64,000 nt of DNA from Saprospiraceae bacterium (lineage in GTDB: Bacteria > Bacteroidota > Bacteroidia > Chitinophagales > Saprospiraceae): the NCBI GenBank assembly GCA_021604865.1, contig BQJU01000013.1, positions 62,001 to 126,000 on the forward strand, in the 5' to 3' direction. Both the position numbers and the translations under genes were made by a program. Under the pieces are notes generated by a model. The model searched no databases and was not told where the DNA came from. It saw nothing but the letters and a program-made list of their open reading frames with translations. Below are positions 1-64,000 of the stretch, one piece after another. Numbering within the stretch: the stretch's first letter is position 1; each line of letters begins with the position of its first letter.

Positions 1-808
1 ATTCCATATTGTTTCGAATACGGTTCCAGCCGGCGGCATAAAGAACGCTAGGATTCTCTGGATTAATCAGCAGATCTGTAATGCCTGCTTCCTCACTTAG
101 GTATAAAATATGTGTCCAGGTTTGTCCGCCATCGGTAGACTTATACAATCCTCGGTCATCATTCCTTTTGAATGGCAATCCCATGCAAGACACATAAATA
201 ATATTGGAATCTGTTGGATCAACCACAATTTTAGAGACGATGCGCTGATCTGTCAATCCCAGATGTGTCCAGGTTTGTCCGCCATCAGTACTTTTGTATA
301 CCCCATCACCAATTTGCACATAACCGCCAATATTCGGGTCACCGGTTCCTACATAAACCGTTTCAGGGTCATTGGGGTCTAACGTTATAACTCCAATGGC
401 CAGGAAAAGATTATTGTCAAAAATTGGTGTCCAATTGCTGCCACCATCGATGGTTTTAAAAACCCCACCTGTTGAAAATCCGGTATAAATAATATTCGGA
501 TTGGTTGGATGCACGGCAATCGTATTGACCCGGGCCCCAATATTGGCCGGCCCACGGCCGATCCATTCCAAATCAAAGCCTGGAAATTCGTCCTTAAGCA
601 ATGATTCTAATTTGGCATTTTCTAATGCCTGAGTATATGCTTTGAGATTGATGGTCCCATCCGGATAAGCTCTTTGCAAAAAAAAGTGATCATTGGGTGC
701 ATGCATGTCCGTTAAACGATCACTGCTTTTTTCGTTTCGTTTATCTTCACAAGATAAAAAAACACACAGGAAATTGAAGGCAAGGAGGCTAAGTAGAAAC
801 TTATTCAT
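1..808 (-). CDS. BNR/sortilin-repeat lipoprotein, 3' part missing
   Basis: The reading frame is open from an ATG at 808 to the left edge of the window, so only the first 269 codons are seen. The N-terminus is a lipoprotein signal with a lipobox ending FLSC (Cys20), so the protein is probably anchored in the envelope. The visible part has repeated Asp-box/BNR units: GGVFKTIDGGSNW, GVYKSTDGGQTW and GLYKSTDGGQTW, separated by stretches like HPTNPNIIYTG. This is typical of the multi-bladed beta-propellers (VPS10/sortilin or exo-sialidase-like repeats) of Bacteroidota, which often end in a T9SS sorting domain; that end lies outside. No enzymatic function can be assigned. The propeller fold is confident, the role unknown. 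Confidence 0.85.
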   Translation of the reverse strand, partial: MNKFLLSLLAFNFLCVFLSCEDKRNEKSSDRLTDMHAPNDHFFLQRAYPDGTINLKAYTQALENAKLESLLKDEFPGFDLEWIGRGPANIGARVNTIAVHPTNPNIIYTGFSTGGVFKTIDGGSNWTPIFDNNLFLAIGVITLDPNDPETVYVGTGDPNIGGYVQIGDGVYKSTDGGQTWTHLGLTDQRIVSKIVVDPTDSNIIYVSCMGLPFKRNDDRGLYKSTDGGQTWTHILYLSEEAGITDLLINPENPSVLYAAGWNRIRNNME

Positions 809-938
809 ACGAATCCGGATTTATTAGAGATGTTGATTTTTCTAGGAATAAAACTACTGGAATTTGCACGTATTTTTAAAAGTCTCCCTCGGCAAGTTTG
901 ACAGCTTACAGTCAGAATAGGTAAAAATGTAATATGTT

Positions 939-1790
939 TTATATCATTTCTTCTTGTAGTCGAATGATTTTTCTCAACAATTTCATCATTTTGACATTAA
1001 TAGAAGGTGTTACATTAAAAAATTGGGTGTTGATGGTAATCCAGTCTTCCACTCGGTTGACCTCTGCCAAGTTGTGATAGGCCACTTTTTTAGCTTTTTG
1101 TAAATGGGCTTTCCAATAGATCCCTTTTTCCGTTAAGGCAAACCCTTCTTTGCAAGAGCCCATAATGCTCTGATCACAAATCAACAATATCCGTTCCTGT
1201 GTTTCGGGAAAAAGAAATGCTTTTCCGGCATTTTTTAGTTTATCAATCGGCATCACCAAAAAATCGGTGTATATGGTTTCCTCCTCCTGGTTGAAATCCA
1301 GAAAATCAAGAATCATTTTCCGTAAATCTACCTGTTCCAGTTTTGTAAAATTGTGGTAGCTCAGAATAGCTTCCGGCAACAGAATTTTATTTAGGGTTTT
1401 GCAATGTTTGATCAAATAAAAGTCTAACAATTCGTCCAACAGAAAACGAGCTTTTTGATCCATCTTTTGAATAGCAAGCGAACCACTGAGTCGAATTTGA
1501 TCGGTTTGATTCATAAATTGGTTCACCCTTCTTTCCAATACATCCCGAAAGCCACTTTCATAGACATGCTCTGAGTATTCCTGGCTTGATTTTATCCCCT
1601 GCTCTTCCTCAATGCGCTTTTTTAATTGGCTAAAGAACAGTTCCTTAATCTTCTGTTTGGCATCCCCTCCCCAGTCAATTAGTGGCTCAGCATTATTTTT
1701 TGAGGCAGCTCCTTCCTGGCTAGCTCCACAATTCCAACAAAATTTGGCATTATCTGGAAGTTCAATACCACATTGATAACAATGGATCAT
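939..1790 (-). CDS. Zinc-ribbon protein with PH-like C-terminal region
   Basis: This 283-residue protein opens with a zinc ribbon, CYQCG at residues 4-8 and CWNCG about 15 residues later, giving a CxxC...CxxC site. The middle is charged and helical. The last ~90 residues contain a segment around 'GFALTEKGIYWK' followed by a hydrophobic strand pattern, resembling the small bacterial PH-like domains found behind zinc ribbons in many uncharacterised proteins; that match is from memory of the family. I chose the ATG at 1790 because it places the zinc ribbon at the N-terminus; a longer frame upstream would add a hydrophobic stretch unlike the family. It stands alone between oppositely oriented neighbours. 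Function unknown. Confidence 0.7.
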   Translation of the reverse strand: MIHCYQCGIELPDNAKFCWNCGASQEGAASKNNAEPLIDWGGDAKQKIKELFFSQLKKRIEEEQGIKSSQEYSEHVYESGFRDVLERRVNQFMNQTDQIRLSGSLAIQKMDQKARFLLDELLDFYLIKHCKTLNKILLPEAILSYHNFTKLEQVDLRKMILDFLDFNQEEETIYTDFLVMPIDKLKNAGKAFLFPETQERILLICDQSIMGSCKEGFALTEKGIYWKAHLQKAKKVAYHNLAEVNRVEDWITINTQFFNVTPSINVKMMKLLRKIIRLQEEMI

Positions 1791-2068
1791 AGTTGTTATG
1801 ATGATAATTTTTGTAAAGATAAAAATTATGTGAACCAAGCACAGCAATTTGCTTACAGGGGCCATTAGGCACAGGTTTCCTATTGAGCACTTTGAACAAG
1901 AATTCCTCTGGTTTGTTTCAAAATTAGTTATCTAGGTCGGTAATTAGCGGGCAGCAAAGTTTAAGTTTTCTGTTTCAGGCGAGCTATTTTGCCGCCACTT
2001 CGCTGACTCCTTAATGTGTTTATAAAATAAAAAGTTCAAACCTATGCTCCAAGTTACAACAATATGGT
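1791..2068. other. Divergent intergenic region
   Basis: These 278 bases separate the leftward zinc-ribbon gene from the rightward oxidase subunit gene, so both promoters should lie here. I see no clear TAnnTTTG element close to either start, no strong hairpin and no RNA gene. Confidence 0.4.
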
Positions 2069-2701
2069 ATGAGTGAACAGCAACCGTATAACAAGGTAAA
2101 AAAAGACAGCGAGTACCAATCCTTCGCTTTTCATCCTTATAATGTTGTGCTGGCGCTTCTTCTGTTCAGCCTATCCGCTCTATTTTTAAGTTTATCCATT
2201 GCCTTCATCTACACTCGGATACAGAATAAGCTGCCTCCTATAAAATTGCCATTGATTTTTTTGTTTAACACCCTTATACTGGTAGGCAGCAGTTATACCA
2301 TGTATCTGGCCAAACAGGCCTATTTAAAAGACAATACTCGAAATTATCAGATGGCATTAGTGGCTACTATTATGCTTTCTTTGGTATTTATGGTGGCTCA
2401 ATTCTTTGGTTGGAGAACCCTATTTTCTCAGGAAATTTATATCTATACAGATAATTCGGCCGGTTATTTATATGTTATTTCCGGCTTGCATTTTGCCCAT
2501 ATCATTGCGGGGCTGCCTTTTTTAATTGGGTTTTTATACCAGGCTTTTAAAAATATGAGAGAGCCGGTGAGTGTGTTGGTCTATTTCTCTGATCCTGAAA
2601 AACGGCTTAAATTAAGGCTACTCACTATTTATTGGCATTTTCTTGATGTGTTGTGGATTTACCTAGTTCTTTTCTTCTTGTTAAATCAACTCATCCAGTA
2701 A
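2069..2701 (+). CDS. Cytochrome c oxidase subunit III family protein
   Basis: The product has 210 residues and about five membrane spans (near residues 25-48, 61-82, 92-114, 131-158 and 185-206). Two family landmarks are visible: SGLHFAHIIAG in the fourth span and YWHFLDVLWIYL in the last span, the conserved His/Asp/Trp pattern of heme-copper oxidase subunit III. Subunit III does not carry redox centres; it stabilises subunit I and its proton uptake. No subunit I, II or assembly gene is nearby, so this is an orphan copy that either joins an oxidase encoded elsewhere or belongs to a related membrane complex. Start is the ATG at 2069. Confidence 0.85.
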   Translation: MSEQQPYNKVKKDSEYQSFAFHPYNVVLALLLFSLSALFLSLSIAFIYTRIQNKLPPIKLPLIFLFNTLILVGSSYTMYLAKQAYLKDNTRNYQMALVATIMLSLVFMVAQFFGWRTLFSQEIYIYTDNSAGYLYVISGLHFAHIIAGLPFLIGFLYQAFKNMREPVSVLVYFSDPEKRLKLRLLTIYWHFLDVLWIYLVLFFLLNQLIQ

Positions 2702-2863
2702 TGATTTGGGCCACCTTTAAAAAGGCAAATAACATCACCTTCTACCGGCTATAAATTTTATCTTTGTGCTTTTGAATGCAAAGATCCTCCAAATAAGCGC
2801 ATGATTGACAAAATTATTGAACAATTATGCCCTTTAGGTTTTCTCTGATTATAGATATCTTAC

Positions 2864-2871
2864 TAATTTTG
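2864..2871 (+). promoter_or_regulatory. Candidate -7 element TAATTTTG upstream of TlpA-like gene
   Basis: The octamer matches the Bacteroidota -7 consensus TAnnTTTG exactly and ends 29 bases before the ATG at 2901. No good TTG is seen at the usual distance upstream, so the promoter call is tentative. Confidence 0.35.
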
Positions 2872-2900
2872 TAGCAATTTGTAATTAATCCATTTTGAAC

Positions 2901-4016
2901 ATGAAAAATAAAATCATAGTACTCTTAACTATTGCTCTTGGGTTTTCATTGTGGCAGTGTAGCTCTCCGGGAACGAATATTGAAGGGACGATTGCTAATG
3001 CAAAAGATTTGCAAATTTTCCTTGACAAAGTAGAAATTGGCAAAGCCAACGCAGTGCTGGCCAAGGGAGACATCAACAGTTCGGGTTCTTTTTCTTTCAA
3101 TTTCCCTGAAGGGCTGGAGCCTGGGATTTACAACCTTCGGATAGGCGCTCAAAAAATCAACCTTGCATTCGACGGGCAAGAAAAAAAGGTGACAATTAAT
3201 GGGGATGTGCGAGATATGCAAAGTTATAACTTTGAGGTCAAGGGTTCTAAAGATGCAAAGATTCTGGTAGATATCATGCAGGGTTTAATTGCAAAAAAAG
3301 TAACCTCTGATGATATCGGGCAATTCATAGATACGACGTCCAGTCCTCTGATTGGTGCTTTTGTTGCTTATAAGGCACTTGGTCCCAATGTGAAATTTTT
3401 GGATATGCAAAAAAAGGCCCAGCAAAAATTACTGGCCGAAAATCCGAATTCCATTTCTGCTCAGGAATACGGTAAATACCTCTCACAGGTTGAAACCCAG
3501 GCTGCTGCTCGCCGGAGTACTGAATTGATCCAGGTAGGACAACCCGCTCCAGATATCAAACTAGCTAGCCCTGAAGGTAAAGAATATTCGCTTTCCGACC
3601 TGAAAGGCAAAGTAGTCCTGCTCGACTTCTGGGCCAGTTGGTGTGGTCCTTGCCGCCGAGAAAACCCTAGTGTGGTAAAGGTTTATGATAAGTATAAAAA
3701 AGAGGGTTTTACCGTATTTAGCGTCTCATTAGATGGTGTAGATAGCAGAACCCGAAATGCACTGGCAGGTTCCTCTCAAAATGCAGACGACATGCTGGAA
3801 AGAAGCAAAAAGAAGTGGATGGATGCCATCAAACAAGATGGTCTTGCCTGGGAGTATCATGTCAGTGATCTTAAAAAATGGGAATCTTTTCCTGCCAGCC
3901 TTTATGGTGTGCGCAGTATTCCTCGTACTTTCCTCATTGACCGTGAAGGAAAAATTGCAGCAGTTGGCCTACGTGGAGCTGCTCAAATTGAAGCGGAACT
4001 GCAAAAGCATTTGTAA
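2901..4016 (+). CDS. TlpA/ResA-like thioredoxin lipoprotein (DUF4369 N-terminus)
   Basis: This 371-residue protein starts with a lipoprotein signal ending LWQC. An N-terminal beta-rich domain of DUF4369 type (about residues 25-115) is followed by a helical linker and a thioredoxin domain from about residue 208. The active site is WASWCGPC (Cys248, Cys251) and the cis-proline loop is SIPRTFLID. Such envelope proteins reduce or isomerise disulfides, often for cytochrome c maturation or stress defence. The thioredoxin domain carries an insertion of about 30 residues (around 'SSQNADDMLERSKKKW') between the second strand and the cis-Pro strand, usual for this subgroup. The start is the ATG at 2901; an in-frame TTG two codons earlier is less likely. 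Confidence 0.88.
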   Translation: MKNKIIVLLTIALGFSLWQCSSPGTNIEGTIANAKDLQIFLDKVEIGKANAVLAKGDINSSGSFSFNFPEGLEPGIYNLRIGAQKINLAFDGQEKKVTINGDVRDMQSYNFEVKGSKDAKILVDIMQGLIAKKVTSDDIGQFIDTTSSPLIGAFVAYKALGPNVKFLDMQKKAQQKLLAENPNSISAQEYGKYLSQVETQAAARRSTELIQVGQPAPDIKLASPEGKEYSLSDLKGKVVLLDFWASWCGPCRRENPSVVKVYDKYKKEGFTVFSVSLDGVDSRTRNALAGSSQNADDMLERSKKKWMDAIKQDGLAWEYHVSDLKKWESFPASLYGVRSIPRTFLIDREGKIAAVGLRGAAQIEAELQKHL

Positions 4017-4039
4017 TCGTAGAGAAACTCTGTATGGCA

Positions 4040-4084
4040 AAGCAGAAGAAATCTGGCTAAATTAAGTTCAGATTTCTTCTGCTT
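4040..4084. terminator. Bidirectional terminator, 16-bp perfect stem
   Basis: Bases 4040-4055 (AAGCAGAAGAAATCTG) are perfectly complementary to 4069-4084, with a 13-base loop. The hairpin sits between two convergent genes ending at 4016 and 4094, so it can terminate both. Confidence 0.8.
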
Positions 4085-4093
4085 CCTACCAAG

Positions 4094-4852
4094 TTAAACA
4101 TTTCGAAAAACCGCACAAATAATCCCCGTCGCTACTCCGGCATTTAACGACTCCATGCCTGATCCATCTACCTGGGGAATACGGATTTGTTGATCAACCA
4201 GACTAAGATTTTCTGGAGAGATGCCCTGGCCTTCATTCCCAATAACAATGACTCCAGTCGCAGACACTCTTTTTTCAAAAATATTCTCTCCAGTCATGGT
4301 GGCCCCGTATAACACGAGGTCCGGTAAAGCTTTACGAAGGGCTGAAAGTGTTGTTACTGGCGTATCCACACGCAAAAAAGCCCCCATCGTGGATTGGATC
4401 ACTTTGGGATTGTAAACCTCTACACAATCAGGACTGCAAAATACCTGAGGAATACCAAACCAATCAGCTATGCGCAGGATAGTGCCCATATTACCCGGAT
4501 CCTGAATGCCATCCAGGTAAAGTGATAAATTTTGTTTAACTTGATTGTAATTAGGTGTATTAGAAGGTTGTTTTAAAACGACGAAAACCTGATTAGGCGT
4601 ATTAAGGCTGGAAATTTGGCCCAATTCCGTTATCGAAATATTAAATATTTTATCCCGGTAGGCCAAAAGGAGTTTTTCGTTCGTTGTAATCCACGACTCT
4701 AATGCATAAATTCCTTCAATCTCAATATGCTTTTGGCTAAAGATTTCCTTAGCCATTTTGTCACCTTCAACCACAAAATTATTATACTTTTGTCTAAATT
4801 TTTTTTGACGAAGGGACCGCAAATATTTTATCGTATTTTTTGAAATTGTCAT
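4094..4852 (-). CDS. TrmH/SpoU family RNA 2'-O-methyltransferase
   Basis: The 252-residue product has the SPOUT knot motifs: LDGIQDPGNMGTILRIADWF (motif 1), VIGNEGQGIS (motif 2) and IRIPQVDGSGMESLNAGVA (motif 3), which bind S-adenosylmethionine in the trefoil knot. The N-terminal FVVEGDKMAKEI segment is the RNA-binding domain common to the RlmB/TrmH class. It should 2'-O-methylate a rRNA or tRNA nucleotide; the target cannot be read from sequence. I took the ATG at 4852; a GTG at 4879 would add nine residues and overlap the divergent tamL start. The two genes are only 21 bp apart, so their promoters must overlap each other's 5' ends. Confidence 0.9.
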   Translation of the reverse strand: MTISKNTIKYLRSLRQKKFRQKYNNFVVEGDKMAKEIFSQKHIEIEGIYALESWITTNEKLLLAYRDKIFNISITELGQISSLNTPNQVFVVLKQPSNTPNYNQVKQNLSLYLDGIQDPGNMGTILRIADWFGIPQVFCSPDCVEVYNPKVIQSTMGAFLRVDTPVTTLSALRKALPDLVLYGATMTGENIFEKRVSATGVIVIGNEGQGISPENLSLVDQQIRIPQVDGSGMESLNAGVATGIICAVFRNV

Positions 4853-4873
4853 CAGTCTTTGATCCAAATTCGA

Positions 4874-7336
4874 ATGCACTTACTTTCGCTGGCAAAATAC
4901 GCAATAACCTGCATTATTTGTTTACAGTTGTTAACATCCTGTAACACAGCAAAGTATTTAGAGCCTGACCAGCAATTATTAAAAGGTAATGATATCAAAT
5001 TCATTGCTACAGAAAAAATCAATAACAAGCGTACCCTTCGTTATGAATTATCGACCCTTTACAAACAACAAGAAAACGGAAAATTCTTCTTTATACCCAG
5101 AGAATGGTTCTACCTAGCCACCCAGGGTCCAAACGATACGACGGCACTGGATCGTTTTCAAAAGAGGGTTATTGCCGAAGTCCCCAGCATCTATGATGAG
5201 GGGAAAGCGCAAACCACGCTTGAGGCAATGATCAGCTACCTGCAGTACAAGGGCTATTTTCTTGCAGATGGCTATTTTGAAGACGAGATTCGAAAACACA
5301 AGGCTTACGTCACTTATTTTTTAGACCCAAAACAGAATTATACGATCGACAGTGTCTTTTTCAATAGCCCTGATTCCAATATCCATCACATCGTCAACGG
5401 CATTTCGCAATCCTCCAACTTCAAAAGAGGCAATAGCCTGGACTTGGGACTTTATGAAAAGGAAAAAAAGAGGATTTCCAGCTATTTACGCAACATCGGA
5501 TATGCTAATTTTTACGCAGAATACTTTGAAAGGCTTGAGGTAGACACGATGGTGCATGCCGGCAAAAATATGGCGAATATTTATATCAATATTTTGCCCC
5601 CCTACGGCGATAGCAGTCATCAAGTCTTTAAAATTGGAAGAGTTGACGTATTCCCTGACTTTGATCCCGTCCGGCCTCAGGAACAATTGATAGACACTTT
5701 AATTGAGGGTTATTATTTTCATAACCCCAGTGCCAGTGCCCGTGTAAAACCAATGACCATCATTCGCGAAATTTTCCTGCATTCCGGTGATTTGTTTGAA
5801 CAGGACAACCTTGATAAAAGCAACCTCCAGCTTTCTACTCTTGGCATCTATCGTTTTGTGAGAATTCGCCAGGAGACAGATAGCCTGGATGCCAGTAAGC
5901 TGAATTTCCGTATAGAATTGACGCCTAATCAAAAGATGGAATTAGGATTGGACTTTGAACTCAATTATACCAACCGAAGTAGTTCTTCAGGAACCGGTAA
6001 TTTGATTGGAGTCTCTCTTAGTCCGAGTTTAAAAAACCGCAACTTATTTCGAGGGGCAGAACTTTTGGCAACCAATATTTCTGCCGGGGTAGAGATGGAC
6101 CCTAGTGGCAATGCCATCAGCTTTTGGAATACCATTGATCTCGGGTTTCAGTCAGCCCTCTATTTTCCTCGGTTTCTTGATTATTTCGGCATTTGGAAAG
6201 GATTAAATAAAGTTCCATTTGGTAAAAACAAGCGCTTATTAAGAACTGATTTCTACAATACGCTGAAGGAAAAGGGCGCTACACGAATATCAGGCAGCTA
6301 CAACTTTCTTCAGGTGGTAAAATGGTATCGATACAACCTTTTTAATGCCGCTTATGGTTATGACTTTCAACGATCTCCTACCTCACGATATATCATCAAT
6401 CATATCGGAATCGACTTTTTGGACCCAATCACCGAACCCAATTTTGATTCGCTGCTAACCAGGAACCCCTTTTTACAAAGAAGTTGGGGGCAGCAGGTTT
6501 TTGTAAGTCTTTTATTTCGGGACCTCAACTACGTTTACAACAGTCGGATAAATCGCTTCGGTGAATCCAATTACGTAGGTCTTTCGTTGGAACTGGCTGG
6601 AGCAGAAATTTGGGCGGCCAATGCTATTTACAACGAATTTGCACTGAAACCGACCACATTTAAACTGGGTAATAAAATCGATTTTTCACAGTATGCCGTT
6701 TTTAACGCAGATTTTCGATATTATCGACAATTTGGCCCTAGCCGGAGCATTGCTACCCGGTTTAACATTGGTTTTGCCGTGCCTTTTGGTTTGACGTCTG
6801 ATGTTCCCTATGTCAAACAGCTTTATGTCGGTGGGGCCAATAGTATAAGAGGTTGGGCACCCAGAGGTTTGGGCCCAGGTGGCTATCTCGACCCTCTTTC
6901 CCTTGATCCTGGGCAACGGGAATTGTTGTACCAAACAGGCAATCTTAAACTGGAATTTAACCTGGAATATCGATTCAATATTTTTTGGTTGATGAAAGGG
7001 GCGCTTTTTCTGGATGGAGGAAATGTATGGACTACCAGTCGTGACCTCAATCGGTGTGGTTCTCAGTTTTTGTTTTCATCCAGAACTTCAGATGACTGCA
7101 TCACGGGAGACAATGTGAATGATCCTTTTTACAAACAAATAGCCTTGGCCACAGGCTTTGGTCTGCGGTTTGACTTCAGTTACTTCATTTTTCGCCTTGA
7201 CCTTGGCATCAAACTCCGTTATCCTTATCCGAGTTCCCGGGAAGGTTCTGTGTCTGAATGGGATTATTGGGAGAATTTTAAAGGTTGGGGAATTCGGGAT
7301 ATTAATCCAGAAATTGGATTGGGGTATCCGTTTTAG
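4874..7336 (+). CDS. tamL: Omp85-family assembly lipoprotein TamL (BamA/TamA-like)
   Basis: The 820-residue product has a lipoprotein signal ending LLTSC (Cys23), followed by TAKYLEPDQQLL, characteristic of the Bacteroidota TamL proteins. POTRA-like domains follow (roughly residues 30-350), then a C-terminal 16-strand barrel. The Omp85 loop signature is visible as GGANSIRGWAPRGLGPGG and the protein ends in an aromatic residue (GYPF). In this phylum TamL replaces TamA, partnering TamB to insert outer-membrane proteins. No tamB lies in the window. It is divergent from the RNA methyltransferase gene. I chose the ATG at 4874 because it directly precedes the signal sequence; the TTG at 4859 is less likely. 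Confidence 0.88.
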   Translation: MHLLSLAKYAITCIICLQLLTSCNTAKYLEPDQQLLKGNDIKFIATEKINNKRTLRYELSTLYKQQENGKFFFIPREWFYLATQGPNDTTALDRFQKRVIAEVPSIYDEGKAQTTLEAMISYLQYKGYFLADGYFEDEIRKHKAYVTYFLDPKQNYTIDSVFFNSPDSNIHHIVNGISQSSNFKRGNSLDLGLYEKEKKRISSYLRNIGYANFYAEYFERLEVDTMVHAGKNMANIYINILPPYGDSSHQVFKIGRVDVFPDFDPVRPQEQLIDTLIEGYYFHNPSASARVKPMTIIREIFLHSGDLFEQDNLDKSNLQLSTLGIYRFVRIRQETDSLDASKLNFRIELTPNQKMELGLDFELNYTNRSSSSGTGNLIGVSLSPSLKNRNLFRGAELLATNISAGVEMDPSGNAISFWNTIDLGFQSALYFPRFLDYFGIWKGLNKVPFGKNKRLLRTDFYNTLKEKGATRISGSYNFLQVVKWYRYNLFNAAYGYDFQRSPTSRYIINHIGIDFLDPITEPNFDSLLTRNPFLQRSWGQQVFVSLLFRDLNYVYNSRINRFGESNYVGLSLELAGAEIWAANAIYNEFALKPTTFKLGNKIDFSQYAVFNADFRYYRQFGPSRSIATRFNIGFAVPFGLTSDVPYVKQLYVGGANSIRGWAPRGLGPGGYLDPLSLDPGQRELLYQTGNLKLEFNLEYRFNIFWLMKGALFLDGGNVWTTSRDLNRCGSQFLFSSRTSDDCITGDNVNDPFYKQIALATGFGLRFDFSYFIFRLDLGIKLRYPYPSSREGSVSEWDYWENFKGWGIRDINPEIGLGYPF

Positions 7337-7356
7337 GTATATAGTGAAAGGGGAGC

Positions 7357-7995
7357 TTACTTTTTAAATAGCGACTTTCGGCCATAGTCCTTACAGATGG
7401 GGCATTTTTGGGGATCATGGCCACGTGCAGGACAATACTCCCTTCCAAAAAAGATGATTTGTAGGTGCAGCTTGTTCCAATTTTCTCTTGGAAATAACTT
7501 TTTTAAATCAGCTTCTGTTTTTTCTACGGATTTGCCATTACTCAGCGTCCAGCGATAGGCCAGGCGATGAATGTGGGTATCCACCGGAAAAGCGGGAATG
7601 CCAAAGGCCTGTGACATAACAACCGATGCTGTTTTGTGTCCGACACCTGGCAGAGCTTCCAATGCCTCAAAACTCACGGGAACTTCTCCCTGGTATTCAT
7701 CCAAAAGGATTTGCGACAGGTTGTAAATGGCCTTTGATTTCCTTGGCGATAAACCACATGGCCGGATAATGGATTGAATGTCCTCCACATCCAGCTGAAC
7801 CATTGCCGATGGGTTATCAGCTTTTGCAAATAAATGGGGTGTAACCTTGTTGACCCTTACATCTGTACATTGGGCGGATAACAAAACGGCCACCAGCAAC
7901 GTATAAGGGTCCTGATGATCCAGTGGAATAGGGGTTTCCGGATAAAGTTCTTCCAACTTTTCAGCAATACGGGCGGCTTTTTCCTTTCGTGTCAT
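7357..7995 (-). CDS. nth: Endonuclease III (DNA glycosylase/AP lyase)
   Basis: This 212-residue protein carries the helix-hairpin-helix motif LPGVGHKTASVV with the catalytic Lys, followed by the catalytic Asp in FPVDTHIHRLAYR. It should excise oxidised pyrimidines in base-excision repair. The C-terminal iron-sulfur loop is unusual: the cysteines read C-x9-C-x2-C (in CPARGHDPQKCPIC) and no fourth cysteine follows before the end, whereas the classical enzyme has C-x6-C-x2-C-x5-C. The cluster may be absent or ligated differently. The start is only 8 bp after the purM stop, so purM and nth form an operon. The 3' end is 20 bp from the convergent tamL end. Confidence 0.9.
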   Translation of the reverse strand: MTRKEKAARIAEKLEELYPETPIPLDHQDPYTLLVAVLLSAQCTDVRVNKVTPHLFAKADNPSAMVQLDVEDIQSIIRPCGLSPRKSKAIYNLSQILLDEYQGEVPVSFEALEALPGVGHKTASVVMSQAFGIPAFPVDTHIHRLAYRWTLSNGKSVEKTEADLKKLFPRENWNKLHLQIIFFGREYCPARGHDPQKCPICKDYGRKSLFKK

Positions 7996-8003
7996 AGCTA
8001 AAT

Positions 8004-9176
8004 TTAATAGTCAAAAGTGCCATGTGGCGTTTCAAGGCGTACATGTTCTCCCTCAGCTTGTTCGACATAGCCAATAATTTTGGCATCAATATCAAATGAT
8101 TTTGCCAGATCAACCATTGAGGCAGCAGCTTCGGCAGTGGTGTAGACTTCAAGTCGATGTCCCATATTAAACACCTGGTACATTTCTTTCCAAGTTGTAC
8201 CACTTTCCTCCTGAATCAGTTGGAACAGTGGAGGAATAGGCAATAAATCATTTTTGATGACTCTCCTATTCTTAATGAATTTCCCGACTTTGGACTGACC
8301 GCCGCCAGTACAATGGATCAGTCCGTGAATGTTGGAACGCTGATTATCCAAAAGCACCTTCAAATAAGGCAAATAAGTTCTGGTTGGCGACAAGACCAAT
8401 TTGCCGATGTCGATTGACTGGCCATCAATATCAATTTGATCCGTCAGCCGTTTATTACCTACAAAGACTACAGACTCAGGGGTATTCGGATCAAAACTAT
8501 CTGGGTATTTCGCAGCATAATCGTGGTGAAATACATCGTGCCGGGCAGAAGTTAGTCCATTACTACCCATACCTCCATTGTAGGCATCTTCATAACTGGC
8601 CTTACCATAAGAAGCCAATCCCACTATTACGTCTCCTGGCTGAATATCATTAATTATCAGGTCCGCACGTTTCATCCTGGCAAAGGCTGTAAAGCCAACA
8701 TCAACTGTACGCACTATGTCGCCTACATCCGCAGTCTCCCCCCCAGAAAGATGTATTTTCACCCCATAGTCAGCCATTTGCTTTTGTATGTCTACCGCGG
8801 CATTGATCAGGGTGCTGATCACGTCTCCCGAGATCAGATTTTTATTGCGGCCAATCGTCGAAGAGATGATGATATCATCAACACAACCCACACAAGCCAT
8901 ATCATCCAGGTTCATGATCAGCGCATCCTGAGCGATACCTTTCCATACCGACAAATCTCCGGTTTCCCGCCAATACATATAGGCCAAACTAGTCTTGGTG
9001 CCTGCGGTATCGGCATGCATTAAATTACAGAAATCCGGATCGCCAGCTGCAATATCGGGGATGATTTTGCAGAAGGCATTGGGATACAACCCTTTGTCTA
9101 AATGCTGAATAGCAGCATGTACTTCATCCTTAGTTGCAGAGACCCCTCGCAGGTTATATTTATACTGATTACTCAT
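8004..9176 (-). CDS. purM: Phosphoribosylformylglycinamidine cyclo-ligase (AIR synthase)
   Basis: The product (390 residues) converts FGAM to AIR with ATP in purine synthesis. Family features are the N-terminal glycine/asparagine region, MHADTAGTKTSLAY, the ALIMNLDDMACVG segment, LSGGETADVGDIVRTVDVG and the C-terminal GLIHCTGGGQSKVGKF. It is longer than the ~345-residue E. coli enzyme, in line with the extended Bacteroidota form. The ATG at 9176 was chosen because the family N-terminus begins there; an upstream extension would run through the promoter. It is cotranscribed with nth. Confidence 0.92.
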   Translation of the reverse strand: MSNQYKYNLRGVSATKDEVHAAIQHLDKGLYPNAFCKIIPDIAAGDPDFCNLMHADTAGTKTSLAYMYWRETGDLSVWKGIAQDALIMNLDDMACVGCVDDIIISSTIGRNKNLISGDVISTLINAAVDIQKQMADYGVKIHLSGGETADVGDIVRTVDVGFTAFARMKRADLIINDIQPGDVIVGLASYGKASYEDAYNGGMGSNGLTSARHDVFHHDYAAKYPDSFDPNTPESVVFVGNKRLTDQIDIDGQSIDIGKLVLSPTRTYLPYLKVLLDNQRSNIHGLIHCTGGGQSKVGKFIKNRRVIKNDLLPIPPLFQLIQEESGTTWKEMYQVFNMGHRLEVYTTAEAAASMVDLAKSFDIDAKIIGYVEQAEGEHVRLETPHGTFDY

Positions 9177-9193
9177 GGTAGAAACTTTGCGCG

Positions 9194-9201
9194 CAAAGGT
9201 A
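9194..9201 (-). promoter_or_regulatory. Candidate -7 element TACCTTTG of purM
   Basis: On the minus strand TACCTTTGC lies 17 bases upstream of the purM ATG and matches TAnnTTTG exactly, in the position where Bacteroidota promoters often lie. A clear -33 TTG is not obvious. Confidence 0.55.
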
Positions 9202-9230
9202 CAACTTTCCCTGAAAAGCTCCTGAGCGCT

Positions 9231-9295
9231 TGTTTGGAAGCCAACTATTTGGCTGCAAAGGATCACTTTCCGCTACAAAATCCGACCTCCAAACA
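9231..9295. repeat. Palindromic repeat, TGTTTGGAGG family, copy A
   Basis: The element starts TGTTTGGAAGCCAAC and ends GACCTCCAAACA, so its ends are inverted repeats of each other, and it has an inner GCCAAC/TTGGC dyad. It matches the copy at 11424-11468 apart from an internal insertion of about 20 bases. It lies upstream of the purM promoter. Confidence 0.6.
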
Positions 9296-9323
9296 TGATC
9301 CGAGTTTAGCATACTAACTGAAA

Positions 9324-9339
9324 CGGGTTAATGAACCCG
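9324..9339. other. Small hairpin CGGGTT-aatg-AACCCG
   Basis: A perfect 6-bp stem with a 4-base loop lies in the 467-bp gap between purM and the SPFH gene. It is not followed by a T run on either strand; its role is unknown. Confidence 0.4.
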
Positions 9340-9467
9340 CCTAAAGGCATATTGACGAATTCAGGTTTTGAAGTCCCTCCGTAACGCATTAAATTTATCA
9401 CTCACCAGATAGAACAGTTTCCTTCTATTGATCCCAAAGAATCAGTGTTGTTCTTAATTTCAATTTT

Positions 9468-9496
9468 CGCCCGACTCTGATATTTAGAGTCGGGCG
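9468..9496 (+). terminator. Strong intrinsic terminator with no obvious upstream gene
   Basis: CGCCCGACTCT is followed by a 7-base loop and its perfect complement AGAGTCGGGCG, then GTTTTATTTT on the plus strand. The next plus-strand gene begins downstream at 9644, and upstream lies leftward purM. The hairpin would therefore end a rightward transcript starting within about 9200-9460. Confidence 0.75.
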
Positions 9497-9643
9497 GTTT
9501 TATTTTGAAGAGCGGTGAATAAAAAGTGAGCCATAGGGTTGTTTTAAAAAATAACTTCATCAACTTTTTCCCATATTTTGTCGTAAAATATTCGGACCTC
9601 CGTCAAATAGTTTGTAATTTGTTAGCAATAAAAAAAAATACAC

Positions 9644-10591
9644 ATGCTAACGCTTATTCCTATTTTTTTCATCCTATTAATGATTTTATTGTCCGGGGTT
9701 TTCACTGTAAAACAGCAAACTATTGTTTTGGTGGAACGTCTTGGCAAGTTTCAAAGTATTAAAGGCCCTGGATTGCAATTTAAGATCCCTTTGGCTGACC
9801 GGATAGCTGGAAGAGTGAATCTCAAAATCCAGCAATTAGACGTCTTGGTGGAAACCAAAACCAAAGACAATGTTTTTGTCAAATTAAAGGTTTCTGTCCA
9901 GTTCATGGTATTGAAAGATGCAGTTTATGATGCCTTTTATAAATTGGAAAACCCCTACGAACAAATTACAGCTTACATTTTTGATAATGTTCGGGCCGAA
10001 GTTCCTAAAATGAAGCTTGATGACGTATTTGAGCGCAAAGATGATATTGCTATCGCCATACGCAGGGAATTAGAAGACGCCATGAACGAATACGGTTATG
10101 GCATTGTGAAAGCTTTGGTTACTGACATCGATCCGGATCATGAAGTAAAAGTCTCTATGAATCGTATTAATGCTGCTGAACGAGAAAAACTTGCCGCAGA
10201 ATACGAAGGTGAAGCAGAACGGATTCGCATTGTGGCCAAAGCCCGTGCTGAAGCGGAAAGCAAGCGTCTTCAAGGTCAAGGTATAGCCGACCAGAGACGG
10301 GAAATCGCCAGAGGTTTGGAAGAGTCCGTTGAAGTGCTCAATAAGGTAGGCATCAATTCCCAAGAAGCTTCCGCACTGATCGTTGTTACCCAGCATTACG
10401 ACACCTTGCAGTCCTTAGGTGAAAACACCAATAGCAACCTCATACTGCTGCCTAATTCTCCATCCTCAGCAAGTAATATGTTGACCGATATGGTGACTTC
10501 ATTTGTGGCCTCTCAACAAATGGGGGAAAATATGAAAAACCCTAATGCCCTCGAACTGAAAACTCCGGAAAAAGTTAAAGTTAAGAAATAA
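9644..10591 (+). CDS. SPFH/band-7 (stomatin-like) membrane protein
   Basis: A single N-terminal membrane span (about residues 4-22) is followed by the SPFH domain (VKQQTIVLVERLGKF ... KIPLADRI ... about residues 22-195). A coiled-coil, Ala/Glu/Arg-rich region follows (around AEAESKRLQGQGIADQRREI), and the tail ends KVKVKK. The length of 315 residues fits the stomatin/podocin-like group. These proteins oligomerise into membrane rings and organise lipid domains or regulate proteases such as FtsH. No NfeD-like partner is adjacent. A long terminator hairpin follows. Confidence 0.9.
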   Translation: MLTLIPIFFILLMILLSGVFTVKQQTIVLVERLGKFQSIKGPGLQFKIPLADRIAGRVNLKIQQLDVLVETKTKDNVFVKLKVSVQFMVLKDAVYDAFYKLENPYEQITAYIFDNVRAEVPKMKLDDVFERKDDIAIAIRRELEDAMNEYGYGIVKALVTDIDPDHEVKVSMNRINAAEREKLAAEYEGEAERIRIVAKARAEAESKRLQGQGIADQRREIARGLEESVEVLNKVGINSQEASALIVVTQHYDTLQSLGENTNSNLILLPNSPSSASNMLTDMVTSFVASQQMGENMKNPNALELKTPEKVKVKK

Positions 10592-10618
10592 GTATTTTTC
10601 ACATACAAAAAACCACAA

Positions 10619-10664
10619 GACCACACATTAAATAATTATATTTGAGATTGTTTAATGCGTGGTC
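10619..10664 (+). terminator. Terminator hairpin after SPFH gene
   Basis: GACCACACATTAAA (10619-10632) pairs with TTTAATGCGTGGTC (10651-10664) with one A-C mismatch over 14 positions, and CCCCTTTT follows. It lies 27 bp after the SPFH stop codon. Confidence 0.65.
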
Positions 10665-10746
10665 CCCTTTTCTAATCAGGAGTCAAAGTCTTAATTTATA
10701 ATACCCACCGCGCTATTATTTCATCTATTGATCAATTCATGTATCC

Positions 10747-11394
10747 ATGAAGCGTTGTGGTATTCTTATTACTTTGTTATTATTGTGCCTTTGTTTGGTT
10801 AACTCAAAAGCCAATAATTCTCTTAACTTCGGATTTCCAGACTATTTACAGGAATTACCTGGTGATGAGTTTGGGATCTTGTTGGAGACCGCTAGTCTTT
10901 GGATAGGACTCCCCGATGAAAGAAGTGCAATGGTTTTGGCCAAAATTCCTGCTGGAACCCGGGTGAAGATCCTCGGATTAGAAAAACAATATTACAAGGT
11001 TATTCACAAACACCTGATCGGTTACCTAGACCAAAGGGTAGTAGGCATTTTTGAAGAGTCTACTAAAAAGTACCGCCCTCAACCTGTGGTGTATTCAGAA
11101 AATAAGGCTGAATCCAATAACAACATCTCTTCAGAAAAGCAGCCAAGCCACGAGGATAAGACAGAAAAGGAACCTACTAATCCTACCCTGGTTTCTACAC
11201 CTAAAAAAGGATCATTTGTAGTAACCAAAGCAACCAGTCTGAGGGAATATCCCGATTCCAAATCTCAGGTATTTATCAGATTTAAACCGGGTGCTGAAAT
11301 CCACAAAGTTTTGGATAAATCCAATAAATATTGGTGGTTGGTTGAATATAAAGGCCATACTGGGTGGGTTAAATGTGCTTTGTTGAAGGAGTGA
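10747..11394 (+). CDS. Exported protein with two bacterial SH3 domains
   Basis: This 215-residue protein has a hydrophobic signal peptide (residues 1-22). A first SH3b-like domain (about residues 45-105) is followed by a polar, low-complexity linker (EKQPSHEDKTEKEPTNP). A second SH3b domain begins near SFVVTKATSLREYPDSKS and ends HTGWVKCALLKE, with the typical G-x-V-x terminal strand. Bacterial SH3 domains usually bind peptidoglycan or cell-surface proteins. It has no operon partner, and its specific role is unknown. Confidence 0.75.
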   Translation: MKRCGILITLLLLCLCLVNSKANNSLNFGFPDYLQELPGDEFGILLETASLWIGLPDERSAMVLAKIPAGTRVKILGLEKQYYKVIHKHLIGYLDQRVVGIFEESTKKYRPQPVVYSENKAESNNNISSEKQPSHEDKTEKEPTNPTLVSTPKKGSFVVTKATSLREYPDSKSQVFIRFKPGAEIHKVLDKSNKYWWLVEYKGHTGWVKCALLKE

Positions 11395-11423
11395 CCTCAT
11401 AGGCTCCTGTATCTCTGAGCGTA

Positions 11424-11468
11424 TGTTTGGAGGCCAACCAATTGGCTACAAAATCCGACCTCCAAACA
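11424..11468. repeat. Palindromic repeat, TGTTTGGAGG family, copy B
   Basis: TGTTTGGAGGCCAACC at the left end and GACCTCCAAACA at the right end are inverted repeats, with an inner CCAAC/TTGG dyad. The 45-bp element shares its ends and its ACAAAATCCGACCTCCAAAC segment with copy A at 9231-9295. Confidence 0.65.
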
Positions 11469-11704
11469 AGCGCTGAAAAAACCTTCGAAATTTCCACTAA
11501 AATCTGTTTCTTTTATATTGATACCAGTACCCTTGGTAAGTTTTATCATTGTCTTGGGATATGTATATTGTAAAAAGTCAATCATGGATTATAAACGTTA
11601 TGACCTTATTCAAATTTTTTCTACATTTACAAAGGTAAAAGGGCTGCTGTGAGAATAAATACGCTTACTAATTTCATGCCTGATTATTATACACTTTTGT
11701 TTAG

Positions 11705-11729
11705 CAAGTAGCTAAATTACAGCTACTTG
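11705..11729. promoter_or_regulatory. 9-bp palindrome near start of the following gene
   Basis: CAAGTAGCT and AGCTACTTG are perfect inverted repeats with a 7-base spacer, ending 28 bp before the ATG at 11758. It could be an operator or an upstream terminator. A weak -7-like CACTTTTG lies at 11745-11752. Confidence 0.45.
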
Positions 11730-11757
11730 AAATAACGGAAAACCCACTTTTGCACCT

Positions 11758-13206
11758 ATGCGAAAAAGCAAGGCCATACAATTGTTACGATCGCTGAATG
11801 CCCTTGAGCTAGATCGTTTACGCCAGTATGCCCAATCGCCTTATTGCAACCACAACAAAAATGCGCAGCAATTATTAGAAAAACTTCATACTTTTTATCC
11901 GGACTTTAGTAGCGATATACTTGAGAAGAAACGTTTTTTTAAAAAGGTTTACCCACAAAAGAAATACAACGAAGCTTACCTGCGCAAGCAATTATCCGGC
12001 TTGTATCAAATGACCAAATCATTTTTAGCTACTGAATCCTGGAACAAAAGAGAGGATTTGCACCAGCAGTTTTTACTTCACCAATTACAGGAGCGTGGGT
12101 TAGATACTATTTTCCAAATTCATTTTGATCAATTTATTAAAGAGTTACAGGACCGCCCCCAAAGAGATGGTTTTTATTTCCATCACGCCTATCAATTAGC
12201 TAGACGAGCCGACCAATTTTATAAGCAACAACTGTTTGAAGAACAGGAAGATGCCCTACAAGCAAAAGTCAATAATCTCGATGTTTTTTACCTGGTTCAC
12301 AAACTAAAGGGAAGTTGTGAAATGATCAGCCGCAACCAAAATTCCGGAGCCAAATACCGGTTGCCTTTGGTTAAAGAACTAGTTGCCTATCTGGAAGCAG
12401 AAACAGAATCCTTTCTTCAATTCCCAGCAATAGCTATTTATTTACAAGTATTAAAAGTATTGGTCTATCATCAGGATACAGATCACTATTTTACACTTAT
12501 TGATATGTTGACCGAATGTGGAAGCTGTTTTACGGATGCTGAACGGACTGAGATCTATGGCTATGCAAAGCATTATTGCCTACGCCAAATCAGGCAGGGG
12601 GATCCGGAATTTCTGCAACACCTTCTTAATCTCTACCAAAATTTATTACGTGAAGGCCTTCCTTTAAGGGAGGGATATTTGCCAGAAGAAACCTATCAAA
12701 AGATAATTATCCTTGGGCTTAAATTAAAGGAGTTTGATTGGACCGAGCAATTCATTTTCGACTATAAGGAGAAACTTCCATTGGAAGGCCGGGACAATAT
12801 ATTCCAGTATCAGTTAGCTTCTTTGAATTATGAAAAAGGGCAATTTCAGCAAGCCATAAAAGTGTTGAAAAATGCTCGATTCTCTGATATCCAATATGAA
12901 ATAAATGGTCAGTATTTGCTGCTAAAAACGTATTTTGATTCTGGCCAATTGGATCATCTAATTGAACAACTTGACACCTTCAACCTTCGGCTGATGCGTA
13001 TGAAAGTACTCTCCAGTCAGGAAAAACATGGCATCAAGAATTTTCTGGTCTTACTGAAAAGGATCAGCCAACTCTATACCAGTGCAAAACAATGGAGTCT
13101 TGTTGAATATGAAGAAAAAAAGCAAAAAATCAAAGACCGGCTGGATCAGGCAGATCCTATTTTTAAAGGCCATTGGCTGCAAGAGATTTTTGCTGGATTG
13201 GGGTGA
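11758..13206 (+). CDS. Helical (TPR-like) protein of unknown function
   Basis: I do not recognise a named family. The 482-residue product has no signal peptide or membrane span, begins with basic residues (MRKSKAIQLLRSLNALELDRLRQYAQSP) and is almost entirely helical. Helix pairs in its second half (for example QLASLNYEKGQFQQAIKVLK and LLKTYFDSGQLDHLIEQL) look like TPR/alpha-solenoid units, suggesting a protein-binding scaffold. It is a single gene flanked by a palindrome upstream and convergent pyruvate carboxylase downstream. Large proteins of this style are common in Saprospirales genomes, but that is a recollection and gives no function. Confidence 0.65.
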   Translation: MRKSKAIQLLRSLNALELDRLRQYAQSPYCNHNKNAQQLLEKLHTFYPDFSSDILEKKRFFKKVYPQKKYNEAYLRKQLSGLYQMTKSFLATESWNKREDLHQQFLLHQLQERGLDTIFQIHFDQFIKELQDRPQRDGFYFHHAYQLARRADQFYKQQLFEEQEDALQAKVNNLDVFYLVHKLKGSCEMISRNQNSGAKYRLPLVKELVAYLEAETESFLQFPAIAIYLQVLKVLVYHQDTDHYFTLIDMLTECGSCFTDAERTEIYGYAKHYCLRQIRQGDPEFLQHLLNLYQNLLREGLPLREGYLPEETYQKIIILGLKLKEFDWTEQFIFDYKEKLPLEGRDNIFQYQLASLNYEKGQFQQAIKVLKNARFSDIQYEINGQYLLLKTYFDSGQLDHLIEQLDTFNLRLMRMKVLSSQEKHGIKNFLVLLKRISQLYTSAKQWSLVEYEEKKQKIKDRLDQADPIFKGHWLQEIFAGLG

Positions 13207-13234
13207 GCATCCGAGCTTGTGAGTTGGTGAGAGA

Positions 13235-13258
13235 CAAGGAGACCGTTTTGCCTCCTTG
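13235..13258. terminator. Weak hairpin between convergent genes
   Basis: CAAGGAG and CTCCTTG form a 7-bp stem with a 10-base loop in the 69-bp gap between the helical protein gene and pyc. There is no long T run, so the call is tentative. Confidence 0.4.
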
Positions 13259-13275
13259 CCTTTCAAATGGTATTT

Positions 13276-16200
13276 TTACTTCTCCAATTCCACAATGAGA
13301 TCGTCCTGCTCTACTAAGGTTTTTTCTTTGAGGTGGATGCGTTTTACTTTTCCTGCTACCGGCGAGGTAATGGTGCTTTCCATTTTCATCGCTTCAATGA
13401 CAAACAAAGGGGCATTGAGGGCAATTTCATCTCCTTCGTGAACCAGAATTTTCGAGAGACTTCCTTGCAGTGGCGCTCCAATTTCATTTTCATCTTCTAC
13501 TTTGCGATGGGCAACAATTTCCGTTTTGATTTTCATATCCCGAACAGGAACGGACCGAGTTTGTCCATTCAATTGAAAGAAAACAAGACGAGTTCCCTGC
13601 TCATCGGCGTAGGTACAATTGAGGTATTTAATCAGGATATTTTTTCCGGGTGCCAGTGCGATGATAATTTCTTCGTTGGGTTTTAGACCGTAGAAAAAGG
13701 ATTTGGTCGGCAAATTTTGCAGCGAACCGTAGATTTGAAAGTATTCCCTGAAATCGGCATATACCTTTGGGTATAGTTTGTAGGATAAAAAATCCTTAAT
13801 ACCTAGTTGTTCACCAAAGGTTTCCCTGAAAACAGGAAGTTCTTTATCAAAATCAATCGGTTCCAAATGCTCATTTGGGCGATCTGTATAGGGTTTTTCT
13901 CCTTTCAATATCATTTGTTGCATTCCTTCTGGAAATCCCCCTTTTATTTGCCCCAAATCACCACGCATCAGTGCTTTGACACTGTCCGGAAAAGCCAGCG
14001 TATCTCCTTTTTCCAGGACATCTTTTTTGCTCAAAGCATTGGATGTCATAAACATAGCCATGTCACCAACTACCTTTGAGGAAGGTGTCACTTTGATAAT
14101 ATCACCAAAAAGTTCATTAGCCGATCGGTAATTTTCCTTGATGGTTTCAAATTTATCTTCAAGTCCAAGCCCCCTGGCCTGAGGTCTCAGATTGGAGTAT
14201 TGTCCTCCCGGAATCTCATGCTCGTATACCTCTGCCGTACCTGCTCTTAATTCCGTTTCAAATGGATAATACAGTTGACGAACCATTTCCCAGTAATTAG
14301 AAAAAGCATTGAGAGAGTGCTGGTCAACAGGATGTTCTCTTTGATGGCCATTCATCATGGCTGTTATGGAATTGAAGTTGGGTTGCGATGTTAGTCCTGC
14401 CATAGAACTGAGGGCTACATCCACGACATCTACGCCAGCCTCAATGGCCTTTAAATAGGTAGCTGCCTGGATCGATGACGTGTCATGGGTGTGTAAATGA
14501 ATAGGCAAAGAGACACTTTCCTTCAGACGGCTGACCAATATTTCCGCAGCCAATGGTTTGAGCAGGCCGGCCATATCCTTGATAGCAATGATATGCGCAC
14601 CAGCATCTTCCAACTGTTTGGCCAGGTCGAGGTAATATTGCAGGTTAAATTTCGTCCGGGTAGGATCGGTAATGTCACCAGTATAACAAATACAAGCTTC
14701 TGCCAAGGAAGAGGTCCGCTCCCGTACTGTTCGGATGCTTATTTTCATGGCTTCCACCCAATTGAGGGAATCAAAGATTCTAAACAAATCAATACCGGTC
14801 TCAGCAGCCTGCTCGATAAATTTTATGATGAGATTGTCCGGGTAAGCCGTATACCCCACGGCATTAGACCCTCTAAGCAACATTTGAAAGAGGATATTGG
14901 GGATCCTTTTGCGCAATTCTGCCAGTCTTTCCCAAGGGTCTTCTTTTAGAAAACGCATTGACACATCAAAGGTAGCTCCACCCCAAACCTCCATAGAAAA
15001 GACATCATCGGCATGGTGGCGAGCAAAACTTTCTGCGACCTGGAGCATATCATAAGTTCGCATACGGGTAGCCAACAGGGATTGGTGTGCATCCCTAAAG
15101 GTAGTATCTGTATATTGAATGGCTTTTTGGTCTTTAAGCCATTTGGAAAAAGCATCCGGGCCCAATTCCTGAAGCCGGTCTCTGCTACCTTTGGGGAACG
15201 GTTCTTTGTGATTAAATTTGGGCACAATAGGTGGCATAAAAACCTTGGAGTCGTCTATGTATTTCACATCAGGATTGTCATTGACAATTACCTCAGCCAG
15301 ATAACGCAACATTTTGGTAGCCCGATCCTGCCACATAGGTGGAGCAAGCAACTCCGGGTGTTGCGGTATAAAATTGACCGTAGCTTCTCCTTTTGTAAAG
15401 GTTTCATCTTGGAGCAAATTCAATAAAAAGCTCACATTCGTTTTTACACCTCTGACTCTAAATTCCCTCAATGCCCGATGCAAACGTTCAGCCGCTCCAG
15501 GCAGGGTACGTCCCCAGGCCGTCACCTTTACCAAAAGGCTATCAAAAAAGGGGGATATTTTTGCCCCGGGAAAAGCACTTCCTGCATCAAGTCGAATGCC
15601 AAATCCGGAAGCACTGCGGTAGGCAATCAAGGTTCCATAATCGGGTTTGAATTCATTAGATGGATCTTCGGTAGTCAATCGGCATTGGATGGCACAACCA
15701 AAAATCTCAATATCCTCCTGTTTGGTGATAAAGATGGTAGGATGACTTAGTTCATAACCCATCGCAATCAAAATCTGCGAGCGAACCAGGTCTATACCGG
15801 TAATCTCCTCCGTAATGGTATGCTCAACCTGGATACGGGGATTAACTTCTATAAAATAAATATTTTCTTCCTTATCCACTAGGAATTCCACCGTGCCAGC
15901 ATGGCTGTAATTGACTGCTTTGGCCAGTTTTATAGCATAAGCATATAGCTTCTCTTTTACAGATATAGGCAATGTAATGCACGGGGCAATTTCTACTACT
16001 TTTTGAAAACGTCGTTGTACCGAGCAGTCCCGTTCATAAAGGTGTACAATGTTGCCATGTTTATCCCCTAATATCTGGACTTCAATGTGTTTGGGGTTAT
16101 CGATAAATTTTTCGAGGAAAACAGTATCGTCACCAAAAGCTGTTTTTGCCTCTCCTTTTGCTTCGTGGTATTCAGTCACCAATTCCGCTTCTGTGTGGAC

Positions 16201-16731
16201 CACTCGCATGCCCCGGCCTCCTCCTCCGGCCGCCGCCTTGATCATAATTGGAAAACCAATTCGACGGGCTTCCTGCAAGGCAATGCTTTCATTGACTAAT
16301 GGCTCGCGACTGTCTTCGATTAAAGGGACTTGCAGTTCCCGTGCCAGCTTTTTGGCAGCAACCTTGTCTCCCAGGCGATCCATCGTTTCGGGTTCTGGCC
16401 CAACAAAGGTTATGCCTTCCTCCCGACAGCGGCGAGAAAAGTTGACATTTTCGCTCAAAAAGCCATAGCCGGGATGGATGGCATCGACCTTTTTCTCCTT
16501 AGCCAGTCCAATGATTTCTTCAATATCCAGGTACGGCTTGAGTGGTTCCTCCTCCGGGCCGATCTGGTAGGCTTCATCAGCCTTATAGCGGTGCAGGGAA
16601 TATCGGTCTTCGTAGGTATACAGGGCTACGGTTTCCAATTTCAATTCCGAAGCAGCACGCAATATCCTAATTGCTATTTCGCCCCGGTTGGCCACCAAAA
16701 TTTTTTTGAAACGCTTTACTTCATTAGTCAT
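13276..16731 (-). CDS. pyc: Pyruvate carboxylase
   Basis: The 1151-residue single-chain enzyme carboxylates pyruvate to oxaloacetate using ATP, bicarbonate and biotin. Domains in order are an N-terminal biotin carboxylase (KKILVANRGEIAIRILRA near residue 10; ATP-grasp glycine loop AAGGGGRGMRVV), the carboxyltransferase TIM barrel (from about residue 540, DTTFRDAHQSLLATRMR), the PYC/OADA linker domain and a C-terminal biotinyl domain with VIEAMKMEST, in which Lys about 1116 carries biotin. Length matches bacterial alpha4-type enzymes. The ATG at 16731 was preferred to the GTG two codons upstream. It is monocistronic. Confidence 0.95.
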   Translation of the reverse strand: MTNEVKRFKKILVANRGEIAIRILRAASELKLETVALYTYEDRYSLHRYKADEAYQIGPEEEPLKPYLDIEEIIGLAKEKKVDAIHPGYGFLSENVNFSRRCREEGITFVGPEPETMDRLGDKVAAKKLARELQVPLIEDSREPLVNESIALQEARRIGFPIMIKAAAGGGGRGMRVVHTEAELVTEYHEAKGEAKTAFGDDTVFLEKFIDNPKHIEVQILGDKHGNIVHLYERDCSVQRRFQKVVEIAPCITLPISVKEKLYAYAIKLAKAVNYSHAGTVEFLVDKEENIYFIEVNPRIQVEHTITEEITGIDLVRSQILIAMGYELSHPTIFITKQEDIEIFGCAIQCRLTTEDPSNEFKPDYGTLIAYRSASGFGIRLDAGSAFPGAKISPFFDSLLVKVTAWGRTLPGAAERLHRALREFRVRGVKTNVSFLLNLLQDETFTKGEATVNFIPQHPELLAPPMWQDRATKMLRYLAEVIVNDNPDVKYIDDSKVFMPPIVPKFNHKEPFPKGSRDRLQELGPDAFSKWLKDQKAIQYTDTTFRDAHQSLLATRMRTYDMLQVAESFARHHADDVFSMEVWGGATFDVSMRFLKEDPWERLAELRKRIPNILFQMLLRGSNAVGYTAYPDNLIIKFIEQAAETGIDLFRIFDSLNWVEAMKISIRTVRERTSSLAEACICYTGDITDPTRTKFNLQYYLDLAKQLEDAGAHIIAIKDMAGLLKPLAAEILVSRLKESVSLPIHLHTHDTSSIQAATYLKAIEAGVDVVDVALSSMAGLTSQPNFNSITAMMNGHQREHPVDQHSLNAFSNYWEMVRQLYYPFETELRAGTAEVYEHEIPGGQYSNLRPQARGLGLEDKFETIKENYRSANELFGDIIKVTPSSKVVGDMAMFMTSNALSKKDVLEKGDTLAFPDSVKALMRGDLGQIKGGFPEGMQQMILKGEKPYTDRPNEHLEPIDFDKELPVFRETFGEQLGIKDFLSYKLYPKVYADFREYFQIYGSLQNLPTKSFFYGLKPNEEIIIALAPGKNILIKYLNCTYADEQGTRLVFFQLNGQTRSVPVRDMKIKTEIVAHRKVEDENEIGAPLQGSLSKILVHEGDEIALNAPLFVIEAMKMESTITSPVAGKVKRIHLKEKTLVEQDDLIVELEK

Positions 16732-16966
16732 GTTCACCCAAGTTTTTGAGACAAGTAGTTGATAAAATCAGGTTCTCTGTGCAATGGTCCCAGGTCTACC
16801 GGAACGCCACAGAGCCAAGAGAGCCATGAAACGTAGTGCCCGCAGGGAAGGCTCCACAAAAATTGTCAGATAATTTCGAATTAAGAGGTTGGGCTTTGGT
16901 AACGGTATGCTGCTAAATTATAAGATTTTCTCAAATCTAAAAGCAATAAGTTCGATTCCGTAAAAA

Positions 16967-19912
16967 TTAGTCTAGTAGATATTCAATATCGCCTTTTGAA
17001 AATTCCAATTTGCCGGTATTTCCAATGATATCTTCGGCCAATTGAGCTTTGCGATCCTGCAATTTCAGGATTTTTTCTTCAATGCTTCCCTTGGTGATAA
17101 ATTTCACAGCAATTACATTTTTGTCCTGCCCAATCCGGTGGGCCCGGGCAATAGCCTGCTGTTCGGTCGTTGGATTCCACCAGGGGTCCAGGATAAATAC
17201 GTAATCGGCGGCGGTAAGGTTCAGTCCAGTACCACCGGTCTTAATGGAAATGAGGAAAGATTGCACCTCCGGGTTTTCATTAAATTTTTGGATGGCTTCC
17301 CTCCTTTTATTCTGAGTAAGATCGCCAGTAAGCCAGGAATAAGCCTGGTTTTGGTCATCAAAATTTTGACGAAACAAATCCAGATACTTCACAAAGGAAC
17401 TAAAAATCAACACCTTATGCCCTCCTTTTCTGATCACTTCCCAGTGTTCGAGCACATCATTGAATTTACCACTTTGCTTTTCGTAATCTTGATAAACCAA
17501 CCGCGGATGATTGACCAGTTGGCGCAATTTGGTCAGGGTTTGGATGACCAGGATTTTATATTGAGAATTATTGACTTCGTAATTATCGAGCAAGTAGTTG
17601 CGCGCTGCTGATTTCTCCCTTTCATAAAGTTTTTTCTGCTCCTTGGTCATTTCAGTAAAAAACAACTTGGTACTCAGGGGGGGTAAATCTTTAGCCACTT
17701 CTTCTTTGGTTCGCCGCAGCATATATGGTTTCACCAAGGAACGCAAGCGGTCCTTTTTTGCTTCATCCTGGAATTTCTCTATCGGATTGATAAATTCCTT
17801 GCGAAAAAAACCAAAGCTACCCAATAATTCCGGATTGATAAACTGCATTTGCGACCACAGGTCAGACAATGAATTTTCAATTGGCGTACCACTGAGGGAG
17901 ATTTTGTGGCGGGCTTCCAGCTCATTGAGTCCTTTAAATACCTTACTTTCCCGGTTTTTGATTTGTTGACTTTCGTCCAATACGATATATTCAAACTCCA
18001 TCTGGCCCAGGGTGGAAACATCGCGAAGGGCTGTCTGGTAGGTCGTCAAAATCACATCGTAGCGAGAAAGGATACGGATATCTTTATGACGTTTGGCACC
18101 GATATGTTTATATACGGTGAGGCTGGGTGCAAAACGGTTTAATTCTTCCTGCCAGTTGAAAATCAGCGATGCCGGCAACACAATCAAGGCATTCAAAGCT
18201 TTCAGAAATTCAGCATCTTCGGCAGGGGCAAATAGTTGTAGTTGTCCTGTTTTTTGCTCCTTCTTTTCTTCGGGCTTGGTTTCCTGTCCACGTTGTTCCT
18301 TTGCATGAAGCAACAAAGCGATGGTTTGCAGGGTTTTACCCAATCCCATATCATCGGCCAGACAGGCTCCCAACTGATTGTGGTATAATTGTACTAACCA
18401 TTTGATGCCCTCCAACTGATAGGGCCTTAATGCGGCCTTCAATAAGGGCGAAGGGTGATAATCCACCGTTTCCAGTTCTTCGGTAATTGCAGCCCCTGCG
18501 TTTTCGTCCAGGTTATCGAGGATGGTAAACTGGCTTTTTGTGAGCCGTAAATGTTGTTGTTCCTTTTTGGCAAATTGCACCAAATCGCGGTATTTGCTCA
18601 TCCACTCCAAAGGAATAAGAAACAAGGTGCCATTAGGCAAAGTATATAGGCGATTGCCTTCCAGAATGTTTTTGGATAACTTCAGAAAAGGAATTTCAAA
18701 ATTACCCACTTTGACCAGTCCGTAAATATCAAACCAATCGTTCTTTTGATCCACATCCAAATGAATGGTGGGTGGAAATAAATAGATATCGTCACTACCC
18801 TCGTCTGGTTCCGCCAAATCAAACCCCAGTTGCTCCAATTTATCCCGGTGCTTGCTCAGCCATTCCAGGATATGAAAGGGGTCGTCATGTTTTTCGGGCA
18901 ATTGGAAGTAGCTACCCGTTTCCACTACCAGGCCAATTTTTTTAAGTTTACCTACAAAAACCTTCTCCGCCGGAAAATCTCTTTTCACCCGAATGATGCG
19001 CACATCCTCTTCCTCCATTTCCAAAGAGGTTCGTAGGTCTTTGCGGTCACTCCAGTTGAAATTGGCATGCCGGTACAGCATTTGTAAAGAAATGACCCAG
19101 TTATCATCAAAAATATTTTTGACAGGCTCGAGTCGGCACGACAGCAATTGATTGTGTTCAACAATTTCAAATCCCTCCGCCTCGATATCAACTTTGGCGA
19201 CTACTTTTAAGATGAATTTTTTAAAATAGGTGTTGACCGACGCCTTGGGGATAATCACTTCATCGCGCTGGCGAAAAGGTTTAACCATATTGCCATTGAT
19301 ATGGGCAATGCGGTACAATTTATAATCCGCAAAAATCCAGGCCGATTGGTTGGTAATAGGAATGACTTCCCTGCCACTGATCTTCCATTTCTTGTTGCCT
19401 TCCTTGAGTTCCAACTGGTAATGCACGGCATTTTCTGTGCGTTTAAAGGCGAGGCAAGGCTCCAAAGGTAATGGCACCGGTTCCATTACAAAATCTTTCA
19501 CCAAGACTTTGCGTTCGGCATCCCAGGCTAACGGTAATTCGTGTTTGACGGCAGCCCGCAAGAGTTCATCCAATCGCCGATGCACATAAGTGAGGATGTT
19601 GGCTTTCAGTTCTTTTTGTTCCAACAGTTCTTCCAGCGATTTGGCTTTGCGACGTGGTGGGTTGAACTTCTTCTCCAGGGCTTTGGGTTGCAATTCTTCG
19701 ATCAGGGTAAATAGGCGTTCTCGCACAGGGTCCAATTCCAGGCCAAATGCACCAATAGTGCCCTCCATTGCTTTCTGCTGGATATGGGCGAGGTAACCCT
19801 GTTTGTCTCGACTTACAATGTAAGCCGTTGGCAGGAACAACTCTTCCGAATATTCGAAAAAGTTGTACACGACATCAACTTCATTGACATAAGTAGAGGA
19901 TAAAGATTGCAT
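16967..19912 (-). CDS. SNF2-family DNA helicase/ATPase
   Basis: The 981-residue protein has a long N-terminal region (about 1-485) of unknown fold and then the SNF2 ATPase. Walker A is ADDMGLGKT (about residues 519-527). The Walker B box reads LDESQQIKN instead of DEAH, which is common in bacterial SNF2 proteins. The C-terminal helicase lobe has GGTGLNLTAADYVFILDPWW and a Q-rich arginine-finger segment (EQQAIARAHRIGQ). These proteins translocate on DNA and remodel protein-DNA complexes, including stalled polymerase (RapA-like). No SWIM zinc finger or nuclease domain is seen. The gene stands alone; the partner is unknown. Confidence 0.88.
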   Translation of the reverse strand: MQSLSSTYVNEVDVVYNFFEYSEELFLPTAYIVSRDKQGYLAHIQQKAMEGTIGAFGLELDPVRERLFTLIEELQPKALEKKFNPPRRKAKSLEELLEQKELKANILTYVHRRLDELLRAAVKHELPLAWDAERKVLVKDFVMEPVPLPLEPCLAFKRTENAVHYQLELKEGNKKWKISGREVIPITNQSAWIFADYKLYRIAHINGNMVKPFRQRDEVIIPKASVNTYFKKFILKVVAKVDIEAEGFEIVEHNQLLSCRLEPVKNIFDDNWVISLQMLYRHANFNWSDRKDLRTSLEMEEEDVRIIRVKRDFPAEKVFVGKLKKIGLVVETGSYFQLPEKHDDPFHILEWLSKHRDKLEQLGFDLAEPDEGSDDIYLFPPTIHLDVDQKNDWFDIYGLVKVGNFEIPFLKLSKNILEGNRLYTLPNGTLFLIPLEWMSKYRDLVQFAKKEQQHLRLTKSQFTILDNLDENAGAAITEELETVDYHPSPLLKAALRPYQLEGIKWLVQLYHNQLGACLADDMGLGKTLQTIALLLHAKEQRGQETKPEEKKEQKTGQLQLFAPAEDAEFLKALNALIVLPASLIFNWQEELNRFAPSLTVYKHIGAKRHKDIRILSRYDVILTTYQTALRDVSTLGQMEFEYIVLDESQQIKNRESKVFKGLNELEARHKISLSGTPIENSLSDLWSQMQFINPELLGSFGFFRKEFINPIEKFQDEAKKDRLRSLVKPYMLRRTKEEVAKDLPPLSTKLFFTEMTKEQKKLYEREKSAARNYLLDNYEVNNSQYKILVIQTLTKLRQLVNHPRLVYQDYEKQSGKFNDVLEHWEVIRKGGHKVLIFSSFVKYLDLFRQNFDDQNQAYSWLTGDLTQNKRREAIQKFNENPEVQSFLISIKTGGTGLNLTAADYVFILDPWWNPTTEQQAIARAHRIGQDKNVIAVKFITKGSIEEKILKLQDRKAQLAEDIIGNTGKLEFSKGDIEYLLD

Positions 19913-20218
19913 AGATTACCAAAGGTTTAAAACATGCAAGTATAAGGTGTTTTGTTGGAAGAAGTGGAAGAAAATGGGGGAAAAGTTTTTGTAAAAAGTG
20001 AGCGAGTGATGTGGGTAGAAAAATGAAAAGTGGAAAATGAAAAGTGGAAAACGGAAGACGGCGGACGGTCGTTTGGCTGGATGTTGAGCGGAATAACGGT
20101 TTAATCATGCCAGTTGTACTTCCTAGCAAAGTCTAGATCTTTGACAGCTGGTGGTTATCTTTCAGTGAAACGGTATAACAGCGCGGCAATCTGGCAACAA
20201 ATTTTCTATCTTTACCCA
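19913..20218. other. Divergent intergenic region with short direct repeat
   Basis: The 306-bp gap between the SNF2 gene and the CPBP protease gene has a tandem pair of AAATGAAAAGTGGA units around 20022-20050, embedded in an A/G-rich strand. No coding sequence is supported. The promoters of both genes must lie here. A near -7 match, TATCTTTA, lies just before the protease ATG. Confidence 0.4.
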
Positions 20219-20950
20219 ATGCTAACCTCGATAGATCTTCACGTCTTCGACCATCTACTTGTTTTTTTGCTGGGTATTGTGATGCCGTGGCGGACTATTC
20301 CCAATCAAAAGAAGTTGAAAAACCTTACTTTTTCTACTGGAATGAAGATCCAGCTTTATTGGGGCAATAGTCTTGGATTGTGGCTGATGGCAATGGTGGT
20401 GGGTATCCTTTGGTGGGCTTCAGGACGCACTTTAACAGCAATTGGGTTGTGGCCGCTTTTTCCACCTCTACCCTACCCGGCACTCATTTTGATCGTTGTT
20501 TTTTTGGTCCTGTATTCACTTGATGTCTTTTCAGAGGTAGGCAGTTCACGGCAACGTATGCGGACCCTTGAACGATGGCGTAAAGATCTCTCCTTTTTAC
20601 CAAAAACCGGGTTGGAATTCCGGCATTTCATCTTTTTATCGTTTAGTGCAGGCATTTGTGAGGAGATTGTCTTTCGTGGGTTCTTTGTCTCCTATTTTTA
20701 TGCATTGTTGCTGCCCCTTAATTTTCCGGCCTGGACTGCGGTATTGGTTCCTGCTATTTTATTTGGTTTGGTGCACTACTATCAAGGTTGGAAAGCCGTG
20801 ATGAAGATTGTACTGATGGCCATTATATTTGGTTTGATCTTTTTGTGGTCAGGGTCCTTGTGGTGGTTGATTTTGTTGCATGTAGGGGTGGATTTGATTG
20901 GCGGGGCAATGAGTTGGTGGATGCGGGAGGATTTAGAGGAAGAGGAATGA
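20219..20950 (+). CDS. CPBP-family intramembrane metalloprotease
   Basis: The 243-residue membrane protein has the CPBP/CAAX-protease motifs: EEIVFRGFF (Glu148-Glu149, Arg153), a second motif with His186 in FGLVHYYQGW and a third with His221 in LLHVGVDLIGG, which together hold the catalytic metal. About seven hydrophobic segments are predicted. Bacterial members process or bind membrane peptides and are often linked to bacteriocin self-immunity. The ATG at 20219 was chosen; an upstream extension lacks family similarity. It converges on the EAD-domain gene, separated by a 26-bp twin palindrome. Confidence 0.85.
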   Translation: MLTSIDLHVFDHLLVFLLGIVMPWRTIPNQKKLKNLTFSTGMKIQLYWGNSLGLWLMAMVVGILWWASGRTLTAIGLWPLFPPLPYPALILIVVFLVLYSLDVFSEVGSSRQRMRTLERWRKDLSFLPKTGLEFRHFIFLSFSAGICEEIVFRGFFVSYFYALLLPLNFPAWTAVLVPAILFGLVHYYQGWKAVMKIVLMAIIFGLIFLWSGSLWWLILLHVGVDLIGGAMSWWMREDLEEEE

Positions 20951-20965
20951 GCTTTGGAAAGGACG

Positions 20966-20991
20966 CGGCCAAAAAATTTGGCCGGTACGAG
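20966..20991. repeat. Twin palindrome, copy 1
   Basis: CGGCCAAA and TTTGGCCG form a perfect inverted repeat, followed by GTACGAG. The 26-bp sequence recurs at 21102-21127 with one base different. It lies 15 bp after the protease stop codon and may help end transcription. Confidence 0.6.
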
Positions 20992-21101
20992 TGCTTCGTG
21001 CCAATCCAATTCATTGGGTTGACCTAAAAGCGCTGAAAGCCAGCTTTTCTTCGTTGCATTGATAGGCCATGTTCAGACAGTATCCCTTAGCCTTATACAA
21101 A

Positions 21102-21127
21102 CGGCCAAAAATTTTGGCCGGTACGAG
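21102..21127. repeat. Twin palindrome, copy 2
   Basis: CGGCCAAAAATTTTGGCCG is followed by GTACGAG, matching copy 1 at 25 of 26 positions. It lies 4 bp beyond the stop of the leftward EAD-domain gene and, read leftwards, is followed by TTTGT, so it may act as its terminator. Confidence 0.6.
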
Positions 21128-21131
21128 GTGA

Positions 21132-22304
21132 CTACCGCTCTCCAACGAACAAATACTTATTCGGCGTAAAGCCGCCGTGACACAAGGCATCCGAATCCCA
21201 ATTGCCACTGATTCGTTCCCAGCGACAGGAATTCGGATCACAGGAAAAAACGAGATTCGTCCACCAGGTCCGGTTGCATTTGGGAAAGACATATTTATTT
21301 TTGACGCCTTCTGGAATTTGGATCACACTTCCCATTTTGGCTTTAGGCATGCGGAATTCAGCCCAGGTATGGTCGCTTACCGTCCTAAAGGTCTTAGGCG
21401 GACAATGACATATTTTTTGGGTTTCCAGCGCTTTGATATTGGCCTCCGCCAAATCCCGGTGCTGACCTTGTGGATTTGAAGTAAGGTACTTTTGGAAAGC
21501 CTCGACAGTATTGGTTTTGGTAGCTGCTTGAAAATCCTGATTGTCCTGAAGTATTTTAGCTTCTGCCTCCTCGATAGTGCTTATTTTACTTTTAGCAATA
21601 GCAGCATATTTTCCATTGGGAAAGATTGTTAAATAATTCTGATAAAAGTCAATGAGGTCTTTTTCAATGGTATTTTGCCAAATTTTTTCTTCCCCAATTT
21701 GTTGAATCTTTGACTGTGCTTCCTGAATATAACGACCTGTTGGGAACATGTTCTGATAGGCTTCATAACTTTCTAAATCATCCTTTTGCAGGGTGAAATT
21801 CCACATTTTATCTTCTATCACATCATTATTATCTTGTGTTACAATCCCTTCATCTGTTACTTCATTTACCATCTCACCAATCTCTTCCTGATTTTCTTCG
21901 TTCATTAGCTCATTTTGATCTACTTTAACTTCTGGTTCAGTTCCTGATCCAGACACCATATAAGCTACACCAACCAGAATTAGCAAGACTATGGGAATCA
22001 GGTAATATATGGCCTGACTTTTGGGGGGTTCAACAACCTTAAGAACTTTGGGTTTACTTTCAATTTTGCTGGATAAATCGATTAGTGCCGAATTAATTTT
22101 ATTTAACTCTTTATCGGCTTCATCTTTTGAAATGACATCCATTCGCACTTCCTCTTTGACTTTATTATAGCGATTATTTAAAATAATCAGCTCCTTATCC
22201 AAACGGGTGAATTGGTTGCCTGCTAACAATTCGAAGGCTTGCTCAATTTCATTTTTTGCTATTAATTGATGAATTTGAGCTCTGAGGTTCTTGCTTTCTT
22301 CCAT
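21132..22304 (-). CDS. EAD11-like effector-associated domain membrane protein
   Basis: The 390-residue product begins with a helical domain (residues 1-82: QIHQLIAKNEIEQAFELLA, then LNNRYNKVKEEVRMDVISKD and LNKINSALIDLS). This pattern fits effector-associated domain 11 (EAD11), a death-like adaptor domain of bacterial conflict systems. A membrane span follows (about 99-118), then an acidic linker and three tandem ~35-residue repeats ending YQNMFPTGRY, YLTIFPNGKY and YLTSNPQGQH. A ~95-residue Cys/Trp-rich C-terminal domain starting at ICHCPPKT is not recognised. The ATG at 22304 starts the EAD exactly; longer starts are unlikely. EADs recruit an effector carrying the same EAD; none is encoded nearby. 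The EAD call rests on remembered family pattern. Confidence 0.7.
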   Translation of the reverse strand: MEESKNLRAQIHQLIAKNEIEQAFELLAGNQFTRLDKELIILNNRYNKVKEEVRMDVISKDEADKELNKINSALIDLSSKIESKPKVLKVVEPPKSQAIYYLIPIVLLILVGVAYMVSGSGTEPEVKVDQNELMNEENQEEIGEMVNEVTDEGIVTQDNNDVIEDKMWNFTLQKDDLESYEAYQNMFPTGRYIQEAQSKIQQIGEEKIWQNTIEKDLIDFYQNYLTIFPNGKYAAIAKSKISTIEEAEAKILQDNQDFQAATKTNTVEAFQKYLTSNPQGQHRDLAEANIKALETQKICHCPPKTFRTVSDHTWAEFRMPKAKMGSVIQIPEGVKNKYVFPKCNRTWWTNLVFSCDPNSCRWERISGNWDSDALCHGGFTPNKYLFVGER

Positions 22305-22636
22305 GAAGAGGTTGGGTTTGAGGATTATTTCTACAATGTATTGAATTCGAGCTATTTTTCCCAAAAGAGCATTCTTTTTTTTCAGAACCATCGAAATTCA
22401 GCCGTCGTTTAAGAATCAATAAAATCACATAATACTTGACTACAAGAAAAATAAGTTTTAAATTAAGCGGTGAATTAACAGTATTACATTGACTATTGGG
22501 AATTTCTTAAAAGCGATTTCCTGTTCCCAACAATTTTTAAGTCCAAAGAGTGAGGGTTCTTTTAATTGTGTTTTTTGAATACTGTGTTTTTCCCTTACTC
22601 GGTTTTTTTAGTTTTTTAACTTTATTTAAACCTTCC

Positions 22637-22669
22637 TTGCCGGGTGTCGAGCGTTGCTCCACCCGGCAA
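22637..22669. promoter_or_regulatory. GC-rich palindrome overlapping YcaQ-like gene promoter
   Basis: TTGCCGGGTG pairs with CACCCGGCAA, with an inner GAGC/GCTC stem and a GTT loop. The -7 candidate TAATTTTG begins 3 bp after it, so the palindrome occupies the -33 to -10 zone. It could be an operator or a dispersed REP-like element. Confidence 0.5.
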
Positions 22670-22672
22670 TTG

Positions 22673-22680
22673 TAATTTTG
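22673..22680 (+). promoter_or_regulatory. Candidate -7 element TAATTTTG
   Basis: An exact TAnnTTTG match 14 bases before the ATG at 22695. A TTG lies within the palindrome at 22654-22656, 16 bp upstream. Confidence 0.5.
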
Positions 22681-22694
22681 GGGACATTGTAAAA

Positions 22695-23843
22695 ATGATG
22701 AGCAAAATAGACCTTTATACCGCCCGACAAATCATCCTGCAAAGCCAACTACTGGCTACTGACAACAGACTGCTTGGAAAAGAAGGTACACTTCAGGCGA
22801 TAAAACAACTCGGTTATGTGCAGATTGACACCATTTCGGTAGTTGAGCGGGCCCATCACCATGTGTTATGGACGAGGGTACCGGATTACGAGCCGAATTT
22901 TCTGCAAACCCTTGATATACAGGACCGCGCTATATTTGATTATTGGTCACATGCGGCCAGTTATTTGCCGATAGAAGATTACCGATATAGTTTGGTTCGC
23001 AAAAAGAATATGGATAATGGCAGTGGCTTTTGGCGGTTGACTGATCCCGTATTGTCGGCTCATGTGCTGGAGCGTATTCGGAAAAAAGGTCCCTTGATGG
23101 CCAGAGACTTTGAAAAAGAAAAGACGACAGTCGATCAAGCCTGGATGATTCCGGCCATTAATCAAGTGATCCGCCAGTTGTTTATGAAGGGTGAACTCAT
23201 GGTGGCTGGGCGAAAAGGCATTCAAAAGATCTACGATCTACCGGAAAGGGTGTTGCCACCAGAAACTTCTTCGGTGATGCCTTCAACCGGAGAATATGTT
23301 GAATACATCATCCGTCGTAATCTATTAGCCCATGGCCTAGTACGGCTCGGGGAATTTGGTTATCTGCTAAAGGTTCCTAAAAAGGAGTTTCAGGCTGTCT
23401 TAAAAAAAATGATACAATCCGGTGAAGTTGTGGAAGTTGACATTAATGGATTGAGTACTGGGTCGTATTTTGCTTTCAGGAAAACCATCGACAACTTCTC
23501 TCCTACCCCAAAGAAGTTATTCCATATCCTCTCACCTTTTGACAACCTCATCATTCAGCGAAAACGTTTGGCCGAACTGTTTGATTTCCAGTATACACTC
23601 GAATGTTATGTACCGGCTGCTAAGCGGAAATTTGGGTATTTTGGCTTACCCCTTTTATATGGCACCCAATTTGTTGGACAAATGGATGCCAAAGCCGACC
23701 GAAAAACGAAAATACTCTATATCAGAAATTTGGAATGGAATGGCAAAACCAGCCAGGTTATGTTAAAAGCTTTTGAAAAAAAGTTGTGGGCTTTTGCCCA
23801 GTATTGTGGGTGTCAAAGTATTGAAAACCAAAGTGGTCTGTAG
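22695..23843 (+). CDS. YcaQ/AlkZ-like winged-helix DNA glycosylase
   Basis: The 382-residue protein matches the HTH_42 family of DNA glycosylases, which unhook alkylated or crosslinked bases. The N-terminal segment LGYVQIDTISVVERAHHHVLW contains the catalytic Q-x-D motif (Gln43, Asp45) that marks the YcaQ-like branch; the AlkZ branch has Q-x-Q. Tandem winged-helix units follow, and the FHILSPFDNLIIQRKR and FGYFGLPLLYG segments are family landmarks. Two adjacent ATGs (22695, 22698) are possible starts. The gene is alone, with its own promoter and a palindrome that may control it. Confidence 0.88.
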   Translation: MMSKIDLYTARQIILQSQLLATDNRLLGKEGTLQAIKQLGYVQIDTISVVERAHHHVLWTRVPDYEPNFLQTLDIQDRAIFDYWSHAASYLPIEDYRYSLVRKKNMDNGSGFWRLTDPVLSAHVLERIRKKGPLMARDFEKEKTTVDQAWMIPAINQVIRQLFMKGELMVAGRKGIQKIYDLPERVLPPETSSVMPSTGEYVEYIIRRNLLAHGLVRLGEFGYLLKVPKKEFQAVLKKMIQSGEVVEVDINGLSTGSYFAFRKTIDNFSPTPKKLFHILSPFDNLIIQRKRLAELFDFQYTLECYVPAAKRKFGYFGLPLLYGTQFVGQMDAKADRKTKILYIRNLEWNGKTSQVMLKAFEKKLWAFAQYCGCQSIENQSGL

Positions 23844-24027
23844 TAATAATGGTTGGGTGGAAGAAATAAACTCGCTTTTGTGATTTGTACTAACTTGATC
23901 TTTTTTGATTGTTTGGCATATTTACTTGATTAATCATTGTTTTTAGCTCAAGCAGTATTTCTTCTTGAGCAGTACGGTTACCGCTTTTTTCTTAACGGCC
24001 AATACTCCTATGCCGGAACCCGCCTTC

Positions 24028-24059
24028 GCCTTCGCGTAGCCGCTATGGCAGAGCGAGGC
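24028..24059. repeat. GC-rich nested palindrome (REP-like)
   Basis: A central TAGC-C-GCTA dyad is flanked by GCCTTCGCG and GAGCGAGGC, which are imperfect inverted repeats. The surrounding 60 bp is about two-thirds G+C in otherwise A/T-rich DNA. It resembles the short palindromic repeats dispersed in many genomes. Confidence 0.4.
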
Positions 24060-24242
24060 CGCGCGGAGTGCATGTTTAGTGGCTGATTAGGTGGTAGGAG
24101 ACGGGTGTGGTGTTTGATAGCAGCAAAAAGTAATCCCAATGATTTTGATTCGGTTATTCGAAGTTAGCGTCTTTAAGTTTTAGGCGGCAAATTTCCCTTT
24201 TGCAGACGTTTTATCATTGTCTGAAATTTCGAACTTGTTTGG

Positions 24243-24276
24243 TGTTTGGAGGCGTTTTAGTGCATGTTTGGAGGTC
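24243..24276 (+). repeat. TGTTTGGAGG repeat, two half-copies (copy C)
   Basis: TGTTTGGAGG occurs at 24243-24252 and TGTTTGGAGGTC at 24265-24276. The segment TTTAGTGCATGTTTGGAG before and within the second is identical to bases at 50714-50731. Confidence 0.55.
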
Positions 24277-24492
24277 ACCCTTTGGGCCAAAAATGCTTTG
24301 ATTAATTAAGAATATTACTTAGTCGCTTACTTTCACCAGAAATGTCGTAATTTGCTCTTTAATATCAAAATTGAACATATAAATTCCAATTGATTACTAT
24401 ATCTCGATCCTTTAATTAAAAGTAGAATTTAAGGCCAATCTTGAGTTATAAAGGTTGCCCCCTGCATTCTCCTAAAACCGATAGCAACTTCT

Positions 24493-24843
24493 ATGTTTAA
24501 AAAGTTCTGGTTTCTTTTTTTGGTCCTGCTTATTGAAGGAGCATCCTTAATGGCAGTAGAATTGATGGGTGCTAAATTATTGGCCCCGACTATGTTTTGT
24601 TTCAGTCTAATGGGACCTTTGGCGGTCGCCACCAGTGCTGAACTACAGCAATTTCAAAAGGTTCAGCCGACCCTCCTTTTTAAAGGGGAACTAGTAAAAA
24701 TAGATTTCCTCTTTCTGTATCCCCAAGTCCTGATCTTCTCAGATGATCAACCCAATCCGAACCAATTAAGTAATCAGGCTACCCAGGTTTGGAGAAATGC
24801 TTACAATAAGAATTATACCCGGTTTTCCCCAACAACGGAGTGA
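24493..24843 (+). pseudogene. Probable remnant of fused MFS/spermidine-synthase-like gene
   Basis: The frame encodes 116 residues. The first ~32 (VLLIEGASLMAVELMGAKLL) look like the opening membrane helix of the fused MFS-spermidine synthase membrane proteins, which normally run for 500-800 residues. After LLAP the sequence departs from the family. The C-terminal part, with IFSDDQPNPNQL, faintly recalls the 'TDD-x-P-x-x-x-L' end of spermidine-synthase domains. I therefore read it as an internally deleted remnant, though it could be an unrelated short membrane protein. It lies 80 bp upstream of the glycine-rich gene and is surrounded by repeat debris, which favours decay. Confidence 0.45.
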
Positions 24844-24923
24844 CCTTATTAAATAAATGATTAAATGCCTTTATTATGAAAACAAAAACCGAACATTTTA
24901 TTCAAAAAGAAAAAACAGGTGAA

Positions 24924-27155
24924 ATGAAAAAATTTTTATTTATCCTTAGTATGTTTTTACTCTTATTTTCGATTAACCTTCAGGCCCAAAGCCAAACCTT
25001 TACGTCCAGTGGGACTTTTACAGTTCCAGCGGGAGTTTATGCAGTGACTGTTCAGGCCTGGGGCGGCGGCGGTGGGGGTGGTTACTCGGATGCAGGGAAT
25101 GGTGGTCAATCAGCTGGCGGCGGCGGCGGCGGCGGTGGTGGATTCCGTACAGGTACTTTTAATGTAAGTCCGGCCCAGACAATAAGTATTGTAGTAGGTA
25201 CGGGAGGTGCAGGTGCAACCAGTGACGATAACCCAGGCGATGATGGTTTACCCTCTAGTGCAACACATTCAAGTGGAACTATTACTGCAGGTCAAGGTTT
25301 AGGAGGCCAAGCAGCAACTGACAACAATTCGCCAGGAGCAGGTGGTAATGGTGGGAGTGGTTCTGGTGGCTCTGGAGGGTTTAGTGGAGGGACTGGGGCA
25401 ACTGGTACAAACTCAGTAGGAGGAAAAGGTGGTGGCGGTGCTGGTGACACAGAGAATGGAGGTGATGGATTATCCCAAACTACAGGTGGTGCCGGAGGCA
25501 ATAGTAGAGGTGGAACCGGGGGAGATGGTGGCAACTCTGGCCAAAGTGGCACAAGTGGATTGGGATATGGTGGTGGAGGTGGCGGAACTGGCGATAATGC
25601 AGGTGGTGGCGATACCGGTGGAACTGGAGGAGACGGTGCCGTAATCATATCCTGGGATGCGTTCTATTCCGCAACGACCCCTTCAAGCACGTATACTACT
25701 AATGGCACGTTTGCAGTACCGGCAGGAGTGACCAGTGTAAATGTTCAAGCCTGGGGCGGCGGCGGTGGCGGCGGCGAAGAAAATGGTGGCGGCAATGGTG
25801 ATGGCGGTGGCGGTGGCGGTGGCGGTGGATTCGCAAGTGGTACACTTGCTGTAAGTCCCACCGATAATATCTCCGTAACAATAGGAACAGGAGGTAGTGG
25901 AGCCGTGGGTTTCGGCAACAATGGAAGTAATGGAAATTCTTCAATAGCTTCGCATGCATCTGGGACAATTACTGCAAGTGGAGGCATAGGTGGTGTAGTC
26001 CAGACTGGTGGCAATGGTGGGAGCGGTTCATTTGCAGGAACGGTAACGAGTTTTACTAGCTTTAGTGGAGGCACAGGAGGAGATGGTGATAATAATGAAG
26101 GTGGTGGAGGTGGCGGTGGAGCCGGAAGTGGACAGAATGGTGGTGATGGAGCGAATCTAACTGCAGGTTCAGGCGGTAGTAGTTCCGGTGGAGATGGTGG
26201 TGATGGAGGAGACGATGGTGCAGGATCAAATGGTTCCACCTATGGAGGAGGAGGAGGAGCAGCTGGGGATGATAGCGGTGGTGGCGGTAATGGTGCAGAC
26301 GGTGCCGTAATTATCTCCTACCTTTGCGCCTATGTCAGTTTATCTTCAGGTATTGAAACTGACAATCAAACTATCAATAATAGTCCATTAACGGATATTA
26401 CCTATGAAGTTGGGTTAACTGCCTCAGGGGCAACGGTTTCGGGTTTACCGACAGGGGTATCTGGAAGTTTTAGTGCGGGAATTTTCACCATTAGCGGTGC
26501 ACCTACTCAAACGGGGACTTTTAATTATACAGTCACTACCACTGGGGCGAGTTGTACAAATCCTTCTATTGCTGGTACTATCGAGGTTACGGCTATCCTA
26601 CCCATCGAACTACTTTCCTTCACCGGAAAACGAGTCGACAAAAATATCGAACTCAATTGGGTTACCGCTACGGAACAAAACAATGACTATATGGCTGTAG
26701 AGCGGTCCAGGGATGGTATTCGATTTACGGAAATTGGACGGGTCGGCGGAGCAGGCACCACGAATGAAATCAAAGATTATTCCTTTGTGGATCAATCCCC
26801 ACAGCGGGGTGCCAATTACTACCGGCTTCGACAGGTAGACCTTGATGGGAGAATGGAGTACCATAAGGTAATCACGGTCGATTTTTCCGGACGACCGATT
26901 TCCGGTAGTCTGGGACTGGCCTTAGCCCCCAATCCGGTGCAGAATCAGCTGAACATCAAATGGGCCACAGCAGACCGAGAAGTGAATGTCACGATCCAGC
27001 TCTTTGACGGGATGGGCAGACAACTGGCCGGCTATACTTTAAGCAATAGCAATGGAACTTTTGAGTTGCCGGTAGCCACTCTGACCAGTGGAGTATATAT
27101 TGTGAAGCTATCCCAAAATGGTTTGTCGGAAAGTAAGCAGTTTATGAAAGACTAA
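24924..27155 (+). CDS. Secreted glycine-rich tandem-domain protein with T9SS sorting domain
   Basis: The 743-residue product has a signal peptide (MKKFLFILSMFLLLFSINLQA). Two homologous glycine-rich domains follow (about residues 25-245 and 253-465), each opening with VPAG...VTVQAWGGGGG or VNVQAWGGGGG and each ending VIIS. An Ig-like segment (about 470-565) comes next. A C-terminal T9SS type A region has LPIELLSFTGKR, YRLRQVDLDGR and LALAPNPVQNQLNIKW. It should cross the outer membrane by T9SS and be attached or released as a surface or matrix protein. I set the start at 24924 because the signal peptide begins there; a 16-codon longer frame exists. Poly-GGC tracts may favour slippage. Confidence 0.88.
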   Translation: MKKFLFILSMFLLLFSINLQAQSQTFTSSGTFTVPAGVYAVTVQAWGGGGGGGYSDAGNGGQSAGGGGGGGGGFRTGTFNVSPAQTISIVVGTGGAGATSDDNPGDDGLPSSATHSSGTITAGQGLGGQAATDNNSPGAGGNGGSGSGGSGGFSGGTGATGTNSVGGKGGGGAGDTENGGDGLSQTTGGAGGNSRGGTGGDGGNSGQSGTSGLGYGGGGGGTGDNAGGGDTGGTGGDGAVIISWDAFYSATTPSSTYTTNGTFAVPAGVTSVNVQAWGGGGGGGEENGGGNGDGGGGGGGGGFASGTLAVSPTDNISVTIGTGGSGAVGFGNNGSNGNSSIASHASGTITASGGIGGVVQTGGNGGSGSFAGTVTSFTSFSGGTGGDGDNNEGGGGGGGAGSGQNGGDGANLTAGSGGSSSGGDGGDGGDDGAGSNGSTYGGGGGAAGDDSGGGGNGADGAVIISYLCAYVSLSSGIETDNQTINNSPLTDITYEVGLTASGATVSGLPTGVSGSFSAGIFTISGAPTQTGTFNYTVTTTGASCTNPSIAGTIEVTAILPIELLSFTGKRVDKNIELNWVTATEQNNDYMAVERSRDGIRFTEIGRVGGAGTTNEIKDYSFVDQSPQRGANYYRLRQVDLDGRMEYHKVITVDFSGRPISGSLGLALAPNPVQNQLNIKWATADREVNVTIQLFDGMGRQLAGYTLSNSNGTFELPVATLTSGVYIVKLSQNGLSESKQFMKD

Positions 27156-27225
27156 TTCTTTATAAAAATGCGGGGAATTCTTTCGAATGATGCCTCCTCA
27201 CAGCGCTTGCTTGAAAAAGAACTTT

Positions 27226-27261
27226 CCAGGAGTCAGTTTCCCACTGGCTCCTGGATTTTTT
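27226..27261 (+). terminator. Intrinsic terminator after glycine-rich gene
   Basis: CCAGGAGTCAGT (27226-27237) pairs with ACTGGCTCCTGG (27243-27254) with one G-T wobble, followed by ATTTTTT. It lies 70 bp after the stop codon. Confidence 0.85.
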
Positions 27262-27320
27262 GAAGCCAGTAATTCAAAAGGCAATGGGAAAGTTGGCACA
27301 TTTCAATAAAAACCTCCCCT

Positions 27321-28232
27321 CTAACCCTTCCGCTTCCACCTAAACTGCTGGAGAAACCGAATCCCTCTCAATAAACCAGTCTCAAAAATCCAAAAGACAA
27401 AAAACAATTGCAAAATAAATACCTGCCCTCTCCCTATTTCATTATATTTTTTTTGATAATAAAGCGTGCTTTGCAGCCAATATTTTCGCAATTGGATCAT
27501 AGAATAAAAACGACCAGTAGTCTGCCCCAATACATGATCAAATCGTAGGGAACGGATCAAATAATTGTTTAAACCTGCTGCTTTTACTTTTTGACCAAGT
27601 ATGGATTCCTCTCCATAGAGAAAGGTATTTTCATCAAACAAATCCAGCTGATAGAAAGTGGCTTTTTGTCCCATAAAAAAGGAACCGCTCAGGCATTGAA
27701 CATCCCGGGGGTTCTGGTCAGCAATTTCGAATTGATAGTCATTGGTTCTACCTAATTTGTTTGCCAAAAAATACCATAGGCGCAAAGATGCCCGAAGATC
27801 ATCCCAATAAGTCGGCAATTTCCATGCTTGGTGTTTTTGATCTTCTAAGCCATTCACATACATGCAGGGGGCTACAAATGCAGGTTTATCCAACTTAGGG
27901 AAAACCCCCACCAGCTTTTTTAGTAAATGATCATCATCAAGGTAAATATCGTTGTTTGAAATCAGCAGAAAATCGATCTCTCGGTCTTCCAGATGCCGCA
28001 AGCCTACATTGTTGCCATAGGCATACCCTCCATTGTACGCACTTTGCAACACCTCCACCGCAGGGTCTCCTTCATATTCTTGGACCAACTTTTCAAAAGA
28101 ATGACCAGGCGAATGATTGTCAACAAGCAATATAGAAAGAGTTATGCCTTTTTGTGTTTTTAGATTGGATACATAATCCACCGTATCCTGATAGCTCCCA
28201 TAATTGACAATCAGCGCGCAAACGGTTTTCAT
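27321..28232 (-). CDS. Family 2 glycosyltransferase
   Basis: The 303-residue protein has a GT-A fold with VCALIVNYGSYQDTVDYVSNL at the N-terminus, ILLVDNHSPGHS, and NGGYAYGNNVGLRH. The donor-binding acidic motif is LLISNNDIYL, an NND variant typical of rhamnosyl/other GT2 enzymes of surface glycans. The C-terminus is hydrophobic (VFILQLFFVFWIFETGLL), so it may be membrane-associated. It is last in the leftward operon flippase-GT2 and overlaps the flippase gene by 4 bp (translational coupling). It should add one sugar to the lipid-linked repeat unit; substrate unknown. Confidence 0.88.
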   Translation of the reverse strand: MKTVCALIVNYGSYQDTVDYVSNLKTQKGITLSILLVDNHSPGHSFEKLVQEYEGDPAVEVLQSAYNGGYAYGNNVGLRHLEDREIDFLLISNNDIYLDDDHLLKKLVGVFPKLDKPAFVAPCMYVNGLEDQKHQAWKLPTYWDDLRASLRLWYFLANKLGRTNDYQFEIADQNPRDVQCLSGSFFMGQKATFYQLDLFDENTFLYGEESILGQKVKAAGLNNYLIRSLRFDHVLGQTTGRFYSMIQLRKYWLQSTLYYQKKYNEIGRGQVFILQLFFVFWIFETGLLRGIRFLQQFRWKRKG

Positions 28233-29548
28233 TTGTTGGTGGGATATGCTTGATTAATAAGTTGGTGGCTATTTTTTTTAACCATCAGCCATAAACCTAA
28301 AGTGATGAAAGCTTCTATCAACAAAATCGAAATAATCAAACCTTGTAGTCCGTAAAATTTGATCAAACAATAATCAAGGATCAATTTCAGGCTCATGCTG
28401 ATTAAGTAAACAGCCGTATAATCCGATTTTTTATCATAGGCCAATAGAATTTGATAGGCTGGAATATTGGCAAGCACAAGTATAGGAGCTAGCAAATATA
28501 AACTAAATGCCGCCAAAAGATCCGGATCCGCACTTTTTGCAAAATAGGCATAAATTGGACCAGCAAAACAAACGATTAGCAAGGTACAGACTACTGGTAA
28601 CCAGAAAAACGAAACAAAAGCCGTTTTTAAAAAGGCCAACATGCTGTGCCAACCTTCCCTGGTTTTTTCACAAACTTTTGGAAAAATGGCCTGGGAAAAG
28701 ATAACCAACAAAAACCGCAGTGGCTGCACCAATTTGTACATGACATTGAAATAACCGGTAATCACATCAGTAGTTAAAGCACTCAGTATGAGAATACTAT
28801 AAGAGGCATTAAACTCGATAGCCAAATTGGAAAGCAATAATTTAAAATCGTTGATCAGAAAATTCCGGATGGCACTAACCGACGGAATCTTAAAATGAAG
28901 CCGTAGGTATTGGCAGGTGAACATAACCACAACCAAGCCAACAACCAAGCCGGAAAGCCCCTGAAAAGCTAACAAAAAAACAAAGTCTTCGGGCACCTGA
29001 ATAAAAAGCAGCACACTGGCCGCAAATAGCAGTTTGATCACCAGATTGGCCAGGGCAATAAAATGGGCTTTTTGCATACCAATGAAAAACCAGTCGATAA
29101 AAAAAACATGTCCTAGTGGCAATAAAAACCCCAAATAGAACACCCATTCTCGTTCTTTTAAAAATGGAATCAATTGGATCGACAAAAAGAGAAAAAGGGT
29201 AAAAATCAAACAAAGTAAGAGCCGGGAAAACAGGATATCCGACAACAGGCCAGAAAGCTTTTCCCTGTTTTCCTTATTGAGCGCGATCAAGCGTACACCC
29301 GTGATGTGAAATCCGTAATCAATGATTGTTTTTCCATAATTTAAGATAACCTGCACAAAGGCAATGATACCAAAATTCGCGATACCTACCCGATGGATAA
29401 TGATTGGGATTAACAAGAGCAAAATGACCGCATCGGTGGCCTTCAAAAAACCCAGAGAGAAAAAATTGATGAGCGGATGGTCCAGTCCCAACTGATTAAA
29501 GAATTTCAAGAAGCGGTTCTTCCCATCATTTTTTGGATTTTCAGGCAT
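28229..29548 (-). CDS. Wzx-type polysaccharide flippase
   Basis: The 439-residue membrane protein has about 12-14 spans and the MATE/oligosaccharide flippase pattern: FFSLGFLKATDAVILLLLIPIIIHRVG at the start, then NFGIIAFVQVILNYGKTIIDYGF and GVRLIALNKENREKL. It should flip the undecaprenyl-linked repeat unit to the periplasm. It lies 6 bp after the chain-length regulator gene and overlaps the downstream GT2 gene by 4 bp. Together with the polymerase on the opposite strand it indicates a Wzx/Wzy-type pathway. Confidence 0.88.
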   Translation of the reverse strand: MPENPKNDGKNRFLKFFNQLGLDHPLINFFSLGFLKATDAVILLLLIPIIIHRVGIANFGIIAFVQVILNYGKTIIDYGFHITGVRLIALNKENREKLSGLLSDILFSRLLLCLIFTLFLFLSIQLIPFLKEREWVFYLGFLLPLGHVFFIDWFFIGMQKAHFIALANLVIKLLFAASVLLFIQVPEDFVFLLAFQGLSGLVVGLVVVMFTCQYLRLHFKIPSVSAIRNFLINDFKLLLSNLAIEFNASYSILILSALTTDVITGYFNVMYKLVQPLRFLLVIFSQAIFPKVCEKTREGWHSMLAFLKTAFVSFFWLPVVCTLLIVCFAGPIYAYFAKSADPDLLAAFSLYLLAPILVLANIPAYQILLAYDKKSDYTAVYLISMSLKLILDYCLIKFYGLQGLIISILLIEAFITLGLWLMVKKNSHQLINQAYPTNK

Positions 29549-29554
29549 GGAGAC

Positions 29555-30460
29555 CTATTTCACTAACGGTTTGATGTAAATATTCAAAAACAGGAAAAAA
29601 CAAGCCAGGAAATAGCCCAACATACCTCCTGCCAATCCATATTTCACAATCGCTCCCGTATTAAATTGCGCCTTGGGTAAAATCAGGAAATTATCTATCG
29701 GTATGACATTTTCAGGATAAGAAAGATTGCCCTCCAGATCACTTTTTCTTTGCATCATTTCCCGGGACATACTCAGTAACTCATAGGCATTTTTGCCCTC
29801 AGAATTTTCTATGGTAACGCCAGATTTTTCTTGCTCACCAGATGGTTTTCCGGCATATAATTGGACCAAAACAGAATCAATCGTTTTTAGTTTAAAGTTG
29901 ATATATTTCAATTCTTCCTGCCAATTTTTTTTCTTGAGGTCCAGTCGATCAGCCGTAAATGGGTTGCTATTGAAATAATAGGTCAACCCCTGGCGAAGGC
30001 TATCCTCATCAATTAACTCCGATAGATTTACGGTAACAATAAAGGGCTCCTTACGCATGGTATAATTATTTACCAATGGTTTGCCCTGGCTATCTGTAAT
30101 ATTTATACGGTTGATTTTTTTAAGCTGGGCATTTGTCAATAACAAAAGTTCAGTCCCCTTACCGGCAGGATCATATTGAAGCAGGGCATTTAATTTTTCC
30201 ACCATATCGCCAAAAATCTTGGGGTGCAATTCACCATATACAAAAGTAGTAGACATGGAAAACTCCTGCGCACGAACGTAAAGCCAGCCTACCGAAATCA
30301 AGGCAAAAATCGCGATCAAGGCCCAACTCAGGCGCCAATGCCTGATGATAACATCCCTAAAAAATCGAAAGCTTTTGTATATCCCATTGATCCAAGCCAG
30401 CGCGTGTTGTTGTAAATCGCGCCAGCTGATTATTTCACTATCCTCTTTTTCTGAAACCAT
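29555..30460 (-). CDS. Wzz-like polysaccharide chain-length regulator
   Basis: The 301-residue protein has two membrane spans, one after a cytoplasmic N-terminal segment (about residues 41-62, WALIAIFALISVGWLYVRA) and one at the C-terminus (about 270-293). A periplasmic domain of roughly 200 residues lies between them. That topology is characteristic of polysaccharide co-polymerases that set chain length. No C-terminal tyrosine-kinase domain is present. The ATG at 30460 was preferred to an upstream in-frame start that would intrude on the promoter. First gene of the leftward EPS operon. Confidence 0.72.
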   Translation of the reverse strand: MVSEKEDSEIISWRDLQQHALAWINGIYKSFRFFRDVIIRHWRLSWALIAIFALISVGWLYVRAQEFSMSTTFVYGELHPKIFGDMVEKLNALLQYDPAGKGTELLLLTNAQLKKINRINITDSQGKPLVNNYTMRKEPFIVTVNLSELIDEDSLRQGLTYYFNSNPFTADRLDLKKKNWQEELKYINFKLKTIDSVLVQLYAGKPSGEQEKSGVTIENSEGKNAYELLSMSREMMQRKSDLEGNLSYPENVIPIDNFLILPKAQFNTGAIVKYGLAGGMLGYFLACFFLFLNIYIKPLVK

Positions 30461-30481
30461 AATTAAACAGATTGTTCCCGC

Positions 30482-30489
30482 CAAATATA
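30482..30489 (-). promoter_or_regulatory. Candidate -7 element TATATTTG, leftward EPS operon
   Basis: On the minus strand TATATTTG matches TAnnTTTG exactly and lies 21 bases upstream of the Wzz-like ATG. No convincing -33 element was seen. Confidence 0.45.
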
Positions 30490-30575
30490 GTCCTTCAAAG
30501 AAAATATTACATGGGCATGGCCGGAATTAATACCCTATTTGTAGATAGATATACACTTTTGCAGAAATCCTGAAG

Positions 30576-30605
30576 TTGGATTTGTCCTGGGGTATAGTAA
30601 ATTTG
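30576..30605 (+). promoter_or_regulatory. Candidate promoter, rightward EPS operon
   Basis: TTG at 30576-30578 is followed after 19 bp by TAAATTTG at 30598-30605, fitting the Bacteroidota TTG-(17 to 23)-TAnnTTTG promoter. The first gene starts at 30631. Confidence 0.6.
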
Positions 30606-30630
30606 CTCCTCACTTAGCTCACATTGTTTT

Positions 30631-31872
30631 ATGATAAACCCATGGCAGGCCAGAACCGAAGACCTCCTTTCACCAGGAACCATGGTGGTGGTAGGTTTTT
30701 TCTTTCTGAATACCTTTTTGCTGCCCCACGGCCTGTTATACACTACCCTTCTTACCCCCATTTTTATAATATCCCTTTTGTGGTCCGGAAAATGGAAAGG
30801 CCTGTTGTGGTATTTCCTGATTTCCATTCCGCTTGCTTATTACCACATTAAGCACGGGGCAGCCACCGCTATATACTTGAAATCTTACCTTTTATTTACC
30901 AGTGTAGTCATTTTTAGTCTTTGGGCAATTGTCTTCCTGCAAATCCATCAAAGTCGTGTCGGTCTATATTTGAAACAGATTACCCTTTATAATTTCTTTT
31001 TCACCCTCGTAGCCCTTGTTTTATTTATCGTTCCGGTTTTACGGAATCAATTCTGGTCATTTGAACAAATACATCCCGCAATCCCGGTGATTCCACGGCT
31101 AAAAATGCTGGTTTATGAACCCTCTTTTTATGCCTTTCAGTTAGTCCCTCTATTTTTGTTTTACTTTTTGTCTCATGCCTTTTCCAGGGGATATCAATAT
31201 GTACCGGCGATATTGATGCTTAGCTTTTCTTTGTTGTTGTCCTTGTCCTTTGGTGTACTTGGCGGGCTTAGTCTTTCTATTTTATTAATTGTCTTTTTAC
31301 ATCTCTTTCGTTTGCTTCGTCGCAAAAAGATATTTTTTGCCACCCTATATCTGACATTGTTCGCAGGTATTGTAGCGGTTGTAGCGCTGAAATATATGGC
31401 TTACAACCCCATAGTAGACCGGATCGATAAAATCCTTGCAGGTCATGATTCCTCGACCAATGGCCGGACCTGGGAAGCCTTTTTGCTAGCCTGGCGTATC
31501 CTCGGAGAAACGGATTATCTACTAGGTGCCGGACTGGGCCAAATCAAAGAAATAGGCAATGATATCATTGTCAAATATTACAATTACGAAGGTGCGTGGG
31601 CCAATACCGTAAGGATTCCCAATACGATGGCAGAAACGCTGGCTACCTTCGGTTTATTGGGAGCTGTGGGGCGCATTATAACTGAGATCGGGTTGTTTTT
31701 TTATACCCGTGTCTATGAAAATTATTATCGTTTGATGCTCTTCACCTTTGTTTTCATTTTCCAGTTTACCGGCAGTTACCTGACCAATATTTATGAATAC
31801 CTAATGTGGATTATGGCTTTTTTGCCTTTGTTCCCACAATTTGACAAACAAAACATCCATGTTGTAAGATGA
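30631..31872 (+). CDS. Wzy/O-antigen polymerase-like membrane protein
   Basis: The 413-residue product is almost wholly hydrophobic, with about ten spans. It has a larger polar loop (around ILAGHDSSTNGRTWEAFLLAWRIL ... LLGAGLGQIKEIGN) before the last spans, as in Wzy polymerases, where this periplasmic loop contains catalytic arginines. Wzy joins flipped repeat units into polymer. Sequence is poorly conserved in this class, so the call rests on topology, the LLGAGLGQ motif and location. It opens the rightward EPS operon and overlaps the next gene by 4 bp. Confidence 0.75.
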   Translation: MINPWQARTEDLLSPGTMVVVGFFFLNTFLLPHGLLYTTLLTPIFIISLLWSGKWKGLLWYFLISIPLAYYHIKHGAATAIYLKSYLLFTSVVIFSLWAIVFLQIHQSRVGLYLKQITLYNFFFTLVALVLFIVPVLRNQFWSFEQIHPAIPVIPRLKMLVYEPSFYAFQLVPLFLFYFLSHAFSRGYQYVPAILMLSFSLLLSLSFGVLGGLSLSILLIVFLHLFRLLRRKKIFFATLYLTLFAGIVAVVALKYMAYNPIVDRIDKILAGHDSSTNGRTWEAFLLAWRILGETDYLLGAGLGQIKEIGNDIIVKYYNYEGAWANTVRIPNTMAETLATFGLLGAVGRIITEIGLFFYTRVYENYYRLMLFTFVFIFQFTGSYLTNIYEYLMWIMAFLPLFPQFDKQNIHVVR

Positions 31873-32939
31873 AGGTACTGATGCTAGCCCGTCCCAATTT
31901 GCTAACCGATCCGGGTGGAGATACCATCCAGGTGCTGCATACTGCGGAGGCTTTACGCCAAAGAGGACTCATTATTGACATCAATCCATCACGTCCGGAA
32001 TATAAAAAATACGACCTACTTCACTTTTTTAATGTCATCGATCCCGAAGATATTTTAGGACATTTACAAAAAACCACCAAACCTTATGTCGTCTCGACCA
32101 TTTATGTCGATTATCAGGAATATGACCGTTATCACCGCCGGGATATTGTGGGCATAGCCAATCGAGTGTTGTCTTATCACGGTGTGGAATATCTGAAAAC
32201 GGTAGGTAAATGGTTACTAAAAGGAGAAAGGTTAAGTTCCTATAGCTACCTCTGGCAGGGTCACCGTCGATCTGTTGTAAAAATCCTCAAAGGCGCTTCT
32301 TGTCTCCTTCCCAATTCTGAAAATGAATACCGTCGGCTGGTCAACGATTTTGGTATGGAGCAGGAATATGTGGTGGTTCCCAATGGTGTTTCGATAGAAA
32401 AATTCAAAACTGTTCCCGAGCAGGACCGTGCAAATATTCTCTGTGTCTCCCGCATTGAGGGGCGAAAAAACCAGTACAATCTGATCAAGGCACTAAAAGG
32501 TACCGGGTTAATGCTCAAGCTGATTGGCAATCCAGCAAAAAACCAGCAGAACTATTATCGCCGTTGTAGAGCGATTGCCGATGATCAGGTAGAGTTCCTG
32601 GGATTTGTACCTCATGAAACACTTTGGCAACATTATGCAGAAGCCCAGGTACATGTACTACCCAGCTGGTTTGAAACCACGGGTTTATCTTCTTTAGAGG
32701 CGGCTTTGATGGGCTGTAAAGTTGTGGTTGGTGACCGTGGTGATGTTCGCGATTATTTTCAAAATGATGCCTGGTATTGTCAACCTGGCGACCCTACATC
32801 CATCCGAAATGCAATACTCGAAGCCTATCACGCGCCATATTGTAGCGAACTGGCCAATCGGATAATTTCTCAATATAATTGGCAAAATGCTTCAAACTTG
32901 ACATTTTTTGCCTACCAGAAAGCCCTAACTTGCGCCTAA
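31869..32939 (+). CDS. Family 4 glycosyltransferase
   Basis: The 356-residue GT-B protein starts MKVLMLARPNLLTDPGGDTIQ. It has an interdomain segment VVPNGVSIEKFKTV and the C-terminal donor-binding region with ILCVSRIEGRKNQYNLIKAL, the VEFLGFVP strand, VHVLPSWFETTGLSSLEAALMGC (E-x7-E motif area) and GDRGDVRDY. It should transfer a nucleotide-sugar residue in the cytoplasm during repeat-unit assembly. It overlaps the polymerase gene by 4 bp. Donor and acceptor cannot be read from the sequence. Confidence 0.9.
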   Translation: MKVLMLARPNLLTDPGGDTIQVLHTAEALRQRGLIIDINPSRPEYKKYDLLHFFNVIDPEDILGHLQKTTKPYVVSTIYVDYQEYDRYHRRDIVGIANRVLSYHGVEYLKTVGKWLLKGERLSSYSYLWQGHRRSVVKILKGASCLLPNSENEYRRLVNDFGMEQEYVVVPNGVSIEKFKTVPEQDRANILCVSRIEGRKNQYNLIKALKGTGLMLKLIGNPAKNQQNYYRRCRAIADDQVEFLGFVPHETLWQHYAEAQVHVLPSWFETTGLSSLEAALMGCKVVVGDRGDVRDYFQNDAWYCQPGDPTSIRNAILEAYHAPYCSELANRIISQYNWQNASNLTFFAYQKALTCA

Positions 32940-32978
32940 ATTAATCTCTCTTGGAGGCCAACAATACCAATTGAACCC

Positions 32979-33749
32979 ATGATAAGATTTGACAGATTGA
33001 CGTTGAACAAGGAAAAAATGCGTCTGGATTACCTGCTTGCTGAGCCGTTTCCACACCTGATCATTGATGACTTTTGTGAGACCGATAAATTGGAAGCGCT
33101 ACTTGCAGAAATGCCAGATATTAATACCAAGAGCCGGGATTATGTCTTTGCAGCAAACAAATTTGAAAAGTCGAAATTTTGGCAGCTTTCGCCCAGATTT
33201 GAAACCTTATACCAGGATTTAATTTCTGATACATTTCAGGATTTTTTGCGTTTCATTACCAATGAAGCTGTCTTTATGGATAACAAATTTCATGGTGGCG
33301 GTATCCATCAAGGAAAAGAAGGCAGTTTCCTGGATATGCACCTGGATTTCAACTACCATCCTTTGCATAAGTTTTGGTATCGGAATCTAAATATCCTCCT
33401 ATACCTCAATAAAGGATGGCAGCCGGAACACGGTGGCCACTTAAAATTGAAAGACTTAAGAACAGGAGCGTACAAAGAAATCGGTGTGCCATTTAATCGT
33501 CTGGTGATCCAGCAAACCAGAAACTATACCCTACACGGATACGACCATATTCGCTTCCCTTCGGGAAGTTTTCGTACCTCCATCGCTGGCTACGCTTATA
33601 GCCAACATCAATATCATATCGAAAAACCAAGGACAACTGATTGGTTTGTTCCCTCTAATCAACCTGTCAAAAAATTGCTGGCCAGAATTTACGATCCGGC
33701 GGTAAAACTCAAAAATGCATTCTTCGGTAGCGCAACTGCCAAAAATTAG
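32979..33749 (+). CDS. 2-oxoglutarate/Fe(II) oxygenase in EPS operon
   Basis: The 256-residue protein has the 2OG-Fe(II) jelly-roll signature. The metal ligands fit His121-x-Asp123 (FLDMHLDFNYHP) and distal His186 (NYTLHGYDH), with Arg199 (GSFRTSIAGY) as 2-oxoglutarate binder. It resembles the prolyl-4-hydroxylase-like group that hydroxylates peptides or small molecules. Its place inside the rightward glycan operon, 39 bp after a glycosyltransferase and 3 bp before another, suggests it oxidises a sugar or substituent of the polymer or modifies a glycan-linked protein; this is inference. Confidence 0.82.
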   Translation: MIRFDRLTLNKEKMRLDYLLAEPFPHLIIDDFCETDKLEALLAEMPDINTKSRDYVFAANKFEKSKFWQLSPRFETLYQDLISDTFQDFLRFITNEAVFMDNKFHGGGIHQGKEGSFLDMHLDFNYHPLHKFWYRNLNILLYLNKGWQPEHGGHLKLKDLRTGAYKEIGVPFNRLVIQQTRNYTLHGYDHIRFPSGSFRTSIAGYAYSQHQYHIEKPRTTDWFVPSNQPVKKLLARIYDPAVKLKNAFFGSATAKN

Positions 33750-33752
33750 GAT

Positions 33753-34907
33753 ATGAGCCACGCTAATCAGAAAGGTTTGAAAATCGGAATATCCGGCTGT
33801 AGAGGTATTCCCAATCACTATGGTGGTTATGAACAATTCGCTCAATATTTATCTGAAGGGTTGCTGCAACGTGGGCATCAGGTTTTTGTCTACCAGTCTT
33901 CACTACATCCTTACACTCAAAATCAATGGCAGGGCGTGCAACTCCTCAGAAAATTTGATCCCGAAGATAAGCTGGGGCCTTTCGGACAATTTATATATGA
34001 TTTCAACTGTCTGATTGACGCAAAAAAAAGAAATTTTGATGTGCTCCTACAATTAGGATACACCAGCAATACGATTTGGTACCCGCTTTGGGATCGGCGG
34101 GCCGTTCAAGTATTACACCTGGATGGATTGGAATGGAAAAGGAGTAAATATGGCCCTTTGACGCAACGCTTTTTGAAAAAAATGGAAGCCATAGCCACCC
34201 ATCAGGCAGATGTTTTGATTGCAGACTCCCCGGTAATCCAGTCACATACCCGGCAGCAATACGGGCGTAAGGCCATATTTATAGCCTATGGAGCCAATGC
34301 TCAACCCCAAACTGATAAAAAACATCTCGATACCTTCAACCTTACTCCTGGTCAATATTTCCTGGCCATTGCCCGCTTTGTTCCCGAAAACAACTTGCAC
34401 ACTATCATTGAGGGCTACCTGAAAAGCGCACAAAAACACCCATTGGTTTTGGTAGGATCCACACAAACAAAGTATGGAAAAGAGCTGTTCCAAAAATACC
34501 AGGACAAAAATATTTTGTTTGCCGGTGCCCTCTTCAACCAGGAAGTATTGGATAGTTTACGAGCGTATGCCAGCCTCTATTTCCATGGGCATTCCGTAGG
34601 CGGCACAAACCCTTCATTATTGGAAGCTATGGCATGCAGTGTTCCGATTTGTGCAAATGACAATGCTTTCAATCGGGCCATATTAGACGAACAAGCCTAT
34701 TACTTCAACACGCCGGATCAATTGAAAAATGCCCTTCTAAAAGTCGATTCAGATAAAAGGCTCCAGGCATGGAAAACAAATAATCTTCAAAAAATCAGGG
34801 CAGATTATCAATGGGAATACATTATCGAACAGGTGGAGCAATTGTTTTTTAAGGCATTAAACCGCCAGCATCCCCAAGTAGCCACTGAAATTAACATCAA
34901 CATTTAA
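33753..34907 (+). CDS. DUF1972-type family 4 glycosyltransferase
   Basis: The 384-residue product opens with GISGCRGIPNHYGGYEQFAQYL, the signature of the DUF1972 (rhamnosyltransferase-like) N-terminal domain. The GT-B C-terminal domain follows, with YFLAIARFVPENNLHTIIEGY, ILFAGALFNQEVLDSL and HGHSVGGTNPSLLEAMAC. Such enzymes build surface polysaccharide repeat units, often transferring deoxysugars. The gene lies 3 bp after the oxygenase gene. Substrate specificity is not readable. Confidence 0.9.
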   Translation: MSHANQKGLKIGISGCRGIPNHYGGYEQFAQYLSEGLLQRGHQVFVYQSSLHPYTQNQWQGVQLLRKFDPEDKLGPFGQFIYDFNCLIDAKKRNFDVLLQLGYTSNTIWYPLWDRRAVQVLHLDGLEWKRSKYGPLTQRFLKKMEAIATHQADVLIADSPVIQSHTRQQYGRKAIFIAYGANAQPQTDKKHLDTFNLTPGQYFLAIARFVPENNLHTIIEGYLKSAQKHPLVLVGSTQTKYGKELFQKYQDKNILFAGALFNQEVLDSLRAYASLYFHGHSVGGTNPSLLEAMACSVPICANDNAFNRAILDEQAYYFNTPDQLKNALLKVDSDKRLQAWKTNNLQKIRADYQWEYIIEQVEQLFFKALNRQHPQVATEININI

Positions 34908-34931
34908 TTTGTTTCAAAAGCATAGCAACTA

Positions 34932-36185
34932 TTGATTGATAAAACACATATCAGCAAAATTCTTTTTCTGCTTATCCCATTCAGCCTCTGCTGGTCATTG
35001 CGGATAAATACGTTTGTTATTATCCTGTATATATGTGTAGTGCTTTGGTCAAATCCACTTTTAGATGCCCTAAAAAATGCAGCCAGACAAAAATGGTTGT
35101 ACCCTTTTCTGGCTTTGTATTTGCTTCATATCCTGTCGCTGCTATGGACTCAGGATATCGAACATGGACTATTTATTTTGGAAAAAAAAGCAAGCCTCTT
35201 CCTATTACCGATAGCCATTGCTATGGATTTGCAGATCAAAAAAGAAATGGTCTATCAAGCCATGTTCAGCCTTATTATTGGTTGCAGCCTGGCGCTTTGG
35301 TTTTGTAGCATCTATGCCTGCTGGAATTATCTGCAAATTGCCGATACCACCGTTTTTTTCTATCATGAATTGGGCGCTCCTCTCGACAAATTTAATGCGA
35401 TCTATTTCTCCTTTTATGCTTTTTTAAGCCTGGTTTTCCTATTTGAACTAGAAAGAAAAAGTGAATTATTTCAAGGCAAAAAATGGCTGCAGGCACTACT
35501 GTTATTCAGTTTATTAGGCGGATTGGTACTATTATCCTCCCGATTGTTTATCCTGTTAACTCTTCTGTTTTTGCTATTTATTGGTTTGCGGCGATTCCAG
35601 AGTGGTGCCTTCCCCTGGCGATACAAACTGACGGCTATACTTGCATTAATATTTTTAGGTATTGGTATCTTATCTACCAGCTTCCCTCAACAGCGATTTA
35701 AGGAATTACGGGGATCGGATTTCAGGGTTTTGCAGCAGGAAACCTTCCATTGGGATACCCCATTTAACGGCTTAACCCTACGTCTTTTGCTTTTAAAATT
35801 TGCCATGGAAATTCTGGCAGAAAAACAAGCTTTTTTAGGTGGCGTAGGTGTCGGAGATGCACAAAACGAATTAGACCAAACCTTTATAAAACACAATTTA
35901 TACCACGGCAATGCCGAATTAGGCGACCAGGGGTATTTGGGCTATAATACCCACAATGCGTTTATGGAGCTATGGTTGCAGATTGGCATTGGGGGTCTGT
36001 TTTTTTTTACCATTATCCTGGGGCAGGCTTGGGGTTTTAGTTTAAACACCGGTTATTATGCATTGGTATTCATGGTTTTAGCGATAACAGGATTTGCCCT
36101 AATTGAGGGCATATTGGAGCGACAAAGAGGCATTGTATTGATCACCTATTTTCTTTCAATCTTTTATACCGGCATGAAACAATGA
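34932..36185 (+). CDS. O-antigen ligase/polymerase-like membrane protein
   Basis: The 417-residue protein has about 10-12 spans and a hallmark GYNTHNAFMELWLQIGIGGLFF segment near the end, the 'H-N-x-x-x-E' region of the Wzy_C/WaaL family. The large periplasmic loop precedes it. It either ligates the finished polymer to its acceptor or acts as a second polymerase beside the one at 30631. There is no early ATG: an in-frame TAG lies at 34923-34925, so translation most likely starts at the TTG at 34932. The 3' end overlaps the next gene by 4 bp. Confidence 0.8.
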   Translation: MIDKTHISKILFLLIPFSLCWSLRINTFVIILYICVVLWSNPLLDALKNAARQKWLYPFLALYLLHILSLLWTQDIEHGLFILEKKASLFLLPIAIAMDLQIKKEMVYQAMFSLIIGCSLALWFCSIYACWNYLQIADTTVFFYHELGAPLDKFNAIYFSFYAFLSLVFLFELERKSELFQGKKWLQALLLFSLLGGLVLLSSRLFILLTLLFLLFIGLRRFQSGAFPWRYKLTAILALIFLGIGILSTSFPQQRFKELRGSDFRVLQQETFHWDTPFNGLTLRLLLLKFAMEILAEKQAFLGGVGVGDAQNELDQTFIKHNLYHGNAELGDQGYLGYNTHNAFMELWLQIGIGGLFFFTIILGQAWGFSLNTGYYALVFMVLAITGFALIEGILERQRGIVLITYFLSIFYTGMKQ

Positions 36186-36913
36186 AACAACAGCCGTTCA
36201 ACAAAGAGGTGGGATTTCCATTAACCGATCGACATTTCCGGAAGGAAGCCCGCTATGCTATTCTCTGGCAAGAAAAAGCGGTGAGTCGGCCCTACTATTT
36301 TTTAAAACGAATCATGGATACTGGGTTGGCTATTGTACTCCTTGTATTTGTGCTTTCGTGGCTGATCCCCCTTTTGTGTTTGATCATTTTCATCGATACA
36401 GGAGCACCGATGTTTTTTGTGCAAAAAAGAGTAGGGCTAAATGGGAAAATTTTCTTTTGTTATAAATTAAGGACCATGTATTCCAAACAGGGAAACATCA
36501 ATAAAAAGCCCTCTCGGCTAGGTCAATTATTACGAGATCACAAATTGGATGAATTGCCCCAAATAGTGAATGTCCTTCGTGGTGACATGAGTATGGTAGG
36601 GCCTCGGCCACACATGCTCAGCGATCATGAAATTTTCAGTCAGGCCATTGGCAAACGATATCACTTGCGGCACGTTCTAAAACCAGGCATAACCGGCCTA
36701 GCTCAAATTGGCGGTTATGAAGGTTCCATTACTTCTTTGCACAAATTGCGGGGACGCATTCGTCTCGATTTGTTTTATATCAAAAACTGGTCTTTGGGTC
36801 TCGATTTTTTGATTATTTTTAAAACCATTGGACACATTCTAAAAGGCATTTTGCGAAAGCAGAACCAGGAAAAAAAGCCGGAACAGATGGTTCATCACGA
36901 TAGAAATAAATGA
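36182..36913 (+). CDS. Initiating sugar (undecaprenyl-phosphate) transferase
   Basis: This 243-residue polyisoprenyl-phosphate hexose-1-phosphate transferase has one hydrophobic hairpin (about residues 48-72), then FFVQKRVGLNGKIFFCYKLRTMY, the catalytic block KLDELPQIVNVLRGDMSMVG with PRPH, and KPGITGLAQIGGYEG. It should start repeat-unit synthesis by loading a sugar phosphate on the lipid carrier. An N-terminal stretch of ~45 residues precedes the core, and the usual multi-span N-terminal domain of WbaP/CpsE is absent, so it is of the small (PglC/WcaJ-core) kind. It overlaps both neighbours by 4 bp. Confidence 0.92.
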   Translation: MKQQPFNKEVGFPLTDRHFRKEARYAILWQEKAVSRPYYFLKRIMDTGLAIVLLVFVLSWLIPLLCLIIFIDTGAPMFFVQKRVGLNGKIFFCYKLRTMYSKQGNINKKPSRLGQLLRDHKLDELPQIVNVLRGDMSMVGPRPHMLSDHEIFSQAIGKRYHLRHVLKPGITGLAQIGGYEGSITSLHKLRGRIRLDLFYIKNWSLGLDFLIIFKTIGHILKGILRKQNQEKKPEQMVHHDRNK

Positions 36914-37845
36914 GAAAACTGGAAAAAGAAATAGTCAAAACGCTACTTTATTTCGATATTTTCTCCTTCCCTTTGAAGCAGGATGAAATACGTCGTTATT
37001 GTAGTATCCGACTGAATACCGATGATTTGTCAACTCCACTTTCCCACTTGCTCAGTAAGCAGCACATATATCGTTTTGGCAATTACTACCAATTAAACAC
37101 CCAAAAGGAACGCATCATAAACAGGGAAAAAAAGCACCATATTTCTCTCCAAAAGCTGAAAATTGCCCGCCGTAGTGCCTGGATTATCAGTCAGTTTCCC
37201 TTTGTAAGCGGGGTTGCTGTTTCTGGTTCCCTTTCTAAGTATTCCGCCGATGAAAAGGCCGACATCGACTTTTTTATTATTACCCATGCCAACCGACTTT
37301 GGGTCTGTAGAAGTTTGTTACATATCTTCAAAAAATTAACCTACCTGTTTGGCAAACAACATCACTTCTGCATGAACTACTTCCTTGATGAAAATGAACT
37401 GGAGCTCAAAGACAAAAATATTTTTACAGCCATTGAAAGTATTACGGTAATTCCGTTATACGGGACAAGGTCGCACCAACAGTTTTTTGATAAAAACCGC
37501 TGGCTGACCGAATACCTGCCAAACAGCTATCCCGAGATTAAACTGAATGGTCAGGTTGACAACAAAAGAACATGGATTAAAAAGATTGGCGAATATTTTT
37601 TTGCCGGCCAATGGGGCAATTGGGTCAACCTATTTTTACTCAAATTTACCCTTTGGTGGTGGCGTATTAAATTTAAAGGTAAGGGGTACCCGATGCAGTA
37701 TTTTAACACTGATTTCCGCTCCACTCCTGGGGAATCCAAAAATCATCCCAACGATTACCAGAGGAGGGTCATGAATGAATTTGATCAAAAAGTAACGGTG
37801 GCCGCTGAGCAAATGGGCTGGAACCACGTCAATCAAAAAAGTTAG
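36910..37845 (+). CDS. Nucleotidyltransferase-fold protein at end of EPS operon
   Basis: The 311-residue product has an N-terminal winged-helix-like region (residues 1-75) and then a pol-beta/minimal nucleotidyltransferase core, AVSGSLSKYSADEKADIDFFI, with the G-S ... D-x-D metal-binding pattern. The rest is helical and basic, with a Trp-rich hydrophobic stretch (FTLWWWRIKF). Similar proteins recur at the end of Bacteroidota polysaccharide operons, but their substrate is unknown. It overlaps the sugar transferase gene by 4 bp, so it is part of the operon, and its last 17 bp overlap the convergent heme-lipoprotein gene. Confidence 0.65.
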   Translation: MRKLEKEIVKTLLYFDIFSFPLKQDEIRRYCSIRLNTDDLSTPLSHLLSKQHIYRFGNYYQLNTQKERIINREKKHHISLQKLKIARRSAWIISQFPFVSGVAVSGSLSKYSADEKADIDFFIITHANRLWVCRSLLHIFKKLTYLFGKQHHFCMNYFLDENELELKDKNIFTAIESITVIPLYGTRSHQQFFDKNRWLTEYLPNSYPEIKLNGQVDNKRTWIKKIGEYFFAGQWGNWVNLFLLKFTLWWWRIKFKGKGYPMQYFNTDFRSTPGESKNHPNDYQRRVMNEFDQKVTVAAEQMGWNHVNQKS

Positions 37846-38992
37846 GCTCCATATTCGTCATCTCTCTTACTGACCCAGGCACTTCCAGTATTTGATAAGG
37901 GGCCAGGGAATCCACCAGATTTCTGAAATATAGCTGACCTAAAAAGGGAAATTCCTGGTAAAGATGGGTATCAAATGGCTGTAAGATATTGGTTACACTT
38001 TCTTGTGGAAGCCTCCATTCATTAGCCGTCCGATAGCCCGATGGTTCCATAAAGCTGATGTACAGCAATTCGCTTTCGGTATGGCTTTGTTGATCCGAAA
38101 AATCTAGATCCGAGTTTAAGTTATTGCGATAATCTGCGATATGCTGATTGGCCATCTCCACCTGCTCCAGAAAAGCCTCCCGACTGATAAACCCCTCAAT
38201 ATCAGGAGTAAAAACAAACAAAGGCTGAATATGGGATTCATGGCACCACATACATTTGGAGGGTTTACCGGCATTGCTCAGCTCGGATGGCGAGGCTGCC
38301 ATCAAGTCACCAGATTGATCATAGATGGCAAAACGCAATTGACCATTAGGCATCACATCAATCGTTTCATAATGGTCGATTTCATAGTCAATAGAATCAG
38401 GGGCATCTCTGGTTTCTATCCCAATAAATGCCATTTTTTGAATATCCTCATCGACCTTCAGCCTTAGTATCCTATTGACATTTGACACAGTAGATTCAGT
38501 AACCGCAAATTCAGCATATTCAAAAAATGATTTCGACTCTATAAAGGCACTCAATGTCTTTGGAACGCCAATTATTTCATAATAATGCCAGGAGCTATGC
38601 AGGCTTAAAACCAGAAACCGCCCTAGGTCAATAGATTGGTTCATCTGATATTCCTCCGAATTTTTCAGCCGTTCAATGATCACACTTAGGGCTTTTAAAG
38701 CCTGCATTTTAAAACCCAATCCATCAAGACTCAATTCAAACCTATCATTGTCCAGGTAGCGGATGGCCCTATTCAAACTGCCTTTCGGCAAATCTGCACC
38801 CAAAAACGAAAGCGACCACATCAGGCCCAATTCTACCTGGTCTCTTGATTCTGCTTCATAAGCGGGCACCCACCGTAGGTTAATGCTATCGGCCAGAGGT
38901 GGAGCCAGGGTATCGGAAGCGCAATCGAAGAAAAAAAGCACGATAGCCAGGCAAAAAGCAAAGATTCCCAAATTAATATTTGACGACTTCAT
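37829..38992 (-). CDS. Lipoprotein with a single CxxCH heme motif
   Basis: The 387-residue protein has a lipobox-like signal ending FFFDC (Cys24) and one c-type heme site, CMWCH (about residue 256), within SKCMWCHESHIQPLF. No other CxxCH occurs, and the rest (a helical N-terminal half and a beta segment with FAIYDQSGDLMAAS) matches no family I recognise. It would be an envelope monoheme protein needing cytochrome c maturation. I chose ATG 38992; a GTG at 39001 would add three residues. Its 3' end overlaps the EPS operon's last gene by 17 bp on the opposite strand, so convergent transcription may interfere. Confidence 0.7.
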   Translation of the reverse strand: MKSSNINLGIFAFCLAIVLFFFDCASDTLAPPLADSINLRWVPAYEAESRDQVELGLMWSLSFLGADLPKGSLNRAIRYLDNDRFELSLDGLGFKMQALKALSVIIERLKNSEEYQMNQSIDLGRFLVLSLHSSWHYYEIIGVPKTLSAFIESKSFFEYAEFAVTESTVSNVNRILRLKVDEDIQKMAFIGIETRDAPDSIDYEIDHYETIDVMPNGQLRFAIYDQSGDLMAASPSELSNAGKPSKCMWCHESHIQPLFVFTPDIEGFISREAFLEQVEMANQHIADYRNNLNSDLDFSDQQSHTESELLYISFMEPSGYRTANEWRLPQESVTNILQPFDTHLYQEFPFLGQLYFRNLVDSLAPYQILEVPGSVREMTNMEPNFFD

Positions 38993-39108
38993 GTTAATCA
39001 CTTATATGTGACATAAAAACAAATTAGTGCATACAAGAGGAAGATACATTTTGATTAGTTTTACAAGTTGAAAAAAATCTTCTTTGTGTCCAACATTAAT
39101 CCTGCTTT

Positions 39109-40512
39109 ATGAAAAAATTCTACCCTATTTTCCTTTTTCTCTTTTCAATATCTCAACTAAACGCCCAACAAACAGGCAGTTTTCAACAAACGGTGACCTT
39201 CACAGAAACAGATTACAACGCCACCCGAACATTATACTTTTATGTTCCTGAAGATTATGATGCCAATCAAAGTTACAAACTAATGGTTGGTTTTCGGGGT
39301 GGCCCACATGACAACGCCAGGGAATTTAGAGACCAGTTGGCTTTTCTAGCAGATAGCATTGGCGCCATTATTCTTTGTCCAGAAAATATGGATCATTTTT
39401 GGAACGAAGAAGGTCAAACCAAATTGCTCTTTAAATATTCGGTGGAAAGTGTGATGGATCAGTACAATATTGACCCCGATTATATTTACCTCACCGGACT
39501 ATCCTATGGGGGCCGTCATGCCGTTATTGTGAGTATGGATACTGATGATGGACCAATACCTAACATACGGGGTGTTATTCCATTTGCTGCCGGCCTTGAA
39601 AGTGAACTGGCTCCAAATTATGAGGATATTGGAGACTTTCCTCCTGCTTGCATTTGTATTGGTGATGATGATAGTCCCAATTTTAAAGCCGTTTCGAATA
39701 CATTGCACAATGACCTGATTTCCAATGGCGGCATTTCCTTATTAAATGCAATTCCTGACGTTGGACATACCGTGGAATTTCCGACTTATCCGGAAGAAAT
39801 AATGAAATGTATCAATTTTATAGATGATCAGGCGGGAGATCCGCTTACACTAGAGGTCGAACCAAATCCGGTTTTAGTCATGGAAGAAAATGTTGACCTG
39901 AGTAGTTCTATGGAATTTACAGCCCTTTCTACCCTATACCATGTAGGAGGAGGCGATGCCCAAATTCGGTGGGAAATATTTGTCCTTTGCGGCCCTGAAG
40001 AATGGGATTGGCTGGTTAGTGATGAAAATATCTCCTATCCGCCCTTTGTGACCACCAATGTTAATGAGAGCGTTAATTTCCCCTTACCTTTAGAAATTGG
40101 AGGGGAGTCCATCTTCAATGTTCACATTTACCATAACAGTGTACCTGGTGCCGGTATAGCAGAAGTAAAATTCTCACAGGTCGATACGCCCCAGGATTTT
40201 ATTTATACGGCTACTTATGCGTTCCGAATCAATACCCTTGATAGTTGCACTACTGTAGTTGGCATTGATGAATTGGGAATAGCACCGATGAACCTATATC
40301 CAAATCCTCTTGCTGATCATTTCCAGGTATCCGGTAACGACATTACGGATAAGATTGTGCTTTACAATACTGCCGGTGTAATGGTGAAAAGTTTTGACTA
40401 CCAGCCTGGCCAAATCTATAATATGGAAGAGTTGCCCAGTGGAATTTATATGGCAGTCCTTAAGGATAAAGCAGCAGGAATTCTGCAAACTGTGCGGTTG
40501 GTGAAGTATTGA
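39109..40512 (+). CDS. Secreted alpha/beta-hydrolase (esterase-like) with T9SS sorting domain
   Basis: The 467-residue protein has a signal peptide (residues 1-19). An alpha/beta-hydrolase domain (about 20-245) of the PHB-depolymerase/feruloyl-esterase-like kind carries the nucleophile elbow GLSYGGRHA and a likely catalytic His in IPDVGHTVEF. A beta-sandwich segment follows, and a C-terminal T9SS type A domain has MNLYPNPLADHFQVSG and ELPSGIYMAVLKD. It should be exported by T9SS and hydrolyse an ester in polymer or complex carbohydrate; the substrate is unknown. It stands alone with divergent neighbours. Confidence 0.85.
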   Translation: MKKFYPIFLFLFSISQLNAQQTGSFQQTVTFTETDYNATRTLYFYVPEDYDANQSYKLMVGFRGGPHDNAREFRDQLAFLADSIGAIILCPENMDHFWNEEGQTKLLFKYSVESVMDQYNIDPDYIYLTGLSYGGRHAVIVSMDTDDGPIPNIRGVIPFAAGLESELAPNYEDIGDFPPACICIGDDDSPNFKAVSNTLHNDLISNGGISLLNAIPDVGHTVEFPTYPEEIMKCINFIDDQAGDPLTLEVEPNPVLVMEENVDLSSSMEFTALSTLYHVGGGDAQIRWEIFVLCGPEEWDWLVSDENISYPPFVTTNVNESVNFPLPLEIGGESIFNVHIYHNSVPGAGIAEVKFSQVDTPQDFIYTATYAFRINTLDSCTTVVGIDELGIAPMNLYPNPLADHFQVSGNDITDKIVLYNTAGVMVKSFDYQPGQIYNMEELPSGIYMAVLKDKAAGILQTVRLVKY

Positions 40513-40580
40513 TATTTTGTTTGGTGGAGGTCATTTCGCCGGGAGTTGAGCTTGATGCATTTTGCCTGGGAAGATTGGCA

Positions 40581-40692
40581 GATCGTTACTAAAATAATGA
40601 TTATAAATATAATCGTTACAAATGTAATCATTATAAAAATAATGATTATAAAAGTTATCATTACAAAAGTAACGATTACTTTTGTAACGATC
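40581..40692. repeat. Array of 11-bp dyads with 4-bp A/T linkers (15-bp period)
   Basis: The array begins GATCGTTAC and ends with its inverse GTAACGATC. Between them are six consecutive 11-bp near-palindromes of form RTAAYnRTTAY (ATAATGATTAT, ATAATCGTTAC, GTAATCATTAT, ATAATGATTAT, GTTATCATTAC, GTAACGATTAC), each separated by AAAT, AAAA or TTTT. The total is 112 bp. It lies between convergent genes (stops at 40512 and 40743). A shorter array of the same units occurs at 50631-50682. Confidence 0.85.
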
Positions 40693-40742
40693 TTTGCCAT
40701 CGCTCTGCGCCAACCTTTGACTCCTCAGGCGAAAGGCAATTC

Positions 40743-42209
40743 CTACTTCACCCCACCCCAGCACAAATACTTTATCACCAAAAAATCATCCATCCCATAT
40801 TTTGATCCTTCTCGCCCGAAGCCACTTTGTTTCACCCCACCAAATGGGGCTACTGCAGTAGAAATCATGCCTGTATTGATACCGACCATCCCATATTCCA
40901 GCGCTTCGGCAACCCGCCAAATACGTGCGTAATCCCTGCCATAAAAATAGGACGCCAAACCGAACGGTGTATCATTGGCCAATTGGATGACTTCTTCCTC
41001 GGTCTCAAATTTGGTAATGGGCGCGATTGGTCCAAAAATCTCTTCTGAGTTGATGGCCATATTGGGGTGCACTTCAGTCAGCACGGTAGGTTCGTAAAAA
41101 GAACCATTCGCTTTTCCGAAAGTTTTCTTTTTCCCACCTGTTAGGACTTTAGCTCCTTTCGCAATAGCGTCTTCCAACAATCGTTCGACTTTCTCCAATG
41201 CTTCTGCATTGATAAGGGGACCGATTTCGATTCCCTTTTCCAACCCATTGCCCACGCTCATTTGTTTTACGGCAGCAGCAAGTTTTTGCGTGAATTTTTC
41301 ATAAATACCCGTCTGGGCATATAGCCGGTTGGCACATACACAGGTCTGCCCGGCGTTGCGGTACTTGGAGGCGATGGCCCCTTGTACTGCAGCATCAAGG
41401 TCAGCATCGTCAAAAACGATAAAAGGGGCATTCCCTCCCAATTCCAGAGACAATTTTTTCACGGTACCCGCACACTTTTCCATGAGTAACTTACCTATTT
41501 CCGTAGATCCCGTAAACGAGAGTTTCCGAACCAATGGATTAGTGGTCAATTCATTTCCGACCGCCGCCGGTTGGCTGGTCGTAATGATGTTTAAAACACC
41601 GGGTGGGAATCCAGCCTCTTCAGCAAGTGCTGCCAGTGCCAGCGCAGAAAGCGGCGTATCTTCTGCGGGTTTAATGACCACCGTACAACCGGCAGCCAAA
41701 GCCGGGGCGACCTTTCTAGTGATCATGGCATTAGGGAAATTCCAGGGTGTAATGGCTGCTGCTACACCAATGGGTTGTTTGATGGTAATAATACGCAGTT
41801 CACTTCCGTGACCGGGGATGACATCGCCATACACCCTTCTTGCTTCTTCAGCAAACCACTCTACGAAGGAAGCTCCATATCTAATTTCTCCTTTTGCTTC
41901 CGCCAACGGTTTACCTTGTTCGGTGGTCAGTATTACGGCCAGATCATCAAGGTGCTCCATTTGCAAAGCATACCATTTTTTCAATATACCTGCCCGATCG
42001 GCAGCAGTTTTGTCTCTCCATGCTGGAAATGCTTTTGCGGCTGCGTCAATGGCGGCTTTGGTTTCAGCAGCGCCCATATCCGGCACCTCACCAATGTGAG
42101 AGCCATCATAAGGATTGTTAACCGAAAAGGTCTTACCACTATTGGCGCTTACCCATTTTCCGTTAAGGAGGGTTTTATCTTTGAGGAGGAGTTTGTTCTT
42201 TAAATTCAT
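40743..42209 (-). CDS. gabD: Succinate-semialdehyde dehydrogenase (NAD(P)+)
   Basis: The 488-residue aldehyde dehydrogenase has the GabD pattern: PWNFPNAMITRKVAPALAAG, IKPAEDTPLSALALAALAEE, the catalytic Glu in LSLELGGNAPFIVFDDADLD and the catalytic Cys in NAGQTCVCANR. The ending GGVKQSGFGREGSKYGMDDF is typical of succinate-semialdehyde dehydrogenases. It would oxidise succinate semialdehyde, or glutarate semialdehyde if the upstream decarboxylase uses lysine. It is last in the leftward amine-catabolism group, 68 bp after the C45 gene. Confidence 0.9.
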   Translation of the reverse strand: MNLKNKLLLKDKTLLNGKWVSANSGKTFSVNNPYDGSHIGEVPDMGAAETKAAIDAAAKAFPAWRDKTAADRAGILKKWYALQMEHLDDLAVILTTEQGKPLAEAKGEIRYGASFVEWFAEEARRVYGDVIPGHGSELRIITIKQPIGVAAAITPWNFPNAMITRKVAPALAAGCTVVIKPAEDTPLSALALAALAEEAGFPPGVLNIITTSQPAAVGNELTTNPLVRKLSFTGSTEIGKLLMEKCAGTVKKLSLELGGNAPFIVFDDADLDAAVQGAIASKYRNAGQTCVCANRLYAQTGIYEKFTQKLAAAVKQMSVGNGLEKGIEIGPLINAEALEKVERLLEDAIAKGAKVLTGGKKKTFGKANGSFYEPTVLTEVHPNMAINSEEIFGPIAPITKFETEEEVIQLANDTPFGLASYFYGRDYARIWRVAEALEYGMVGINTGMISTAVAPFGGVKQSGFGREGSKYGMDDFLVIKYLCWGGVK

Positions 42210-42245
42210 ATCAGGTTACATTCTAAAGTCTTGTTAATTGGTGTC

Positions 42246-42277
42246 GTTTCTCAAGGGGCATGACGAGGCCAGAATGG
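42246..42277. repeat. Degenerate copy of the GTTTCGTAGGGG-type repeat
   Basis: GTTTCTCAAGGGGCATGACGAGG aligns loosely with 48858-48880 of the inverted-repeat element (shared GTTTC, GGGG, CATGAC and AGG blocks). It lies directly beyond the C45 gene stop. This is a weak match. Confidence 0.3.
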
Positions 42278-43549
42278 TTATTTATCTTTCCGCCATTTTT
42301 GTCGGTATTTTTCGCCTACATCTGACCAGAAATCTACCAGTACTTCCCAGGGAATTTGTCCTCGCCGTTTGATGCCTTCCTTCAAGGTGGCTAGCAGTTT
42401 CTTAGCTTTTCCAGTCTTAGTATTTCCCATGGAATCGACAATGGTCTCTACTACATGATGCTGCCAATCCGGTTGAGTATTTTCTGGTTTAAGCTTGTCT
42501 TTCTCCAGCCCTTGGCCTGCCTCTGTTGGCAAATTTGTTAAATTGGTGTCCTGTGGATACAGCGAATCCGTGACTTGCGGCTTGAATTTGATCAATTTAT
42601 CAACTTCCTGAAAATGGTCAAATGATTGCTTACAATGGTCCTCTGGCCAATGCAACTGCACACTACCTTCTTGCGGACGATACACCGCCGTATATAGTGT
42701 TCCGAATCCCTCTTTAAATCGGGTATTGTAAAGAGGTGGTTGTAAGAATGCATCAAGCATTGTAGCTGCATCGGGTTCTTTATTCAATAATAACTGCTTT
42801 AAAAATTCGGCCCGCTCGACAGTCTTGTTAAATTGGGCATTTTCAGGCCAATCAACTTTCCCTTGATGATTGGTAGCCAAAACGGCATCCGTCACCTGAG
42901 GCGGGCGATCGGGTGCCAATTGAACCGTTTTGTAAGCACCACTTCGATCTAGCACAGTCACATTGTAAGACATGTGTGAAGGCACCCTGGTCAATGCTTC
43001 AATAGCCTCCTCCACTGTCGTGCAAAATTCAAGCACATAGCGCAAAATGAACGGAATACCAAAACCTTTCCCAACAACTTTCCGCCCTCCGAATGTAAGA
43101 GATATAGCTAAGCCATCATCATTCATCCCATCCAATACCCCTGAGAGGCAATCATTATTTGCGATCACTTTTCTGCCGTTCCAGGAACTAAGCAATTGGG
43201 TACTTTCACTCAGTTCAGGATGGTAATCATAGTTTCGTACCAGCTGTACCACCTTTTTTGTCATCACCGCTTGTGAACAGGCATTGATAAAAGCAGGCGG
43301 TTGGTAACCGGTAAGAAAACGGGCGGCTACCTGATCTGCATTGGCTAATTCACAAAGTCGATCATAGGTAGGCAGCATTTCTGGCATAAATTGTTTCAGC
43401 GCTGCCAGCGATGTCTTCAAATCAGGACTATAGGCGACGTTTTTGGAAACAAACCAAGCCCGATATGCTGGCCAATACCTATTGAATAAATTTTGCCATT
43501 TCGGACCTGGCTGAGTCGGCTCAGAAATGGCATTAAAATAAATTTCCAT
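42278..43549 (-). CDS. C45-type N-terminal-nucleophile hydrolase/acyltransferase
   Basis: The 423-residue protein resembles the C45 (acyl-CoA:6-aminopenicillanate acyltransferase-like) Ntn-hydrolase family. The likely nucleophile is Cys91 in INACSQAVM, exposed by autocleavage after Ala90, followed by the RNYDYHP segment (Arg105, Asn106, Asp108) and NDCLSGVLDGMNDDGLAIS. These enzymes cleave or form amide bonds. A C-terminal extension (~90 residues, ending EVLVDFWSDVGEKYRQKW) is not part of the core. ATG 43549 lies 4 bp after the ATP-grasp stop, so the two are coupled. In this operon a role in hydrolysing an amide made by the ligase is likely; that is inference. Confidence 0.78.
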   Translation of the reverse strand: MEIYFNAISEPTQPGPKWQNLFNRYWPAYRAWFVSKNVAYSPDLKTSLAALKQFMPEMLPTYDRLCELANADQVAARFLTGYQPPAFINACSQAVMTKKVVQLVRNYDYHPELSESTQLLSSWNGRKVIANNDCLSGVLDGMNDDGLAISLTFGGRKVVGKGFGIPFILRYVLEFCTTVEEAIEALTRVPSHMSYNVTVLDRSGAYKTVQLAPDRPPQVTDAVLATNHQGKVDWPENAQFNKTVERAEFLKQLLLNKEPDAATMLDAFLQPPLYNTRFKEGFGTLYTAVYRPQEGSVQLHWPEDHCKQSFDHFQEVDKLIKFKPQVTDSLYPQDTNLTNLPTEAGQGLEKDKLKPENTQPDWQHHVVETIVDSMGNTKTGKAKKLLATLKEGIKRRGQIPWEVLVDFWSDVGEKYRQKWRKDK

Positions 43550-43553
43550 TAGC

Positions 43554-45098
43554 TTATAAAAATTTAAACCCCTCTGCCTGGGCAACCTTTTCTTCAATCT
43601 GTTGAGGCTGCGTCGGAGGTATGGATTTATATTGTGCGTGGATGGCATTTATCCAATTTTTCGCACGTTTTGTAAGTTCGAAATTATCGGTCATTAGCCG
43701 GCCACGCATCACCAGAATGCCCATATCAGCCCCTTCATACAGGTAATCCCCTTTCCGGGTGATTCTTAGAAAAAAGGCTTCTTCATCTAATTCAACATAG
43801 CGGCGGTGTGTATCCATCCGATCGAAAAGCATGGTGCCATCATCTTGTAATCTCCAAATACCGGATCGGGGAGCTTCTGTAACATATTCTATGGTGTCTT
43901 TAGTGTGTTTGACCACCAATTGGCTCCAGGTGTCAATATTGTCGGGATTTGCCCAACGGTTGTTGAGCTCCTTTATGTCCAATTCATAATCCTGGTCCAT
44001 CCATTCGAGGATGTGGAAAATAAAAAGCGGTACATCCGCCAAGGCAAACACAGCATGGTTGGTGATCGAACTAGCTCCGGTAATTCGTGGATTCAGTTCA
44101 CCAAGATAAATATTGTTATCGTCCTGATCAATCAAAAAATCCAACTCAAAGTAGCCTTTGTACCCTTCTTTACGCAATTGGTCACCAAATAGTTGGGTAT
44201 ATTCTCTTGCCTTTTCACGAATTTCAGGAGTAAATGCCTCCGGAAATATTTCATTGCCACACCATCCGCCTTTATACGGGGTTAATTCTTTAAAACCAAC
44301 CAACTCGGTCATAAGTGGCGCCACCACTGTACCGTGTCGGGTTACACAGGCTTCGATAGCCGAGCCCCGACAGTTGATACGTTTCATGATTTTCACCTCC
44401 TTTTCCTTGATAATTTCCTCTTCGTATTTCTTGAATTCTTTTTCGTTAGAGATAAAAAATGTGGTATGCCCAGAATCTCCAAATGGTGTTTGGATAACCA
44501 GTTCTTTACCTAATTTTTTCGAGACCATGCATAAGTGTTTGTAATCCTTCACATTAGAAAGCACATAAGGCACACATGGCACGCCTGCTTTTTCAGCAAT
44601 CCGGTTGGTGTTCACCTTATTATCCATGAAGGTGCGTAACTTGGCAGAAGGGAAACATAGCTCTAGTCCCAATTTTTTAGCAAGCGCCTCCGTCTTTTCA
44701 TCAAACATTAGGAAAAGCGCTTTGTCTTTATAGCCTTTTTTCTTGTGTTTCTTGATAAAATCCACTACTTCCGGATGCTGCAAGAGGTAATTGTTGATAT
44801 CCTCAATGCTCTGGAATTCTTCATGCGGCCGTTCTTCCTTGGGTGAAAAAACATTAGAGTGAAGCCCATCAAAACATTCGATATAGGTAATGAATTTAAA
44901 GCCTTTAATCCACTCGTCAGCACCTAAAAGGTTGAAGTTTGTGGCACTGATAAAATAAATTGGATTTTCGTTCCGAAAGAAAAAACGGCGGATATCGGAA
45001 ATGCCTTTTAACGGCTTTATTGCCGATTTGGCTATCTTTTTCACAGCAGATTTAGTGCTCTTTTTAAGGGGTTTGGTAGTTGCTTTTTTAGTACTCAT
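43554..45098 (-). CDS. ATP-grasp (biotin carboxylase-like) ligase
   Basis: The 514-residue product has a Lys-rich N-terminal tail (residues 1-30), then an ATP-grasp domain: LVIQTPFGDSGHTTFFI is the nucleotide-binding glycine loop, and KGYFELDFLID ... IYLGELNPRITGASSIT is the Mg-ATP-binding core with Glu and Asn ligands. Annotators often call these 'biotin carboxylase', but there is no biotin partner. ATP-grasp ligases join a carboxylate to an amine or thiol through an acyl phosphate. Placed between a decarboxylase making an amine and an amide hydrolase, it may acylate the amine. Substrates are inferred from context only. Confidence 0.82.
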   Translation of the reverse strand: MSTKKATTKPLKKSTKSAVKKIAKSAIKPLKGISDIRRFFFRNENPIYFISATNFNLLGADEWIKGFKFITYIECFDGLHSNVFSPKEERPHEEFQSIEDINNYLLQHPEVVDFIKKHKKKGYKDKALFLMFDEKTEALAKKLGLELCFPSAKLRTFMDNKVNTNRIAEKAGVPCVPYVLSNVKDYKHLCMVSKKLGKELVIQTPFGDSGHTTFFISNEKEFKKYEEEIIKEKEVKIMKRINCRGSAIEACVTRHGTVVAPLMTELVGFKELTPYKGGWCGNEIFPEAFTPEIREKAREYTQLFGDQLRKEGYKGYFELDFLIDQDDNNIYLGELNPRITGASSITNHAVFALADVPLFIFHILEWMDQDYELDIKELNNRWANPDNIDTWSQLVVKHTKDTIEYVTEAPRSGIWRLQDDGTMLFDRMDTHRRYVELDEEAFFLRITRKGDYLYEGADMGILVMRGRLMTDNFELTKRAKNWINAIHAQYKSIPPTQPQQIEEKVAQAEGFKFL

Positions 45099-45167
45099 TT
45101 ATTTGAAATTTATTTTTTAAAATAATTAGGCTGAAAATAGATGGTATGGCTTTTCATTTTTAATGGC

Positions 45168-47948
45168 TCAACTTTTTGCCTTGGCTCTTTTTGTTTTGCC
45201 AATCGGAGCATGAAGTGGCGTCTTTTTAGCAGTGCCATTTTCGGCAATATTAGCTACGCTGATCAAGGCGTCAGCCGTATATATTTTCAATCCCAGTTCA
45301 GGGCGATAACCGTGTATTTCCTTCACATCCAAGGCCAACAGAAATTGTATGATTTCTTCACTAACCACCTGCCCTGGGACCAGTACCGGAAAACCCGGCG
45401 GATAAGGAATCACAAAGGATGCGGACACCAATTCCCGTCCCTCTTGCATGGTCTTCAGACAATTGTTCAAAGGGATGTATTCGCATTGATTTTCGTGATA
45501 GGATAAAAAATAAGCTTTCCTTATATTGCCCCCTGGTACGCCTGGAGCTACTTGAAAAACATGATGAAAATGGCTAAAATCGGGCAAGGGTGGAAATTCT
45601 TTTGTAAGAGAATGGATGCGCTGCTTGGCAATTTCCCGCTCCTTTTTATTCAGTGACCGGGCATTTCCTTCCAGTTCTTTGGCAATCAGCAGCAGGGCGT
45701 TCATCAAGTAGGCCACCGAACTACGGGTGGTCCCGATATTGGTCATCAACAGCACCGTATTGCGGGATGTTTTGTTAATTTGTAAATTAAACTTGTTCAT
45801 CAAGTATTCATTCTTGAAGGTGTCGCCATCAATACCGGCTTTACCCACGGAAAGGGTAATTTTAGTGGGATCAAGCACAAACTCGTCATTGGCCCATGCT
45901 TCCTCCATCCGGTTCCAACCTTCTCCGGAGCGGTAGTATTCTTTCATGGCCGAACGGCGGTATTCTGAAGGGATAAAATCCTTGATCGTCAATACTTCAA
46001 AATATTTTTTCAGCAAGGGGTGGTCCGTGATTTTAGCACGCAGCACCATAGCCATTTCGATACTTTTTTCAACCAGTTCAAAACCCTCAAATTGAACCTG
46101 CCGCCTGCCAGCATCGAGAGAAGCCAATATTTGATAGTTGGGTGAAGTAGACGTGTGGGTCATATAGGCTTCATGGAAAGCATCCGTCGTTTTGCGTTGA
46201 AAATCCTCATCCCAGATATGAATCATTGACCCCTGACGGAAACTCGAGAGTGTTTTATGGGTACTTTGCGTGGAATACACTCGAATTTTCACGTTTTCAG
46301 GATCCGGTAGAGCAGGTATTTCACCCACCGTAAGAGATTTTATATGGCGTTGGTATTCGTCTTGATATTCCTGGCTATGGTATTTTTTGTAGAGCTTTTG
46401 AGCGACAAACATCCCCGTACGTTGTTTATAGGTATAGGTGAAGCCCGCAAAAGCAAACCATGCTTCGTCCCACAGAAAGATCATATCGGGCTTGATGGCC
46501 AATACTTCTTCCATTACTTTTTCTACATTGTAAACGAGGCCATCAAAAGTACAATTGGTCAACAATAACATTTTGACTTTGTCCAATTGGTTGGCCGCTT
46601 TCAATTCCAATAATTTCTCTTTGATAACCTTCAAAGGCACGGCACCATACATGGAATATTCTTCGATGGGATAAGAATCAAGATAAACGGGAAAAGCACC
46701 TGCCAGAACAAGTCCATAGTGATGCGACTTGTGGCAATCCCTGTCAATTAATACCACATCACCAGGTTCTACAATTGCCTGCTGTACAATTTTATTGGCT
46801 GTGGAAGTGCCATTGGTCACAAAAAAGGTATGTTCCGAACCATACGCTTTTGCGGCCATTTCCTGTGCCTTTTTCAGAGGACCGGTAGGTTGAAGGAGTG
46901 AATCAAGGCCCCCTGTAGTGGAAGATGTTTCTGCTAAGAACATATTCCTACCATAAAATTTTCCAAAATCTCTTATCCAGTTTGATTTAAAAACCGAGTT
47001 GCCCCTGGACAAAGGCATAGCGTGAAAAACACCCGTTGGCTTCCGGCTGTAATTGATGAGTGCAGAGAAAAAAGGTGCCTCATATCGCTCTCGAATGCCC
47101 CTGATAATGCTCAGATGAAGCTCCTGCAAATCTTCTTTCCGATAAAAAATGCGATTGAAATTATTGAGGGTAGTATCTTTTAAATGAGTGAGTGCCGTAT
47201 CGGTGATGTAATAAATGTTTAGCTCAGGTCGGAAATGGCGGATAAATTGACCGAGCAATGGCCCCAAGTCAGATACGGGTTGATCTGATAAGTCTATTTT
47301 TAAGATATTCTCGATAAATGGCTGTAGGATTGGTGCGAGATGTCGGGAATTAAAGACAGGGCCATAGTTGATGACCACCGACTGAATATTGTAGTTAAAT
47401 AATAACGCAATGAGTGCATCCTGAAAAGAGGGTTGTACGACCAGTTTGTAAACAAATTGTTCTTCTTTATCTTGTATTTCCTGGAGGCTGTTCCTTAATT
47501 TCGCCTCCGCTACCTCCGACAAATCATCTACAAAAAGTACCTCGAAGTAATTTTTTTCCGGTGTCTCATTTATTTTTTTTGCTTCATTCTTTTTAGCGAT
47601 TTTGCCCCATTCATTTGCGGCTTCTTGTGAGGAAGCGGTTCGATAGGCATCGCTTACTAAAAGGTGAACAACTTCATTGGTTTTGCGGGAAATGGAAGTG
47701 TATTCACTCTGTTTGCAGCTTTCCTTCAGAAACCTCACACACCCAAGTCCTGGAAAAGCAAAATACCGCTCAATGCTGGCCAATTGTTTCAGCGTGCTTT
47801 CTACCGAAGCAAGACATTTCTTTCCCGAAGGCGTATCATTTCCCGAAGCAGACAATTTGGCTGTTTGGTTTCTTAAGGTATTCCAGGTATCAACTCTGAG
47901 CTGACCAATATTATAATGTAGAGAAGGAGTAGGTTTCTTTTTGTTCAT
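45168..47948 (-). CDS. Orn/Lys/Arg-type PLP decarboxylase with long N-terminal region
   Basis: The 926-residue protein has a fold-I PLP decarboxylase core: THKTLSSFRQGS with PLP lysine Lys565, Asp494 in FLWDEAWFAF, and the ring-stacking His region DCHKSHHYG (405-412). The C-terminal OKR domain includes GVPGGNIRKAYFLSYHE and PYPPGFPVLVPGQVVSEE. The ~290-residue N-terminal part contains a response-regulator-like wing (EVLFVDDLSEV) and extra sequence, making it longer than the 710-760-residue E. coli enzymes. It should produce putrescine, cadaverine or agmatine; the residue choice cannot be told here. The start ATG at 47948 is 10 bp after the nitrilase-family gene, so they are cotranscribed. Confidence 0.9.
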   Translation of the reverse strand: MNKKKPTPSLHYNIGQLRVDTWNTLRNQTAKLSASGNDTPSGKKCLASVESTLKQLASIERYFAFPGLGCVRFLKESCKQSEYTSISRKTNEVVHLLVSDAYRTASSQEAANEWGKIAKKNEAKKINETPEKNYFEVLFVDDLSEVAEAKLRNSLQEIQDKEEQFVYKLVVQPSFQDALIALLFNYNIQSVVINYGPVFNSRHLAPILQPFIENILKIDLSDQPVSDLGPLLGQFIRHFRPELNIYYITDTALTHLKDTTLNNFNRIFYRKEDLQELHLSIIRGIRERYEAPFFSALINYSRKPTGVFHAMPLSRGNSVFKSNWIRDFGKFYGRNMFLAETSSTTGGLDSLLQPTGPLKKAQEMAAKAYGSEHTFFVTNGTSTANKIVQQAIVEPGDVVLIDRDCHKSHHYGLVLAGAFPVYLDSYPIEEYSMYGAVPLKVIKEKLLELKAANQLDKVKMLLLTNCTFDGLVYNVEKVMEEVLAIKPDMIFLWDEAWFAFAGFTYTYKQRTGMFVAQKLYKKYHSQEYQDEYQRHIKSLTVGEIPALPDPENVKIRVYSTQSTHKTLSSFRQGSMIHIWDEDFQRKTTDAFHEAYMTHTSTSPNYQILASLDAGRRQVQFEGFELVEKSIEMAMVLRAKITDHPLLKKYFEVLTIKDFIPSEYRRSAMKEYYRSGEGWNRMEEAWANDEFVLDPTKITLSVGKAGIDGDTFKNEYLMNKFNLQINKTSRNTVLLMTNIGTTRSSVAYLMNALLLIAKELEGNARSLNKKEREIAKQRIHSLTKEFPPLPDFSHFHHVFQVAPGVPGGNIRKAYFLSYHENQCEYIPLNNCLKTMQEGRELVSASFVIPYPPGFPVLVPGQVVSEEIIQFLLALDVKEIHGYRPELGLKIYTADALISVANIAENGTAKKTPLHAPIGKTKRAKAKS

Positions 47949-47958
47949 TTTTTTGATT

Positions 47959-48831
47959 TTAATCGAGTAAAAGCTTTGACCATTTCCTTTTCGGTTTTTC
48001 TAATGGTCCTAAAGAATCGAGATAACTATGTCTTTGATCTTTATCGTAAATATCAAAATGCACTTTGTTGTCTCTGAAACTTTTCAGTGGTTGACCAAGG
48101 CCAAGGATGCCTCGTTCACGGCGAGTTTTGACAACTTCCAGGTCAATTTCTAAAGGTAGAAACTGCGCGGTAGGACCAGCCTGGCAGAGCACCCTTCCGT
48201 CGGGATCACAAAATATGGAACGCCCGATGCCTCCGGCGTTCAAGCCGTTTACATCGATCACAAAACATTGGTTGATCGCGGCGGTGGCTTTTACGATGGC
48301 GAGTTCGACGTCTCTATCCAAGGTGCCCGTGAGCGTCGGATGGATAATTACCTCCACCCCTTTGATCGCCATAGTGCGGGAAGTTTCCGGAAACCACATG
48401 TCGTAACAGATACTGATTCCAAAACGTCCCACATTGGGGACATCCCAAATCAGGAAATTATCCCCAGCTGAAATCCCTTCTTCATAAGGATAAAAAGGAA
48501 ACATTTTTGAATAGCGACCTACGATCTCCCCTTGAGGATTGATAACTGTAGATGTATTAAAAACTTGTTCTTGCTTTTTTTGGAATATGGATCCCGGTAT
48601 CAGCCAAATCCCATATTTTTTGGCCAAAGCCTGAAAATCTGCCTCTATTGAGTTAGGAAATTCTATGGCGTTTTTTTTCAGAGGTCCAAAGGCGCACAGT
48701 TCACTAAACACGACCATCTGTACCCAGGGGAATACATTCATCAGTACGTCGAGCTTGATTTTCATCAAGGGAATATTGCTTTGGATAGCAGAAACAGGCA
48801 TTTGAATGCCGGCAATTGAAAATGATCTCAT
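47959..48831 (-). CDS. Nitrilase-superfamily carbon-nitrogen hydrolase
   Basis: The 290-residue enzyme has the Glu-Lys-Cys triad of the superfamily: Glu44 (VVFSELCAFG), Lys109 (GRYSKMFPFYP) and Cys142 (GISICYDMWFPE). These enzymes hydrolyse amides, carbamoyl groups or nitriles. N-carbamoylputrescine or omega-amide hydrolysis would fit the operon, but the sequence alone does not decide. It sits between the aminotransferase gene (204 bp upstream, with an inverted repeat in the gap) and the decarboxylase gene (10 bp downstream). Confidence 0.85.
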   Translation of the reverse strand: MRSFSIAGIQMPVSAIQSNIPLMKIKLDVLMNVFPWVQMVVFSELCAFGPLKKNAIEFPNSIEADFQALAKKYGIWLIPGSIFQKKQEQVFNTSTVINPQGEIVGRYSKMFPFYPYEEGISAGDNFLIWDVPNVGRFGISICYDMWFPETSRTMAIKGVEVIIHPTLTGTLDRDVELAIVKATAAINQCFVIDVNGLNAGGIGRSIFCDPDGRVLCQAGPTAQFLPLEIDLEVVKTRRERGILGLGQPLKSFRDNKVHFDIYDKDQRHSYLDSLGPLEKPKRKWSKLLLD

Positions 48832-48851
48832 TATAATGTTTAAAGGTTAAT

Positions 48852-48922
48852 AGAGTTGTTTCGTAGGGGTCATGACAAGGTTAAAACGGATGACCACCGC
48901 CCTGCCCCTACGAAATAACTCT
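48852..48922. repeat. 18-bp inverted repeat, MITE/REP-like element
   Basis: AGAGTTGTTTCGTAGGGG (48852-48869) and CCCCTACGAAATAACTCT (48905-48922) are complementary at 17 of 18 positions. A nested GGTCAT/ATGACC pair lies inside. The element occupies the gap between the aminotransferase and nitrilase genes and could also fold as an intercistronic hairpin in the mRNA. Confidence 0.75.
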
Positions 48923-49034
48923 AATAGTTTGTTGTAAACCACTTGAAAGAGTTTTGATAAGATTCGAAATTGAAAGCAGGTTGCACTTATCAGCAGCTAA
49001 TATTTAAACCGTTATTCCTGCTTATATCCCAGGA

Positions 49035-50345
49035 TCAACCAAGCGCTCTTTTGATTTCACCCTCCAAAATATCCAATCCCTTTTGCAGTTGTGAATTGGT
49101 GATTACCAAAGGCGAAAGCACCCGGATGATATTTTTGTGGGTTCCGGCACTAATGATGATCAAACCATTTTCACCACATCCTTCCATCACACTTTGGCAC
49201 AATTCAGCATCAGGTTGAAGCGGGTCACCGTTTTTCACAAACTCCATAGCCATCATAGCACCAAGGCCGCGTACATCCCCAATTGCTGAATATTTTTCTT
49301 TCATTTTTTCAAACCGATCCCGAATGATGGTACCAATCTGTTGGCCTCGAGCATTCAAATCATTTTCTTCCATAAATTTAATGGTGGCCAGAGAAGCTGC
49401 ACAACAGACCGGATTGCCAATATAGGTGCCACCAATCGTGCTTGGTCCGGCAGCATCCATGACCTCTGCCCGGCCAACTACAGCTGCTATTGGCATACCA
49501 GACCCCATTGATTTGGCCCAGGTTGAAATATCCGGAAGAACGCCAAAATGTTCGTAAGAAGCCCAGGCCCCCGTGCGGCAGAAACCACTTTGTACTTCAT
49601 CGAAGATCAACATAATGCCGTATTCATCACAGAGTTTCCGCAAGCCCTTGACATAACTTTTTGGAGCCACATTGAAGCCGCCTTCGCCCTGTACCAGTTC
49701 GATGATGATAGCTGCGAGGTTTTCCGGAGCCACCGTATTTTTAAAGAATTCTTTCAAGCTATTTAATTCCTGCTTGGCGAAGGTTTCTTCATCCAGGCCA
49801 ATGCCATAGCGGTAATGATTGGGGTAAGGTATCCGATAGACCTCCGGAGCAAATGGCCCGCATCCGGTTTTATAGGCTACCTTGGACGTCAGGGTCATTG
49901 CCATCATAGTACGGCCGTGAAAGGCGTCAGTATAACAAAGTACGCCGCTCCGGCCTGTAGCCTGTTTTGCTATTTTTATGGCGTTTTCCACGGCCTCGGC
50001 GCCAGTGCTAACCAACATTGCTTTGGTCAGGTCTCCATGAGGAAATAACGCCACCAGTTTTTCGCACAGTTCAAGGTATTTTTCATAAGTGGTCACGTTA
50101 AAGCTGGTGTGGATACATTTGCGAGCCTGGGCGATAATAGCCTCTACAACTGGTTCGGGACAGTGGCCCGCATTAACAACACCTATCCCTCCGGCAAAAT
50201 CGATCAGTTCCTTACCATTGGCATCAATGACGATGGCACCTTTAGCAGACTGTGCAGTCGCCGTATTGAATACACCTACTCCGTTGGCAACTACAGACTT
50301 CCGTCTTTCCAATAGTTCTTCACTTTTAGTTCTATTTTTTATCAT
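49035..50345 (-). CDS. gabT: 4-aminobutyrate-type (omega-amino acid) aminotransferase
   Basis: The 436-residue class III PLP aminotransferase has VSTGAEAVENAIKIAKQATG, FHGRTMMAMTLTSK, IFDEVQSGFCRTG (Asp249 binds the pyridine nitrogen) and STWAKSMGSGMPIAAVVG with PLP lysine Lys278. Sequence pattern favours GABA transaminase, which with the downstream dehydrogenase turns GABA into succinate. A putrescine or 5-aminovalerate role cannot be excluded. It is the first gene of the leftward group. Confidence 0.88.
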   Translation of the reverse strand: MIKNRTKSEELLERRKSVVANGVGVFNTATAQSAKGAIVIDANGKELIDFAGGIGVVNAGHCPEPVVEAIIAQARKCIHTSFNVTTYEKYLELCEKLVALFPHGDLTKAMLVSTGAEAVENAIKIAKQATGRSGVLCYTDAFHGRTMMAMTLTSKVAYKTGCGPFAPEVYRIPYPNHYRYGIGLDEETFAKQELNSLKEFFKNTVAPENLAAIIIELVQGEGGFNVAPKSYVKGLRKLCDEYGIMLIFDEVQSGFCRTGAWASYEHFGVLPDISTWAKSMGSGMPIAAVVGRAEVMDAAGPSTIGGTYIGNPVCCAASLATIKFMEENDLNARGQQIGTIIRDRFEKMKEKYSAIGDVRGLGAMMAMEFVKNGDPLQPDAELCQSVMEGCGENGLIIISAGTHKNIIRVLSPLVITNSQLQKGLDILEGEIKRALG

Positions 50346-50630
50346 TTACTATCTTGAATTGATTAGTGATTGAATCAGGTAAATTAAATCTCCTGGAACA
50401 AGACTCGGTTAAAGTATATTCGTCACCTAAGTTTCTTGTCTCATTTGAAACAATAAATCCGAGGAGGAGTTCGGGTTTAGATTATGAGAATATTCGAGTT
50501 ACCTGGATAAAAGAGCATCCTATTTTAAGATAGGAGAACCTTAAAGAACAAGGTTGGCTACTTTAAAGAAGGTTAATACCGATGTTAGTAAAGATAGTGA
50601 AAATTATTAGCAATTAAAAACGGTCAATAT

Positions 50631-50682
50631 TGTGATTACAAAAGTTATCATAATAAAAGTAACGATTATTTTTGTAACGATC
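50631..50682. repeat. Second array of the 15-bp dyad repeat
   Basis: The units read TGTGATTAC, AAAA, GTTATCATAAT, AAAA, GTAACGATTAT, TTTT, GTAACGATC. Its last ~45 bp differ from the end of the array at 40581-40692 at only a few positions. It lies in the gap between the GT87-like gene end and the gabT start. Confidence 0.8.
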
Positions 50683-50713
50683 CTTTTGATGGCAGTTTGT
50701 CAAATTTTGAACC

Positions 50714-50731
50714 TTTAGTGCATGTTTGGAG
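50714..50731 (+). repeat. TGTTTGGAGG-family half-copy (copy D)
   Basis: TTTAGTGCATGTTTGGAG is identical over 18 bp to a segment at 24255-24272. It lies 2 bp before the stop of the GT87-like gene. Confidence 0.55.
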
Positions 50732-50732
50732 A

Positions 50733-52322
50733 TCAAAGTGCCATCCGCCGAAGCGTATAAAACCCTACTCCCCTACCTTCATCAGACAAATAAATGACCT
50801 CATCCTCATTCAACCGCATCGGGCTGCGTTTTTGGCCCTTTGAATCAGAGATTTGTCTACCCCGATAATAAATTTGATTGCCAGAAAGGTATACCTCTTT
50901 ATCAGGACGTATCACATCCGTGGTTTTAAAGATATTCTCCTGGAGGCCGTTTTGATTTAAATGTTTAAAAATGAGTTGGTCATTTTCATAGCGATACGAA
51001 TGAATGATGCCCAAATTGTTATTTGGCAGGTAATAGTCGCCTACCTTTTGCTGAGGGAAATCAACTATTAAACTTTTACCAAATAATAAAATACCGACAA
51101 AAACGACAGTTTTCACATCCAAGGTTGGCCGTAAAATCCAGATCAGCATTACAAAAAGACCAAGCATCGCATAAAGCCGGGGAAACTGCAACAATAAAGG
51201 ATCATCATGTAACCAATATACTGGTACATTACAGATAAACAACAATAAGAACAGCAACAAAATAGTGGTGATTATTCCAGGTTTTTGCCACGAAAGGACC
51301 GCCATAAAAAGAGGAAGCAATAACAATAAGCTGTAACTGGAGCCATAAGCTGCCAATAAATTCCCGGCCAGCAAAACCAATGCAAAATGCAGTATAGCAG
51401 GAACATTTTTCATCCTTAGTACAAGGAATGTACCTCCTAAAACCATACATTGAAAAAGGCCATGAAATACAATAGCTAAGATAGGCAAATGCATGAAAGG
51501 CTCTGGATTATACAATTGATCTTTGACAAAGCAGGATTTCAGCAAGACAGGCATAGATTGGAACAATATCGCAAAGGGGTTGTGGATTTCGCCTTGAAAT
51601 AACCGGGGCAAGATATAACTAAAATAATCCGTGGTCACCATCGGTGGTAAAAAGAGGTAAGTGGAAAAGGATAAAAACGAACTGATCAAAAAAGTAAGCC
51701 AGCATGTTCGCTTATCTCTTTGGAAGAACAAAAATAGCAACACAATGCCTGGAAAGATCTTCATGGCAATAGCCACCGACCATAAAATCGCTGCCCCATA
51801 AATCCGATGCCTACCCCATTGGCGGTAAGCCTCCAATAAACAAGCCAATACATAAAGATAGGATTGGCCCTGATAAAAATTATTTAACAAAGGCATATAA
51901 AAAATGAGAGGAGCCAGTAAAAGCAGTGCTTGGTGCTCTAGCTTGAGGTGTCGAAGCAGTAAACAATACGCCACAATAAACAACAACAACCCTATCAAGC
52001 CAAAGTAAAACTTAGCCCAATAAATATCTTTAATCAAAGCAAAGGGGCTGTATAACAGTACACTAACAGGTGGTACCGGTGTATAATTAACAAAAACCGT
52101 TTCGGGTGAGCGTTGATTCGCCAGCTGATTAAAGGAATAGGGGTCGTACACACGCTCATCAAAGTCGCCTTCTAACCACAATTGACTGGCGTAATAATAA
52201 TTGGCAAAATCACCAATGGGGTGTTTAACGGTCTTCGTTAGAAAATAAATGCCTAACAACAACAAAAGTAATGCACTAAACCATGCCCAGTAGATTCCTT
52301 GATTATTAGAGTTGTTTCGCAT
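50733..52322 (-). CDS. GT87/DUF2029-like membrane glycosyltransferase
   Basis: The 529-residue protein has about 11 spans and the polyprenol-dependent mannosyltransferase layout. After the first span comes HPIGDFANYYYASQLWLEGD, an acidic first loop like those carrying the catalytic Asp in GT-C enzymes, and then NFYQGQSYLYVLACLLEAYR. The last ~110 residues are soluble. It should transfer a sugar from a lipid-linked donor on the outer face of the inner membrane. The ATG at 52322 was chosen; a TTG five codons earlier is possible. It overlaps the upstream methyltransferase by 17 bp. Its first codons coincide with a repeat end (see 52301-52318). Confidence 0.75.
   Translation of the reverse strand: MRNNSNNQGIYWAWFSALLLLLLGIYFLTKTVKHPIGDFANYYYASQLWLEGDFDERVYDPYSFNQLANQRSPETVFVNYTPVPPVSVLLYSPFALIKDIYWAKFYFGLIGLLLFIVAYCLLLRHLKLEHQALLLLAPLIFYMPLLNNFYQGQSYLYVLACLLEAYRQWGRHRIYGAAILWSVAIAMKIFPGIVLLFLFFQRDKRTCWLTFLISSFLSFSTYLFLPPMVTTDYFSYILPRLFQGEIHNPFAILFQSMPVLLKSCFVKDQLYNPEPFMHLPILAIVFHGLFQCMVLGGTFLVLRMKNVPAILHFALVLLAGNLLAAYGSSYSLLLLLPLFMAVLSWQKPGIITTILLLFLLLFICNVPVYWLHDDPLLLQFPRLYAMLGLFVMLIWILRPTLDVKTVVFVGILLFGKSLIVDFPQQKVGDYYLPNNNLGIIHSYRYENDQLIFKHLNQNGLQENIFKTTDVIRPDKEVYLSGNQIYYRGRQISDSKGQKRSPMRLNEDEVIYLSDEGRGVGFYTLRRMAL
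52301..52318. repeat. Repeat end inside the start of the GT87-like gene
   Basis: TTATTAGAGTTGTTTCG shares TAGAGTTGTTTCG with the left arm of the inverted-repeat element at 48852. It encodes the residues just after the initiator Met of the GT87-like protein. Confidence 0.4.
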
Positions 52323-52986
52323 TGTCAGTTGTTTCAATGCTAAAAATCAAAAAGCGTTCTGCCAGCCGGTATTGCTGATGAACCACCTTCATTTGGTATC
52401 CTTTTTCTATGGCAATGCATTCAATGGCATCAAGCGCACAAGCTTCGGAAAGGATCATGTATACCAAGCTATTGGAATCAATAAAATCTTCAAGGCCGGT
52501 AAAAAAATGATGGAAAAACTGGAAATCAGCGCCAGTATACCAGGCAAATTCTGCCAAACTGTTAGGCGTCCCCTCAAAGAAAGGAGGATTAACAATGATG
52601 AAATCGAAAAATTGTTTTGGAATGGTGTTAAAAACATCCGACTGTAAGGTATTAATAATCAACTCATTGTCCAAAGCATTCCTTTCTGTACAGGCTACAG
52701 CCAAAGGGTTCACATCAACCGCCCAGGCTGCTGCTCCTTGCTGTGCCACCACCAGGGATAATAGACCACTTCCACAGCCTATTTCCAATACCTTTTTATT
52801 GTTTAATGCTTGTTTTTTTAGAAAGGCGGCAAATACTTTACTACTACCAAAAAAGGCGGGATGAAATACTTCTTTTTTGATTTGTAATTGCAAGCCTTCA
52901 TAACGATAGGTTCGGTCCTGTGCCAGATACCTTTGCAATAATGGCTTATAGAAACGGCTCATGCATTTTCTTATCAAAGTCCGCAT
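52306..52986 (-). CDS. Class I SAM methyltransferase (HemK-like NPPF motif)
   Basis: The 226-residue protein has the SAM-binding loop VLEIGCGSGLLSLVVA (motif I), the acidic end of strand 2 in AWAVDVNPLAV, and FIIVNPPFFEG, the NPP-F/Y motif IV usual for N-methyltransferases such as PrmC/HemK or adenine methylases. Here it lies in a glycan/lipid-like operon, so its substrate may be a small molecule. Its ATG overlaps the stop of the upstream radical SAM gene (TAATG), a sign of translational coupling, and its end overlaps the next gene by 17 bp. Confidence 0.82.
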   Translation of the reverse strand: MRTLIRKCMSRFYKPLLQRYLAQDRTYRYEGLQLQIKKEVFHPAFFGSSKVFAAFLKKQALNNKKVLEIGCGSGLLSLVVAQQGAAAWAVDVNPLAVACTERNALDNELIINTLQSDVFNTIPKQFFDFIIVNPPFFEGTPNSLAEFAWYTGADFQFFHHFFTGLEDFIDSNSLVYMILSEACALDAIECIAIEKGYQMKVVHQQYRLAERFLIFSIETTDNAKQL

Positions 52987-54494
52987 TAGAAGCCCTCTTT
53001 TTCAGGTTGCCTATATTTTAACCAGAACCGTTGTAAAGCCTTTAACTCGTAAGGATAACTATAATGCTTGGTACGGTATCGCCAGGAAGATGCACCGCGG
53101 ATAACCTTTCGTTGCAAAGTGCTTAATTTGATATCCGAAACCGTTGGATGATAAGCATTGAGGACGGTTTCAAAGTTTTTGATTTTATCGACCACCCGTT
53201 TAGTCAACCAGGGGGTTAACGGATTTTTACGCAAATCAAATTGTTCCCATTCTGGTTGTAGCCAGTCTTCCAGTTTTTTGGGAAAAGAAAAGCCCTGCTC
53301 TTTAGCCTTTTCAAACATGGTAGAACCTTCAGTGGGCACCGGGCTATAGATGTAAATAATGATTTCCGTATCTGGGTTAATGGTTTTTACTTTACGGATA
53401 AACTCGGTTTCTGCGTCTACCTGTTTTAATGCTTCAGCCTCCGAATCAGCCGGCCAGCCAAGAACAAAAGAGTATTCCGGGATAATATCAAACTTTTTGA
53501 GCCTTTCGGCAAAACGAAGAATTTGACTGCCACTTTGTTTGCCGCCCTTATCCATAAATTGCAACAACTGATCACTACCCGACTCCGCGCCAAAAAAGAT
53601 CATTTTGCAACCTGCTTCCCGCATAATGGCCAAACTTTCATCGGTGTAGCGGTCCAGCGTATCAATACGAGCCTCGCCCCACCAGGTCATATTTTCGGGT
53701 TGGATCAATTTGGCGAAAGCCACCGTCCTTTTCTGAGAAACAAAAAAATTATTGTCGTGAAATTCGATGGCATCAGCTCCATAGGTATCTTTCAGGTATT
53801 TGATATCCTGGTAAATTTTTTCTGCTGATTTACCATTCCATTTAGTTTGATAAATGGGCACAACGGCGCAAAAAGCACATTTAAAAGGGCAGCCAAAACT
53901 GCTGTGATAGGCGATGGTTTTTTCGCCCAGATAACTTTTCCCCAAATAACGAGACAGTGGATAAAATTCATTCAACCGGTCATAAGGCAGGTCCGGTAAT
54001 TCGTCGTATTCATAAAGGATTTCTCTGGTGGTTTTGATCAATTGTCCATCTTGTAGAAATACCAGATTGGGGACAGATTCCGTGGATTCCCGATTGATAA
54101 CGGCTTTTATTAATTGCGGAAATGCCTTATCGCCAGGGCCATCCACCACATAATCAACATAACCGGAATCTAGCACGACCTGTTTATGATTCGAAGGAAA
54201 ATAACCGCCCCAAATATTGGTAATTTCTGGAAATTGTTGTTTTACCTGCCTGGTGATCGGTACCGCCTGATGCAGCTGCGGGCCAGGCATGACCGTACAG
54301 GCAAAAAATTGAAACTGGCCGCTTTGAAGGTAATCAAAAATCTTTTGTTGAGGGTCGGCTTCCAGGTTGCCATCTACTAACACCCAATCATAAATACCTT
54401 CAATACTAGCGGCAATTTGCAAGACAGAATTGGGTATTCTGGCTTTATGATTGGTTGCTTTCGGGTTAAATAAAATAACTGCAGGTGGTTTCAT
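52986..54494 (-). CDS. B12-binding-domain radical SAM protein (third copy)
   Basis: The 502-residue enzyme has an N-terminal Rossmann-like cobalamin-binding domain (about 1-150, ITNIWGGYFPSNHKQVVLDS) and a radical SAM barrel with the cluster motif SSFGCPFKCAFCAV (C-x3-C-x2-C). It has a helical C-terminal tail. This architecture is class B radical SAM, known for methylating unactivated carbon or phosphorus or for ring rearrangements. It is more divergent from the two upstream homologues than they are from each other. It lies 23 bp after the flippase gene and overlaps the methyltransferase gene by one base. Confidence 0.88.
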   Translation of the reverse strand: MKPPAVILFNPKATNHKARIPNSVLQIAASIEGIYDWVLVDGNLEADPQQKIFDYLQSGQFQFFACTVMPGPQLHQAVPITRQVKQQFPEITNIWGGYFPSNHKQVVLDSGYVDYVVDGPGDKAFPQLIKAVINRESTESVPNLVFLQDGQLIKTTREILYEYDELPDLPYDRLNEFYPLSRYLGKSYLGEKTIAYHSSFGCPFKCAFCAVVPIYQTKWNGKSAEKIYQDIKYLKDTYGADAIEFHDNNFFVSQKRTVAFAKLIQPENMTWWGEARIDTLDRYTDESLAIMREAGCKMIFFGAESGSDQLLQFMDKGGKQSGSQILRFAERLKKFDIIPEYSFVLGWPADSEAEALKQVDAETEFIRKVKTINPDTEIIIYIYSPVPTEGSTMFEKAKEQGFSFPKKLEDWLQPEWEQFDLRKNPLTPWLTKRVVDKIKNFETVLNAYHPTVSDIKLSTLQRKVIRGASSWRYRTKHYSYPYELKALQRFWLKYRQPEKEGF

Positions 54495-54517
54495 CCGGCT
54501 AAGTTATTAAAGTCCTG

Positions 54518-55723
54518 TTACTGAGCCAAGGATTTAATTCTGACCTGCCAGAATGCGACATTTCCAGCAATATAAGCCAATACGGCTGCAATCAATGCGC
54601 CACTAATCCCCAACTTGGGTATCAGCCACCAGCCTCCTAAGATTTTAATGGCTCCCATCATGATTAAGATGAGGCTTACCCGTTGTACCTGGTTTTGACG
54701 AAAGAGCATTTGGATACGGATCACCTGAAAGAAATATAAAAAGATCAAAGTGCCAGTTAGACAGTAGATCAAAATGCACAATTCAAAGGCATAAGCATAA
54801 TGCAACAACGCATAGATCATCAAGGCAAGCAAAGGGCTCAACAGCAAGCCAAAAGCCAGGAAGTTGCGTTCTATCTTGAACAAAACGCCCGCCTTCAGCC
54901 GGTAAACATTTTTGATAAAAGGTAATAAAACGGCTGACGCTAATAGGTGGCTGGATTGTACAAAACTGGATAGGACTTGATATTTCCCTAAAGCGGCGGC
55001 ATCCATTTTCAAGGCTAGCAAATACAATTCTCCTCTTGAAGCACCAGCGCCTGCTAAGACCAGGACTAAAAAGGGAAAGGCGGCTTTTAAAAAGTCAACA
55101 ACCTGAGTAGAATCTACTATTTTCCAGGAAATATAATGCCGGTTTAACAACCAATAAATCAACCCTTTAATTAATTCCGCCACCGCCATACACCACAAAA
55201 AAGTAGTCAATGTAAGTGGCTGCGTCAGAAACAAAGCAATCAACAGCAGAACAATGAGCAACTCTATTACCGCGCTCTGCCAAAAAAGTCTTCGATAAAC
55301 ATTCAGTGCTTCAAAAAATTGCCAGCTCAGCTGTGCCAACAACCAAAAAACAAGGATACTTCGGTCCAAAGCTCCCCAAGGTAAAAGGCCAATAATGATC
55401 ACAACAACTACGGCAATACCTCCCCTCCCAAGCATGGAGGCAACCAATACGTTTTTAATATTATCCGGTGACCGACTGTAGTTTCGCAGGAGAAAATCCC
55501 GGCTCCCCAAGTTGATCAGGGTGGCACACAGCTGTACAACCAACAGATATTGCACGTAAGTGCCCCAATAGACTTCTGAATACCATCGAACAACGGTAAG
55601 GGATAGGAGAATTCTAGTGATTGGAATTGCAAATTGGGACGTCAGTGCCTGCACGATTGCCCAAAACCGACGAGCGGGGATGCTGTTTAAGTTTTGAAGG
55701 TGGGAAAATAATCTACCTAACAT
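54518..55723 (-). CDS. Wzx-like flippase in radical SAM operon
   Basis: The 401-residue protein has about 12 hydrophobic spans and the oligosaccharide-flippase style beginning, with PITRILLSLTVVRWYSEVYWG and LINLGSRDFLLRNYSRSP early on. The sequence match to the family is weaker than for the flippase at 28229. It should translocate a lipid-linked product. The ATG overlaps the upstream radical SAM stop (TAATG). Its presence implies that the operon's product is assembled on a membrane carrier in the cytoplasm and exported. Confidence 0.75.
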   Translation of the reverse strand: MLGRLFSHLQNLNSIPARRFWAIVQALTSQFAIPITRILLSLTVVRWYSEVYWGTYVQYLLVVQLCATLINLGSRDFLLRNYSRSPDNIKNVLVASMLGRGGIAVVVVIIIGLLPWGALDRSILVFWLLAQLSWQFFEALNVYRRLFWQSAVIELLIVLLLIALFLTQPLTLTTFLWCMAVAELIKGLIYWLLNRHYISWKIVDSTQVVDFLKAAFPFLVLVLAGAGASRGELYLLALKMDAAALGKYQVLSSFVQSSHLLASAVLLPFIKNVYRLKAGVLFKIERNFLAFGLLLSPLLALMIYALLHYAYAFELCILIYCLTGTLIFLYFFQVIRIQMLFRQNQVQRVSLILIMMGAIKILGGWWLIPKLGISGALIAAVLAYIAGNVAFWQVRIKSLAQ

Positions 55724-57117
55724 TAACCCCGAATTCTTTCCAGATTCATGCCCAATCGCGACATCATTGCCCGGAATTTCACTGGAGCCGCTGAGGCAAA
55801 TTTACCCGCTCCATTTAACCGCTGAAAGGCCATTTCCCGTTGTATCCAGTTCATGGCATGGTGATAGTATTTCCGGTTATACGCACGTTTAAAATCAATG
55901 TCCCGATCAGTGGATTCCGACCAGTCCAGATCGGTAATGAATTTTGATTCTACTTCTTCATAAAAGGGGGTGCCTTTGATGGGATAAGCCGTAGTAAGCG
56001 TAAAAACATCCGGCTTGGCCTTTTTCAGATAGTCCAGCGTCTCCAGAATATCGGCTTCCGTTTCACCGGGATATCCCAGCATAATAAAGTTGCCTGCCTC
56101 TATACCATACGCTTGCGAGAGCTGGACCATTTCCGTCACTTTTTTCACCTCTGTCATACGATCCATGGCATCCAGCACCTTTTGGGAACCGCTTTCAGCA
56201 CCAATCCAGATCCTCATACAGCCACTTTCCTTTAGCAGCTTCACGATTTCCTCATTCATGCGGTCAGCACGGGAGATGGCCTCATAAGGAATGACGAGAT
56301 CCCGTTCTTTAACCAATTGAGCAAAAGCCCTCATCCACTTGTGGTTGACCGTGAATACATCATCGACATACCAAATTTGATCAAAGTCGTAATTGGTGCG
56401 AAGGTATTCCAACTCATCCACTACTTTTTCGGGGCTTCTACGCCGGTAAGAGCGCCCGTAAACCGCCCTGCTGCACCACTTGCAAGCATAAGGGCATCCC
56501 CGCATGGTGCTCATCGTCACCATAGCATATCCGTGGTGTTTACGCCAGGTATCGAAATAGCGTTGCCAATCGATTTTTTCCCGGGCTGGCATTGGCAATT
56601 CATCCACATTGGTAATAAATGCTCGCTCAGAAGTGGTCGTGACAGCTCTATCTTTATCCAGGTAGGCAATACCGGGTATATGATCGAGATCCATATTGTC
56701 CTGCTCGCTGAAATGCCGGACTAGTTCGAGCATAGTTATTTCTCCCTCTCCAAAGGCGATGATGTCGGCTCCGTGTTTGAGAAAATTTTCTTTATGGTGG
56801 CGTACTTCTGGCCCTCCTAATACTATTCGGCAATGTTTTAGGGTGGGCTCGTTTTTAATCAACTCAATGATCTTCAATACCTGAAGTTTTGTCATCAGGT
56901 TGGTATAAATGCCGATCAAATCAGGAGGTGATTGTTTCAGCTGTTTTTGCAACTGATTAAACGTAGAAAAGGTAGTATCAAAAATCTCATTGGCAAAACC
57001 ATGTTGCTCCAGGTAGGCCGCAATGTATTGCAACCCCAGTGGCGGATATGGCTTCATGATTTGTTGCTCTTTTTTATCCTCTCCTAAGAAATAAGCGTGT
57101 GTCAATAAGATTTTCAT
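55723..57117 (-). CDS. B12-binding-domain radical SAM protein (second copy)
   Basis: The 464-residue protein begins MKILLTHAYFLGEDKKEQQI and has an N-terminal cobalamin-binding domain (LGGPEVRHHKENFLKHGADI, FGEGE) and a radical SAM core with GCPYACKWCSRAVYGRSYRR. It is clearly paralogous to the protein at 57983-59458: LLTH...KPYPPL, GCPY-C-WC...YG-SY--RSP and FDxIWxxDDxF are shared. Class B enzymes with this architecture often act as cobalamin-dependent methylases. The next gene starts within its stop codon. Confidence 0.88.
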   Translation of the reverse strand: MKILLTHAYFLGEDKKEQQIMKPYPPLGLQYIAAYLEQHGFANEIFDTTFSTFNQLQKQLKQSPPDLIGIYTNLMTKLQVLKIIELIKNEPTLKHCRIVLGGPEVRHHKENFLKHGADIIAFGEGEITMLELVRHFSEQDNMDLDHIPGIAYLDKDRAVTTTSERAFITNVDELPMPAREKIDWQRYFDTWRKHHGYAMVTMSTMRGCPYACKWCSRAVYGRSYRRRSPEKVVDELEYLRTNYDFDQIWYVDDVFTVNHKWMRAFAQLVKERDLVIPYEAISRADRMNEEIVKLLKESGCMRIWIGAESGSQKVLDAMDRMTEVKKVTEMVQLSQAYGIEAGNFIMLGYPGETEADILETLDYLKKAKPDVFTLTTAYPIKGTPFYEEVESKFITDLDWSESTDRDIDFKRAYNRKYYHHAMNWIQREMAFQRLNGAGKFASAAPVKFRAMMSRLGMNLERIRG

Positions 57118-57210
57118 CTTTATTTATATATATAGTGATACAGAGACATTGTGAGGTGGTGAGATAGTGAGAAGGTGAAGTGGTGAGATATCCAGCCGCA
57201 CCTCCGCGCA
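57118..57210. other. Intercistronic region with degenerate GGTGAGA repeats
   Basis: This 93-bp gap within the operon has four imperfect units of GGTGAGA/GTGAGAAGGTGAAG on the plus strand (57147-57190). It is the only sizeable gap in an otherwise overlapping operon and may be a repeat insertion. No promoter was recognised. Confidence 0.35.
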
Positions 57211-58005
57211 TCAATCTTTCCTCCGAAATTCTACCACAAAATGATCGGCATAATCTGCTAGCCAAGGCAAGGAAAAAACCGAATCAAGTTTTTCTAAAAC
57301 AGCCAGTCGTTTTTTTCTCTCAGCAAAATAATGCTCCAGATAAGACGGGGGGACAAAAAAGCCAACCGGATAAGCCTGGATAAACTGGAAATTGGCGGCA
57401 AAAAAACTGCTAATCTCCTTTTTGTTATAATACCATACCTCGATTTTTTGACCATGCAAATTGACTAACGACGGGCTTTTTAACCGCCGATGAGCCTGAT
57501 CCACCCGTCTTTTCATAAAATAATAAGCCCTTTCCCACAAACAATGTTTACTCATATACACTAAAAACAAATGACCGTCGGGTTTTAGCAAATCCGAAAA
57601 GATTTGGCCCAGTTTTCTGCTTTTTTCAGGCGATAAACAGTTCAGGCCACCAAAATTGGAAAAGATCAAATCAAACTGCTGACCTTTCAGTTTTTCGGCT
57701 AGCGCCATAAATCCAGCCTGCAAAAAAGTCAACTTTAAGTAGCCATCCTCCTGTTTCAATTTTTCCGTTCCCATCCGGATCATATCTGAGGAAATATCCG
57801 TTGCAAGCACCCGGTGTCCCTGTTTTGCGAGATATATCGCGTCTTCACCAGTACCACAGTTGATTTCCAGAATATCGCAAGAATTAGGAAAGTCCCGTTG
57901 AAAAAACTTCCTGACTTGTCTCCTTTGAGATTGCCCAATTGCAGCATGCGTAAAGTGCTCATCATAATCAGCAGCATACTGATCAAAGGCTTGAGGCTGC
58001 TTCAT
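57211..58005 (-). CDS. Class I SAM-dependent methyltransferase
   Basis: The 264-residue protein has the ubiE/methyltransf_11-type core: AFDQYAADYDEHF at the N-terminus, SAM loop ILEINCGTGEDAIYLAKQGHRV, LATDISSDMI and FDLIFSNFGGLNCL. The glycine loop is a slight variant (EINCGTGE). It probably O- or N-methylates an intermediate of the pathway encoded by this operon. Its start overlaps the 3' end of the upstream radical SAM gene by 23 bp. Confidence 0.85.
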   Translation of the reverse strand: MKQPQAFDQYAADYDEHFTHAAIGQSQRRQVRKFFQRDFPNSCDILEINCGTGEDAIYLAKQGHRVLATDISSDMIRMGTEKLKQEDGYLKLTFLQAGFMALAEKLKGQQFDLIFSNFGGLNCLSPEKSRKLGQIFSDLLKPDGHLFLVYMSKHCLWERAYYFMKRRVDQAHRRLKSPSLVNLHGQKIEVWYYNKKEISSFFAANFQFIQAYPVGFFVPPSYLEHYFAERKKRLAVLEKLDSVFSLPWLADYADHFVVEFRRKD

Positions 58006-59458
58006 AGTTGATGACTTTCAGTTGCCGTTTGGCCAGATATGACGATGGCGTATAATACAATATCGATAAGGTTTTTTTTAAGTTTTGCCACTTTACATGA
58101 GTGGGATACCGCAATAACCCTTTGAGTTGTTCCTGAGCATGTTTTTTACGAAATTCCTGATGAACAAAATGGTGCAACTGTTTATAAAATGCTGAAGAAT
58201 AGGAATTTTTAAACATTAGATCCAAGTCCTCGGAATCGGTCCAGTTGGTCTTGCCGGGCAAGTCATTTTTCACCATTTCAAAAAACTTTGTGCCAGGCAA
58301 GGGATAGGAGACTGAAATACCAATATCGTGGGGCAATAATTCCTTAATCAGTGCAATCGTTTTCCGAATATGTTGTGCTGTTTCATTCAGGTAGCCAAAC
58401 TGGATAAAAAAGCAGGGCTTAATGCCACAAGCCTTGAGTTTATGAGTGGCTGTTCTGATCTGCTCAATGGTAATGCCTTTATCCATCGCATCCAGGATTT
58501 CCTGGGCTCCGCTTTCAACACCCATCCACACTTCTTCACAGCCTGATGCTTTGAGTGCGTCGATGTACTGATCTTTCACCAGCAAATCTGCTCTGGATTG
58601 AATTTTATAGCGAAGCTGCAGTCCTTTTTCCCGAACCAGTTCTGCAAATTCGATCACCCAGCTGCGTTTCAGTCCAAATATATCATCACAAAACCAAATA
58701 TGGTCGAAGCTTGTATTGGCCTGTAGCAACTCTATTTCCCTGATTACATGGGCTGGGCTACGCATCTTGTAAGAATTGCCGTAGATGGGCTTAGCACACC
58801 AATTGCATTTATAGGGGCAACCTCTGGTGGTTGCAATATTTACTGAATATTGATTCCATTTTGTCCAGGATTGTTGATAGGGTTTAAAGTCAATCAAATC
58901 CCAGGCTGGCAATGGCAAGGCATCCAGATCCTGCATCACGGGCCGGTTGGCGTTCCTTTGAAAATGGCCATTCTTTTGCCAGGCCAGGCCAACTACAGAT
59001 TGCAAATCATCTCCAGCTTCCAGTGAATTCAGAAGGTCGATCAACGTTGCCTCGCCCTCTCCTAATAACACATAATCTATCCCATTTTGTAAATAATCTT
59101 GCCAGCGGTCAGTCGCATCAGAACCGCACATGATCACCTTACAACCCCTGTCTTGAGCGGCCTTAGCTATATGCCAGGCGGCTTCTCTCATATTCGTTAG
59201 GCACATCTTGGTCAGGTAATTAAAACCATCATCAAAAATGACCAGAATATCAGGCTTTTGAGCATCCAGAACCGGCAAAATATCCCCTGGCCCATCGGCA
59301 AACATGCTGTCAAAAAAGGCTACATCATATCCGGCATCTCTCACCATCGCCGCCGCCTGGATGCTCATCAAGGGTGGATAGGGTTTGTGCCAGGCTTCCT
59401 GTTTGGGGTCCAATCTAAGTAAATAAGAATGGGTCAACAGAACGGACCGTTGCTTCAT
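57983..59458 (-). CDS. B12-binding-domain radical SAM protein (first copy)
   Basis: The 491-residue protein begins MKQRSVLLTHSYLLRLDPKQ, aligning with the second copy's N-terminus, which is why I chose the ATG at 59458 over those further upstream. The cobalamin-binding domain (KVIMCGSDATDRWQDYLQNG, YVLLGEGEATL) is followed by the radical SAM core TRGCPYKCNWCAKPIYGNS and FDHIWFCDDIFGL. It is the first gene of the seven-gene operon and overlaps the methyltransferase gene by 23 bp. Class B radical SAM proteins catalyse radical methylations or carbon-skeleton changes; the substrate is unknown. Confidence 0.88.
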   Translation of the reverse strand: MKQRSVLLTHSYLLRLDPKQEAWHKPYPPLMSIQAAAMVRDAGYDVAFFDSMFADGPGDILPVLDAQKPDILVIFDDGFNYLTKMCLTNMREAAWHIAKAAQDRGCKVIMCGSDATDRWQDYLQNGIDYVLLGEGEATLIDLLNSLEAGDDLQSVVGLAWQKNGHFQRNANRPVMQDLDALPLPAWDLIDFKPYQQSWTKWNQYSVNIATTRGCPYKCNWCAKPIYGNSYKMRSPAHVIREIELLQANTSFDHIWFCDDIFGLKRSWVIEFAELVREKGLQLRYKIQSRADLLVKDQYIDALKASGCEEVWMGVESGAQEILDAMDKGITIEQIRTATHKLKACGIKPCFFIQFGYLNETAQHIRKTIALIKELLPHDIGISVSYPLPGTKFFEMVKNDLPGKTNWTDSEDLDLMFKNSYSSAFYKQLHHFVHQEFRKKHAQEQLKGLLRYPTHVKWQNLKKTLSILYYTPSSYLAKRQLKVINYEAASSL

Positions 59459-59561
59459 TTGACAATTGATTTGTTTCATGCCAAAATTACAACTTTTGAA
59501 ACAGGGAATGAAAGGACAATGATGATTTGGCAAGCATTAGACATCTGCTTTCATCATTAAT

Positions 59562-61793
59562 TTAAAAATGATATTGCAAACTAGCCTTCAAAAAGAAAGG
59601 CACTCCAGGCGTAAAATGGATTTCTTCCACCGATTCTTGTTCCGAAAATAGACGAGATTCGGTTGCAAATTGTGCTTCATTCCATTTCTGATCAAACAGG
59701 TTTTCGACAGAAGCACCAATGGTCACTTTTTTATTAAAGGTATAATTGGCATTCAAATCCGTGATAAAATAACCTTTGGCCACAATGCTATTGTCTTCAT
59801 TTGCCGGACGATCTTTGATGTAACGATAACGAATACCCGCAGAAAAGCCTGAAGGATGGTGAAAGGAAAAGCCTCCTGCTGCCGTTAAATCCGGTGCTAG
59901 TGGAATAAAATTTTCTCCTTCAGGTTCTCCAATGGCTCTGGCATGGGTATAGTTGATATCGGAGTCAAAAAACAGATAATCGGAAAGCTGCCACCTCAAC
60001 CCCGTTTCAATGCCCTGTCTTTCGGTTTTTCCACTCGGTTCCACAATGCCAGCATCACCTACATAGACAAATTCCTGTTGCAGTTGCAAATACCATATTC
60101 CTGCATTGATCCACAACCGGGGTGAAGGTTTCCAAACGGCACCCAAATCAACACCATAAGCCGCAGGTAGAATTTGTTGGCCATTTTGTGCAACCACTAC
60201 CCTAGTATCATTGGAATGGAATCCCATACCAGATTTAAGGAAAAACTGCCAGTGCTGATTGGGATTGTAAATGATGTTTAATTTAGGAGAGACAATGGCT
60301 TTGCGTTCCGAGAGGCTCGTATATTCTGTATTCAACTGGTTCACATAATCAAAGGTAAAGGCATCCGCTCTAATGCCTGGATTAATCAGCCATTTTCCAA
60401 AATCAAACTCGGCATTTATGAAAGTATATAAGTTGGTTTCATCAACATTACCCAATGCGATAGGCACCAGTGTCGTTTTTCTATTGAGCGTATGTGAAAG
60501 CTCATTTCCGTCCACATCATCGTAGCGAAGTCCTACCCCATAGCTGAGTGTTATGTCCTGGCTATTGCCGGAAAGGCTTTGAAAGACCGTACTTTCAATA
60601 CCGTAAATATTTCTATGCTCTTTTTGTTTGATCTGGTCACCATTTACCGGGTCTTCCAGAAAGAAGGTAAAGTTGGAAAATAATTCAAAATTGTACTTAC
60701 TATAAAATGCCTTTGTTTTCACAAAAGATTGATTGCTAATAACTTTTGTGTGTTCAAGCAACACATTTGTCCTATCAGTATTGCCGCCTTCAGTATCATC
60801 TACACTGCCAAATCGGCTAATCGTGCCATTATCAACAAGTCGCTGCGGTATTTGTCCAGAGGCATCCCATTTACTTTGAAAACGGGATACGAGCACTGAA
60901 AGTCGGTCGTTATTATTAAAATTCACGGCATATTTACCCATTAGGTTCAGGCGGTTGAAATTTTGGGAAGATTCAAAGGGGCCATCGGAGGTGGAATATT
61001 CGGTAGCGATATAAGCATGCTGGTTTTCCGACTGGCCTAATATGTCAAATAAACCAAAGGTGCGAAAGGTATTAAATTGACCATATTGCAAACCTATTGT
61101 ACTTTGATCCAGTTGATCTTTGGTTTTAAAATCCACAAAACCCGCCGTGGTAAAATTACCGTGGTCGGTATAATAAGGTCCCTTGCCAAAGTTGATATTT
61201 TCAATGGTTTCCGGTATTAAAAAGTGCAGGTCAGCATATCCCTGCCCATGGGCGTGGGACACCATATTTACCGGAAGGCCATCTACATTAATGGCAATAT
61301 CCGTGCCGTGATCAATATCAAACCCACGGAGGAAAATTTGTTCCGCTTTGCCTCCACCAGCATGTTGGCCGATAATGAGTCCGGGAATTTTTCGGAGAAT
61401 TTCCTGAGAGGAATTGACCGGATTCGTTTGCAGGTCGATAGCGGCCACCTGATTGGCAGACTTCACTGAATTGCTGATGAACACTTGATCCAGTTCAAAA
61501 AAAGCTTCCTGGAGTACAAACTTTAGTTCTTCTGTAAAATCTTCTTTGGCAAGTGTTTTCTCAATCGTTTTGAAGCCAAGGAAACTCACTTTTAGGGTAT
61601 CTCCAACTTTTAAACCACGACAAACAAATTTCCCAAGGGCATCACTATGGCTATGGATGTCACCGGAGGGTGTGAAGATGTAGGCATCGGCGATTGGTTG
61701 ATTGGAGGAGTCGATGACTCTGCCTTGTAGACTTTGGGCCTGAAGGCTTAAACATAGGCCTAATATTAAAAGAGTATAAATTATCTTTTTCAT
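59562..61793 (-). CDS. TonB-dependent outer-membrane receptor
   Basis: The 743-residue protein has a signal peptide (residues 1-19). A carboxypeptidase-regulatory-like beta-sandwich (about 22-100, LQGRVIDSSNQPIADAYIF ... KVGDTLKVSFLGF) precedes the plug (EILRKIPGLIIGQHAGGGKAE ... FLRGFDIDHGTDIAINVDG, PVNMVSHAHGQGYADLHFL). The barrel ends in an aromatic residue (LQYHF). The plug's HAHGQGYAD stretch is His-containing. Together with the neighbouring His-rich exported protein, this suggests metal rather than glycan uptake; no SusD partner is present. Specificity is inference. Confidence 0.88.
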   Translation of the reverse strand: MKKIIYTLLILGLCLSLQAQSLQGRVIDSSNQPIADAYIFTPSGDIHSHSDALGKFVCRGLKVGDTLKVSFLGFKTIEKTLAKEDFTEELKFVLQEAFFELDQVFISNSVKSANQVAAIDLQTNPVNSSQEILRKIPGLIIGQHAGGGKAEQIFLRGFDIDHGTDIAINVDGLPVNMVSHAHGQGYADLHFLIPETIENINFGKGPYYTDHGNFTTAGFVDFKTKDQLDQSTIGLQYGQFNTFRTFGLFDILGQSENQHAYIATEYSTSDGPFESSQNFNRLNLMGKYAVNFNNNDRLSVLVSRFQSKWDASGQIPQRLVDNGTISRFGSVDDTEGGNTDRTNVLLEHTKVISNQSFVKTKAFYSKYNFELFSNFTFFLEDPVNGDQIKQKEHRNIYGIESTVFQSLSGNSQDITLSYGVGLRYDDVDGNELSHTLNRKTTLVPIALGNVDETNLYTFINAEFDFGKWLINPGIRADAFTFDYVNQLNTEYTSLSERKAIVSPKLNIIYNPNQHWQFFLKSGMGFHSNDTRVVVAQNGQQILPAAYGVDLGAVWKPSPRLWINAGIWYLQLQQEFVYVGDAGIVEPSGKTERQGIETGLRWQLSDYLFFDSDINYTHARAIGEPEGENFIPLAPDLTAAGGFSFHHPSGFSAGIRYRYIKDRPANEDNSIVAKGYFITDLNANYTFNKKVTIGASVENLFDQKWNEAQFATESRLFSEQESVEEIHFTPGVPFFLKASLQYHF

Positions 61794-61827
61794 TTTTTTA
61801 GAATTGAGTTCGGCGTATACATATTAT

Positions 61828-61842
61828 GAGTGCCCCCCACTC
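61828..61842. other. Short hairpin between His-rich and receptor genes
   Basis: GAGTG and CACTC flank a C5 loop on the plus strand, in the 108-bp gap between the two cotranscribed genes. It could adjust expression of the receptor; this is weak. Confidence 0.25.
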
Positions 61843-61901
61843 GGGTCCATGAAAATAGACGCAGAGTTATTGGAGGTGCAGAGTTAGTAGAGAAATTGTA
61901 T

Positions 61902-62303
61902 TCAGGCGACATCCTGAGGTGGTGGGCTGATTAGATCGCAGTAAATAGTCTTTAGATTTACCAAAACTTCAAAATTTTGGGCAGCCTTCTTGGTGGTTAC
62001 ACAAGCAGTTTCAGCTATTTGGCAGCTTATTTCCGTTTTCTTTTTTATATCCGTTAGCGGTGCATTTTGCTCCTGCTGGTCCGTTTGCTGTTTATGGGCA
62101 TCTGCAACTTCCAGATGGTAATGGTGGTGATCATCTCCGTGAGCGTGAAAGGCATGTTGGTGGTAGGTTGTTTGAATGATTTCGGCCGCATGGGCAAGGA
62201 TATGAAGCGTCTCAAAAAGTGGTTTTGGGAAGGCACTCAATATATAACTCACCAGCAATAGGCTAAGGAGCAGGTGGCGATATTTATTGAGGTTTGTGAG
62301 CAT
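61902..62303 (-). CDS. Small exported His-rich protein
   Basis: The 133-residue protein has an N-terminal hydrophobic segment (residues 11-26, LLLSLLLVSYILSAF) serving as signal or anchor. A histidine cluster follows at about residues 48-62 (HQHAFHAHGDDHHHYH), likely to bind Zn, Cu or Ni, with two further cysteines in CQIAETACVTT. It matches no enzyme. It lies 108 bp upstream of the TonB receptor gene on the same strand and may act as a metal chaperone or sensor for it; this is inference. Confidence 0.72.
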   Translation of the reverse strand: MLTNLNKYRHLLLSLLLVSYILSAFPKPLFETLHILAHAAEIIQTTYHQHAFHAHGDDHHHYHLEVADAHKQQTDQQEQNAPLTDIKKKTEISCQIAETACVTTKKAAQNFEVLVNLKTIYCDLISPPPQDVA

Positions 62304-62396
62304 GTATCTTAAACTTAGTTGATTTTTTTATAAGATACGAGTGATTTGGGAAGAATGGATTGTTTTTGAAAAAAATGATTGGAGGAGACAAGTTTT

Positions 62397-63098
62397 TCAA
62401 TACCATTCCAACACCATTTCCTTATCCAGTCCCTTAAAAAAATAGATATCAAACACGATTCTCGACAATAATTCAATACAGCCTGCCGTATCTTTAAACT
62501 GATCAAAATCGTACTTTAATGCCAATGATTGCCGGTCTCCCAGACCATTAAATCCCAAACCTCTAACCTTGTTTACATAGCTGGCCTTTAACCAATCCTT
62601 TTGTTTCAGGTCTTTTTCTTCAGTAAATTTAATGAGTAGCACTTTTGGCGAATCCAGACTAAATTCAAGGTAAAAATTGGCTTCTTTTACCAGGTACAAT
62701 TTGAAGCCATTAATTTTATTTTCAATTAATTTAAAAATGACTTCATCGAGATCCTGGCTATCGATATATGCGGTTATTGGCCTTGCTTCAAGTTCCGATA
62801 AATCCTTTTTTAGGTATTCTATCATTTTTTTACGGATCCGGATTATGTTTTCATCCTTTTCCTCTTTCAATTGGGATTCAAGTTTGGCTAATCCTGCTTT
62901 ACGCTCACTTATTTTCAACCCATTAGTATGGTCCAGTTCCATCAACACCTGAAGTTTCCGATTGATTATATTCAGGCAATCAGAGAAGTGTTGAGCCGAT
63001 TGATAATCACCATCATCCAAGCATTCCTTTAATTCTTTTTCAAGATTTATTCTCTCGACTACAACCGCTTCTATTAGTTCATCAAAATCTGTTTTCAC
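62397..63098 (-). CDS. Coiled-coil protein of unknown function
   Basis: The 233-residue protein has no signal peptide. Residues 1-105 are strongly helical and charged (coiled-coil, with LEKELKECLDDGDYQSAQHF and RKAGLAKLESQLKEEKDE). A C-terminal alpha/beta domain of about 120 residues follows and is not recognised. It starts 16 bp after the stop of the upstream T9SS-domain gene and may be cotranscribed with it. No function is assigned. Confidence 0.6.
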   Translation of the reverse strand: MKTDFDELIEAVVVERINLEKELKECLDDGDYQSAQHFSDCLNIINRKLQVLMELDHTNGLKISERKAGLAKLESQLKEEKDENIIRIRKKMIEYLKKDLSELEARPITAYIDSQDLDEVIFKLIENKINGFKLYLVKEANFYLEFSLDSPKVLLIKFTEEKDLKQKDWLKASYVNKVRGLGFNGLGDRQSLALKYDFDQFKDTAGCIELLSRIVFDIYFFKGLDKEMVLEWY

Positions 63099-63114
63099 TC
63101 CAATTTCAGTTTAT

Positions 63115-64000
63115 TTACTGCACCACAATCTTCCCAATAACCTCACCAAAATCACTTTGCATTTTGAAAAAATAAATACCGGCACTGATCTCATCTTCTA
63201 TCTGCCAATTCCATTGCAATACGCCATTTTGAGACACCGGATTCTCCAACTTTACCAGCGCCCTGCCCACTGCATCAAAAATGGTAACCTGCCACTCGTC
63301 AGGATTTAAGGGCTCGGGATATTTTAGGTGCAACTTTGCAAAATCTGTGGCGGGATTCGGCGTAACCAGTACCTCCGCTGCTGCCGGGTCAAAGACTTCC
63401 TCGGTGGCAATCACCACAGGGCCGCCATTATTAAAAAGACAGTCAATACAAGGATCGCCACCCTCGCCTGGCTCAAGGGCCAAAAACGCCGTCAGGCCAG
63501 TCAATACCCGTTCGTTGATGCTTTCCTCAATGATATACAAAAGATCATCTGTCGAACTTGACTGCGCCTCCAACGATTTAAGATGGGGGCCGTACCACAT
63601 TTCCCGCATCAGCGTATCACCGACAAAAACATCTTCCGGCATAATGGTGTTAGAGGCCGACAAAACCTGGCCTTCATTGGTAATATAATTGGCATTAATA
63701 TTCATTGGAAAATCACCCAAATATTTACCCGTTTGTAAAATAACACCCTTGTTTTCCGGAGTGACAATGGCACTATTGATCGAATAACGTTGGTATGCCA
63801 CTCCATTTTCTAAGGTCGTAGTATAGTCCAGGATTCCGTTTGGAAGCACAAATGCCGGATATATCTGGTTCATTAATTGGGTAAACGTTTCATTTAATTC
63901 TCTAAAAATCAGGGTTTCCGACACATCGAACCCTTCGCTTAACAATTGATAAAGATATTCATTGCCATGGTATTCTTCATTATTATAATATAAAATGGAT
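63115..64000 (-). CDS. T9SS sorting-domain protein, 5' part missing
   Basis: The frame is open from the right edge of the window to the stop at 63115, so only the C-terminal ~295 residues are present; the N-terminus lies outside. The visible part has an unrecognised domain (for example VFVGDTLMREMWYGPHL). It ends with a T9SS type A sorting domain with VLVTPNPATDFAKLHLKY, WQVTIFDAVGRALV and SAGIYFFKMQSDFGEVIGKIVV. It should be secreted across the outer membrane. Its role is unknown. Confidence 0.82.
   Translation of the reverse strand, partial: SILYYNNEEYHGNEYLYQLLSEGFDVSETLIFRELNETFTQLMNQIYPAFVLPNGILDYTTTLENGVAYQRYSINSAIVTPENKGVILQTGKYLGDFPMNINANYITNEGQVLSASNTIMPEDVFVGDTLMREMWYGPHLKSLEAQSSSTDDLLYIIEESINERVLTGLTAFLALEPGEGGDPCIDCLFNNGGPVVIATEEVFDPAAAEVLVTPNPATDFAKLHLKYPEPLNPDEWQVTIFDAVGRALVKLENPVSQNGVLQWNWQIEDEISAGIYFFKMQSDFGEVIGKIVVQ

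Follow-up and report, generated by a model that had tools for sequence, protein, structure and literature searches.

A seven-gene operon encoding three predicted B12-dependent radical SAM enzymes may be one arm of a split surface-glycan pathway in a Saprospiraceae bacterium

The DNA analyzed here, a stretch of 64,000 nucleotides from a Saprospiraceae bacterium (the window), contains seven open reading frames on the minus strand between positions 50733 and 59458, all located where the original prediction had placed them. They are listed in transcription order in Table 1, together with the genes of an EPS cluster. The genes had been described as overlapping or abutting, and every predicted overlap is present, but gaps of 93 bp and 23 bp separate MT1 from rSAM-B and the flippase gene from rSAM-C, respectively. 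The larger gap (57118-57210) holds CTCAC-type simple repeats; it is not a genome-wide mobile repeat, as it occurs once in the genome. Terminator scans gave no excess over chance, sigma-70 promoter scans did not rise above chance, and no cobalamin riboswitch or other Rfam element was found within the window.

Table 1. Genes of the radical SAM operon and of the EPS cluster, with their positions in the window.
Feature	Position	Strand	Remarks
rSAM-A	57983..59458	-	first in transcription order; 491 aa; B12-binding and radical SAM domains
MT1	57211..58005	-	second; class I SAM methyltransferase, 264 aa; 23-bp overlap with rSAM-A
rSAM-B	55723..57117	-	third; 464 aa; B12-binding and radical SAM domains
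Flippase-like polytopic membrane protein, MOP/Wzx-like	54518..55723	-	fourth; 401 aa; TAATG overlap with rSAM-B at 55723
rSAM-C	52986..54494	-	fifth; 502 aa; B12-binding and radical SAM domains
MT2	52306..52986	-	sixth; HemK/MTS-type methyltransferase, 226 aa; TAATG overlap with rSAM-C at 52986
GT87 membrane glycosyltransferase	50733..52322	-	seventh; 17-bp overlap with MT2
NT, wHTH and polymerase-beta-like nucleotidyltransferase	36910..37845	+	within EPS cluster; usually adjoins rSAM-A elsewhere
PGT, initiating bacterial sugar transferase	36182..36913	+	PF02397 178.3 bits; overlaps NT start
Wzy_C-type polymerase/O-antigen ligase	34932..36185	+	PF04932 37.4 bits (cut-off 31.7); homologues in rSAM loci
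GT4b glycosyltransferase, DUF1972 type	33753..34907	+	40-46% identical proteins at rSAM loci
2OG-Fe(II) oxygenase	32979..33749	+	67% / 64% identical in rSAM loci L064 / L144
GT4a glycosyltransferase	31869..32939	+	40-51% identical proteins at rSAM loci
Wzy-like polytopic protein	30631..31872	+	no Pfam match; 36.6% to gene of rSAM locus L062
Wzz-like two-TM chain-length/anchor protein	29555..30484	-	assigned by the hydrophobic segments at its ends; no Pfam match
Wzx polysaccharide flippase, EPS cluster	28229..29548	-	PF01943 77.6 bits
GT2 glycosyltransferase, EPS cluster	27321..28232	-	PF00535 35.7 bits

Proteins were assigned to the cobalamin-dependent radical SAM (Cbl-rSAM) enzymes if they matched PF02310 and PF04055 over the curated cut-offs (32.1 and 29.5 bits, respectively), contained the CxxxCxxC cluster motif and lacked the DxHxxG lower-ligand motif. 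The respective Pfam scores for PF02310 and PF04055 are 32.9 and 67.3 bits in rSAM-A, 58.2 and 90.3 bits in rSAM-B, and 34.3 and 46.7 bits in rSAM-C, all over the cut-offs. Among orthologue entries, CxxxCxxC is intact in 48 of 49 for rSAM-A and in all 30 and 43 for rSAM-B and rSAM-C, and DxHxxG occurs once, in rSAM-B (0/49, 1/30 and 0/43). Its absence is expected in base-off/His-off Cbl-rSAM enzymes (PMC13331322). Judged by domains and motifs, all three proteins are Cbl-rSAM enzymes.

The radical SAM proteins resemble the methylases of the PhpK, TokK, GenK and KedN5 type in their domains, cluster motif and missing lower His ligand motif, and have the N-terminal layout of BchE, HpnJ and ladderane-type enzymes. 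In contrast to these known enzymes, they stay far under every NCBIfam equivalog cut-off (BchE, HpnJ, PhpK, ladderane, HpnR and others), with best scores mostly a quarter to two fifths of the cut-off, so that the reaction is not readable from the sequence. For rSAM-A the top models are BchE (148.5 bits, cut-off 481) and HpnJ (143 bits, cut-off 578); for rSAM-B they include PhpK as the best (169 bits, cut-off 600) and the ladderane model (148.5 bits, cut-off 360). Hopanoid, ladderane and bacteriochlorophyll assignments were rejected on these cut-offs, and none of the genes of these three pathways were seen at rSAM loci.

The original domain calls hold for the radical SAM proteins, the two methyltransferases and the GT87 enzyme; both methyltransferases have class I domains (MT1, PF13649, 60.3 bits; MT2, PF05175, 65.1 bits), and the flippase call comes from profile comparison. 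Neither Pfam nor NCBIfam matches the flippase-like protein, and seven members of its family likewise lack a Pfam match. We classify it as MOP/Wzx-like because its profile aligns with a set of Wzx-type proteins (hhalign 89%, E 2e-6, 347 columns). Its single-sequence AF2 model was uninformative (pLDDT 47). The GT87 protein scores 56.3 bits with PF09594 (cut-off 25), and D38 and K188 are invariant in eight sequences, with a tyrosine four residues past D38 kept in five of the eight. These residues appear to match D58, Y62 and K195 of PimE, a polyprenyl-phosphomannose-dependent mannosyltransferase of the same family, and the profile matches the PimE structure 9dm5 (E 1.3e-8), remotely and over part of the chain only. 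By its Pfam gathering score and its catalytic-type Asp and Lys the protein is a GT87 enzyme; unlike PimE, it has an extra C-terminal segment with the motif LSDxxRGxGFYTL, which is also found in the close GT87 homologues at rSAM loci.

A search for the gene set in other Bacteroidota revealed the identical seven-gene order in G688, which belongs to another genus (identities of 67% for rSAM-A, 51% for MT1, 67% for rSAM-B, 49% for the flippase, 72% for rSAM-C, 50% for MT2 and 45% for GT87). In a third genus, G674 carries all seven genes and NT inside one 13-kb locus, and its congener G738 has the same layout. Because the order recurs in G688 and all seven genes lie together with NT in G674, the set is not a chance assembly. 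The conserved order and the co-occurrence across genera agree with the original prediction that the seven genes would act as a unit. Among 62 genomes examined, rSAM-A is present in 50, and MT1 adjoins rSAM-A in 35 and rSAM-B in 23; MT2, which contains an NPPF motif (NPP[FYW] in 28/28 homologues), adjoins rSAM-C in 23. Optional members elsewhere are rSAM-B (32/62), GT87 (16/62) and the flippase, whose homologues occupy similar rSAM loci in 9/62. Orthologues of rSAM-B are 48-59% identical within the order; rSAM-C is the most conserved member, with orthologues throughout the phylum at 43-74% identity. No relatives were found on viral contigs, nor any of rSAM-A on plasmids, where rSAM-C has only ~26%-identical relatives, located in unrelated clusters of Streptomyces and Nocardia.

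A near-obligate partner from outside the operon is NT, of which the genome has a single copy, located in the EPS cluster (27-38 kb of the window), 13 kb from the operon. The criteria for a Polbeta-like nucleotidyltransferase were the motif hG[GS]...[DE]x[DE] and the fold. NT has a GS...DxD motif, and in 13 sequences the G and DxD are invariant and GSxSK nearly so; the Pfam Polbeta score (19.9 bits) is below the cut-off of 26.9, and the PDB matches, to MNT-type proteins, are weak (E 0.14-0.7). The AF2 model of NT (pLDDT 43) was poor, like that of the flippase, because only the window and L039 sequences were usable as input. In 199 genomes of the order, NT occurs in 28, rSAM-A/B in 30 and both in 27 (p 6.6e-29), that is, together in 27 of the 31 genomes having either. 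All 18 genomes of this sample with rSAM-C also have rSAM-A/B (p 5e-18). Such near-perfect co-occurrence, along with an operon order kept across genera at 45-72% identity, speaks against a loose set of exchangeable O-antigen-type accessory genes that gather habitually in polysaccharide islands and have no common product. The variation of neighboring glycosyltransferases between genomes, and the optional status of rSAM-B, MT2, the flippase and GT87, would fit such a set, which we nevertheless regard as very improbable.

In relatives, EPS genes and radical SAM genes share loci. Counterparts of GT4a, GT4b, PGT, Wzy or the 2OG oxygenase lie at the rSAM locus in nine genomes (L062, L063, L064, L066, L093, L144, L146, L147 and L152; f21 or related), and in L062 PGT, NT, rSAM-A and MT1 are contiguous. 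In a tenth genome, L048, the Wzz-like gene alone is common to the rSAM locus and the EPS cluster. One to six further EPS counterparts occur per rSAM locus in these ten relatives. The 2OG oxygenase was rejected as a specific pathway marker, as its family is widespread without radical SAM genes. The polyamine-type genes adjoining the operon (40743-50345) were likewise rejected as pathway parts, being absent as recurring genes at rSAM loci. With the sole NT in the EPS cluster and both gene groups united in relatives, the original view of the operon as separate from that cluster is probably wrong.

We hypothesize that the operon and the EPS cluster are the two arms of a split surface-glycan pathway of the Wzx/Wzy type, with the operon responsible for tailoring and export; we favor this reading on balance. 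An initiating transferase, Wzx and Wzy are all present and are linked to the operon enzymes through NT and the joint loci of relatives. Against the split pathway count the opposite strands of the operon and the EPS core, the intervening 13 kb, whose genes appear unrelated, and the Wzx that the EPS cluster already has. The optional status of rSAM-B, the flippase and GT87 elsewhere, the wide distribution of the 2OG family and the low equivalog scores of the radical SAM proteins also count against it. The original prediction is borne out in so far as the set includes a GT87 enzyme of the membrane and a protein resembling a flippase; a lipid-linked glycan intermediate is likelier than a free modified lipid because in relatives NT, PGT, two GT4 enzymes and Wzy join the radical SAM genes in one locus. 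An EPS-independent product, either an exported lipid-linked small molecule or a membrane lipid that the radical SAM proteins methylate or rearrange, GT87 glycosylates and the flippase flips, seems unlikely to us. It would account for the position of the flippase and GT87 genes within the rSAM operon, away from Wzy-type genes, in the window, G688 and G674, for the lipid enzymes HpnJ and ladderane among the NCBIfam neighbors, and for the Roseivirga locus L039, where the trio, GT87, flippase, a GT9 enzyme (by motif) and a sulfotransferase occur without a Wzy match. It is at odds with the near-obligate partner NT, which lies in the EPS cluster here and beside the initiating sugar transferase in L062, and with the lack of any recurring prenyl or fatty-acyl enzyme at rSAM loci, whereas glycosyltransferases do recur.

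In the split pathway, PGT and the GT4 enzymes would assemble an undecaprenyl-linked oligosaccharide. A sugar or sugar-nucleotide building block would be radically modified by rSAM-A, with its near-obligate partners MT1 and NT, and then by rSAM-B and the rSAM-C/MT2 pair; conventional methylation, at O or N, may be the task of MT1 and MT2. The flippase-like protein of the operon could carry the lipid-linked unit outward, and on its periplasmic side GT87 might use a polyprenyl-phosphate donor to attach the last sugar, in a step that either precedes or replaces polymerization by Wzy and ligation.

The radical reaction is most likely methylation at an unactivated carbon, with ring contraction or another rearrangement as the alternative. 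Within the same glycan pathway, non-methylating radical SAM proteins could form a carbocyclic or branched residue by ring contraction, cyclization or C-C bond formation, for which OxsB and HpnJ are precedents; we consider this improbable. It is suggested by BchE and HpnJ, both non-methylating, among the best curated neighbors, and by AprD4, a sugar-modifying diol dehydratase, which is the PDB entry that rSAM-A and rSAM-C match best. The substrates of the Cbl-rSAM enzymes known not to methylate are nucleotides, hopanoids, lipids and porphyrins, but the characterized enzymes are predominantly methylases (PMC13142503). For rSAM-B the P-methylase PhpK scores about as well as BchE, and the distance of every match from its equivalog cut-off also weakens the case for non-methylating enzymes.

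The window shares PGT, GT4 enzymes, Wzx and Wzy_C with Wzx/Wzy surface polysaccharide and O-antigen systems, and most of these have counterparts at the rSAM loci of relatives; it differs by a second flippase-like gene and GT87. We know of no described Wzx/Wzy system with two or three B12-radical SAM enzymes and a Polbeta-like nucleotidyltransferase. A literature search, with most subscription papers outside its scope, found no described pathway with this set, in agreement with the original prediction. Radical C-methylation and sugar ring rearrangement are known mainly from antibiotics. The host and its relatives are probably coated with a glycan carrying unusual radical-made modifications, seemingly undescribed. 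More tentatively, we speculate that it belongs to a phylum-wide, undescribed class of Bacteroidota surface glycans (or glycolipids), with a repeat modified by up to three B12 radical SAM enzymes and NT as near-obligate partner; this would be the first bacterial surface polysaccharide to have a dedicated tailoring pathway of several radical enzymes. If so, radical sugar chemistry would belong to the ordinary make-up of some bacterial envelopes, and the B12 requirement of these organisms partly an envelope requirement. The linked genes NT, rSAM-A, MT1, rSAM-B, rSAM-C and MT2 provide a concrete handle for finding the substrate. Within one order, roughly 10-15% of the genomes sampled carry the conserved radical-enzyme module linked to surface-glycan genes, and it also occurs in distant classes of the phylum.

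All seven genes of the operon (rSAM-A, rSAM-B and rSAM-C, which are B12-binding radical SAM proteins; MT1 and MT2, which are class I methyltransferases; a flippase-like protein and a GT87 protein) are present on the minus strand at the originally predicted positions, 50733-59458. The description of these genes as overlapping or abutting holds for two TAATG joints and two overlaps of 23 and 17 bp, but not for two gaps of 23 and 93 bp. The 93-bp gap, between MT1 and rSAM-B (57118-57210), contains simple repeats of the CTCAC and CTCACCACCTCAC types (5 near-matches in the window against 0.6 expected), and a search of the genome found no second copy of its sequence. It looks like a local insertion, because the same joint is an overlap in G688, a genome from another genus of the family (L134; MT1 ends at 5169, rSAM-B starts at 5166).

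Genes of the operon, in window coordinates
Gene	Position	Strand	Transcription order
rSAM-A	59458-57983	-	first
MT1	58005-57211	-	second
rSAM-B	57117-55723	-	third
Flippase-like membrane protein	55723-54518	-	fourth
rSAM-C	54494-52986	-	fifth
MT2	52986-52306	-	sixth
GT87	52322-50733	-	seventh

The proposal that the genes form a unit is borne out by other genomes. With tblastn, all seven were found in G688 in the order and orientation of the window, demonstrating a conserved gene content and order (identities: rSAM-A 67%, MT1 51%, rSAM-B 67%, flippase 49%, rSAM-C 72%, MT2 50%, GT87 45%). A single 13-kb locus in G674 carries MT2, rSAM-C, flippase, GT87, rSAM-B, MT1, rSAM-A and NT, a polymerase-beta-like nucleotidyltransferase, interrupted only by an acetyltransferase, an NKWYS protein and one opposite-strand gene; the layout is identical in its congener G738. 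Flippase, GT87, rSAM-B, MT1, rSAM-A and NT are grouped in G093 (L060), and rSAM-C, flippase, GT87, rSAM-A and NT in L091 and L095, loci of two more remote genomes of the phylum. Among 62 genomes picked by the presence of rSAM-B or rSAM-C, on which the frequencies are conditional, rSAM-A is adjoined by MT1 in 35 and by NT in 29, MT2 adjoins rSAM-C in 23, and MT1 adjoins rSAM-B in 23, with ORFs called mechanically and labelled by BLAST bit-score thresholds. NT, rSAM-A, MT1 and rSAM-C constitute the core; rSAM-B, MT2, the flippase and GT87 are present less consistently.

NT (~316 residues; its N-terminus is winged-helix-like, and it has a GS...DxD motif of the polymerase-beta type) is, besides MT1, the commonest companion of rSAM-A in other genomes. 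Its gene is missing from the operon in the window; a genome search located the single copy at 36910-37845, inside the EPS cluster of surface-glycan genes, where its start overlaps the 3' end of PGT, the gene for the initiating sugar transferase (36182-36913). An independent search for NT in 199 genomes of the order gave 28 genomes, against 30 with rSAM-A/B from an earlier search and 27 with both (p 6.6e-29), and all 18 rSAM-C genomes within this sample were among the 30; such p values overstate independence because the genomes are related, although the match of NT to rSAM-A/B is still nearly one-to-one. Counterparts of EPS genes share a locus with rSAM-A, rSAM-C and MT1 in nine genomes of, or neighbouring, the related group f21, and in a tenth (L048) the Wzz-like gene is the sole shared counterpart besides NT. 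The glycosyltransferases GT4a and GT4b are 40-51% and 40-46% identical to these counterparts, PGT 37-44% and the 2OG oxygenase 64-67%; the Wzy-type counterparts are weak (22-37%). One locus, L062, reads GT4b, GT4a, Wzy-like, one further protein, Wzz-like, Wzy, PGT, NT, rSAM-A, MT1. The 2OG oxygenase gene alone was rejected as a pathway marker, being not specific. Given the location of NT, its co-occurrence with the rSAM genes and the shared loci, the original prediction of an operon unconnected with the EPS cluster is better abandoned. Because NT lies in the EPS cluster and EPS counterparts share rSAM loci, we consider it most likely that the window encodes one pathway in two pieces, at 27.3-37.8 kb and 50.7-59.5 kb.

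The three radical SAM proteins exceed the Pfam cut-offs for both the B12-binding and the Radical_SAM domains, and CxxxCxxC is intact in 48/49 rSAM-A, 30/30 rSAM-B and 43/43 rSAM-C orthologue entries, the lone exception being a gene split in its own contig. In G093 (L060:5017-6474) rSAM-A is read as two ORFs of ~240 residues each; the assembly is fragmented, and the break is a frameshift or a sequencing error. Almost none of the orthologue entries scanned carries DxHxxG, the His-on cobalamin protein motif; many Cbl-dependent radical SAM enzymes are base-off, not His-on (reviewed in PMC13331322). The closest solved structure is AprD4 for rSAM-A and rSAM-C, and 9ccb for rSAM-B. C-methylation would be our first choice for the radical reaction, since the majority of Cbl-dependent radical SAM enzymes methylate (PMC13142503). 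The strongest alternative is a ring contraction or other rearrangement, as in OxsB and HpnJ; HpnJ is among the closest NCBIfam models, with BchE, PhpK, ApyD and a ladderane protein, all below cut-off, and none of the three proteins reaches an NCBIfam equivalog cut-off.

NPP[FY] is a signature of methyltransferases whose target is a planar nitrogen. NPP[FYW] is found in 28/28 MT2 homologues and in no MT1, so MT2 is probably an N-methylating enzyme. GT-C enzymes of the GT87 type use polyprenyl-phosphate sugar donors at the outer face of the membrane. The GT87 protein passes the Pfam cut-off, and the GT87 profile retrieves PimE structures. Its D38 and K188, invariant in an eight-row alignment, seem to be the equivalents of PimE's catalytic D58 and of its K195 (PMC12041525); Y42, spaced as PimE Y62, is present in 5/8 rows only. 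A C-terminal LSDxxRGxGFYTL segment (50733-51050), outside the Pfam match, is common to the closest GT87 homologues, all from rSAM loci; it is lacking in more remote GT87 proteins found at some of these loci. The flippase assignment is the weakest domain call: none of seven family members has a Pfam match, and the protein matches Wzx-type proteins by profile over nearly its full length.

Initiating transferases and GT4 families have an established role in building polyprenyl-linked oligosaccharides. In the most likely scheme, whose substrate, type of reaction and sequence of steps we infer, these enzymes would assemble such an oligosaccharide, and the B12-radical enzymes, together with MT1 and MT2, would modify the lipid-linked unit or one of its building blocks. 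Going by its motif, one may guess that NT activates or adenylylates the precursor. Export of the unit would fall to the flippase-like protein, and GT87 would add a sugar outside.

Other recurrent partners at rSAM loci are a SPASM-type radical SAM protein, a flavin-reductase-like protein, GT9-type transferases and sulfotransferase-like proteins; in f21-like genomes an amidohydrolase with its own class I methyltransferase recurs beside rSAM-C (L096:7033-8938, L146:11904-13777, L152:7630-9484 and others). The product probably differs among groups, built around a common radical-modified element. The parts are of known kinds (Wzx/Wzy glycan assembly, Cbl-dependent radical SAM enzymes, GT87); as far as we can tell, they have not been described together in one conserved module, and no paper on this gene set was found in a full-text literature search that covered a minority of subscription papers.

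A ~325-residue protein adjoining rSAM-C at two loci (L064:4995-5981, L144:11482-12444) has a weakly flavin-reductase-like C-terminus and might supply the radical enzymes with electrons. Streptomyces and Nocardia plasmids (L179:7892-10326, L180:825-3250) carry a ~26%-identical rSAM-C relative, a second radical SAM protein of ~350 residues, and LD-carboxypeptidase, SDR and WYL genes; this is a different cluster.

The stretch from the EPS cluster to the operon holds a minus-strand row (40743-50345) of an aldehyde dehydrogenase, an AAT-type acyltransferase, an overlapping ATP-grasp protein, a 926-residue Orn/Lys/Arg decarboxylase, a nitrilase and a class-III aminotransferase, which probably forms a polyamine or amino-acid amide pathway; these genes have no link to rSAM loci in other genomes. 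Immediately upstream of rSAM-A (59562-62303, minus strand) lie genes for a TonB-dependent receptor and for a small, membrane-anchored protein rich in His; the two probably serve metal uptake as a pair and are likewise not partners of rSAM loci in other genomes. The window also encodes Por_Secre_tail and TonB-type proteins, which together with the relative Roseivirga sp. UBA6061 (L039) suggest a host within the Bacteroidota. At 21132-22391 (minus strand) it encodes a protein with the effector-associated domain EAD11, typical of conflict or defence-type proteins.
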